Positions 1 to 37,746 of a DNA stretch of 37,746 bases are shown piece after piece (within the stretch, counting starts at the first letter, position 1; each line of letters starts with the position of its first letter). Both the position numbers and the translations under genes were made by a program. The notes under the pieces are model-generated. The model was not told the DNA's origin, searched no databases, and saw only the letters and a list, made by a program, of their open reading frames with translations. This DNA is from Fischerella sp. CENA71 (GTDB lineage: Bacteria; Cyanobacteriota; Cyanobacteriia; Cyanobacteriales; Nostocaceae). The stretch covers positions 1 to 37,746 of the forward strand of contig JANBVI010000062.1 in assembly GCA_024239075.1 (NCBI GenBank), given 5' to 3'.

Positions 1-1088
1 TAAGTAGTTAAGCAAAATAAATTGTATATTGCTACAATAATTAAACAAGTAAAATTGTGAATAACATTAAACAGAATAAAAATGCGATTTATTAGAGATT
101 TGAATGTAGATACAGCCAAATTACTTGCATAGAATATACAAACACAGTGTGCATCCTCAAGTAAGACAGAAAGCGCATTGTATTTTATTGAGCTATGAAG
201 GCAAAACAATTCCTGAGTTAATCAGCATTTTTCAAGTGAGTAGAAATACAATATATAACTGGATGAATGATTGGGAGGATAACAGATTAATAGGATTATA
301 TAATCGGACAGGACAAGGGAGAAAACCGATATTTAACGAGGCACAAAAACAACAAATTAAAGCTTGGGTAAAATCAGCACCAAAAGATTTAAAAAAAGTG
401 CTAGTTCGCATCAAAGAGGAATGGGGAATTACAGTGAGCAAGGACACAGTCAAACGAGTATTAAAAAGCTTAATCATGACGTGGAGAAGATTTAAAAGAG
501 GGTTAGCAGGAGAGCCAGACCCTTTAGAATATAAAGAAAAAAAAGAAGAACTTACTCACCTAATGCAAAAAGAACAACGTGGAGAAATTGATTTAAGATA
601 TTTAGATGAAACTGGATTTTGCTTAACGCCTTATATACCTTATGGATGGCAAGAAAAGGGAGAGAATATTCCCATCAAAAGCCACCGAAGTCGTCGGTTA
701 AATGTACTGGGATTAATGAATCGTCATCAAGATTTAGATGCTTATATATTTGAAGGGAGAATTACCAGTGAGGTAGTGATCTCTTGTCTGGATAAATTTG
801 CCGAAAATATCCTTTGTAAAACGGTTGTAGTTATGGATAAAGCCTCATTTCATCGAAGCAAAAAGATTCAGATGAAAATCAACGAATGGAGAGAGAAAAA
901 ATTAGAAATATTTTGGTTACCATCTTATTCTCCGCAATTAAATCTTATAGAAATGCTCTGGCGATTTATGAAATATGAATGGATAGAAATAGATGCATAC
1001 TCTAGTTGGCATAATTTAGTTGCCTATGTCGAAAAAGTAATTCGAGAATTTGGCAAAGAATATACAATTAATTTTGCATAAGTACTTA
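1..1088 (+). mobile_element. Complete IS630-family insertion sequence
   Basis: The first ~31 bases (starting TAAGTAGTTAAGCAAAAT) match the reverse complement of 1058-1088 (TAAGTACTTATGCAAAAT) with about four mismatches, so they are terminal inverted repeats. Both ends carry the TA dinucleotide that IS630/Tc1-type elements duplicate on insertion. One DDE transposase gene fills the interior. The element interrupts an IS4-type transposase gene on the minus strand, whose reading frame stops being recognisable exactly at base 1089. The window begins at the outer IS end, which would fit an assembly break at a repeated element. Confidence 0.85.
82..1081 (+). CDS. IS630-family DDE transposase, 5' end in another frame
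   Basis: This transposase would cut and paste its own element at TA sites. The main frame runs from a TTG at 125 to 1081 (318 aa). It has an N-terminal helix-turn-helix region (about residues 20-60) and a DDE catalytic domain with LDETGF, VVMDKASFH and SPQLNLIEMLW, so the D, D and E positions are present. The usual family N-terminus is found upstream in a different frame: ATG at 82 gives MRFIRDLNVDTAKLL and then meets TAG at 130-132. Skipping one base near 124-127 joins it to HRIYKHS. The gene is therefore either read by +1 frameshifting or carries a 1-nt insertion. Family assignment is secure; activity is uncertain. Confidence 0.85.
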
Positions 1089-1531
1089 TCTGGAACATCA
1101 AATACTGTTCCGTCTAGTGCCATCAACCGTAGCTCTCCTAAAAAAGCCCCTGGGGTTTGGACTGTGGCACAAGGATGCACTATCAAATGAAATAAGCGGC
1201 TTATCACTCTACACCCTACACGCTGTCTAGCTTCGGTTATTGACGACTTGCTAGGTACGCGCCAATATTGTCCAACTCTGATCAATACTTCACTCAACCC
1301 ATCTACCAAATTTTTTAGTACTGTTCTCATTGATGCTTTTGACCACAAGCTCATTGCTATCACTAGGCAAACTACCAAATGAGTTGGTAAAGCCCGCTTC
1401 CGTTCTTCATTACTGTGTGTGTCTGCAATCGCTTGCATGATTGCCTCTGTTGGGATAGCTGTTTCTAAAGCTTTGAGTACTGTACCCGACTCAATTGTTG
1501 GTGAGATCAGTGAGAATTCTTTGAGTTGCAT
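1089..1531 (-). pseudogene. IS4-type transposase, N-terminal part, cut by IS630
   Basis: The frame starts at ATG 1531 (MQLKEFSLISPTIESG) and matches the N-terminal domain of IS4-type transposases, with LPTHLVVCLVIAMSLW near residues 50-65. It reaches the first catalytic block (MALDGTVFDVPD) and then runs straight into the right end of the IS630 element at 1088. The catalytic core beyond the first Asp is missing and presumably lies left of the window, on the other side of the IS630 insertion. It cannot make an active transposase as it stands. Confidence 0.85.
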
Positions 1532-1751
1532 TCAACATCAGTACACTTGGGTGACAACCCTCAGTCTACCTGCTTTTGAGCTTAACCGAACCGTATTGCC
1601 TCTTCCTCGACCAACCCACTTTTGACTCATTATCCGTATTCTTTTTGGAGAATAGTCCCTTTTTTTACTCTTTTAATCTTTTTTTACTTAAGGCGTTGCA
1701 CATGGAGTGGGTTTAAGTAATAAACTAATTAAAAGGTAACAATAAATCGTG
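1532..1751. other. Gap upstream of the IS4 fragment, no gene seen
   Basis: No supported gene. At 1655-1705 there is a T-rich stretch (TTTTTACTCTTTTAATC) followed by GTTGCACAT, which resembles the sequence after the IS5 fragment at 13995-14038. It may be a shared IS end or simply the genome's heptamer-type repeats. The terminal repeat of the IS4 element should lie here but I could not define it without its partner. Confidence 0.4.
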
Positions 1752-1865
1752 ATGTCAAAGGAAATACTACAACTTACAACTAAAGTTGGGGTGAATCACG
1801 AAGAGCAATATTATATCTGGCCTGCTGAACGGGAGAACCCTTTTGGCTTAAAGGCTAATCACTAG
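1752..1865 (+). pseudogene. MbtH-like protein, truncated remnant
   Basis: A 37-aa frame starting at ATG 1752 contains VNHEEQYYIWPAERENPFG, which matches the core signature of MbtH proteins, the small activators of nonribosomal peptide synthetase adenylation domains. Family members run to about 65-75 residues and continue with a conserved helix carrying an ECLxYI-type motif. Here a TAG follows at 1863-1865 just after the WPAERENP block and the C-terminal third is gone. It sits 24 bp before the beta-lactamase gene. It is probably a leftover of a peptide-synthetase cluster that IS elements have broken up. No synthetase is present in the window. Confidence 0.65.
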
Positions 1866-1889
1866 ATTGGTAAGACTATCAGGGAATAA

Positions 1890-2921
1890 ATGATGAAAAA
1901 GACGTGGCTTTACAGCTTATGCTTATCTTTGTTAACAGTCGGTTGCTCAAGCAGTAACCCCAACAGCAGTTCAGTTGAGAAATACAGCCGGAAAGACTTG
2001 CCTAAAGAGTTTATAGAACTCAAAACCGATGGCTCGTTTTACTCTGAAAGTAGCACCGGCAATAGCCAATCAGGCACCTACGCCGTAACAGGCAGACTAC
2101 ACAACCAAATCGAGCAGATATCTCGTGCTGCCCAAGGGCGTGTGGGAGTTGCAATCACTGTGCTGGAAACCGGAGAATCGGTTGCTCTCCACGGGAACCA
2201 GCAGTTTCCTATGCAAAGCGTTTATAAACTGCCCATTGGGATGGCTGTGCTCCATCAAGTGGATCGAAAAGCGCTGAAGTTGGGGCAGAAGGTTCGCGTT
2301 ACGAGAAACGATTTTGTTACAGCACGTCAGCATAGTCCAATTCGGGACAACCATCCGCAGGGAGTGGAATTAAGCGTGAGTGACTTGCTGCGATTTATGG
2401 TGTCTGAAAGCGATGGTACGGCTTGCGACGTGCTGTTGCGACTTGTTGGCGGACCACAATTCGTTACCAAGTATTTGCGTGACCTTGGCGTAAATGGCAT
2501 CGTTGTGGCTAACACCGAGAAGGAGCTGGGGCAAAATGAATTAGCGCAGTATCGTAACTGGGCAACGCCTGAGGAGGTAGTAGTCCTGTTGCGCGCACTG
2601 CACTTTGGGCGTGGTCTAAGAGAACCCAGTCGGGCGTTGTTGCTGCGATTGATGACCCATACGCCTACAGGTCCACGGCGTATCAAAGGACTGTTGCCTG
2701 TCGGGACGGTTGTGGCACATAAGACTGGCACTTCGCGTACTGTGAACGGGATAACGCGGGCGACGAATGATGTGGGACTTGTTACGCTGCCTAATGGGCG
2801 GCATTTGGCTGTGGCGGTCTTTGTTTCAGATTCAAAGGCTGACGATTCTGCACGCGAGAAAGTGATAGCAAGGGTGACACGGGCAGCCTGGGACTACTGG
2901 AGCCGAGAAATACACAAGTAG
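1890..2921 (+). CDS. Class A beta-lactamase-like serine hydrolase, predicted lipoprotein
   Basis: This is a 343-aa exported enzyme predicted to hydrolyse beta-lactams by acylation of an active-site serine. A signal peptide ends in the lipobox LTVGC, with Cys19 as the lipidation site, so it should be membrane anchored outside the cytoplasm. Catalytic motifs sit at family spacing: SVYK (Ser110, Lys113), SDG (Ser174-Gly176, where SDN is usual) and KTG (Lys278-Gly280, followed by TS). The segment QNELAQYRNWATPEE resembles subclass A2 enzymes. The start could be either Met of the MM pair. The frame is intact between decayed neighbours. A penicillin-binding or related hydrolase role is a less likely alternative. 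Confidence 0.85.
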   Translation: MMKKTWLYSLCLSLLTVGCSSSNPNSSSVEKYSRKDLPKEFIELKTDGSFYSESSTGNSQSGTYAVTGRLHNQIEQISRAAQGRVGVAITVLETGESVALHGNQQFPMQSVYKLPIGMAVLHQVDRKALKLGQKVRVTRNDFVTARQHSPIRDNHPQGVELSVSDLLRFMVSESDGTACDVLLRLVGGPQFVTKYLRDLGVNGIVVANTEKELGQNELAQYRNWATPEEVVVLLRALHFGRGLREPSRALLLRLMTHTPTGPRRIKGLLPVGTVVAHKTGTSRTVNGITRATNDVGLVTLPNGRHLAVAVFVSDSKADDSAREKVIARVTRAAWDYWSREIHK

Positions 2922-3454
2922 AATCGAAATTACCATGGTCATCATGGTTGGGTAGCAGGAATATAATAATCTTGCCCCTTGAGTTATGTCGTCTATAGCG
3001 TCTACAACGCATATATAGTGAGGTTTTACGTTGTTTTCATTTTCTAAAATGTTTCAAGGGGATACCTAACCAATATTTCTGAGAAAGGTATCCTATTTTC
3101 ATCATTAGTGTAAATTAGGATACTCTCTTTGGTAGTTTGACTAGCTTGGATTAATTTTTTCTATTTAACTTTTGGATACAATTCGTTAAATAGCTCTAAA
3201 TCAGGTTTAATTTGAATTTAACCGTTAGGTTTCCAGCCTTTTTAGCTCGTTTTAGCCATGCTTCAGGTTTTTCAATATTATTAAAGGTGTGCTGAATGCA
3301 AGAAGAATTGAGATACATAAATCCATTATTCAACACCGAAACCAGCCATCAGCTAGGGGCCATTCTCTTCCAAACCTGTGATAAGGCTGGTCAGGACTGG
3401 TCATCTTATTCCCAATGCCTTGGTTCAGAAAATTTCCGAGCCCTCTGTCAAGGG
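2922..3454. other. 530-bp gap between beta-lactamase and ISAs1 element
   Basis: I see no convincing gene. A minus-strand frame of about 40 codons (3196-3318, containing NNIEKPEAWLKRAKKAG) looks protein-like but matches nothing I recognise; it may be a gene scrap. The plus-strand frame starting at 3296 runs into the ISAs1 inverted repeat and is probably meaningless. Confidence 0.4.
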
Positions 3455-4642
3455 CAGGGCTGTTTTATTCTAAAAAGAAAAATGGTTCAATCAAGACTGA
3501 AGTCAGAAATTTAAGCGTGGGTGTCTGGGGGGTATCGATGACGGCAGGTTTAATTGAAGAACTCAAAAAAGTTCGGGATTTCCGCACCAAGAAGGGACAA
3601 AGACATCCACTATGGTTTGTATTGTTACTAGTAATCATGGGAACAATGAGTGGTTGTCTTGGTTACAGAAGCTTAGGGGATTTTGTCAAACGACATAAAC
3701 AAGATTTAATTGCAACATTAGACATACCAAAAGAGCGAGTGCCGTCTTATTCAACGATTCGACGTGTGATGATGCGTGTAAATTTTGATAACTTGACACA
3801 AGTGTTTAATTGCTGGGCAAGCCAATATGTGCAGTTAAGCGAATCTCAATGGCTGTCAACTGACGGCAAAAGTATCAAAGCCACAGTTTTAGACTACAGC
3901 AGTGCCTACCAATCATTTATCAGCGTTGTATCAATGTTCAGTCTTCTTGCAGGGTCTGATTGTCGGGTTACAAACTATGAACAACAAGCAGACAAGTGAA
4001 ATTGCAACAGTCCAGAATTTAGTAGCCACATTGGATTTGAAGAATGTCGTGTTGAGTTTTGATGCACTTCATTGTCAAAAAAAACTGTCAAACAAATTAT
4101 CGACACAGGAAATGATTACGTAATTGCTGTCAAAGCTAATCAGCCAAAGTTATACAATCAAATGCAGCACAACATGAAGCTATCCCAACCTATGAGCGTC
4201 GATCCAAGTTTTGAGCAGCGAAGCGATCGCGTGACTGAGCGTCGGATCTCAGTATTTGATCACTTGGATAACATTTCGAGTGAATGGGTTGGCTTAAAGC
4301 GTATCATCCGTGTCGAACGTTTTGGCACTCGTGCCCATCAACCTTATGAGGAGACCGCATACTACATAAGTTCCATAGCGCTGGATGCCGCCGATTTTGC
4401 TCAAGGTATTCGTGGTCACTGGGGTATTGAGAATCGATTGCATTGGGTTAAAGATGTTGTCTTCCTTGAAGACTCCTCGCAAATGGTGGATGGTTATGCT
4501 GCTGCTAACTTCTCAATTCTCCGCAGTTTTGTCATTAACCTCTTCCGTCACAATGGTTTTGATTCCCTGACTAAAGCAATACGATATTGTTCTCATAATA
4601 TACAGTTACTATTTTCCTTTTTAGAATGAAACAGCCCTGGGA
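3455..4642 (+). mobile_element. ISAs1-family insertion sequence with inverted repeats
   Basis: The left end (CAGGGCTGTTTTATTCTAAA, from 3455) pairs with the right end (reverse complement CAGGGCTGTTTCATTCTAAA, ending near 4639). The 9-bp direct repeat TGTCAAGGG occurs at 3446-3454 and again at 4643-4651, consistent with a target-site duplication. The interior is one transposase gene in broken frames. Confidence 0.8.
3538..4629 (+). pseudogene. ISAs1-family transposase, two frame changes
   Basis: Translated in pieces, the region gives a nearly full ISAs1 transposase. The first piece is MTAGLIEELKKVRDFRTKKG through STDGKSIKATVLDYSSAYQS. After a +1 change near 3935-3960 it continues with VGLQTMNNKQTSEIATVQN and FDALHCQKK. 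After a change at the A8 run (4077-4084) it continues with TVKQIIDTGNDYVIAVKANQ and ends with GHWGIENRLHWVKDVVF. The A8 run could support -1 slippage, but the first break has no such site, so the gene is most likely dead. Pieces lie at about 3538-3955, 3955-4080 and 4080-4629. Confidence 0.85.
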
Positions 4643-4731
4643 TGTCAAGGGAGGGAGGTTGTTGGTGGCTTAGAAATCGAGAGCGATTTTTTTCGGGGGA
4701 GATGGGACTGGCAATGCGGTAAGATGATCCA

Positions 4732-5370
4732 ATGAGCGATTCTGACGAACTTGTTATCTACCAGCTTCATATTTTTATCCTGGGCATCAGTCCCATGATT
4801 TGGCGTAGGATCAAAACCAAGAGCGACAGCACAATCGCCGATTTGCACTACATCATCCAGATAGCAATGGGGTGGACAGATTCCCATTTACATCGTTTCA
4901 TAATTCACGGTAAGCATTACGGGATTGCAAAAATTGGTGGAATGGAGTTTTCTGACGATCCAAAAGAAGTGAAATTATCAGATTTTGGTTTGCGAATGCG
5001 AGAGCGTTTTTTATACGAATATGACTTCGGTGATAACTGGCAACATCAAATTCGAGTTGAAGCAATTCTCGCGCCAAAATCAAATTGCGTTTATCCAGTG
5101 TGCATTAGTGGTCAACGTGCTTGCCCTCCAGAAGACAGTGGTGGGTCGTGGGAGTTCATGGCACAAAAGCAGGAATACTCAGTAAGATATATAGTTTCTC
5201 GGTTAAGTGAAATTGTGGACGAAGGTGATATCCCTGGCAATATTGAAGAAATATACGAACTACGTCAATGTTTAATGGTTGACCATTTTGACCGCCAAAA
5301 AGTCAACCAACGGTTACAGCGATATGCGGCTGGGAATAAAGAGATGTTATTTGAACAGGGGATAGTGTGA
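4732..5370 (+). CDS. Plasmid pRiA4b ORF-3-like protein
   Basis: This 212-aa protein belongs to the pRiA4b ORF-3 family by its hallmark segments: YQLHIFILGISPMIWRR at the N-terminus, IADLHYIIQIAMGWTDSHLH, FLYEYDFGDNWQHQI and ACPPEDSGG. The family's biochemical role is not established; members are often encoded in mobile elements. The gene starts 29 bp inside the left inverted repeat and its stop overlaps the GTG of the transposase gene (GTGA at 5367-5370), which suggests translational coupling. A close copy lies at 12903-13532. Confidence 0.85.
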   Translation: MSDSDELVIYQLHIFILGISPMIWRRIKTKSDSTIADLHYIIQIAMGWTDSHLHRFIIHGKHYGIAKIGGMEFSDDPKEVKLSDFGLRMRERFLYEYDFGDNWQHQIRVEAILAPKSNCVYPVCISGQRACPPEDSGGSWEFMAQKQEYSVRYIVSRLSEIVDEGDIPGNIEEIYELRQCLMVDHFDRQKVNQRLQRYAAGNKEMLFEQGIV

Positions 5371-6767
5371 AAGTCAAAATTCAAATAGTTGTGGAATCAG
5401 ATAATGGAGATTCCCAAGTTGTTCAAGAAATTATGCAGATTGAACGCGGTGCTTTACAGCCAGAAAACTTGGGACTAAAACTAGCGCAAGCCAAAACATT
5501 ATTACAAAACCTCCAACACACCCTAGCCGAGCAACAAGTAGCAGAGTATTCTCAACAACAGGAATTATGTTTACACTGTAGCCAGAAACTGTTGCATAAA
5601 GACAAGCGTACAATTGTATACCGTACATTCTTTGGCAAGTTGCATCTCCAATGCCCTCGACTATTTCACTGCCCGTGCCAAGAACAACCAACCCGTAGCT
5701 TTAACCCAGTAGCCAATTTACTACCAGAACGCACTTCCAGAGAACTATTGTATCTGGAATCCTAGTTTGGGTCTTTGATGTCTTACGGATTATCTGTGAA
5801 ACTATTGCAGGAAGTATTACCAATAGAAGGTGAAATAAATACTACAGCTATACGGAATAACTTACACACAATTGGTCAACGCCTAGAAGACGAGTTAGGG
5901 GAAGAAAAAGGAGTATACATTGAAGGCTGTCCAAGAGATTGGGAGGAATTGCCCCGACCTGATTTACCCTTGGTACTGGGAATGAATGGCGGATATGTTC
6001 GTTCCTACGATTTTAAATCGCGCTCCAAAGGTAACTTTGAAGTTATCGTTGGTAAAAGCATAAAAGCCGACGGTACATCCAAGCGATTTGGGGGAGTGCA
6101 TTGCTACGATACCAAACCCCAGCGCCGGATCTTTGAGGTGTTGACTTCTCTTGGAATGCAGATGAATCAACAAGTAACTTTCCTCTCAGACGGTGATGAA
6201 AAAATACGCGAACTACAGCTTTATCTCAATCCCAACGCAGAATATCTACTGGATTGGTTTCACATCACCATGCGATTGACAGTGATGAGTCAGTTGGCAA
6301 AAGGACTTAGCAAAAAAGATACCGAAATAGATACAGACATACCCAAAGAGTTGGAACGAATTAAGTGGTATCTGTGGCATGAAAACGTGTTCAGAGCATT
6401 GCAACTGCTAAAAGACCTTGTGGACGATCTAGAAATCGTGATTTTTGATGGTAATAGCCGAATAGAGCTAAAAAAGCTGTTTAAAATGCTGCGGGAGTTT
6501 GAAACCTATATTTCCAACAATGGGTCTTATATCCCCAATTATGGAGAACGTTGGCGAAATGGCGAAGCCATTGCCACTGGGTTCGTAGAATCAACGGTTA
6601 ATCAAGTCATTAGCAAGCGATTTGTCAAAAAACAGCAAATGCGCTGGACTCCTAAAGGTGTTCATCTTCTGCTTCAGGTGAGAATGTTGATTCTCAATGA
6701 AGAGTTAGAGAGCAAATTCCAGCAATGGTATCCTGGTTTTAGAGTAGATAGCCAGCCTTCCCAATAA
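5367..6767 (+). pseudogene. ISKra4-family transposase with one internal stop
   Basis: Two consecutive frames in the same phase (5367-5765 and 5775-6767) together make one ISKra4 transposase of about 466 residues. The only break is TAG at 5763-5765, in ...LYLES-stop-FGSLMSYGLSVKLLQE..., where relatives usually have Lys; AAG to TAG is a single change. The N-terminal part has a CLHC/CPRLFHCPC cysteine cluster that may bind zinc. The C-terminal part has LPLVLGMNGGYVR, LDWFHITMRL and GFVESTVNQVISKRF. It is probably inactive unless the amber codon is read through. Confidence 0.85.
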
Positions 6768-6936
6768 GTACCTTATGTCGCTTAAATGCTCAGTATTTCA
6801 AGTAATTGAAATTACTTTCAAGTGACAATTCTCCGTAAAAAGCTGGACTGTTTTTTATGTCTTAGTGCTTACCAACTTTGGAGCGTAAGTTGGTAAAATC
6901 AGCTCATACACCCCAAGGTTTTCAGGGGGTTGAGTC

Positions 6937-7569
6937 ATGACACCGCAAACCGTCCAACCATCGAAAGTTGGTAAAACCAAAAAACAAGAACGTCAATCGC
7001 CTAATTCTCACAAGTACTCCGAGATCAGGACTAGGGAATATTTGTTACCAGAAGAAGTTGAGTTGATGCGGTCAGCTATCAAAAAATCGAAGGGCCACCA
7101 TGCTCACCGAGACTCAACCCTAATTCTGTTGATCTACCGTCACGGATTGCGAGTGGCAGAGGTGGCATCTTTGCGATGGGAGCAAATAGATTGGAATGGT
7201 GGCACAATTTACGTGAAACGGGTTAAAAAAGTTACTCCGTCTACTCATCCTCTTTACTCTGAGGAGATTCGTTCTCTCCGCAAGCTTCAAAGAGATTATC
7301 CTGCTAGTCCCTATGTTTTCCAGTCTTCTCGACGTGGCCCGTTGGCACATGCTACGATCGCTGGCATTGTTGAACAGGCTGGTGAGTTAGCTGGTTTGCC
7401 TTTCCCTATTCATGCTCATATGCTACGGCATGGAACAGGTTATTATTTGGCTAATCGAGGTATTGACACTCGGACAATTCAAAGTTACTTGGGGCATAAA
7501 AATATTCAGCACACAGTGCGTTATACCGAACTTGCATCTGTAAGGTTTCAAGGACTTTGGGATGATTAA
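6937..7569 (+). CDS. Small tyrosine recombinase (FimB/XerC-like)
   Basis: This 210-aa site-specific recombinase contains mainly the catalytic domain. The expected residues are all visible: Arg in HGLRVAEVASLRW, a Lys in the beta-hairpin VKRVKK, HxxR in HAHMLRHGTGYYLA, His in YLGHKNIQHT and the nucleophile Tyr in VRYTEL. It lacks the usual N-terminal core-binding domain, as FimB-type inverters and many passenger recombinases do. It lies inside the right inverted repeat of the ISKra4-type element, 169 bp after the transposase. It may resolve or invert DNA for the element; the target is unknown. Confidence 0.85.
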   Translation: MTPQTVQPSKVGKTKKQERQSPNSHKYSEIRTREYLLPEEVELMRSAIKKSKGHHAHRDSTLILLIYRHGLRVAEVASLRWEQIDWNGGTIYVKRVKKVTPSTHPLYSEEIRSLRKLQRDYPASPYVFQSSRRGPLAHATIAGIVEQAGELAGLPFPIHAHMLRHGTGYYLANRGIDTRTIQSYLGHKNIQHTVRYTELASVRFQGLWDD

Positions 7570-7739
7570 TGTTGAAAACCCCTGCTGAATTGTCGCCTAT
7601 CTCCCCCGAAAAAAATCGCTCTCCAGCTAGACTGGTTTTGTGATCAAATACCCGTTTTGCAAGAGTGTGATCGCAAATACCCATCTGTCACCCGTGAGAG
7701 ATTAAGAGAATTGCACATTTGTCAAGGGGGTGCGAAAAA

Positions 7740-8375
7740 AGAGGATAAATCCAGCTTGGTGACTGGCTTTCGCAGAGCTTTGACTACTCCTAAATCTTGA
7801 TTCTCTTTGGCAGCAAAATACTTAACAGGGTCATCGGCATTACCTTTATCGTAAGCAACGCTGAAATGATATAAACCTCAATAAATCATTTCCAAAGAAA
7901 TGCGGTCAAATGGTAAAGATAATTCATTGGCAACAGCATCACCTAAGTCAACTAAAACAGCATAAAATAACCAAGTAGCCCAGACTTGTAATTTGACACC
8001 ATTAATAGAGGCAGTCTACAAACAAGACAGTCCCAATAAGCGTTTAACAGTGTAAAAAGCCTCTTCGATTCTCCATCTTCGACGATATAAATCTGCCACT
8101 GCGTAGGGAGGTAAAATCTGTGGGTCAAGGACAGAAGTAATATAAGAATAGCTAGTTTTACCAACTTTGATTTCGATTAAACGTAAAGTGAGAACTGGTG
8201 CGCCACGACGAACAGTACCAAGTTGAATTAATCGGTCTTTCAGCAAGTTGTCATAGCTAAAAATCTTTAAGTATTTAATAGCAGCTTTAGCTTTTAAACG
8301 GGTAATAAAATGAACTTCTCGGTCAATAAGTTGTTGAAAAAACTGAAAATGATAAAAACCTCTGTCACAGTTTTC
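7740..8375 (-). pseudogene. IS4-family transposase, C-terminal half, degraded
   Basis: Reading the minus strand from about 8375 gives DRGFYHFQFFQQLIDREVHF, then LIQLGTVRRGAPVLTLRLIE and YAVADLYRRRWRIEEAFYTV, which is the YREK-type signature region of IS4 transposases. A stop follows LLGLSCL (near 8016-8018), after which the frame continues with SINGVKLQVWATWLFYAVLV, another stop after SLEMIY, and then GLYHFSVAYDKGNADDPVKY. The N-terminal half is missing. It has no clear inverted repeats and is clearly decayed. Confidence 0.8.
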
Positions 8376-8400
8376 TCCTTTTAAAAAAGAGCGAAGCCTA

Positions 8401-8424
8401 GCACGGGCAAAGCTTTGCCCGTGC
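8401..8424. repeat. Perfect 24-bp palindrome
   Basis: The arms GCACGGGCAAAG and CTTTGCCCGTGC form an uninterrupted 24-bp palindrome between the IS4 pseudogene and the 3' end of the NACHT-WD40 gene. It may be a dispersed palindromic repeat or help end transcription from the minus-strand gene. It lacks a following T-run. Confidence 0.6.
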
Positions 8425-8460
8425 CACCACCTAGATAAATCAAGGGGCTTGTCGAATAAT

Positions 8461-11400
8461 TTAAAAAATTAGGGCAAACGATATTCCTCTACCGGTGGAG
8501 CTGTGCGTAGATGTGATCAAGAGACAGCCACTAGCAAGCGTTTTCCCATCTGGGCTGAAGGCGACTGAACGAACCCAATTGCTGTGCCCGTTCAAAACGT
8601 TGAGGCATTCACCACTGTTGATATCCCACAGCCAAACTGTTTGGTGATCACTACCACTAGCAAGCGTTTTCCCATCTGGGCTGAAGGCGACTGAACGAAC
8701 CAAATCGCTGTGCCCGTGCAAAGTGTTGAGGCATTCCCCACTGTTGACATCCCATAGCCGAACTGTTTGGTGCTCACTACCACTGAGTGTTTTCCCATCT
8801 GGGCTGAAGGCGACTGAACAAACCCAACTGCTGTGCCCGTTCAAAACGTTGAGGCATTCACCACTGTTGATATCCCACAACCGAACTGTTTGGTCAGTAC
8901 TGCCACTGGCAAGCGTTTTCCCATCTGGGCTGAAGGCGACTGAATGAACCCAACTGCTGTGTCCGTGCAAAGTGTTACGACATTCACCACTGTTAATATC
9001 CCATAGCCGAACTGTTTGGTCTTCACTGCCACTGGCAATCATTTTCCCATCTGGGCTGAAGGCGACTGAACGAATCGTAACGCTGTGCCCGTGCAAAGTG
9101 TTACGACATTCACCACTGTTGATATCCCACAACCGAACTGTTTGGTCATCACTGCCACTGGCAAGCGTTTTCCCATCTGGGCTGAAAGCAACTGAATGAA
9201 TCGTAATGCTGTGCCCGTGCAAAGTGTTGAGGCATTTACCACTGTTAATATCCCATAACCGAATCGTTTGGTCATCACTACCGCTGAGTGTTTTCCCATC
9301 TGGGCTGAAGGCAACTGAACAAACCCACCTGCTATGCCCGTGCAAAGTGTTGAAACATTCACCACTGTTGATATCCCACAACCGAACTGTTTGGTCAGCA
9401 CTACCACTGGCAAGTATTTTTCCATCTGAGCTGAAGGCGACTGAACGAACCAAATCGCTGTGCCCGTGCAAAGTGTTGCGACATTCCCCAGTGTTAATAT
9501 CCCACAACCGAACTGTTTGGTCAGCACTACCACTGGCAAGTATTTTCCCATCTGGACTGAAGACGACTGAATTTATCCACCTGCTGTGCCCGTGCAAAGT
9601 GTTGCGACATTCCCCAGTGTTAATATCCCATAGCCGAACTGTTTGGTCATCACTGCCACTGGCAAGTGTTTTCCCATCTGGGCTGAAGGCGATTGAATAA
9701 ACCACACTGGTGTGCCCATGCAAAGTGTTGCGACATTCCCCAGTGTTGATATCCCACAGCCGAACTGTTTGGTCATCACTACCACTAGCAAGCGTTTTCC
9801 CATCTGGGCTGAAGGCGACTGAATTTACCCCATAAGTATGCCTCTTACAGGTCAAAAGTTCTCTCCCACTAGCAGCTTCCCACAAGCGAACTACACCATT
9901 ATAATCACCTGTAGCTAACAGTCTGCCATCTATGCTAAATGCCACTGATCGAACGCTACCTAATGCTTTAGTAAAAACAGAGTCAGCCAAATTTGTCTCA
10001 GCAAAATTGACACGGCGCAGGCTAGCATTACTAAAGTCAGCACCTTTAATCACTACACAGCTGAGGTTTTTCCCTTCCAAAACCGCTTTGTCAACGTTCA
10101 CCAACAGTGTTGCTACATTTCCCCCAGTGTAACCGACTTCAGCTTCTGTTTTGCCGCGTGTCGCTTCAAGAATTTTGATCATTGGGTAATGGGGTGATCT
10201 GATGGAGGTATTAACATCAATCATCGGCAAAAGTAGCTCCATCACCGCTTTTGTGAGAGGCGCTTTCCCAAATGTCCCCCTCAATTTCTCCAACGATTCA
10301 CTCACAAATCCCCTTAACGCAGGTATCGCCACACAATCCCCTGCATCATCCAACTGCCGCGAAAAATAACCCGACCAAGTATAATCAACAGGGGCAGCAC
10401 TGCCATCCAAACAAGACTGTGCTTGTGCTAATTCCGTGAAATCACCAGCCAAAGCCCCCAACTCAGCCGCAAACTTATACGCCACAAAAAACTCTAACAA
10501 AGACCGATGCGCCGGAGTGTAATCCCCATCAGCATTACGAATCAGCATAGTCTGCGCCATCATGTCGTAATGCCAATGATCCAAATCCTTCTCTTCCTGA
10601 ACCATTGCACCAAACAACCGCCGAATCCTATCTGGGAACAGCCGATAATTGAGGCTCATTTGATCGGTAGACAGCATTTCCCAAGACAATTCGCACAGGA
10701 AATACAGCTTATCAGCCAGGGAAGTAAACGTGCGATCGCTCTTAATATCCCTCTCCATTTTCCGCCGCACTGCATACAAATACACCCGCGACATATCCAC
10801 AGGTTTCCCCACTTCGATATCTGGCAATGCTTCTAAAATTAACTCCGTCATCACCGGACGACGGGCTAAATCTAATAATTGCGGATTGCCCATGACTTGT
10901 TCAACCGTTGCAGCTTCCGCTTGGTGCGACAAAACTTGCCGAATTTGCTCGTCGTTAAATTTCTCCAGTTCCAACACTTCAAACTGCGGTGTTTCACCCG
11001 TCAACTGCTTGGTAGAAGCTTGTAACTCAGCGTTGAGTAAAGCGCGTCCTTCCTTTGCTTCGGGAAAATGTTCCGTGCGACAAGTCAAAATTACTTTTGC
11101 ACCAGGAACCACCACTTTCGCCAATTCCCAGAAATTATTAATCATCTGCTGACGGTCAACTTTTGCTGCCATTTCGTCAAAACCGTCGAAAATCAGCAGC
11201 AATTTACCCATGCGGTTGAGTTGGTCAAAGACTTCGCTATTTAAACGGATATTATGTTGTGTAAAAAAGAACCCAGCTAAAACATTCTCCACATTTATAG
11301 CTTTGGCAAAGTCCCGCAGGGTAATTACCAGAGGCAAACGGGGACGTTCCACACCGCGTTTTTGGGCATCTCTATATCTCTGTAATGCTACCCAAGCGTA

Positions 11401-12645
11401 ATGAAAAGCAAACCAAGTTTTGCCCGTACCGAATTCCCCTAGTATCGAAATATGCTCCTTCGCTGGGTCATCCAACCACACATCAATGTAACCATCAATC
11501 CAACCATCGCGTTCATCGTAGCGACTGATACCGATGCGTTGCTTGCTATCGGGATCAATTTCTTCTTTTGTGCAAGCTAAGGGAACGTATTTTGTATCTA
11601 TTTTGCGGTGGATAATTTCTGCCTCTAACCAATCGAGATAATCGCCAAAATCAGCATCTTGGTCAATGAGTTCGTCAAAAGTGTAACAACCTAAGTGGCG
11701 ATTCTCTTCTTTTTCTACTTCATCTCGCGCCGCCCGTGCAATCCGTCTTGCTGTTACTAACCAACCTTCATCTGTTCTCTGTTGTTCGACTGAGGAACGT
11801 AAAAGTGCTACATCTTTGAGTCCAACTTCTCCCTCAATTCCCCGGATCAGGATACGGTCATATCGGTTACGCCGTGTGGGGACGTTGATTATCCACTCGA
11901 AAAAGGAATCACCCCAAATTTCATATTTTTCAAACCGATAGCCCAAGGTTTCAAACCAGCCACGCATTTGTTGGGCTAAGGCGTAGACGCGAAGCGGCTT
12001 GTCGTCAGACATCGCTCGCCATTCAGGAGATGCGATATATCGCGTCTCTAAATTTGCGGGTAGCGCGGGATAATTTTGTGTAGCTAAACGTGCCATTTCT
12101 GTACGAATGCCTTCCAGCGTCGGCAACCTATCCAGTTGTTCTTGGATACTGGCAATACGTTTGTGTAGGTCGCCAACTTGTTGGCTCATCAGTGTATCTG
12201 CTGGGTTACGAGTGCGTTTGGCAACCTCTGCAAAAACGATGTAAAACGCTGCTACTTCCCGTCTAATGTCAATTCTTAAACTTTTAATTTCATCGCCCAA
12301 GGCATAAGCTTCAATAAAAGCGTCTACTTCAGAAAGCAAAATTGAGGGGTTGTTGTGGTCAAAAGCTTTGCGGAAGGCTTGTTTGATTTCTTCTTGCCGA
12401 AAAAGTTCTAAAAAAGGTCGTTTATCCAAATTACTTACACCATACTCGACCAAGGCGTAAGCATAAACGCCACTAAAGTCAGCTGGTGGATGCTCTGGGT
12501 CAAGATTAAACTGCTTGAGTAACTTAATTACAGTCTCATTACGCTGAATTTTGTCCTTAATCAAAGGATTGGCGATCGCAGTAATTGCGTTAATTACCTG
12601 TTCTGGGGTTATGATCATTGCAACATTCCGTTCATGGCAGAGCAT
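8461..12645 (-). CDS. STAND protein: NACHT NTPase with C-terminal WD40 repeats
   Basis: A 1394-aa signal-transducing NTPase of the kind found in cyanobacterial conflict and signalling systems. Residues ~1-190 are helical and unassigned. Residues ~195-345 (FEKYEIWGDSFFEWIINVP, YDRILIRGIEGEVGL) resemble a restriction-endonuclease-like fold without an obvious catalytic Lys. The NACHT domain (~365-700) has Walker A GEFGTGKT (Lys409), Walker B LLLIFDGFDE and LTCRTEH. Pentapeptide-like residues (LSCVVIKGADFSNASLRRVN) precede 11 full WD40 blades and a partial twelfth. The last blade breaks into CLLITSTHSSTGRG and stops, so the C-terminus looks truncated. A second ATG at 12618 (MIITPEQVINA) is a better-looking start. 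Confidence 0.9.
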   Translation of the reverse strand: MLCHERNVAMIITPEQVINAITAIANPLIKDKIQRNETVIKLLKQFNLDPEHPPADFSGVYAYALVEYGVSNLDKRPFLELFRQEEIKQAFRKAFDHNNPSILLSEVDAFIEAYALGDEIKSLRIDIRREVAAFYIVFAEVAKRTRNPADTLMSQQVGDLHKRIASIQEQLDRLPTLEGIRTEMARLATQNYPALPANLETRYIASPEWRAMSDDKPLRVYALAQQMRGWFETLGYRFEKYEIWGDSFFEWIINVPTRRNRYDRILIRGIEGEVGLKDVALLRSSVEQQRTDEGWLVTARRIARAARDEVEKEENRHLGCYTFDELIDQDADFGDYLDWLEAEIIHRKIDTKYVPLACTKEEIDPDSKQRIGISRYDERDGWIDGYIDVWLDDPAKEHISILGEFGTGKTWFAFHYAWVALQRYRDAQKRGVERPRLPLVITLRDFAKAINVENVLAGFFFTQHNIRLNSEVFDQLNRMGKLLLIFDGFDEMAAKVDRQQMINNFWELAKVVVPGAKVILTCRTEHFPEAKEGRALLNAELQASTKQLTGETPQFEVLELEKFNDEQIRQVLSHQAEAATVEQVMGNPQLLDLARRPVMTELILEALPDIEVGKPVDMSRVYLYAVRRKMERDIKSDRTFTSLADKLYFLCELSWEMLSTDQMSLNYRLFPDRIRRLFGAMVQEEKDLDHWHYDMMAQTMLIRNADGDYTPAHRSLLEFFVAYKFAAELGALAGDFTELAQAQSCLDGSAAPVDYTWSGYFSRQLDDAGDCVAIPALRGFVSESLEKLRGTFGKAPLTKAVMELLLPMIDVNTSIRSPHYPMIKILEATRGKTEAEVGYTGGNVATLLVNVDKAVLEGKNLSCVVIKGADFSNASLRRVNFAETNLADSVFTKALGSVRSVAFSIDGRLLATGDYNGVVRLWEAASGRELLTCKRHTYGVNSVAFSPDGKTLASGSDDQTVRLWDINTGECRNTLHGHTSVVYSIAFSPDGKTLASGSDDQTVRLWDINTGECRNTLHGHSRWINSVVFSPDGKILASGSADQTVRLWDINTGECRNTLHGHSDLVRSVAFSSDGKILASGSADQTVRLWDINSGECFNTLHGHSRWVCSVAFSPDGKTLSGSDDQTIRLWDINSGKCLNTLHGHSITIHSVAFSPDGKTLASGSDDQTVRLWDINSGECRNTLHGHSVTIRSVAFSPDGKMIASGSEDQTVRLWDINSGECRNTLHGHSSWVHSVAFSPDGKTLASGSTDQTVRLWDINSGECLNVLNGHSSWVCSVAFSPDGKTLSGSEHQTVRLWDVNSGECLNTLHGHSDLVRSVAFSPDGKTLASGSDHQTVWLWDINSGECLNVLNGHSNWVRSVAFSPDGKTLASGCLLITSTHSSTGRGISFALIF
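8541..9830 (-). repeat. Tandem WD40-encoding repeats of ~126 bp
   Basis: Ten near-identical units of 126 bp (two of 123 bp, where KTLASGS is shortened to KTLSGS) encode blades of the form SVAFSPDGKTLASGSDDQTV and RLWDINSGECLNTLHGHS. The N-terminal blade next to them (RSVAFSIDGRLLATGDYNG) is more diverged. High DNA identity between neighbours implies recent amplification or gene conversion. Confidence 0.9.
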
Positions 12646-12673
12646 CCTGTGCGTTTTTTATGGATGATTACTA

Positions 12674-12808
12674 TTACTCATCATAGACACTGCGGTAGCT
12701 GGAATTACCTCTTGCAAAATCCTGCCACAAATCATCCAATTCTAACCTACGGCTGCTGCTAAGTGATTCCAGGATATTTACATCTACAAATAAATCCTCC
12801 AAAGGCAT
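12674..12808 (-). pseudogene. Scrap of a second NACHT-type protein gene
   Basis: A 44-codon minus-strand frame, MPLEDLFVDVNILESLSSSR then RLELDDLW, ends at TAA (12674-12676). The frame stays open upstream as VIPSWGVNHW until the mobile-element end at 12849. The segment resembles the pre-NACHT linker of other cyanobacterial NACHT proteins, which often contain a 'PLEDIYVDVNIL'-like stretch. It is probably the remnant of a gene cut off by the adjacent element. Assignment rests on memory of the family and is tentative. Confidence 0.4.
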
Positions 12809-12848
12809 CCAATGATTTACTCCCCATGATGGGATAACGCTGTGTAAA

Positions 12849-13527
12849 CGAGAGCGATTTTTTTCGGGGGAGGAGGGACTGGCAATGCGGTAAGATGACC
12901 CAATGAGCGATTCTGAGCAACTTGTAATCTATCAGCTTCATATTTTTATCCTGGGCATTAGTCCAATGATTTGGCGTAGAGTCAAAACCAAGAGCGACAG
13001 TACAATCGCCGATTTGCACTACATCATCCAGATAGTAATGGGGTGGACGGATTCCCACTTACATCGTTTCATAATCCATGGTAAGCATTACGGGATTGCT
13101 CAAATTGGGGGAATGTGGTTTTCTGACGATCCTAAAGTTGTCAAACTATCAGATTTTGGCTGGCGAATGCGAGAGCGTTTTTTATACGAATATGATTTCG
13201 GTGATAACTGGCAACATCAAATTCGAGTCGAAGCAATTCTCACTCCAGAATCAAATTGCTTTTATCCACTATGTATTGATGGTAAACGCGCTTGCCCTCC
13301 AGAAGACTGTGGTGGCCCGTGGGAGTTCATGGCACAAAAGCAGGAATACTCGGTAAGATACATAGCATCTCGGTACAGTGAAATTCTCCAAGAAGGTGAT
13401 ATCCCTGGCAATATTGAAGAAATGTACGAACTACGCCAATGGTTAATGGTTGACCATTTTGACCGTCAAGAAATAAACCAACGTTTACAGCAATATGTGG
13501 CTGGAGATAAAGAATTGAATCGAAGGT
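12849..13527 (+). mobile_element. Truncated left end of the ISKra4-type element, second copy
   Basis: From about 12849 the sequence CGAGAGCGATTTTTTTCGGG repeats the left inverted repeat at 4679, followed by the same leader (GGCAATGCGGTAAGATGA) and a close copy of the pRiA4b ORF-3-like gene. Homology to the element stops near 13527; the transposase, the recombinase and the right inverted repeat are absent. An IS5 transposase fragment abuts directly, so a deletion or recombination joined the two. Confidence 0.75.
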
Positions 13528-13532
13528 CATAA
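12903..13532 (+). CDS. Plasmid pRiA4b ORF-3-like protein, second copy
   Basis: This 209-aa paralogue of the protein at 4732-5370 is nearly identical along most of its length (YQLHIFILGISPMIWRRVKT, FLYEYDFGDNWQHQIRVEAI, ACPPEDCGGPWEF). It differs at the C-terminus, where the last residues (ELNRRS) come from the junction with the IS5 fragment. The function of the family is unknown. It no longer has a transposase partner. Confidence 0.8.
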   Translation: MSDSEQLVIYQLHIFILGISPMIWRRVKTKSDSTIADLHYIIQIVMGWTDSHLHRFIIHGKHYGIAQIGGMWFSDDPKVVKLSDFGWRMRERFLYEYDFGDNWQHQIRVEAILTPESNCFYPLCIDGKRACPPEDCGGPWEFMAQKQEYSVRYIASRYSEILQEGDIPGNIEEMYELRQWLMVDHFDRQEINQRLQQYVAGDKELNRRS

Positions 13533-13983
13533 AGGTAAGGGAATTTTAATACACACCTTGACTGATGGTAATGGTATGCCCTTGGCTAATCGCACAACCC
13601 CAGCCAACGGTAATGAAACAGATCAAGTGATACCACTGTTAGATAGTGTCAAAGTCAAAACGAATAGACCCGGTAGGCCTCGTAAACGGGTTAAAGTCCT
13701 TGCTGCTGACAAAGGCTATGATTCCAAGGACAAACGTGCTGCCTTGCGTAAACGTGGAATCAGACCTCAATTGCCCAAGCGTGTTTGGAAGAATCGAAAA
13801 AATCGGGGTAGACCAATTAAAATTTCTGTTCCGCGCTTTCAGCAAGAACGTTGTTTCGCCTGGTATCAAAGAAAATATCGCCGTCTTGTTGTGCGATGGG
13901 AACGAATTAGAGCTTGTTTCAATGCTTTTCTCTCCCTTGCCACAATCCATATCTGGATTAACAAATTTTTATTAGTGGGATAG
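13529..13983 (+). pseudogene. IS5-family transposase, C-terminal half
   Basis: The frame gives KGKGILIHTLTDGNGMPLAN and RTTPANGNETDQVIPLLDSV, then VLAADKGYDSKDKRAALRKR and ERCFAWYQRKYRRLVVRWER, the second half of an IS5-type DDE transposase with the second catalytic Asp in ADKGYDS and the final Glu in the R-x-x-V-x-R-W-E-R region. The N-terminal half with the first Asp is absent; a stop lies just upstream of the junction near 13527. It cannot encode a working enzyme. Confidence 0.8.
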
Positions 13984-14076
13984 GTTCGTCATTTTTACTC
14001 TCTTAACCTTTATTTACCTACTTATTATGTTGCACATCTGATGGAAAATCAACAATCAAATAAGAGAGCAAAAATT

Positions 14077-15411
14077 TTACCCAGTATGTAATTCTACAGA
14101 AGGTTGGTAGTTGTTATCTGCAACGCGCTCGTAAGTAACTACATCACCAACAACTCTTAACCTCTGACCCAGAAATAAACAAAAACCAACAGGTGCGTAT
14201 AAAACTAGGTGTGTATTATTGGCATCATACTTTTGACGATAGTAGCGAATCAGTTCCTTAGCATGAATTGCCAATGCAATGGTATCTGCATCAGAACTAA
14301 TAGCCCCTTCTCCAGTACCAGATTCTGGTTCTGCATAAACGAAAGAACTGAATGGTACAGGTGAATTTTGACGCAGCCGTTCTAAATCTCTTAATGCATC
14401 ACCTGTAATTCCCAAAGCAAATAAAAGGTGTTCTCCTGTTTTGCCATCTTCTTTTACAATCTTAAACTTTGCATCCGAAAGGCTAGCATCTGAGCGCCAC
14501 AAGTAGTCTTGTCCTAAAGTTCGTTGTTTTATTTGGAGGGTATACCCTCTGGTATCTGGGAAGACTGCACCGATCGCAACTGCTGTTGTTAAAGGGAACT
14601 TCCCACGTACATCGACTGTTAATGAAGCACGCCCCTGAGACAATTGTTCTCGTGCTTTTACTAAACTTGGTAATAAAACATTGTCCCAGGTTTCTTGGTC
14701 AGCAATGCGTCGGGGCTTTGCATCAATATCAAAATACTGAGTCCAGTCTAGTTCTAAAGTGGAAGAATTTTCGTATTCCTGTTTTAACCACCCATGTACA
14801 CATAAAGTTACAGTTGTATTATTTAATATGTTATCCTGAGATTTCTTTTTAATTAAAACTGGAATATTAGCTTGGTTAACTCCTATCATGCGGATGCCAC
14901 TACAACCGAAATCATAGGCAAAATCATAATCTCTACCCATACCTAGCGCATCATAAAAGCCAACAGCAAATTCGATAGCAGCACGATCACCAATGGGTTG
15001 ATTCATCCCAATCACATATTTAATATGTTTTCTAATAGCTTCTGCTTGTACTTCTGAGTAACAGGCATTGAGCAACACACATTCTACTTGGTCTGCAAAT
15101 AGTTGGAACAATCCAGCCAGCGCCGTAGCATTGACAAATTTGACCTGACCAGTTTCATCTTCGAGTGCTAGTCCTTGATCTCCGACACCATGCCCAGAAA
15201 AGTGAACTATTTGGGGACTAACCTCTAATATTGCCCGTTGCATTTCTCTGGGAGTAACTGCCCAACGTTGTACTAATTCTAGTTGATCACGATGGCGGGC
15301 ACGGCGCAGAGCATCATCGATTTCTCGAACTTCTTCATCTAGGCGCAGACGGTTAGTTTGCCTGGGGTTAGCGGTAAGAATAAGGATGCGTTTTAAGAGA
15401 TGGGTGGTCAT
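14077..15411 (-). CDS. SAVED-CHAT protein: cyclic-oligonucleotide sensor fused to caspase-like protease
   Basis: A 444-aa two-domain protein. Residues 1-180 form a CHAT (caspase HetF-associated with TPRs) protease domain with the catalytic pair His74 (IVHFSGHG) and Cys117 (VLLNACYSE). Residues ~200-440 form a SAVED domain, the cyclic-nucleotide sensor first known from CBASS, recognisable by LELDWTQYFD, the central LTVDVRGKFPLTTAVAIGAV, ALGITGDALRDL and the closing HLVLYAPVGFCLFLGQRLR. SAVED-CHAT proteins linked to type III CRISPR are known to respond to cyclic oligoadenylate and start proteolysis (studied in Haliangium). The gene is divergent from cas10 with 348 bp between them, which supports the same role here; ligand and substrate are inferred. 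Confidence 0.88.
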   Translation of the reverse strand: MTTHLLKRILILTANPRQTNRLRLDEEVREIDDALRRARHRDQLELVQRWAVTPREMQRAILEVSPQIVHFSGHGVGDQGLALEDETGQVKFVNATALAGLFQLFADQVECVLLNACYSEVQAEAIRKHIKYVIGMNQPIGDRAAIEFAVGFYDALGMGRDYDFAYDFGCSGIRMIGVNQANIPVLIKKKSQDNILNNTTVTLCVHGWLKQEYENSSTLELDWTQYFDIDAKPRRIADQETWDNVLLPSLVKAREQLSQGRASLTVDVRGKFPLTTAVAIGAVFPDTRGYTLQIKQRTLGQDYLWRSDASLSDAKFKIVKEDGKTGEHLLFALGITGDALRDLERLRQNSPVPFSSFVYAEPESGTGEGAISSDADTIALAIHAKELIRYYRQKYDANNTHLVLYAPVGFCLFLGQRLRVVGDVVTYERVADNNYQPSVELHTG

Positions 15412-15759
15412 AGGTTGATATTGATGCAGACAAATAACAGGAGGAAAAGATATTCAAGTTTAAATAAAAACATGACTATAGGCAGATAGAAACGATATTA
15501 ATATTGCCTTAACAAATGCCTGGCGATGTGTCTCAGACAAAACACTACTTTTAAATACATTGATACTACTTAATAAAATTTAGATTTTTTACAAAAGAAA
15601 TATATTAATTAACCGTATTTTTGCGTAATTAGTTGTTCACTTAATGAAGTATGTATTTAGTGTTTAAAAAACTCATCTGGGTAAAACCAGAAAATCAACC
15701 ACAGCCTAAAATCTCACTAAAATAGCTGTTTTCAAACTTATAGCCATACATCCTAGTCC
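15412..15759. promoter_or_regulatory. Divergent promoter region between SAVED-CHAT and cas10
   Basis: This 348-bp AT-rich gap separates two divergent genes and must hold both promoters. No clear Shine-Dalgarno sequence precedes either start. A small inverted repeat CTGGGTAAAACCAG lies at about 15677-15690. The TTATATA boxes seen at the cas1 promoters are absent here, so regulation is probably different. I see no gene. Confidence 0.5.
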
Positions 15760-18700
15760 ATGAATTTCTACCAACGTAAGTTATATGCACTACTACAAGC
15801 ACCAAGCTTACCAAACTGGGGAAACCTCACCACCCAATTAGAATGTTTACTCCCTGACTTACCACAGCTTCGAGAATGGTGGGGAGCAAGTAATGAGCAA
15901 GATAGTATCAAAAGAGGTAAACAAGCACAAGATATTGGTTCGTCGTGCGATCGCGTTAATCTATCTTATATAGAACACAAAGACAATACACAACCTGTAA
16001 CCGTTCATCATCCGATCAGTGGTCAAAAACAGGAGATTAGAGCATTACAACTAAACGATAACGCACCAGATATTAGCCAGATAAAAAGCGAAACAGATAC
16101 TCAAAAAGTTTTTTGGTGGTTTTGGCGATTTTACTCAGAACTGTTAGCAGACAAACAACACGATGCATTACTATTCCCCGCACATCAAGTCATCCCTGAC
16201 TGTCCGCTACACAGCCACCAAAGTACAGTTTCGGCTTTAACTGGTGCAATGTTCCCGGAAACTTGGCAAACAGGAGAACCGCATCAAACACCTTATCTAT
16301 TAGTATTTACCTTCTCCCCAGTACAGGAATTTATCAAATCTTCCCGTAAATTCCTAGATTTTTGGGCAGGTTCATATCTGCTTCATTATCTCAGCAGTCG
16401 GTTGTGCTGGCATATCGCCCAACATCTTGGTCCTGATGCAGTAATTATACCTTCCCTGTGGAATCAGGAAATTATTGATGCATTAATTATGCAAAAATAT
16501 CCTGAATTTGCATCTAATTTTGCACATCTCCAAGAAGATAGTAAAAATCCTGTAGAGCGATTTACAGATAAAATATCTACAAGTTTAAGCACAGCCGGTT
16601 TCCCGAATGCAATTACTGTATTAGTTTCAGGAAAAGCAGAAGCTCAACAATGGGGAAAGTATCTCAAGGAGACTTTAACCGAAGAATGGGTGAAAATCGG
16701 TACAGAAGTCAAAAGCCATATTAGAACCCAAGTTATAGAATTTTTAGATAAACAAACTCCAAAAGAATTAGAGAACATCTTAAAAGAAGTATTCCCCGAA
16801 TTTGAAAATACACCTGCTGCTCTCGAACCTTACCGCAGAGAACTGCAACTTCTCAAGCGCCAATGCTGTTGGGAATGGAATAAACTTTGGGAAGCTCAAC
16901 TGAATTACACCTGGGAACCATACTGGACAGCCATACCACTAGGAAACCCAGAACAAGCATTAGCCATTGATAAAATTAATGGTATTTTTGAGCAACCTTG
17001 GATTGATTGCCAAACCGAAATTGCTCAACCACTTGTAGATTTACCCGATAAATTTGAAAAACAGTTTTATACATATTTAAATGTAGGGACATGGTGGGGT
17101 AGTATCCAGCAACGCTTGCGACATTGCTTAAATGATGTTAAATATACCCGTAATTGGCAAATTGCTACTGCTCCTGGTGAACGTTCTACAATATCAGGTC
17201 AATTTAGCGCCCTTCACCCACGGCTTAATTATCAAGTAACAAAAACTCTTGGAGGGCAAACACGAGACTTACGTCAAGGTGGTGGTGTAGCCGCAGGTTC
17301 GCTGCGCTTATTTTGGTTTATCATGTCTGAGGCTTATCCTGGTTTATTTAACGGTTCTGAGAAACTTAATGCACTGGAACTCACTAAACGAATGGCTTGG
17401 GTTTATGGAGGTGTAGCAAAATCTTTGGGAGTTCCTATCGAATTAATCGAAGACCCACTACCTGATGAAGTTGCTACCGAATTGGAGCCAGAAGCTAGCA
17501 ACCAAAACGTCGAACAAACAACCAAAATCATTGATTACGAACAGTTAATTAGGTTTCCTAACCTCAGTTCCATCGCCGCTGCTGCTTTTGCACGGGAACA
17601 TCCATACTTGATGCAAGCTTATAGAAGAAATTTATATCGACTTTTCAAACAACATAAAAATAAGTTTTCACGTTTACAGCAACGCACTTTTTACGCCAAA
17701 ACTAGTCGTCCGTTCCACATCCCAAATACAGATAAAGCAATTAAGCAGGCATTCCCTAACCTCAAAGGTAGTTACAACGGTGTGATGTTTTCTAGTAAAT
17801 GGCTCATCGATGACATGGGTTTGCAAGAAAAGGAACGTATCACTACCAGCACTAGCCCAGATTCATCTCAAAGTCAAAACAATCGCAAACAAGTTGAGAT
17901 TTTAAGAGAAATTGTCCAACAAGCCCATCAGGATACTGGCTTTGGTGACAGCAGCCCCACCGATTGGTGGGTAATTATCCTTGCTGATGGTGATGATATG
18001 GGTGACTATGTTTCTGGAAAAAAACTCAAAACATACAGGTCTTATGTTGAAGAAGATGCTATCAATAAAAGCATCGCAGATTTTGACGACAATCTATTTC
18101 ATCAATTCCTCGATGAAACTGATAAACGCATGGGGCCAGCTACCCACGTAGGCTTAAACCGCGCATTATTAGACTTCTCCAATCGCTTAGTTCCCTACTT
18201 AACAGAAGAGCGTTTCTGCGGCCGCGTCATTTACAGTGGTGGCGATGATGTTATGGTGGTGCTACCCTTAGAAGATTTACCAGAATATCTATTATCACTG
18301 CGTGCTGCTTGGAGTGGTGCAAAAGATCCCAAACAAGAGTTTGAAAATCAACGTAATGGAGTTGTTTCTCAGTCAAATAACCAAACAGATGGAGCAGATA
18401 GAACTACAGGCTACTGGTATCCCACAGAACGAGTAAATGGATTACCTCAACGCCCCCACTTCACAATGGGAAAGAACGCAACTATGAGTGCTGGTGTGGT
18501 AATTGCTCACAAAAGCATTCCCCTACCCACTGTACTGGAAAGTCTTTGGAAAGCAGAAAGCGACAGAGCTAAACAAATGTCTGGTAAAGATGGTATTTGC
18601 TTGAGAGTAATTTATGGTGGTGGTAATCAGTTAGAAGCATTAATGAAAGGCGAATTACTAGAGACATGGTGGGATTGGGTCAAGGATTATGAATTATACG

Positions 18701-19110
18701 AAGACAAACTTAGCCCACTACTATATCGGTTAGCCGAAGAACTCCCTAATCGTGCTGACATTACAGATCATTTCCATCTGTTTTCTAAAGCCGCGAAAGT
18801 CATTATGGAAAGCCGCGACAAGAGTAAACAACTTGATGAGGTATTTAGCAAAATTGAGCAATGGTTAGACAAATGGGAAGAATGGGCGAAACTAGCTCTC
18901 AAAGAATGGGCAAAACAACACCTCAAAGGTTGGGAGCAACAAACTCCAGAACAATGGGCTAAGGAAGCCCAAAAAAGTAACTCAGAACCCATTGGTACTA
19001 AACCAGAAGATTTAGCCAGACTTTTGAGATTTACCGCTTTTTGGGTCGATAAGCGGGTGGAACGGTTCAAATGGAATGAAAAAGATAAAAGCCAAAACGC
19101 CAAAGAATAA
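15760..19110 (+). CDS. cas10: Type III-B Cas10 (Cmr2), signalling polymerase subunit
   Basis: The 1116-aa large subunit of the Cmr complex, which makes cyclic oligoadenylate when the complex binds target RNA. FTFSPVQEFIKSSRKFLDFW is the typical Cmr2 block near residues 186-210. The first palm has DGDDMG (743-748); the second carries the catalytic YSGGDDV with GGDD at 827-830. The N-terminus reads KLYALLQAPSLPNW where Cmr2 proteins usually have the HD nuclease signature L-H-D-P-P, so HD appears replaced by QA. The C-terminus is a Trp/Lys-rich helical domain. It is first gene of the effector operon, followed 50 bp later by cmr3. Signalling is expected to be active; DNase activity probably lost. 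Confidence 0.93.
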   Translation: MNFYQRKLYALLQAPSLPNWGNLTTQLECLLPDLPQLREWWGASNEQDSIKRGKQAQDIGSSCDRVNLSYIEHKDNTQPVTVHHPISGQKQEIRALQLNDNAPDISQIKSETDTQKVFWWFWRFYSELLADKQHDALLFPAHQVIPDCPLHSHQSTVSALTGAMFPETWQTGEPHQTPYLLVFTFSPVQEFIKSSRKFLDFWAGSYLLHYLSSRLCWHIAQHLGPDAVIIPSLWNQEIIDALIMQKYPEFASNFAHLQEDSKNPVERFTDKISTSLSTAGFPNAITVLVSGKAEAQQWGKYLKETLTEEWVKIGTEVKSHIRTQVIEFLDKQTPKELENILKEVFPEFENTPAALEPYRRELQLLKRQCCWEWNKLWEAQLNYTWEPYWTAIPLGNPEQALAIDKINGIFEQPWIDCQTEIAQPLVDLPDKFEKQFYTYLNVGTWWGSIQQRLRHCLNDVKYTRNWQIATAPGERSTISGQFSALHPRLNYQVTKTLGGQTRDLRQGGGVAAGSLRLFWFIMSEAYPGLFNGSEKLNALELTKRMAWVYGGVAKSLGVPIELIEDPLPDEVATELEPEASNQNVEQTTKIIDYEQLIRFPNLSSIAAAAFAREHPYLMQAYRRNLYRLFKQHKNKFSRLQQRTFYAKTSRPFHIPNTDKAIKQAFPNLKGSYNGVMFSSKWLIDDMGLQEKERITTSTSPDSSQSQNNRKQVEILREIVQQAHQDTGFGDSSPTDWWVIILADGDDMGDYVSGKKLKTYRSYVEEDAINKSIADFDDNLFHQFLDETDKRMGPATHVGLNRALLDFSNRLVPYLTEERFCGRVIYSGGDDVMVVLPLEDLPEYLLSLRAAWSGAKDPKQEFENQRNGVVSQSNNQTDGADRTTGYWYPTERVNGLPQRPHFTMGKNATMSAGVVIAHKSIPLPTVLESLWKAESDRAKQMSGKDGICLRVIYGGGNQLEALMKGELLETWWDWVKDYELYEDKLSPLLYRLAEELPNRADITDHFHLFSKAAKVIMESRDKSKQLDEVFSKIEQWLDKWEEWAKLALKEWAKQHLKGWEQQTPEQWAKEAQKSNSEPIGTKPEDLARLLRFTAFWVDKRVERFKWNEKDKSQNAKE

Positions 19111-19157
19111 GATTAAGCCTTTTATCTTTCTTTTTATTTTTCACTTTTTACTTATGA

Positions 19158-20288
<1,131 letters not shown>

Positions 20289-20291
20289 TCA

Positions 20292-21200
20292 ATGAGTGAT
20301 TTTCGTACTGGATATCTTTACACACTTGCGCCAATTCATTGTGGTGGCGAAGGCGATTTAGGAAATATTTTAGATATTGTCCGCGAAGTACACACCGATT
20401 TTCCTTACATCCCAGGTTCTTCTTTGCGAGGTAGCCTACGCTGGGATGTAAACTCTATTGATCCAGCCACCACAGATAAATTATTTGGTAAAGAATTAAG
20501 TGCAGATGGACAAATGGGGGTTCATCAAGTTTGGTTTGGTGATGCTAGACTACTTTGGGTACCGATGCGGACAATGGCAATGAACGGCAATCGTAATGTG
20601 TTTACCTGGGTAAGCTGTCATTCCTTGATCCGCGACCATGCATTACTATCTAGACTACCAATCAGTGATTTTCCCAATCATCCTGTAGGTACTCAAACGG
20701 GTACTTATTACGTTGCTGACGCTCAATTACAAGTTTCTGCACTGACGAACGAACAAAAAGAAGCGATCGCACTAGCCGGAGATTGGCAGCGATCGCTTGC
20801 TGATGCAGTTAAGTCAACCTGGAATAATAACCGCATCGTCCTTGCTGATAGCGATTTTCAAACTTTAATGGAGCATTCACTGTGGACGCAGATTCGCAAC
20901 AAAATTAACAAAGTTGGTGGTGAAGATGATGATGAAGATGATTCTGAAGGTGGTGCAGAAATATTTTGGACTGATGTTTGCATTCCTAGAGATACCATTC
21001 TCTACTATCCTTGGGGTTACAAATTAAACAAAAATAATCCAGTAGCCCAACGCGAACATGATTGTTTGATGGATGTTGTTACAGGAGTATTTCAAATTGG
21101 TGGACAAGCCAATGTCGGGCGAGGTTGGGTACAAGGCTGGGTTACAAATCATACTTTGCCTGTATTAGACACAAATCAACCTATGCATGTGGAGGCGTAG
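20292..21200 (+). CDS. cmr4: Type III-B backbone subunit Cmr4
   Basis: This 302-aa RAMP protein polymerises along the crRNA and normally cuts target RNA at 6-nt intervals. The signature FPYIPGSSLRGSLRW follows the catalytic loop region LGNILDIVREVHTD. The Asp usually expected three to four residues before 'P-I-x-R-E' is not in its usual place; an Asp lies two positions later (LDIVRE). An acidic insert (EDDDEDDSEGGAE, about 213-226) sits before WTDVCIPRDTILYYP. The C-terminus has the glycine-rich loop FQIGGQANVGRGWVQG. It lies 3 bp after cmr3 and 2 bp before cmr5. Confidence 0.92.
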   Translation: MSDFRTGYLYTLAPIHCGGEGDLGNILDIVREVHTDFPYIPGSSLRGSLRWDVNSIDPATTDKLFGKELSADGQMGVHQVWFGDARLLWVPMRTMAMNGNRNVFTWVSCHSLIRDHALLSRLPISDFPNHPVGTQTGTYYVADAQLQVSALTNEQKEAIALAGDWQRSLADAVKSTWNNNRIVLADSDFQTLMEHSLWTQIRNKINKVGGEDDDEDDSEGGAEIFWTDVCIPRDTILYYPWGYKLNKNNPVAQREHDCLMDVVTGVFQIGGQANVGRGWVQGWVTNHTLPVLDTNQPMHVEA

Positions 21201-21202
21201 TC

Positions 21203-21592
21203 ATGATTAAACCAGAACAAATGAGCCTGAGTGCTCATCAACATATTCAAAAATATCTTGAAAGCAGTTCCAACACTGTAATTAGTAAAGAAGAGTTAAA
21301 CGCGATTTTAAGGCTATCTCAGCATTTGCGAGTTTTTGGTTTACTCTCAGCCGCAGCCTATGTCAACCAAAAAAATGTCCAAGAAGGAATAGTGCGATCG
21401 CGTATTCTTCCCGTGTGGAAATCGCTGCTTGGTCAACTGATCAATTCAGAAACACCACCTTCACCAGAAGAATTACGCGAGATGATTGTCCAAATGGCAA
21501 AGGATGAACCAGCAAAATATATGGTGACTTGGCGCAAGGCTATGATTTTATCCAATTATTGGAACTTTTGGGCAAGAGCCTATTGTGCATAA
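21203..21592 (+). CDS. cmr5: Type III-B small subunit Cmr5
   Basis: The 129-aa all-helical small subunit forms the inner filament of the Cmr complex. The ATG at 21203 is chosen because it follows GGAGG at 21191-21195 inside the end of cmr4; longer readings in the frame overlap cmr4. The sequence (AHQHIQKYLESS, LSQHLRVFGLLSAAAYVNQK, ARAYCA) fits Cmr5, including the C-terminal Trp/Tyr-rich helix WRKAMILSNYWNFWARAY. Confidence 0.88.
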   Translation: MIKPEQMSLSAHQHIQKYLESSSNTVISKEELNAILRLSQHLRVFGLLSAAAYVNQKNVQEGIVRSRILPVWKSLLGQLINSETPPSPEELREMIVQMAKDEPAKYMVTWRKAMILSNYWNFWARAYCA

Positions 21593-21613
21593 TTCTTCTT
21601 TTGACTTTTGTGC

Positions 21614-21639
21614 AGACGCGAGGAACATCGCGTCTCTAC
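21614..21639. repeat. Hairpin between cmr5 and cmr6-cmr1
   Basis: AGACGCGA and TCGCGTCT form an 8-bp perfect stem with a 6-nt loop (GGAACA), followed by CTAC. A longer relative (GTAGAGACGCGAAATTTC...) occurs at 23437-23464. This looks like a dispersed cyanobacterial palindrome and may affect read-through inside the operon. Confidence 0.7.
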
Positions 21640-21661
21640 TTTTACCTTTTTACTTACTTAT

Positions 21662-23386
21662 ATGTACACTGGACTGCAATTGGTTGATTTACTGGAAAAG
21701 CAACATCAACGTCGAGGAACATCAAATTTATTCAAGAAAGATACTTTTACCCTGCAATGGAGAAGTAAAGTTGGTTCATTTCCCCATCCTGATGTAGAAA
21801 CAATGGTTTCTGCGGGAGAACCTTGTGGTGCTTGGTACGTTACTAATGGGCGACCAGAAGATAAACGCCAATTAGACGAAAATTTGGATCAAATGTCAGA
21901 AGTTCCCCTCAATGGCTATATTCCTGGTTCTTCAATTCGGGGAATCGTACGTGCGTGGGCAATGGAACGTCCCAGTATTCGTAACCAAATGTTGGATTTG
22001 CTGGGATGTCAACAAGGAAATGTGATTCAAGGGGGCAAAATTGAATTTTTAGATGCTTGGCCCCAGACAGCAACCAAACTTGTTCTAGATATAGTTAATC
22101 CACAGGAAAGCTTTCAAGTCTACCATGAGGGGCAAGGTAAACCACTTTCTGTTTATACTTTGGGAAATAGTGAAGATACTATTCCGGTAATAGTCGCAAT
22201 TCGAGGGATTCCAGGGTTAGCTAGCCCCCAAGAAGTACAAACAGTTTGGGAATGGGTGCAACAAGCACTTAGTGTTTATGGAGTTGGCAGTCGTACTTCT
22301 GCGGGATATGGTCAGATTAAACCACCTAGCGGTTTTCGAGCATCACCAGAATTGCGTCAAGCTGAAAATGGTTCCACCACTAAAACCTTTGAATTTAAAC
22401 TCTATAGCCAAGGTTGTTCTGGTGCTGACCGCCAACAACAAGAGTTTCGTCCTTCCCATTGGCGTGGTTGGTTACGTTCTTGGATATTACGGTTCCTGTT
22501 AGGTGTCATGTCCAAAGATAACGCACAAAAAACCTTATGGGAACTAATGGGAACCATAGAACCACATACTCGCAAAGGTTGCGTAAAAATCCGCATGATT
22601 CCAGACCCAGAAATTTGGGGCGATCGCTCAATTAACGAACCCTACTTTTATGTTTGGGGGGGGAAATTACAAGTTACTGCACCAAGCGAAATTCTCAACA
22701 AAATTATTCTGCCAATTATTCGATTTGCAGTTAGCACAGGCGGCGTTGGTAGAGGTTGGCGACGACCATTGCATATTTTTCATATGGAAAATAATAACAG
22801 AGCTGCAACGCGGGGAAGTCATTTAATCATGACGCACCAAGTTACTAATCCAAAAACTAAAAATCGAGAAACACAACCTTACAGATTCCGACACAACCCA
22901 GAAAATTGGACTTCTGCCTATGATAATTGGTTGACGGCTGTGCGATCACGGTGGTCTGACAGAATCAACATTGATGCAAATCAATCATTAGAGGCTGAAG
23001 TCTTTTCACCCCGTACTTGCGCTGTTTATGCCGTTCCCGGCCCCGAAGCTAATCCAATTGATGAGAATGATTTTGAGTGGCTGGAAACCGATGCGGTAGA
23101 AACTCGTGGAGAAGGTATGCACCTGATTTACCAACAAACTCCCCCACGCAATTACAAACGTAATCCAGATATTGGAGGCAATGCTGCTAATAAAAATCCT
23201 CATTGTTCATGGGCAAGTATTAAGCGAATTAATACACCTAGTCAAGAAATAGAAGTGGATTGTCAAGAAATTGTTTGCTTATTTATGGGGGGAAAATCAC
23301 CTCAGTCAAATCATATCCGCGCACAATTTCTTGAAGATTTGAACGGGATAGAAGGAAAAGTACATTTATTCGGTGTTTCTCCTTAA
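21662..23386 (+). CDS. Cmr6-Cmr1 fusion protein
   Basis: A 574-aa double RAMP protein. The ATG at 21662 (MYTGLQLVDLLEKQHQRRG) is preferred over upstream starts because the 21608-21661 stretch is hairpin and T-rich spacer. Residues 1-~235 are Cmr6: LNGYIPGSSIRGIVRAWAME and VYGVGSRTSAGYGQIKPPSG. Residues ~240-574 are Cmr1-like: TKTFEFKLYSQGCSGADRQQ, RPSHWRGWLRSWILRFLLG (the Cmr1 'R.s..RG.lR.W.R' block), LWELMGT and a C-terminal RAMP loop, FAVSTGGVGRGWRRPL. There is no separate cmr1 in the operon, so this one chain should provide both subunits at the 3' end of the crRNA. Confidence 0.85.
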   Translation: MYTGLQLVDLLEKQHQRRGTSNLFKKDTFTLQWRSKVGSFPHPDVETMVSAGEPCGAWYVTNGRPEDKRQLDENLDQMSEVPLNGYIPGSSIRGIVRAWAMERPSIRNQMLDLLGCQQGNVIQGGKIEFLDAWPQTATKLVLDIVNPQESFQVYHEGQGKPLSVYTLGNSEDTIPVIVAIRGIPGLASPQEVQTVWEWVQQALSVYGVGSRTSAGYGQIKPPSGFRASPELRQAENGSTTKTFEFKLYSQGCSGADRQQQEFRPSHWRGWLRSWILRFLLGVMSKDNAQKTLWELMGTIEPHTRKGCVKIRMIPDPEIWGDRSINEPYFYVWGGKLQVTAPSEILNKIILPIIRFAVSTGGVGRGWRRPLHIFHMENNNRAATRGSHLIMTHQVTNPKTKNRETQPYRFRHNPENWTSAYDNWLTAVRSRWSDRINIDANQSLEAEVFSPRTCAVYAVPGPEANPIDENDFEWLETDAVETRGEGMHLIYQQTPPRNYKRNPDIGGNAANKNPHCSWASIKRINTPSQEIEVDCQEIVCLFMGGKSPQSNHIRAQFLEDLNGIEGKVHLFGVSP

Positions 23387-23436
23387 ATTTTTCAGCTAAT
23401 AGACATCGACTGAATTTAATCATACGTTACTCAATT

Positions 23437-23464
23437 GTAGAGACGCGAAATTTCACGTCTCTAC
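23437..23464. repeat. 28-bp palindrome after the effector operon
   Basis: GTAGAGACGCGAAA and TTTCACGTCTCTAC form a 14-bp stem with one mismatch, followed by ATTCTTTTTC. It lies 50 bp after the cmr6-cmr1 stop and 15 bp before array 1. It could act as a terminator for the operon and for the oppositely transcribed array. It is related to the hairpin at 21614. Confidence 0.7.
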
Positions 23465-23479
23465 ATTCTTTTTCACCAG

Positions 23480-24168
23480 AGGTCTATTAATTCGCCTCCA
23501 CATTGTTAGTGGAGACTCCAGAGTCAGAACAAGATCCAGAGTTTGAAAAGAAGTTTCCATTAATTCGCCTCCACATTGTTAGTGGAGACTCAGTCCCCCT
23601 CTGGCTCAGGTACTCCAGCGTTAGGTTTCCATTAATTCGCCTCCACATTGTTAGTGGAGACCCATCCTTGTTAGAAACCTCAAAAGTGTACTTGGTGTTT
23701 CCATTAATTCGCCTCCACATTGTTAGTGGAGACAATGGGCTGTATTCCGTATTTGATGTCATAGTCGTTTCCATTAATTCGCCTCCACATTGTTAGTGGA
23801 GACCAACGTGTGTCATCTCCTTTTCGTATCTTGGTTTTGTTTCCATTAATTCGCCTCCACATTGTTAGTGGAGACCTTCTTTATACAGATTATCGAATAA
23901 GGAGTTAATGCGTTTCCATTAATTCGCCTCCACATTGTTAGTGGAGACTTGAGACTTACACCACAAGGAACGAAGACAAGCATTTAGTTTCCATTAATTC
24001 GCCTCCACATTGTTAGTGGAGACTCACCTTTAGCTTTGATATATTCGTAGGTGATTTGGGTGTTTCCATTAATTCGCCTCCACATTGTTAGTGGAGACTT
24101 GGTTGATGTAATTAAGTAGGCGATCGCTTTAGTTTCCATTAATTCGCCTCCACATTGTTAGTGGAGAC
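23480..24168 (-). CRISPR. CRISPR array 1: 10 repeats of 37 nt, 9 spacers
   Basis: Repeat starts: 23480, 23553, 23625, 23697, 23767, 23839, 23912, 23987, 24062, 24132. On the plus strand the repeat begins GTTTCCATTAATTCGCC and ends ACATTGTTAGTGGAGAC; TCTCCAC/GTGGAGA gives a hairpin. In crRNA sense (minus strand) it ends ATGGAAAC, a type III style 8-nt handle. The repeat at 23480 is degenerate at its plus-strand 5' end, which marks the old end, so the leader lies to the right. Spacers are 33-38 nt. The spacer at 24099-24131 contains GCGATCGC, suggesting a cyanobacterial or cyanophage source. Confidence 0.97.
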
Positions 24169-24576
24169 TGCTGGGGTTTGAAAGCCTTGAAATAGAAGAC
24201 TTACAGCATTCATTTTCGCGAACCAGACCCAAAAGTACCGTTTCAGCCATCGCTTGTCAAATTCCTTGAGGTATAAAATTGCCCATAAATCTTCCGGGGC
24301 AAGGATTTCAGCATTTTCGCAAATCTCTTTTGGAGATAAAATCGCTCAAAGCTAGTACAGATAAGCTTTTAAGCCATATATAACAAGCGTTCGATAAAAA
24401 CAGCTAGGGGTTCGCGAAAAAATTTGGTGTCTAGTGACAAACTAGCACTCTGATACATATTTTATTCTGTTTACTGAATGATAGGTATGAAGTTTTTTGG
24501 ACATGTGATCACACTTTTGAATTGTCAGTAGTTAGCTTCGGACAAGTTTAAAACTATTCCACGAATTACTTTAATT
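24169..24576 (-). promoter_or_regulatory. Leader region of array 1
   Basis: This 408-bp gene-free stretch lies at the young end of array 1 and should drive its minus-strand transcription. A 12-nt sequence occurs twice in opposite orientation: TTTTCGCGAACC at 24213-24224 and GGTTCGCGAAAA at 24409-24420. It shares nothing obvious with the leaders of arrays 2 and 3. Its far side also borders the old end of array 2; 24533-24552 (CTTCGGACAAGTTTAAAAC) may be a decayed repeat of that array. Confidence 0.65.
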
Positions 24577-25790
24577 GTTTTCATTAATTCAACTTCCGAA
24601 GAAGTTTAAAGTTAAAAAATGCAATCCACTCTCTAAGCCAAAAAGATCAAGTTTCCATTAATTCAACTTCCGAAGAAGTTTAAAGCAAAAAATGAACAAA
24701 GAAATAGAGGAAAAAGGATTTTGTTTCCATTAATTCAACTTCCGAAGAAGTTTAAAGTCGTTAAATTTGACTTCCCACAGAAGTTATTGGTTTTAGATTG
24801 TTTCCATTAATTCAACTTCCGAAGAAGTTTAAAGATTTCCGTCAACTTAAGTGCCCCCAGTTGGGATGCAGTAGTTTCCATTAATTCAACTTCCGAAGAA
24901 GTTTAAAGGTCTATTCCCTTTCATCATTGTTAGATGGTTTGTAGTGTTTCCATTAATTCAACTTCCGAAGAAGTTTAAAGATTTAGAAAAAGATCACCCT
25001 AGAGTGATCTTGCAAAAGTTTCCATTAATTCAACTTCCGAAGAAGTTTAAAGCCAAAACCAGTGCCAAGACCAACGCCAAGGGCAAGGTCAGGAGGTTTC
25101 CATTAATTCAACTTCCGAAGAAGTTTAAAGTTGAAATTAAATCAGGCATGAGCCTGATACCAGATAGTTTCCATTAATTCAACTTCCGAAGAAGTTTAAA
25201 GTTTTGCTCCTACATTTTTCGCAGAAGAAAGAAGCACGTTTCCATTAATTCAACTTCCGAAGAAGTTTAAAGTTGATTTTAAAAGAAAAGTTCGATCTTT
25301 CTGATCGAGGTTTCCATTAATTCAACTTCCGAAGAAGTTTAAAGAACCGCTATCCTCCGCTTGGACGGTTATGCAAAAGTAGAGTTTCCATTAATTCAAC
25401 TTCCGAAGAAGTTTAAAGAGTTGTTCTGTCGCTATTTAAGCCAGAATTGTATTTTAGTTTCCATTAATTCAACTTCCGAAGAAGTTTAAAGATGAAGACT
25501 TTGACGATAGAGAAAGACAAACAGCTTTTCGTTTCCATTAATTCAACTTCCGAAGAAGTTTAAAGCGTTCAAACTGGAACGACATGTAATGTATATGAAC
25601 GAGAGTGTTTCCATTAATTCAACTTCCGAAGAAGTTTAAAGTCGGGCAATCAATCCGACAGGCACACTTAACCAAACTGTTAAGGTTTCCATTAATTCAA
25701 CTTCCGAAGAAGTTTAAAGTACAGTTGGATGATCGTGAACATTCCCTTCTTTATGGTTTCCATTAATTCAACTTCCGAAGAAGTTTAAAG
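24577..25790 (-). CRISPR. CRISPR array 2: 17 repeats of 35 nt, 16 spacers
   Basis: Repeat starts: 24577, 24651, 24723, 24800, 24874, 24946, 25018, 25096, 25167, 25238, 25310, 25384, 25457, 25531, 25607, 25685, 25756. On the plus strand the repeat begins GTTTCCATTAATTCAAC and ends GAAGAAGTTTAAAG, with ACTTC/GAAGT forming a small stem. The first copy has GTTTTC instead of GTTTCC, marking the old end. crRNA sense is the minus strand, ending ATGGAAAC. Spacers are 36-43 nt, and several contain perfect hairpins. The leader is to the right. Confidence 0.97.
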
Positions 25791-26128
25791 GGTAGACTTA
25801 TAGAAAGCTTACACTGCAAGGATTATAACCTCCTTGATCTGAGGGGGTCAATTTTTCTCTCTTAGAATTGAGAATAGCTCTCAACAGTTCCATCTTTTAG
25901 ACCTCTCAAAGCCTTACCCAACAATCTATCTGAGGGGGTCTACGAAGAAATCAGGCTTTCAACCATTGCATAACCCCTTCAGATGCTTATCAATGGCTCA
26001 ATAATTTATAAGTTTATCCAATCATTGAGAAAACTAAAAAGCCAAGGGTACTCCAAGAAAAAAACTTAAGCGCGATCGCCAACTGAAAATAACAGTCTAA
26101 AATAATTATCCCATCTATATTTCACTTT
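25791..26128 (-). promoter_or_regulatory. Leader and promoter of array 2
   Basis: This is an inverted homologue of the array 3 leader. On the minus strand a TATAAT box (plus-strand ATTATA, 25822-25827) lies exactly 31 nt before the first repeat. ATCTGAGGGGG occurs on the plus strand at 25837-25847 and 25928-25938, and a variant in the other orientation (CCCCTTCAGAT) at 25974-25984. The leader similarity reaches about 26030. The remaining ~100 bp up to the TPR-CHAT stop holds a GCGATCGC site and T-rich heptamers. Confidence 0.8.
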
Positions 26129-29100
26129 TTACTTTTCACTTGTCTGACAAATCCACGCACCCCAATAAAAGGGATGCTCAAGCGGTGTATCTTCTTGTTG
26201 ACAATCAATTTTTGTTTCTGGCAATAATTCCTTTACTCCCAAAAGTTCCTTCAAAACTTCTATACCCAAGGCAGATTCCCTTAATTCCTTTACCGTAATT
26301 TTACGTACAAAATTCTGAGCATTCTGTAATGCTTCAGTATACCCTATTCCACTCTGTAAATGATCAAAAAACCGATCCATCAATAGCGCCGTTGCTCTAT
26401 CAGGCACTTTCCACAGACTCATTACGAGCGTTTTTGCACCAGCCACCGTAAAAGCTCGGCGCAATCCAAACACTCCTTCGCCAATTTTAATATCTCCTCT
26501 GGCAGTATCGCAGGCAGACAATACAGTCAGTTCGTTCGCCCACAAGTCCAAGCTGGCGATCTCCTGAGCAAAAACAAAGCCTTTACCTGCTTTTTGAGGT
26601 AGAGTACCATTCTTTAACCAAGTATTAGCACCCGCAAGAGCAAGTCCAGAACGCATCATGGGGTTAGTCGATTTTAGATTTTGGATGATGGATTTTGGAT
26701 TAATAGAATGTTGGGTGGGTGGTTGCTGCGGCGAGTCGGGTAAGAACAAACCGTGAGTGGCGATGAGCATAACTTTGGGACACTTACTACTGATTAGGCG
26801 AGTTGAGAGTGCTTCTGCTCCCACATATAACCGCGCATCTGGTAGCTTTTTAGCAACACTTTCACCAAGAAACCTTGTACCAGTTGCACGAGATAAAGCC
26901 TCACCACCAAGAGTATCGATAAATTCTTCTCCTTCTTGTCCCCCTAACCCGACTTCCCCAATCCTCTGCTCACTAACCAAATCAAAATCTGGATCAGCCA
27001 CAATTATAGGTGCATCCGCAGCACGTACTGTCTGCACTCTTGAACGGAGAATATCCCGCCCAACCCCTAAATATGAAATAGTATATTCATCCATGAGCAG
27101 ATGTATACCCGTCTCATCAGTTGGTAATATCTGAAATGGCAACAAGTTCAGGTTCCCATCCGGTGCAAGTATCAGATGTTTGTAACCTTGTACTAGTTCA
27201 CGGATTGGAGCAAAAAGTGTTTGACTTAGTTGAATAGCTAGTGTTGGATCATATTGTTTAATTTTTAATTTAGGCGTATTAGAAGCTTTTCCCCAAGCTA
27301 AGGTTTGCTTCGTTGGGTCACAAGCAAGCGATCGCAATCCTGAAATTAGCTCATCAATAACTTCGGCTTCTCCTAAATCGATCATCTGCACTGCATCAGG
27401 CTGCTGGGCTGGTAAAATAAATGCCAAATAACGAGCAGGATGCCATTGTGTTTGTTCTCTAGCTGGGACTGCATGAAAATCGTAGACATCGAAGCGGACA
27501 AATTCTACTAAAATCGAGTTAGTTGGTAATGCCTCAGCCACTGCAAAGCGGTCAGGAAGTTTCTTTGTTAATTGAATTTCTGGTACTTGGGATGCTAGTT
27601 GTTTTTGTAAGTGATTATATCTAGCCTCCAGTTCTGCTAACTCCTTCTGATAGGTAGTGAAATCACTGATTTGAGGAGTAGAAAAAGTCAACTTTACCAA
27701 CTGTGCATTCAAATCACTCAGTTGACGAAACTGTTCTTGCAGATGAGGATAGCGATCGCTCGCTAAAGCTTCATTTTGAGCAGACAATGACGCAGCTGTT
27801 AAAGCTTTGCGTTTGAGGACAAAATCTAACGCTTGTTGCAAAGCATATTTTGAATGAGGAAGATGTTTGTAAATCAGAGAGAGAAATAAATCGAAATTAC
27901 CTCTAATTTTCTCAATCCAAGCTATCCGGTCATTTTCAGAACTAAAAGCAAATACATTACTCATTAACTTATCATTGATTTCGCTAGCTTGAAGGCGACA
28001 TGACAAAGCATCATCAGGACGTTGAGTAGCAGCTAATAAAGTTGCTAAATTATTTAAACTAAATGCCACATCTGGATGATGATTTCCCAACAGAGACTTC
28101 CTCATCAATAAGGCTGCTGTATAATATTGTTCGGCTTCAAGGTAGCGTCCACCAGACAAGTATATCTCTGCTAAGTTATTTAAAGTGTTAGCAATATCTG
28201 GATGTTCTTGACCTAATAAAGACCTTCTGATATCTAGTACTTCCAAATGCATTTGTTCCGCTTGGTCGTAGCGCCCCAGACTGCCATAAATTGTAGCCAA
28301 ATTATTCATCGTACTAGCTACTTGCGGATGTTTATTGCCAAACTGATTTTTGACAATTAACAATACTTTTAAAAATAACTGCTCTGCTTGCGAATATTTG
28401 AATTGAGCATCGTATAATACTCCTAAGTTATTGAGATACGCTGCCACATCAGGATGCATTTCTCCTAGTAAGCGTTTACTCAACAAATACGCTTCACGGT
28501 AAATCTCTTCGGCTTGGGAATACCGCCCTTGTAAACGATAAATTTCTGCGATTCTATTGAAACTGTCTGCAATATCAGGATGTTCTTGTCCAAATAAATT
28601 TTTTCTGATAGAATACGCTTCTAAATATTTTTGTTCAGCATCCGAAAAACGCCCTTGCTCTTTATAAAGTCCACCCAAATGATTTAAATTATCAGCAACA
28701 CTAGGATGATTTTTACCGTATATATTTTTGTAAAGCAATAATGCTGACAAATACTTTTCTTCGGCTGCTTGGTAGCGTCCTTGATAGGCGTAGAGAACTG
28801 CGAGATTATGTAAACTGAGGGCAATATCGGGATGTTTAGGAGTTAAGGAGCTTTTTCTGATAGAATACGCTTCTACATACACTTGCTCCGCTAACACATA
28901 ACGTCCTTGTAAAAGATAGATATCTCCCAAATTACTCAAACTCTGTGCAACTTCTAAATTCTCGTCTCCAAATAATTTCTTTCGCATTGCCAAGGCTGTT
29001 AAATGCATGTTTTCTGCATCCGCATAACGCCCTTGATCATTATAGGTATTAGCAAGATTATTTAAGGTAATTGCTACATAAGGGTGTTGCTCACCAAGAC

Positions 29101-29848
29101 ATTTTTTAGATAGTTCCAATGCTTGGGAATAATTTTCTTCAGCTTGAGAGTAAAGTCCTTGGGAGTGATACAACGCTGCTAAATTATTTAAGCTGACAGC
29201 AATATACCAATGCTCATCGCCCAGCAAATCTTTTCGCATTGCTAATGCTGACAAGTGCATTTTCTCAGCATCAGCATAACGTGCTTGATTTTCGTAAAGG
29301 GCTGCGAGATTATCCAAGCTTTGAGCGATATCAGCATGGGATTCTCCCAACAATCGCTTTCGCATATTTAGTGCTTCTAGATGCATTTTTTCCGCATCTT
29401 CAAAGCGTCCTTGTTCTCGATAAACTTCGCCAATGTTATTTAAATAATTGGCAATTTGCTCGTGTTCATCACCTAAATTAAGTTTAAAAATATCTAAAGC
29501 TGCAAACAAGTAAGTTTCTGCTTGAGAATATAGTCCTTGAGCAACATAAAATGCAGCAAGATTATTCAAAGCTTGGGCAATATCTGGGTGTAAATCTCCT
29601 AATAATTCTTTTCGCAAATTTAAGGCTTCGATATATAAGGGTTTCGCTTGCGAAAAATATCCTAACATTCGATATAATTCTGCAAGATTATTTAAACTGT
29701 CTGCAAAAATTTGATGCTTACATAGATTTTTGCGTCCTATTTCTACAGCTTTTCGTGCAACGATTATTGCTTGTTCAAATTTGCCTTGTCCAGCAAGTTG
29801 CACTACTTCTCGATTAAGTTGATCTATTTTTTCTAGAATTTCTTTCAT
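26129..29848 (-). CDS. TPR-CHAT protein: caspase-like protease with TPR array
   Basis: A 1239-aa protein. Residues ~45-640 are about 14 kinesin-light-chain-type TPR units of 42 residues (SLNNLAALYHSQGLYSQAEE... type), expected to bind protein partners. Residues ~640-800 are a helical linker with coiled-coil character. Residues ~800-1239 form a CHAT protease domain with catalytic His1032 (LIATHGLFLPD) and Cys1113 (TVLSACDTARG), followed by VFGLRRAFTVAGAKTLVMSL and the closing HPFYWGAWICQ. Similar TPR-CHAT proteins are widespread in cyanobacteria, and one class partners the type III-E effector. Its place between two CRISPR arrays and the RT-cas1 module suggests a role in the type III response, but this is inference. 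It is followed downstream by the leader of array 2. Confidence 0.9.
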   Translation of the reverse strand: MKEILEKIDQLNREVVQLAGQGKFEQAIIVARKAVEIGRKNLCKHQIFADSLNNLAELYRMLGYFSQAKPLYIEALNLRKELLGDLHPDIAQALNNLAAFYVAQGLYSQAETYLFAALDIFKLNLGDEHEQIANYLNNIGEVYREQGRFEDAEKMHLEALNMRKRLLGESHADIAQSLDNLAALYENQARYADAEKMHLSALAMRKDLLGDEHWYIAVSLNNLAALYHSQGLYSQAEENYSQALELSKKCLGEQHPYVAITLNNLANTYNDQGRYADAENMHLTALAMRKKLFGDENLEVAQSLSNLGDIYLLQGRYVLAEQVYVEAYSIRKSSLTPKHPDIALSLHNLAVLYAYQGRYQAAEEKYLSALLLYKNIYGKNHPSVADNLNHLGGLYKEQGRFSDAEQKYLEAYSIRKNLFGQEHPDIADSFNRIAEIYRLQGRYSQAEEIYREAYLLSKRLLGEMHPDVAAYLNNLGVLYDAQFKYSQAEQLFLKVLLIVKNQFGNKHPQVASTMNNLATIYGSLGRYDQAEQMHLEVLDIRRSLLGQEHPDIANTLNNLAEIYLSGGRYLEAEQYYTAALLMRKSLLGNHHPDVAFSLNNLATLLAATQRPDDALSCRLQASEINDKLMSNVFAFSSENDRIAWIEKIRGNFDLFLSLIYKHLPHSKYALQQALDFVLKRKALTAASLSAQNEALASDRYPHLQEQFRQLSDLNAQLVKLTFSTPQISDFTTYQKELAELEARYNHLQKQLASQVPEIQLTKKLPDRFAVAEALPTNSILVEFVRFDVYDFHAVPAREQTQWHPARYLAFILPAQQPDAVQMIDLGEAEVIDELISGLRSLACDPTKQTLAWGKASNTPKLKIKQYDPTLAIQLSQTLFAPIRELVQGYKHLILAPDGNLNLLPFQILPTDETGIHLLMDEYTISYLGVGRDILRSRVQTVRAADAPIIVADPDFDLVSEQRIGEVGLGGQEGEEFIDTLGGEALSRATGTRFLGESVAKKLPDARLYVGAEALSTRLISSKCPKVMLIATHGLFLPDSPQQPPTQHSINPKSIIQNLKSTNPMMRSGLALAGANTWLKNGTLPQKAGKGFVFAQEIASLDLWANELTVLSACDTARGDIKIGEGVFGLRRAFTVAGAKTLVMSLWKVPDRATALLMDRFFDHLQSGIGYTEALQNAQNFVRKITVKELRESALGIEVLKELLGVKELLPETKIDCQQEDTPLEHPFYWGAWICQTSEK

Positions 29849-29930
29849 CTGTTGATTCCAGATACTTCTATCTTTTTTAATTTTTACTTTTTATAGGTAA
29901 GATAATTTATAAATAAAATAAAATTCTTAT

Positions 29931-29963
29931 AGGGTGTGTTACGGCTTTAGCCTAACGCACCCT
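29931..29963. repeat. 33-bp hairpin between HTH-DUF4384 and TPR-CHAT genes
   Basis: AGGGTGTGTTA and TAACGCACCCT form an 11-bp stem (one G-T pair) around CGGCTTTAGCC, which itself contains GGCTTTAGCC. This resembles a palindrome common in cyanobacterial gaps. It may attenuate read-through from the upstream minus-strand gene. Confidence 0.65.
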
Positions 29964-30019
29964 AGCAATATCTAATTATATTTCTTACTTTTTACTTTTG
30001 CCTTTTAACTTTTTATTTT

Positions 30020-30802
30020 TTAATTTGCAGTAATCATATAATCTGTATATAAAACCTGACATTCTTCACTTTCATTTACAAATTCTAGTAATTGCCCCAA
30101 ATGACTTTCTTCTAATTGCAAAGGTTCATCACTTCCTTGGGGTAGCCAATCAAGGGTAGGTGCATCTTTAGTAATTACTGCTAAAATTTGTTCCTTACCA
30201 GGATTGCCTTCAATTGGGAAAGATGTCATCGGTGAACCCTCTTGAGGCACAATAGTTTTACCAGTATCTAGTTGTGGTTGGGAAGCGAAACAGGAAGGAC
30301 AAAAACACCACACTTGTCCAGATGTATCTTTTTGTATAAGTAATAAATATCCGGAACTTTCAAGATTGATTTCAAAACGAATGTGACTACCTAAAGATAC
30401 AGATTTTGCATAACGGTTTGGAGTCTGCCAACGCCAACCGAGTGTTTCTTCTTGTACCAAAACTAATCCCATTTGTTCAGTAGGGGAACCTAGTGTTTTA
30501 AGTTGCTGCCAAAGTTCTTCAACAAATGTAAGAAGTGTTTTTTGAGTTTCCTTTTCTTCTGGAATATCTGAATTAGATGATGCAGCTATATCTTGCCAGT
30601 CTAAATCAAGAATAGTACAGATTTCGGTAAAAATATTATAACTAATGGGTATACCGTTGAAGAATTTACTAATAGTTGCCCAAGACGCAACACCAACATC
30701 ATCAGCTAGGGCTTGTTGAGTCAGATTCTTACGCATCAAGGCATTTTTAGCCCTTTCGATACCTTTAAGTGATGCAACTAGCGTCCGCTTTGGCATAGTC
30801 AA
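30020..30802 (-). CDS. HTH protein with C-terminal DUF4384-like domain
   Basis: A 260-aa protein. Residues ~15-75 form a Cro/CI-type helix-turn-helix (NLTQQALADDVGVASWATIS then KFFNGIPISYNIF). Residues ~125-255 resemble DUF4384, a beta domain often attached to CHAT, caspase or kinase signalling proteins (VSLGSHIRFEINLESSGYLL, WCFCPSCFASQP, ITKDAPTLDWLP). The gene is divergent from RT-cas1; the 210 bp between them carries four TTATATA boxes, also found before the second cas1. It is therefore a candidate regulator of the adaptation genes, and its position before the TPR-CHAT gene suggests a partner or substrate. Start could be ATG 30802 or 30796. Confidence 0.75.
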   Translation of the reverse strand: MTMPKRTLVASLKGIERAKNALMRKNLTQQALADDVGVASWATISKFFNGIPISYNIFTEICTILDLDWQDIAASSNSDIPEEKETQKTLLTFVEELWQQLKTLGSPTEQMGLVLVQEETLGWRWQTPNRYAKSVSLGSHIRFEINLESSGYLLLIQKDTSGQVWCFCPSCFASQPQLDTGKTIVPQEGSPMTSFPIEGNPGKEQILAVITKDAPTLDWLPQGSDEPLQLEESHLGQLLEFVNESEECQVLYTDYMITAN

Positions 30803-30851
30803 AAGTTAAAAGGTAAAAGAAAAATCAAAAGGTAAATAATTCTTGGTTTAA

Positions 30852-30905
30852 GTTATATACAAAGTTATATACCCTCTACGAGAACTTATATAGGTACTTA
30901 TATAC
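30852..30905. promoter_or_regulatory. Four TTATATA boxes, candidate operator
   Basis: Nine-base boxes occur at 30852 (GTTATATAC), 30864 (GTTATATAC), 30885 (CTTATATAG) and 30897 (CTTATATAC), with spacings of 12, 21 and 12. They lie between the divergent HTH-DUF4384 and RT-cas1 genes. A similar cluster precedes the second cas1. The pattern suggests binding sites for a repeated protein, most simply the adjacent HTH protein, although AT-rich promoter sequence could explain part of it. Confidence 0.55.
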
Positions 30906-30929
30906 CACCTTGCGACAATCAAATTAAGC

Positions 30930-31008
30930 CAAAAGTCAAAAGTTAAAAGAAATAAATTTCTCTTTTAACTTAATCTTTTGCCTTTTAACTTTTAACTTTT
31001 TACTTTAT
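30930..31008. repeat. Heptamer-type repeat hairpin before RT-cas1
   Basis: Degenerate AAAAGTT heptamers are followed by their complement; AAGTTAAAAGA pairs with TCTTTTAACTT. It ends 3 bp before the RT-cas1 ATG, so the hairpin would lie in the mRNA leader and may limit translation. Confidence 0.65.
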
Positions 31009-31011
31009 ACC

Positions 31012-33018
31012 ATGTTCACCCTCGAACAACTGCTTTTTGCATGGGTTCAAGTTCGTGCGGGAAGTCGCAGTGCTGGTGTTGATGGAATTACTGTTGACTT
31101 GTTTGCAGCTTCTGCTGATCAACAGTTACGGTTCATTCTACGCCAGCTACAACAAAAATCTTACCGCGCTAGTCCTGCAAAAGGCTTTTATTTGACTAAG
31201 AAAAGTGGTGGTAAGCGCCTCATTGGTATTTCGACGGTACGCGATCGAATCGTCCAGCGCTTACTACTAGAGGAATTGTACTTACCTCTGGAGGACACAT
31301 TTGTTGATTGTAGCTATGCATATCGTCCTGGATGCAACATTCAACAAGCAGTCCAACGTTTATTTTCTTACTACCAGTATCGTTCAACTTGGATCATCAA
31401 AGCTGATATCGCCCAGTTTTTTGACAATTTGTCTTGGGCTTTATTATTCACCGGGTTAGAAACATTGCACCTGGAAGCAATAGTACTGGAATTGCTCGAA
31501 CAACAAATCAAGTCTGGAATTGTGCTTGGCGGTAAGTACATCAATTTTGGTAAAGGTGTGTTGCAAGGAGGAATACTATCGGGAGCTTTAGCAAATTTAT
31601 ACTTGACTGCTTTTGACAAAAAGTGCCTCAGTCACGGGATTAATTTAGTTCGATACGGTGATGATTTTGCTGTTGCTTGTAGCAGTTGGTCAGAAGCAAA
31701 CCGTATTCTCGACAAAATCAAAACTTGGTTAGGGGGACTTTATCTCACCTTACAACCTGAAAAAACCCAAATTTTTGCACCCCATGAAGAGTTTACGTTT
31801 CTTGGCTACCGCTTTGTGAATGGAAAAGTTTACGCACCTCCGACTCCAGAACCCAGACGTGAGGGGGAATGGTTAGTTGATGCTTCGGGTACACCTTACT
31901 TTCGTCCCAAACAACGTCCAGTCAAATTTGTTTCCCGTCCACCAAAAGCTTGTGACATTAGCAAGCCGATTAATTTTCCTCGCGCACCCATATCTCATCT
32001 TTGGCAGGAATTTATGACAACATTATACGTAACTGATCAAGGTGCTTATTTAAGTCTCAAAAATCAACAATTTCAAGTCTTTTATCAAGGCCAATTACGG
32101 GTAAAAGTTCCCATCGTACGAGTCACAAATATTGTCTTGTTTGGCTGTTGTAATGTATCGCATGGTGCGGTAAGTATGGCGCTACGGCGACGCATTCCAA
32201 TCATGTATTTGTCACAAAAGGGAAGATATTTTGGACGCTTAGAGACCGAAGGACAAGCGAAAGTAGAATATTTAGCACGTCAAGTAGAGTGTTCGCGCGA
32301 TCATAAGTTTACCAGACAACAAGCAGAAGCGATCGTCTGGGCGAAGTTGCATAACTCCCGCGCTTTATTATTAAAGTTAAATCGTCGCCGTCCATCCAAA
32401 ATTGCACTTTCTGCGATTAATCTAATTGCTGATTTAATGGATGATTTACCCCAGGCTGAATCAATGGATGCGTTACGGGGATATGAAGGAAAAGCAGCTA
32501 CTCTCTATTTTCAAGCTTTGGGTTCGTTATTTACGGGAGTATTTGCGTTTGATAAGCGCACTAGGCGTCCACCCACTGACCCAATTAACAGTATGCTGAG
32601 TTTAGGTTATACACTGTTAAGTCAAAATGTTTACTCTTTTATCCAGGCAATGGGGTTACATACCCACTTTGGAAATTTACACGTCCCTAGAGACAATCAT
32701 CCAGCCCTAGTCAGCGACTTAGTTGAGCAATTTCGCGCCCAACTGGTAGATTCACTAATAGCTTATTTGGTAAATTCTAACATTTTTACCATTGAGGATT
32801 TTACTAATCCTGATGAACGTGGTGGGGTGTATTTTCAACCTCATGCACTCAAAAAGTTTCTCAAACACTGGGAGGAAAAATTACAATCAGAAATAACCCA
32901 TCCACATACTGAACAGAAAGTTGCTTTCCGCCGCGCTATTGAGTTACAGGTACGAGAGTATATTGCTTGTCTAATGGCAGAGGTTGAGGTGTATCGACCA
33001 ATGATTTGGAAACTGTGA
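31012..33018 (+). CDS. Reverse transcriptase-Cas1 fusion
   Basis: A 668-aa adaptation protein that can integrate spacers and copy RNA into DNA. Residues ~1-290 are a group II intron-like reverse transcriptase: SAGVDGITVDLF, KRLIGISTVRDRIVQRLLLE, motif A KADIAQFFDNL (Asp132), VLQGGILSGALANLYL and motif C YGDD (215-218), so the catalytic triad is intact. Residues ~335-660 are Cas1: GYEGKAA (Glu492), FGNLHVPRDNHP (His557) and SDLVEQFRAQLVD (Asp569, Glu572), also intact. No Cas6 domain is fused at the N-terminus. It follows a heptamer-repeat hairpin and is followed by the leader of array 3. It resembles RT-Cas1 proteins of cyanobacterial type III systems. Confidence 0.95.
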   Translation: MFTLEQLLFAWVQVRAGSRSAGVDGITVDLFAASADQQLRFILRQLQQKSYRASPAKGFYLTKKSGGKRLIGISTVRDRIVQRLLLEELYLPLEDTFVDCSYAYRPGCNIQQAVQRLFSYYQYRSTWIIKADIAQFFDNLSWALLFTGLETLHLEAIVLELLEQQIKSGIVLGGKYINFGKGVLQGGILSGALANLYLTAFDKKCLSHGINLVRYGDDFAVACSSWSEANRILDKIKTWLGGLYLTLQPEKTQIFAPHEEFTFLGYRFVNGKVYAPPTPEPRREGEWLVDASGTPYFRPKQRPVKFVSRPPKACDISKPINFPRAPISHLWQEFMTTLYVTDQGAYLSLKNQQFQVFYQGQLRVKVPIVRVTNIVLFGCCNVSHGAVSMALRRRIPIMYLSQKGRYFGRLETEGQAKVEYLARQVECSRDHKFTRQQAEAIVWAKLHNSRALLLKLNRRRPSKIALSAINLIADLMDDLPQAESMDALRGYEGKAATLYFQALGSLFTGVFAFDKRTRRPPTDPINSMLSLGYTLLSQNVYSFIQAMGLHTHFGNLHVPRDNHPALVSDLVEQFRAQLVDSLIAYLVNSNIFTIEDFTNPDERGGVYFQPHALKKFLKHWEEKLQSEITHPHTEQKVAFRRAIELQVREYIACLMAEVEVYRPMIWKL

Positions 33019-33328
33019 ACTAGTTAAAAGAAAGAGGCAAAAAAGAAAGAGGCAAATAAGAAGTATGATCTTTCATATTTCTTTTTTTCTCAATCATTGG
33101 ATAAAGTTATAAGTTCGCTTTCAATTGATAAGCATCTGAGGGGGTCTGATGATGCCTGAAACCCGTATTCTTTCGTTGACCCCCTCAGATAGCTTGTTAG
33201 ATAAGGGTTTGAAATGGTTGAGTTTGGTGCTTATTCAGAAGATTTGTTATTTTTTGAGAGATAAAAATCACCCCCCTCAGATAAGTGGGTGTATAATTTC
33301 CTTGGCGCAAGGCTTTCATCAGCCTAGC
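33019..33328 (+). promoter_or_regulatory. Leader and promoter of array 3
   Basis: This 310-bp stretch is homologous, in reverse, to the array 2 leader. TATAAT at 33292-33297 ends 31 nt before the first repeat, exactly as in array 2. CCCCCTCAGAT occurs at 33272-33282 and 33180-33190 and in the opposite orientation (ATCTGAGGGGG) at 33134-33144, at the same distances from the repeat as in array 2 to within 1 nt. The block ATAGCTTGTTAGATAAGGG is also shared. A short open frame here (33149-33334) is not considered a gene. Confidence 0.8.
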
Positions 33329-33865
33329 CTTTAAACTTCTTCGGAAGTTGAATTAATGGAAACTGTTCTAATAGTATTGGTAACAGGAGCTGTAGACGAC
33401 TTTAAACTTCTTCGGAAGTTGAATTAATGGAAACCTAATTGCACATACTCCAACTAATAAAAACAGGTACTTTAAACTTCTTCGGAAGTTGAATTAATGG
33501 AAACAGGAATCCAGCCGTAACGTTGGCATACACCATAAATGGCTTTAAACTTCTTCGGAAGTTGAATTAATGGAAACGCTCATCAAGCTGGCGCATAGCT
33601 AACCAACCAGAACTCTTTAAACTTCTTCGGAAGTTGAATTAATGGAAACTCATGTGTCTTGTTCCCACTCCCGTGATCACAAGACTTTAAACTTCTTCGG
33701 AAGTTGAATTAATGGAAACTTGCCTCACCTCTTGCATTATACCCCTTAAATGTTTTGTCCTTTAAACTTCTTCGGAAGTTGAATTAATGGAAACTGATTG
33801 CATTATTTTGATCGGCAACCGTAGTTTGAGCTTTAAACTTCTTGGAAAGTTGAATTAATATAAAT
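33329..33865 (+). CRISPR. CRISPR array 3: 8 repeats of 35 nt, 7 spacers
   Basis: Repeat starts: 33329, 33400, 33470, 33543, 33615, 33685, 33760, 33831. The repeat is the reverse complement of that in array 2: it begins CTTTAAACTTCTTCGGAAG and ends GAATTAATGGAAAC. The last copy (33831-33865) is degenerate (CTTGGAAAG, ATATAAAT), marking the old end on the right. Spacers are 35-40 nt. It is transcribed on the plus strand from the leader at 33019-33328, between RT-cas1 and the second cas1. Confidence 0.97.
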
Positions 33866-33915
33866 TTTGAAAAATACTTTTCAAAGTTGTAATAACAAAG
33901 AATATTGAGTTAATT

Positions 33916-33949
33916 GAGTCGGAGAATACAACTCCGACTTTTTTATTTT
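33916..33949 (+). terminator. Rho-independent terminator after array 3
   Basis: AGTCGGAG (33917-33924) and CTCCGACT (33932-33939) form a perfect 8-bp stem with a 7-nt loop, followed by TTTTTTATTTTTT. It is placed to end the array 3 transcript 50 bp after the last repeat and so separates it from the cas1-cas2 promoter. Confidence 0.9.
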
Positions 33950-33953
33950 TTAA

Positions 33954-34025
33954 GTTATATACTCAGCAAAAATTATATACAAACTTATATATACAGATTT
34001 CTTATTTATACACGAGGCTATATAC
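33954..34025. promoter_or_regulatory. TTATATA box cluster before cas1-cas2
   Basis: Boxes occur at 33954 (GTTATATAC), 33972 (ATTATATAC), 33984 (CTTATATAT), a weak one at about 34002-34010 (TTATTTATA) and 34017 (GCTATATAC). Spacings of 18, 12, about 18 and 15 resemble those in the HTH-DUF4384/RT-cas1 gap. It is a candidate shared operator for the adaptation genes. Confidence 0.5.
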
Positions 34026-34027
34026 CC

Positions 34028-34106
34028 CTTTGAGAAGATATAAATAAGGCAAAAGTTTAAATATAAAACATCAATTTTTCTTTTGCCTTTTACCTTTTAA
34101 CTTTTT
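34028..34106. repeat. Heptamer-type repeat hairpin before cas1
   Basis: AAGGCAAAAG pairs with CTTTTGCCTT across about 30 bases, followed by more CTTTTAACTTTTT units up to 8 bp before the cas1 ATG. The arrangement is the same as before RT-cas1. Confidence 0.6.
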
Positions 34107-34114
34107 ACTGAATT

Positions 34115-35155
34115 ATGTCCACAATCTACATCACCGAGCAAGATGCAATGCTCAAAATCCAACACCATTATTTAAAGGTGTTTCATCAACAAAAACAATG
34201 CATTTGTATTCGGATTAATAATGTCAGTCAAATCATCATCTTTGGTAACATACCTCTACCAAGGGAAGTCATTAAAACCGTGCTTGCTCATCAAATTCCT
34301 GTCTTATATTTAACTCAAGATAGCGAATATATAGGTCGGTTAGAAAATACATCCCAACAACCAGCTAAATATCTAATCCACCAACGCCGACGCGCACGAG
34401 ATGTAGAATTTAATCGCGCTACAGCAGAAAGTATTATTTGGGCAAAACTGCACAATCAAAATACCTTTTTGCAAAGTTGGACTCGTCATTACACTAGTCC
34501 TGCAACCCAACGTGCATCAAATTACTTGATGCTGTTGATAGATAACTTAGCATTAGCAACATCCCTTGATGAACTACGCCAATACAGTGAAGAAGCTGAT
34601 AATGTTTACTATTGCGCCATTGGTTCCCTACTCAACTTCTACAACGGATGTCCACAGACAACAGCAAAGCGAATTCGCAGATTTTTAAACCTGGGAAATC
34701 AGCTGCTACATCAATATATTTACACCCTTGTGAATACCGTCGGACTACACTCTGACTACGCAATCTTACACCATGACACAGATCACGAACTTCCCTTGGT
34801 GTGGGATTTCATGGCAGAATTTCACGCGCCTATCGTTGATGACTTGGTGTTAAATTTTGCGCGTCATTTTTCTAATTCTCACTCTAATGGTAACGGTAAA
34901 AGTCAGCCGCGAACCCTGCTCCAACGTTTCCTCCAGTATTGGGAAGCAAAACTACGAACCTTTGTAATGCATCCCTACGCTGGGGAAGTAAGTTACCGCC
35001 AGTGTATCGACTTGCAGGTACGCGAGTATCTCGCCTGTTTGCTAGGCGATGTCGAATATTATCGCCCCCTAGCGTTGAAATTCAATCCAGCACGTCCAGA
35101 ATTTGCTGACGTTATTGCACCCCAGCAAGTACCGTTAACGTTGGTGAAGCGATGA
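34115..35155 (+). CDS. cas1: Stand-alone Cas1 paralogue with degenerate active site
   Basis: A 346-aa Cas1-family protein, similar to the Cas1 half of the RT-Cas1 fusion throughout (TAESIIWAKLHNQNTFLQSW, LQVREYLACLLGDVEYYRPL). A gap-free alignment shows changes at metal-binding positions. The catalytic Glu (GYEG) is Ser158 (QYSE), the Glu three residues after the conserved Asp is Ala234 (DFMAEFH instead of DLVEQFR), while His219 and Asp231 remain. It may serve as a structural partner rather than an integrase. It overlaps cas2 by 4 bp (ATGA), showing translational coupling. ATG 34115 follows the heptamer-repeat spacer. Confidence 0.88.
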   Translation: MSTIYITEQDAMLKIQHHYLKVFHQQKQCICIRINNVSQIIIFGNIPLPREVIKTVLAHQIPVLYLTQDSEYIGRLENTSQQPAKYLIHQRRRARDVEFNRATAESIIWAKLHNQNTFLQSWTRHYTSPATQRASNYLMLLIDNLALATSLDELRQYSEEADNVYYCAIGSLLNFYNGCPQTTAKRIRRFLNLGNQLLHQYIYTLVNTVGLHSDYAILHHDTDHELPLVWDFMAEFHAPIVDDLVLNFARHFSNSHSNGNGKSQPRTLLQRFLQYWEAKLRTFVMHPYAGEVSYRQCIDLQVREYLACLLGDVEYYRPLALKFNPARPEFADVIAPQQVPLTLVKR

Positions 35156-35433
35156 TGTTCTATCTAGTTTGCTACGACATTGTTAGCGACACCCGTCGCA
35201 ACAAAGTGTCGAAACTTCTGGAAGCTTATGGGTTGCGAGTGCAAAAGTCTGTCTTTGAGTGCGTACTAGATGAGAAGCAGTACCAAACTCTATCCAAATA
35301 CCTGATGCGACTCGTCAACAAACGCGAAGACCAAGTTAGATTCTATCCCATGTCTGCACACAACCGTTGCAAAATCGCAGTTTTGGGTACGCAACCTGAA
35401 TTTGTAGTAGACGACGCGGCGTTTATCGTCTAG
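35152..35433 (+). CDS. cas2: Cas2
   Basis: The 93-aa small adaptation protein bridges Cas1 dimers in the integration complex. The N-terminus MMFYLVCYDIVSDTRRNKVS has the expected hydrophobic beta strand ending in the conserved Asp, followed by LLEAYGLRVQKSVFECVLDE and VRFYPMSAHNRCKIAVLG. Its ATG overlaps the cas1 stop. It is the only cas2 in the window, so both RT-Cas1 and the Cas1 paralogue would share it. Start could be 35152 or 35155. Confidence 0.93.
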   Translation: MMFYLVCYDIVSDTRRNKVSKLLEAYGLRVQKSVFECVLDEKQYQTLSKYLMRLVNKREDQVRFYPMSAHNRCKIAVLGTQPEFVVDDAAFIV

Positions 35434-35567
35434 TTACCGCAATTTAACAAAGTTTTACCACACTAATCATAACCAAATGAACGCCTGGAAAAAAGCACGC
35501 GCTCCACCGCTTGCTGTGCAAACATCTCTACGCTTTCGGTCAAGTTTGGATATTCGGAAACTACTGG

Positions 35568-35837
35568 ATGCAAATTCAAACTATCAAGTTCCGTTTGGTT
35601 TTTACTGATAAGGTTCAAAAACAACTTGATGATTTATCCTCAAAAGACCGCAAGCAATACGACAAAGCTTTTGAATGTTTCGTCAATAATGGCCCATCTT
35701 ATCGCAGTTTGAGAACCCATCGATATCGCTGCAAAGATGGTGATATTTGGACTTCTTCTGCATCTATGGCGAAACGATTTTACTGGCGTTACAGTTCGTC
35801 ACAAAGTATCGAGGTGACAAATATTGACTCGCACTAA
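35568..35837 (+). CDS. RelE/ParE-like toxin candidate
   Basis: An 89-aa protein starting at ATG 35568 (MQIQTIKFRLVFTDKVQKQL). Its layout fits RelE/ParE superfamily toxins: an early helix pair (KQLDDLSSKDRKQYDKAFEC), a basic mid-section (PSYRSLRTHRYRCKDGDIWT), an aromatic beta strand (KRFYWRYSSSQSIEV) and a terminal His (NIDSH). It lies 134 bp after cas2. No obvious antitoxin is adjacent, unless the HTH gene 108 bp downstream plays that role. An overlapping 43-codon frame from ATG 35477 is less convincing. Function is tentative. Confidence 0.55.
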   Translation: MQIQTIKFRLVFTDKVQKQLDDLSSKDRKQYDKAFECFVNNGPSYRSLRTHRYRCKDGDIWTSSASMAKRFYWRYSSSQSIEVTNIDSH

Positions 35838-35841
35838 TCAA

Positions 35842-35938
35842 GTAAAAAGTCAAAAGTAAAAATAACATTCTTTATCTAAATAACTTTTGGCTTTTTACCT
35901 TTCTCTTTCTTTTGCGTTTTATCCTTTTACTTTTACTC
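35842..35938. repeat. Heptamer-type repeat hairpin between toxin-like and HTH genes
   Basis: AAAAAGTCAAAAGT pairs with ACTTTTGGCTTTTT (one mismatch). T-rich units continue to just before the ATG at 35946. Confidence 0.6.
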
Positions 35939-35945
35939 AAGATAT

Positions 35946-36251
35946 ATGCCCAAACCTCGTCCATTAGAAACGCGAGAATTACGGCTAATTTCACTCTACA
36001 GCAATTGGGAATTCGCTATGACACCAACACAATTTTATGCTAAATGGGCTGTCAGTTACGAACAAATTGCCCTAATCTGTTCCCGTTCTGATTCCACTGT
36101 CAGGGGTTGGTTTAGAACTGGTCGCAATCGACGTAACCCTACACGTAATGATTTACTGCATTTAGCATTGATGGATTTCTTACTTGAACATTTTGAGGAG
36201 ATTCCTGAACAGATTTTGTGCCTACTATGTTTTCTTACTTCTAAGCAATGA
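35946..36251 (+). CDS. Small helix-turn-helix protein of a cyanobacterial family
   Basis: A 101-aa protein with a predicted helix-turn-helix at about residues 35-70: WAVSYEQIALICSRSDSTVR followed by GWFRTGRNRRNPTRNDLLHL. Conserved ends include LYSNWEFAMTPTQFYAKW and ALMDFLLEHFEEIPEQIL. I recognise the pattern as common in filamentous cyanobacteria but know no specific function. It follows a heptamer-repeat hairpin region and may bind DNA. Confidence 0.7.
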   Translation: MPKPRPLETRELRLISLYSNWEFAMTPTQFYAKWAVSYEQIALICSRSDSTVRGWFRTGRNRRNPTRNDLLHLALMDFLLEHFEEIPEQILCLLCFLTSKQ

Positions 36252-36366
36252 TTTAATCATCCACAAAATGTTGTTGCTGTCAATAGCAGTCAGACCTGTC
36301 TTAGCAAATACATCTCAATTAGTGTGATTGTAGGCAATTTCAAAGTGTATTCAAAGGGTGATTCCA

Positions 36367-36591
36367 ATGTCTGAGAAGGTTGTAGTGACTTATTCTGAGC
36401 AATTGCATCCGTGGTGTATTATTCGTGTTCTTCCTGATAACCCACATCAGATAGTTGCACGGTTTCGCCGTCAAAACGAAGCTACTGCTTATTTACAAGT
36501 CCTGCATAACTCTGCCAAAACTGCAAAATTTTTGCTGATTTTTGAAGTGCAAGGACTGCGGAAAACACCCGATGCTCATACTTTGAGTTGA
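36367..36591 (+). CDS. Conserved hypothetical protein
   Basis: A 74-aa frame from ATG 36367 (MSEKVVVTYSEQLHPWCIIR; an earlier ATG at 36358 is in frame) has the pattern HPWCIIRVLPDNPHQIVARF, RRQNEATAYLQVLH. It resembles small hypothetical proteins of cyanobacteria with no known function. It ends just before the orphan CRISPR repeat. Confidence 0.55.
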   Translation: MSEKVVVTYSEQLHPWCIIRVLPDNPHQIVARFRRQNEATAYLQVLHNSAKTAKFLLIFEVQGLRKTPDAHTLS

Positions 36592-36623
36592 CTGACTTCA
36601 CAAGAAGTCGAATTAATGGAAAC
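36588..36623 (+). CRISPR. Orphan CRISPR-like repeat
   Basis: A single unit ends GTCGAATTAATGGAAAC, the same handle as arrays 2 and 3, and carries its own stem GACTTC/GAAGTC around ACAA. It differs from both repeat types in the stem region, so it looks like one repeat of another, lost array. No second copy lies within spacer distance. Confidence 0.6.
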
Positions 36624-36639
36624 ACTTGCACATTTATTG

Positions 36640-36713
36640 AGTTAAAAGTTAAAAAGTTAAAAGTAAAAAGAAATTAACATCTGATTGCTTTTAACTTTTT
36701 ACTTCTTTTTTTA
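36640..36713. repeat. Heptamer-type repeat forming a hairpin
   Basis: AAAAAGTTAAAAG (36650-36662) and CTTTTAACTTTTT (36688-36700) are a perfect 13-bp inverted repeat built from degenerate heptamers. Similar hairpins lie at 30930-31008, 34028-34106 and 35842-35938. Confidence 0.7.
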
Positions 36714-36823
36714 ATTAGTGCAACAGATTATATTTTACATGTTCTTTGTTTCTTTACTATAGTTCTGTAGGGAGAAAAAGCTTCTAAGTCTTGTAAAAAA
36801 GAATTTGATGCTTGGAAGCTGAT

Positions 36824-36937
36824 ATGACTACTACTACTGTGCCGAATCGTGTCAAAATCCTCAAGGAGAAATTTACGCAAAGCTTAGGATTACCTTTTCA
36901 AGAACTTTTACCAGAGTCTGTAATTGAACAAGCTTAG
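36824..36937 (+). pseudogene. N-terminal scrap of an IS4-type transposase
   Basis: A 37-codon frame (MTTTTVPNRVKILKEKFTQS and LGLPFQELLPESVIEQA) matches the N-terminus of a cyanobacterial IS4-family transposase, which normally continues for several hundred residues. It stops at TAG 36935-36937 and no continuation is visible. It is a relic. Confidence 0.6.
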
Positions 36938-37125
36938 GACTAGCCCTTTCAAGGTGTTGTGTGATGGGCAGATTTGTAGTTTGGTAAAAAGAGGTGCAAA
37001 TCTGTTGGGTGGAGAAAAAATGTTGTTATACCATTTCACTAAAAAAGTGATAAAGATAATTAAGAAAGAAATATGAGCAGAAGTACTCGTCAGAAAAATA
37101 GAAATTAAACACAGGAGTAAAACGA

Positions 37126-37341
37126 GTGACTGAAGATGACAGCAAAATTGATTCAGCTCTTAACGCAAGTAAGCATTTGGCTCGTACTAGCCTCGAACGC
37201 ATTAGACTTAACAATGCCGCAACAGCAGAAGCTATTGAAAACATTAATAGAAATCTCGACGAAATTGAACAGCGTAGACTTCGCTCTACCCAAAAACAAA
37301 ACGAATTTGTTACTGAAGAACTTGAAGTAAAGGACGAATAA
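37126..37341 (+). CDS. Small helical hypothetical protein, GTG start
   Basis: A 71-aa charged protein (MTEDDSKIDSALNASKHLAR through EELEVKDE) starts at GTG 37126, about 10 bp after a good ribosome site (CAGGAG). It should be almost wholly helical, with a likely coiled coil at residues 25-65 (AIENINRNLDEIEQRRLRST). I do not recognise a family. Confidence 0.45.
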   Translation: MTEDDSKIDSALNASKHLARTSLERIRLNNAATAEAIENINRNLDEIEQRRLRSTQKQNEFVTEELEVKDE

Positions 37342-37746
37342 ATCCAATTGAACATTGGATATCGAATCGTCGTGTTTCATAGTTTTTGAAGTCTGATAAT
37401 CTGAGCATTGTTGGCCATCCCACCCGGGGCAAAAGTAGCGAGCGTGACACGAGCCGCCATGCAACGGCTGAAACATATGTCCACAGGGAGTTCCAGAAAA
37501 ATTTTTTAACTCTTACCCTAAAAATGAGATTTTGATCAACTGGGTAAACATTAAACCCTGTACCATTTAAACCCTACTGAATTTTATAGCCTGAAACCCT
37601 TATGGCTACGTTAACAAATGCAGTACCAAATAACTTAAGCCTCAATTGGGACGGTAAAAATAACGTTTTTCGGCGATTTTTGGATCGGAGAGCAATTTTA
37701 TTTTTGTAATGCTTACGTAGCAAGGCTTTCAGACGTTACGTGGCGG
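37342..37746. other. Unassigned end of the window
   Basis: About 400 bp with no supported gene. AAACCCT recurs three times at about 37550-37600 in TAAACCCT-like contexts. A 35-codon frame from ATG 37602 (MATLTNAVPNNLSLNWDGKN...) is open but unrecognised. It could be the start of a gene broken soon after, or chance. Confidence 0.35.

Follow-up and report, generated by a model that had tools for sequence, protein, structure and literature searches.

A CHAT-SAVED protein of a cyanobacterial type III-B CRISPR locus as a putative cyclic-oligoadenylate-gated effector protease

The window analysed here, a stretch of 37,746 nucleotides that makes up contig C62 of Fischerella sp. CENA71, harbours a type III-B effector locus. 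Its cas10 gene (15760..19110, forward strand) codes for a Cmr2 protein of 1116 residues (PADLOC Cas10b, E 0; NCBIfam Cmr2, E 6.2e-46) with a GGDD motif at residues 827-830 (18238-18249). Downstream on the same strand are cmr3 (19161..20288; Pfam Cas_Cmr3, E 1.4e-42), cmr4 (20292..21200; Pfam and PADLOC), cmr5 (21062..21592; PADLOC Cmr5, E 2.2e-64) and a gene for a Cmr6-like RAMP protein of 592 residues (21608..23386; PADLOC Cmr6, E 8.7e-48). The Cmr5 model covers residues 49-175 of its ORF, and the real start of cmr5 is probably near position 21200. CRISPR arrays with 10 copies of direct repeat family D3 (23472..24176) and 17 copies of family D2 (24565..25803) come next. The adaptation side comprises, on the reverse strand, genes for a TPR-CHAT protein of 1239 residues (26129..29848; Pfam TPR and CHAT, E 5.8e-53) and for an HTH-DUF4384 protein of 260 residues (30020..30802; Pfam DUF4384, E 1.3e-16, with HTH_3 under the cut-off at E 0.0056). 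These are followed on the forward strand by genes for an RT-Cas1 fusion (31012..33018; Pfam Cas1 and RVT_1), a second Cas1 (34115..35155; Pfam Cas1, E 1.3e-48) and Cas2 (35152..35433; Pfam CRISPR_Cas2, E 1.1e-23). A further array of 8 copies (direct repeat family D5) is located at 33329..33876; inverted repeats show its repeat to be that of D2 in inverted orientation.

The gene under study (14077..15411, reverse strand) is divergent from cas10, at a distance of 348 bp, as the original prediction had stated. The same prediction held that its product carries a CHAT protease with a His74/Cys117 dyad fused to a SAVED domain, and profile matches bear out both domains. In the 444-residue protein, Pfam places CHAT (PF12770) at residues 11-160 (E 5.6e-11, 42.9 bits for a cut-off of 24) and SAVED (PF18145) at residues 253-441 (E 2e-25, 90 bits for a cut-off of 26.2), while the NCBIfam SAVED profile extends over residues 205-441 (E 3.9e-35). 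We delimit a CHAT protease head at residues 5-190 (14842..15399), followed by a linker and the SAVED sensor at residues 191-444 (14080..14841), with SAVED proper at about 205-441. The domains named in the predicted 'SAVED-CHAT' protein are thus both present but in the opposite order, CHAT being N-terminal and SAVED C-terminal, and we call the protein CHAT-SAVED. Residue 74 is a His within HFSGHG (codon 15190-15192) and residue 117 a Cys within NACYS (codon 15061-15063). The gene is under purifying selection as judged from dN/dS, it represents the single SAVED match in the 7.47-Mb assembly, and transposase remains adjoin it.

The locus had been described as devoid of an obvious CARF nuclease. 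This is correct for the window, in which no CARF or CD-NTase family was detected among the 27 ORFs scanned with Pfam out of 50 ORFs of at least 80 residues, the other 23, of 80-170 residues, overlapping a CRISPR array or genes that were scanned. It does not apply to the genome, where a Card1-like protein is encoded beside another cas10 on contig C42, with its endonuclease domain above and its CARF domain below the cut-off, and a Cam2-like gene is present on contig C38.

We compared CHAT-SAVED with the protein of PDB entry 8tl0, the studied type III SAVED-CHAT, from Haliangium ochraceum. Both combine a CHAT fold with a His/Cys dyad and a SAVED domain in one chain in a type III-B system, the cyclase motif of Cas10 being intact in the window, and a fold search with a predicted model identified 8tl0 as the structure nearest to the CHAT fold. 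However, CHAT is found in the C-terminal part of 8tl0 (287-455 or 304-506) rather than at residues 5-190, and CHAT-SAVED matches the PADLOC SAVED_CHAT model over model positions 287-442. In addition, the two CHAT domains are only 28% identical, whereas the window head shares 50-70% identity with cyanobacterial CHAT heads of other architectures (TIR, AAA_35, nSTAND-WD40, pentapeptide). The SAVED half is closer by sequence to CBASS Cap4 than to 8tl0, and the SAVED tree places as its sister a Bradyrhizobium protein that carries the nuclease domain of Cap4. Foldseek searches with the CHAT-SAVED model retrieved Cap4 (E 1.3e-8) and, more weakly, a 268-residue 8tl0 chain (E 3.2e-5), in a comparison that barely probes residues 193-304, the SAVED model being weak, with pLDDT <50 at residues 192-207, 209-214, 229-232, 271-279 and 281-314. 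Because Foldseek also links the model to the 8tl0 chain, the window SAVED may be kin to that of 8tl0. With its inverted domain order and with closer relatives of each half in other proteins, CHAT-SAVED appears to be an independent fusion, with one origin within the sampled heads; it probably arose when a cyanobacterial CHAT head was set before a Cap4-type SAVED. As order and kinship differ, we reject membership in the 8tl0-type SAVED-CHAT family; the original prediction had read the protein as one of the known SAVED-CHAT proteins of type III loci.

Five intact CHAT-SAVED copies were found, including that of the window, each of them in a type III locus (four III-B and one III-A); this linkage thus rests on low numbers and on copies that are not independent. 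His74 and Cys117 are retained in all five. Three of the other copies follow cmr6 and one follows cas6, all four on the strand of the effector operon, and therefore the head-to-head pairing with cas10, true of the window, is local to it. Far from occurring mostly away from cas10, homologues are accompanied by type III genes in all loci that could be read. A NACHT-type WD40 gene (8461-12645) was discarded as a conserved partner, as it has no match in any of the nine homologue stretches. No relatives of CHAT-SAVED were found in viral contigs (29 pattern stretches, none confirmed), nor were phage relatives of the SAVED half.

In one genome, G060, the same SAVED lineage bears a TIR head instead of a protease head, in a III-A locus, its SAVED domain being 51% identical to that of the window. 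TIR-SAVED proteins in type III loci are already in print (PMC11229360). The C-terminal SAVED is also of the kind present in Cap4, from which CHAT-SAVED differs by its CHAT head in place of a nuclease head and by its type III locus, without CD-NTase in the 27 scanned ORFs, in place of CBASS. PMC11417357 describes CalpL, a type III Lon-SAVED protein with the same N-terminal protease and C-terminal SAVED arrangement, which responds to cA4 and cleaves the anti-sigma factor CalpT. These two features are those of CalpL, and its protease is a Lon, whereas Pfam lists only SAVED and CHAT for the window protein. The TPR-CHAT of type III-E (Craspase) likewise employs a CHAT protease as a CRISPR effector. 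It is not known to have a SAVED domain. Contact with a protein, and not cyclic oligoadenylate, triggers its activity (PMC9704534).

On these grounds we propose, with a probability of about 0.75, that CHAT-SAVED is a putative ancillary effector protease of cyanobacterial type III CRISPR systems, gated by a cyclic oligoadenylate, probably cA3. The Cmr complex would bind a matching transcript, as established for type III, and Cas10 with its intact GGDD motif would then make cyclic oligoadenylate. The latter would be bound by the C-terminal SAVED, the choice of cA3 as the most likely ligand resting on kinship with Cap4 and on the TIR-SAVED sister. By analogy with other SAVED proteins, CHAT-SAVED molecules might stack through their SAVED domains, and binding and stacking would activate the N-terminal His74/Cys117 dyad. 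The activated protease is predicted to cut one or a few proteins, upon which the infected cell would stop. CHAT-SAVED probably adds a new version to a known type of defence in which viruses trigger the cutting of proteins.

The target might be a caspase. The studied type III SAVED-CHAT reportedly activates PCaspase, as Steens et al. are said to have described in 2024, and CHAT-SAVED, whose CHAT fold is nearest to 8tl0, could activate an unlinked prokaryotic caspase in trans that destroys host proteins. There are 12 PF00656 matches in the genome and 58 in the six other genomes with this SAVED lineage, but their presence proves little, because caspases are common in these genomes anyway. In contrast with the PCaspase partner reported for SAVED-CHAT, no linked caspase was found within the 37.7-kb contig or the fetched homologue flanks: all 12 matches are on contigs other than C62, and the caspase ORFs of the genome yielded nothing at E 1e-4 in homologue stretches L014, L015, L092, L098-L101, L123 and L124. 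We therefore regard a caspase relay as possible but doubtful.

Alternatively, CHAT-SAVED might cut a protein encoded nearby, either the Cam2-like membrane protein or the TPR-CHAT/HTH-DUF4384 pair. Cam2 has N-terminal TM helices and a REC-like domain; in PADLOC, the Cam2-like protein matches Mem_02, '2TM with a globular domain' (E 8.6e-76), and C3a55, 'ABC permease' (E 5.1e-64). It is encoded in six of the seven genomes with the SAVED lineage of the window, and in four its gene is adjacent to the SAVED gene (Nostoc sp. TCL26-01 and G640) or near it (~1.9 kb off in G060, ~6.4 kb in L015). Cam2 is present in only 11 of 388 genomes of the order sample, among them all three with CHAT-SAVED. As 240 of the 388 genomes, including these 11, match Cmr2 at E 0.001 (158 above the cut-off), the chance of this co-occurrence is 7e-5 given the 240, kinship being ignored. 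However, the Cam2-like gene is also close to a SAVED protein with a non-protease head, the TIR-SAVED of G060, and the stretches from Anabaena cylindrica and Nostoc UHCC 0870 contain it without a listed SAVED protein, a pattern more easily explained by a common signal than by an enzyme-substrate relation. The genome of the window has it on a separate contig, next to a cas10 other than that of the window, and the search for remnants in the window gave no match better than E 0.05; a 27-residue match in L014 (8887-8967, E 0.013) is not claimed as a remnant. As for the TPR-CHAT and HTH-DUF4384 proteins, neither has a match at E 1e-8 in L014, L015, L092 or L098-L101. A substrate encoded nearby is thus unlikely.

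It is highly unlikely that CHAT-SAVED answers another signal, such as a CBASS cyclase product, with an accidental proximity to cas10: its SAVED is of the CBASS Cap4 kind, but the scanned window ORFs lack a CD-NTase and the readable homologue loci are type III. Least probable of all is a non-catalytic binding role of the CHAT head, given the invariant dyad.

A broader and more tentative extension of the effector protease reading is that caspase-like proteases gated by cyclic oligoadenylate include a second family of independent origin, the CHAT-SAVED proteins of cyanobacterial type III systems, with interchangeable CHAT and TIR heads on one sensor and a signal shared with the Cam2-like effector, causing killing or arrest without PCaspase. 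The window locus might then hold two separate proteolytic alarms, the TPR-CHAT and HTH-DUF4384 proteins guarding the RT-Cas1 spacer-acquisition module. We found no published report of the reversed order in the open-licence literature searched; the three loci that PMC11229360 counts as SAVED-CHAT may include this family. Our data suggest at least two origins, with opposite domain orders, for the linkage between cyclic-oligoadenylate sensors and caspase-like proteases, as well as a single SAVED sensor lineage that bears either a protease or a TIR head. Caspase-like proteolysis without PCaspase, cA3 as the signal common to the SAVED lineage and the Cam2-like protein, and the substrate of the common cyanobacterial CHAT head have become testable.

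The TPR-CHAT protein, which the original prediction had named as a separate component, belongs with RT-Cas1 rather than with CHAT-SAVED. It is ruled out as a conserved partner of CHAT-SAVED, being present in the G640 stretch only among nine. With its RT-Cas1 fusion and more distant second cas1, the adaptation module fits the cyanobacterial RT-CRISPR-3 pattern. The original prediction had supposed that a cyanobacterial version with an RT-Cas1 module and a separate TPR-CHAT may be undescribed; RT-Cas1 together with a second Cas1 is in print for that clade (PMC5541045). As a separate observation, HTH-DUF4384/TPR-CHAT or HTH-STAND genes were found beside cyanobacterial RT-Cas1.

The CHAT-SAVED gene (14077-15411, minus strand) of Fischerella sp. 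CENA71 (assembly of 7.47 Mb in 95 contigs, same family as Nostoc sp. TCL26-01) codes for a 444-residue protein with an N-terminal CHAT domain (residues 11-160) and a C-terminal SAVED domain (residues 253-441). Both score above the curated Pfam cut-offs and the catalytic residues H74 and C117 are present, in agreement with the original prediction of an intact protease fused to SAVED. The predicted divergence from cas10 was also borne out: cas10, which has kept its GGDD motif, lies on the opposite strand, starts 348 bp away and is followed by cmr3, cmr4, cmr5 and cmr6. The right part of the window harbours three repeat arrays and genes for TPR-CHAT, HTH-DUF4384, RT-Cas1, a second Cas1 and Cas2. 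The left part harbours transposase pieces, one of which ends 93 bp from the CHAT-SAVED gene, an integrase and two PRiA4_ORF3 genes (at 4668 and 12839; 91% alike over 300 nt). The latter flank a gene (8461-12645) for a NACHT-type WD40 protein with NNH5 and inactive-REase domains.

Searches with the SAVED half matched 4 of 386 genomes in the phylum sample (strongly in CENA71, TCL26-01 and G060, and at 25% identity in G231) and 9 of 388 in the order sample (strongly in CENA71, TCL26-01 and G640, and at 23-27% in six others). Of 72,556 plasmid records, one matches 80% or more of the protein at a single site. It is the Nostoc sp. TCL26-01 plasmid pTCL26-01_B, which is typed as mobilizable and whose matching gene is annotated 'SAVED domain-containing protein'. 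This plasmid carries the CHAT-SAVED III-B module, with cas10 split by an ISKra4-family transposase gene. Intact genes were found in the window, a Scytonema MAG (L014), Phormidesmis priestleyi (L015), TCL26-01 and G640. All five are accompanied by type III genes, III-B in four and III-A in P. priestleyi (Csm1, E 1.5e-156), in line with the anticipated co-occurrence with type III systems. The head-to-head pairing with cas10 is found in the window but not at the other four intact genes: the gene lies 36-149 bp after cmr6 on the same strand in L014, TCL26-01 and G640, and overlaps cas6 by 11 bp in P. priestleyi. The window layout is therefore the exception, and it probably arose by rearrangement near mobile elements. 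The anatomy, residues, linkage and selection pattern of CHAT-SAVED are matters of observation.

A scan of genome contigs gave 180 pattern stretches and 110 relatives, from which 80 loci were kept. Both domains are matched in three of these (L014, L015 and L092, a broken copy), the remainder matching the CHAT side. The loci contain 86 head-bearing ORFs at 50-70% identity, three of them CHAT-SAVED; according to Pfam, nine of the others carry TIR, AAA_35 (three), TIR-AAA_35, nSTAND1-WD40, pentapeptide repeats or, in two cases, no other called domain. In a quick tree of 87 heads (a length filter dropped two short heads that are not CHAT-SAVED), a branch with SH-aLRT 98 separates the 6 CHAT-SAVED heads from the 81 others; these others are the most similar ones only, such that a wider set could change the grouping. 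A 15-row SAVED tree, rooted by hand, groups the 6 CHAT-SAVED with a TIR-SAVED protein of G060 (90/94, not starred), whose position inside the group is not resolved; the neighbour of this group is a Cap4-nuclease protein from Bradyrhizobium (90/88, not starred). Because of the two trees and the separate relatives of both halves, the fusion seems to have arisen once in cyanobacteria, independently of that in 8tl0, the studied type III SAVED-CHAT structure. Compared with the window protein, the G640 copy combines a more divergent head (63%) with a close SAVED (71%), while the TCL26-01 copy shows the reverse (78% and 63%), which hints at head/sensor exchange inside the family.

SAVED-gated CHAT proteases of type III systems are a published kind. 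In the best supported route, target RNA would trigger the Cas10 cyclase to make a cyclic oligoadenylate, probably cA3; its binding would stack SAVED, and stacking would activate CHAT to cleave some protein. We infer the ligand, the oligomer and the substrate. The reversed domain order, the independent origin and the alternation of CHAT and TIR on one sensor lineage did not come up in searches of open-licence literature, a weak absence as the main SAVED-CHAT paper falls outside that scope. The TIR-SAVED gene (L100:14500-15720), which shares this sensor lineage, precedes a III-A cas10 (Csm1, E 1.4e-159), from which it is 294 bp away, and has a Cam2-like gene at a distance of ~1.9 kb.

Cam2-like proteins (PADLOC Mem_02, E 8.6e-76 for that of P. 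priestleyi) are encoded by six of the seven genomes with this sensor lineage, the seventh being the source of the broken copy. Their genes adjoin CHAT-SAVED in TCL26-01 and G640, are within 6.4 kb of the SAVED gene in P. priestleyi and G060, and are found elsewhere in the genome in CENA71 and that of L014. In the order sample, they occur in 11 of 388 genomes, including the three with CHAT-SAVED; Cmr2 matches (E 0.001) occur in 240, including all 11. PMC11229360 calls SAVED-CHAT rare (three loci), places Cam2 adjacent to it in two loci and predicts cA3 as the Cam2 ligand; our Cam2-like proteins likely correspond to that Cam2. Since the Cam2-like gene also accompanies TIR-SAVED, the Cam2-like and CHAT-SAVED proteins more probably share a messenger than act as substrate and protease. 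PF00656 caspases gave 12 matches in CENA71, none on the window contig, and 58 in six other genomes; the CENA71 caspase ORFs had no match in the fetched homologue stretches. CENA71 has two further type III loci, on contigs C38 (L104), which contains the Cam2-like gene, and C42 (L113), with a Card1-like protein (L113:7901-9364) and a TIGR03985 gene.

HTH-DUF4384 and TPR (CHAT) genes, mostly divergent, are found beside cyanobacterial RT-Cas1 in the window (26129-30802 and 31012-33018) and in stretches L123, L148, L149, L150 and L173. A search with HTH-DUF4384 (206-genome order sample, E 1e-20 or better) matched 45 places. Nine cover the N-terminal HTH part, all with an RT-Cas1 match within 5 kb: three HTH-DUF4384 proteins and six frames of 1,102-1,224 residues, three of which were read and gave STAND/NACHT matches below curated cut-offs. 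A similar HTH N-terminus is fused to such ~1,200-residue proteins, with weak STAND/NACHT matches, at L171:907-4578, L172:2402-6061 and L174:1302-4916. Beside RT-Cas1, HTH-STAND proteins and HTH-CHAT pairs seem to take each other's place. As a counterpoint to this link, the HTH part weakly matches other plasmid proteins, including NACHT proteins of Nostoc and Synechocystis. Among 33 plasmid records, three cover at least 80% of it (Anabaena cylindrica, Nostoc UHCC 0870 and Nostoc edaphicum), and their neighbourhoods were read: in each, a long cas1 runs divergently from the match, and a TPR gene comes after the match, preceded by group II introns in N. edaphicum and annotated as CHAT in UHCC 0870 only. 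RT-Cas1 and the pair are divergent in G640, where the TPR protein was seen over 251 residues only; the G078 pair, whose CHAT is confirmed, lies beyond cas2, ~6 kb downstream of RT-Cas1. The words caspase, CHAT, TPR and DUF4384 did not turn up in word searches of the PMC5513706 and PMC5541045 main texts; in PMC10910872, a legend on adaptation-linked genes names CHAT, HTH and NACHT. Two small genes without assigned function that follow cas2 in the window (35511-35837 and 35946-36251) recur elsewhere, at 76% and 82% to the window in TCL26-01, and in G640 at 74% to the window and 70% to the Nostoc copy.
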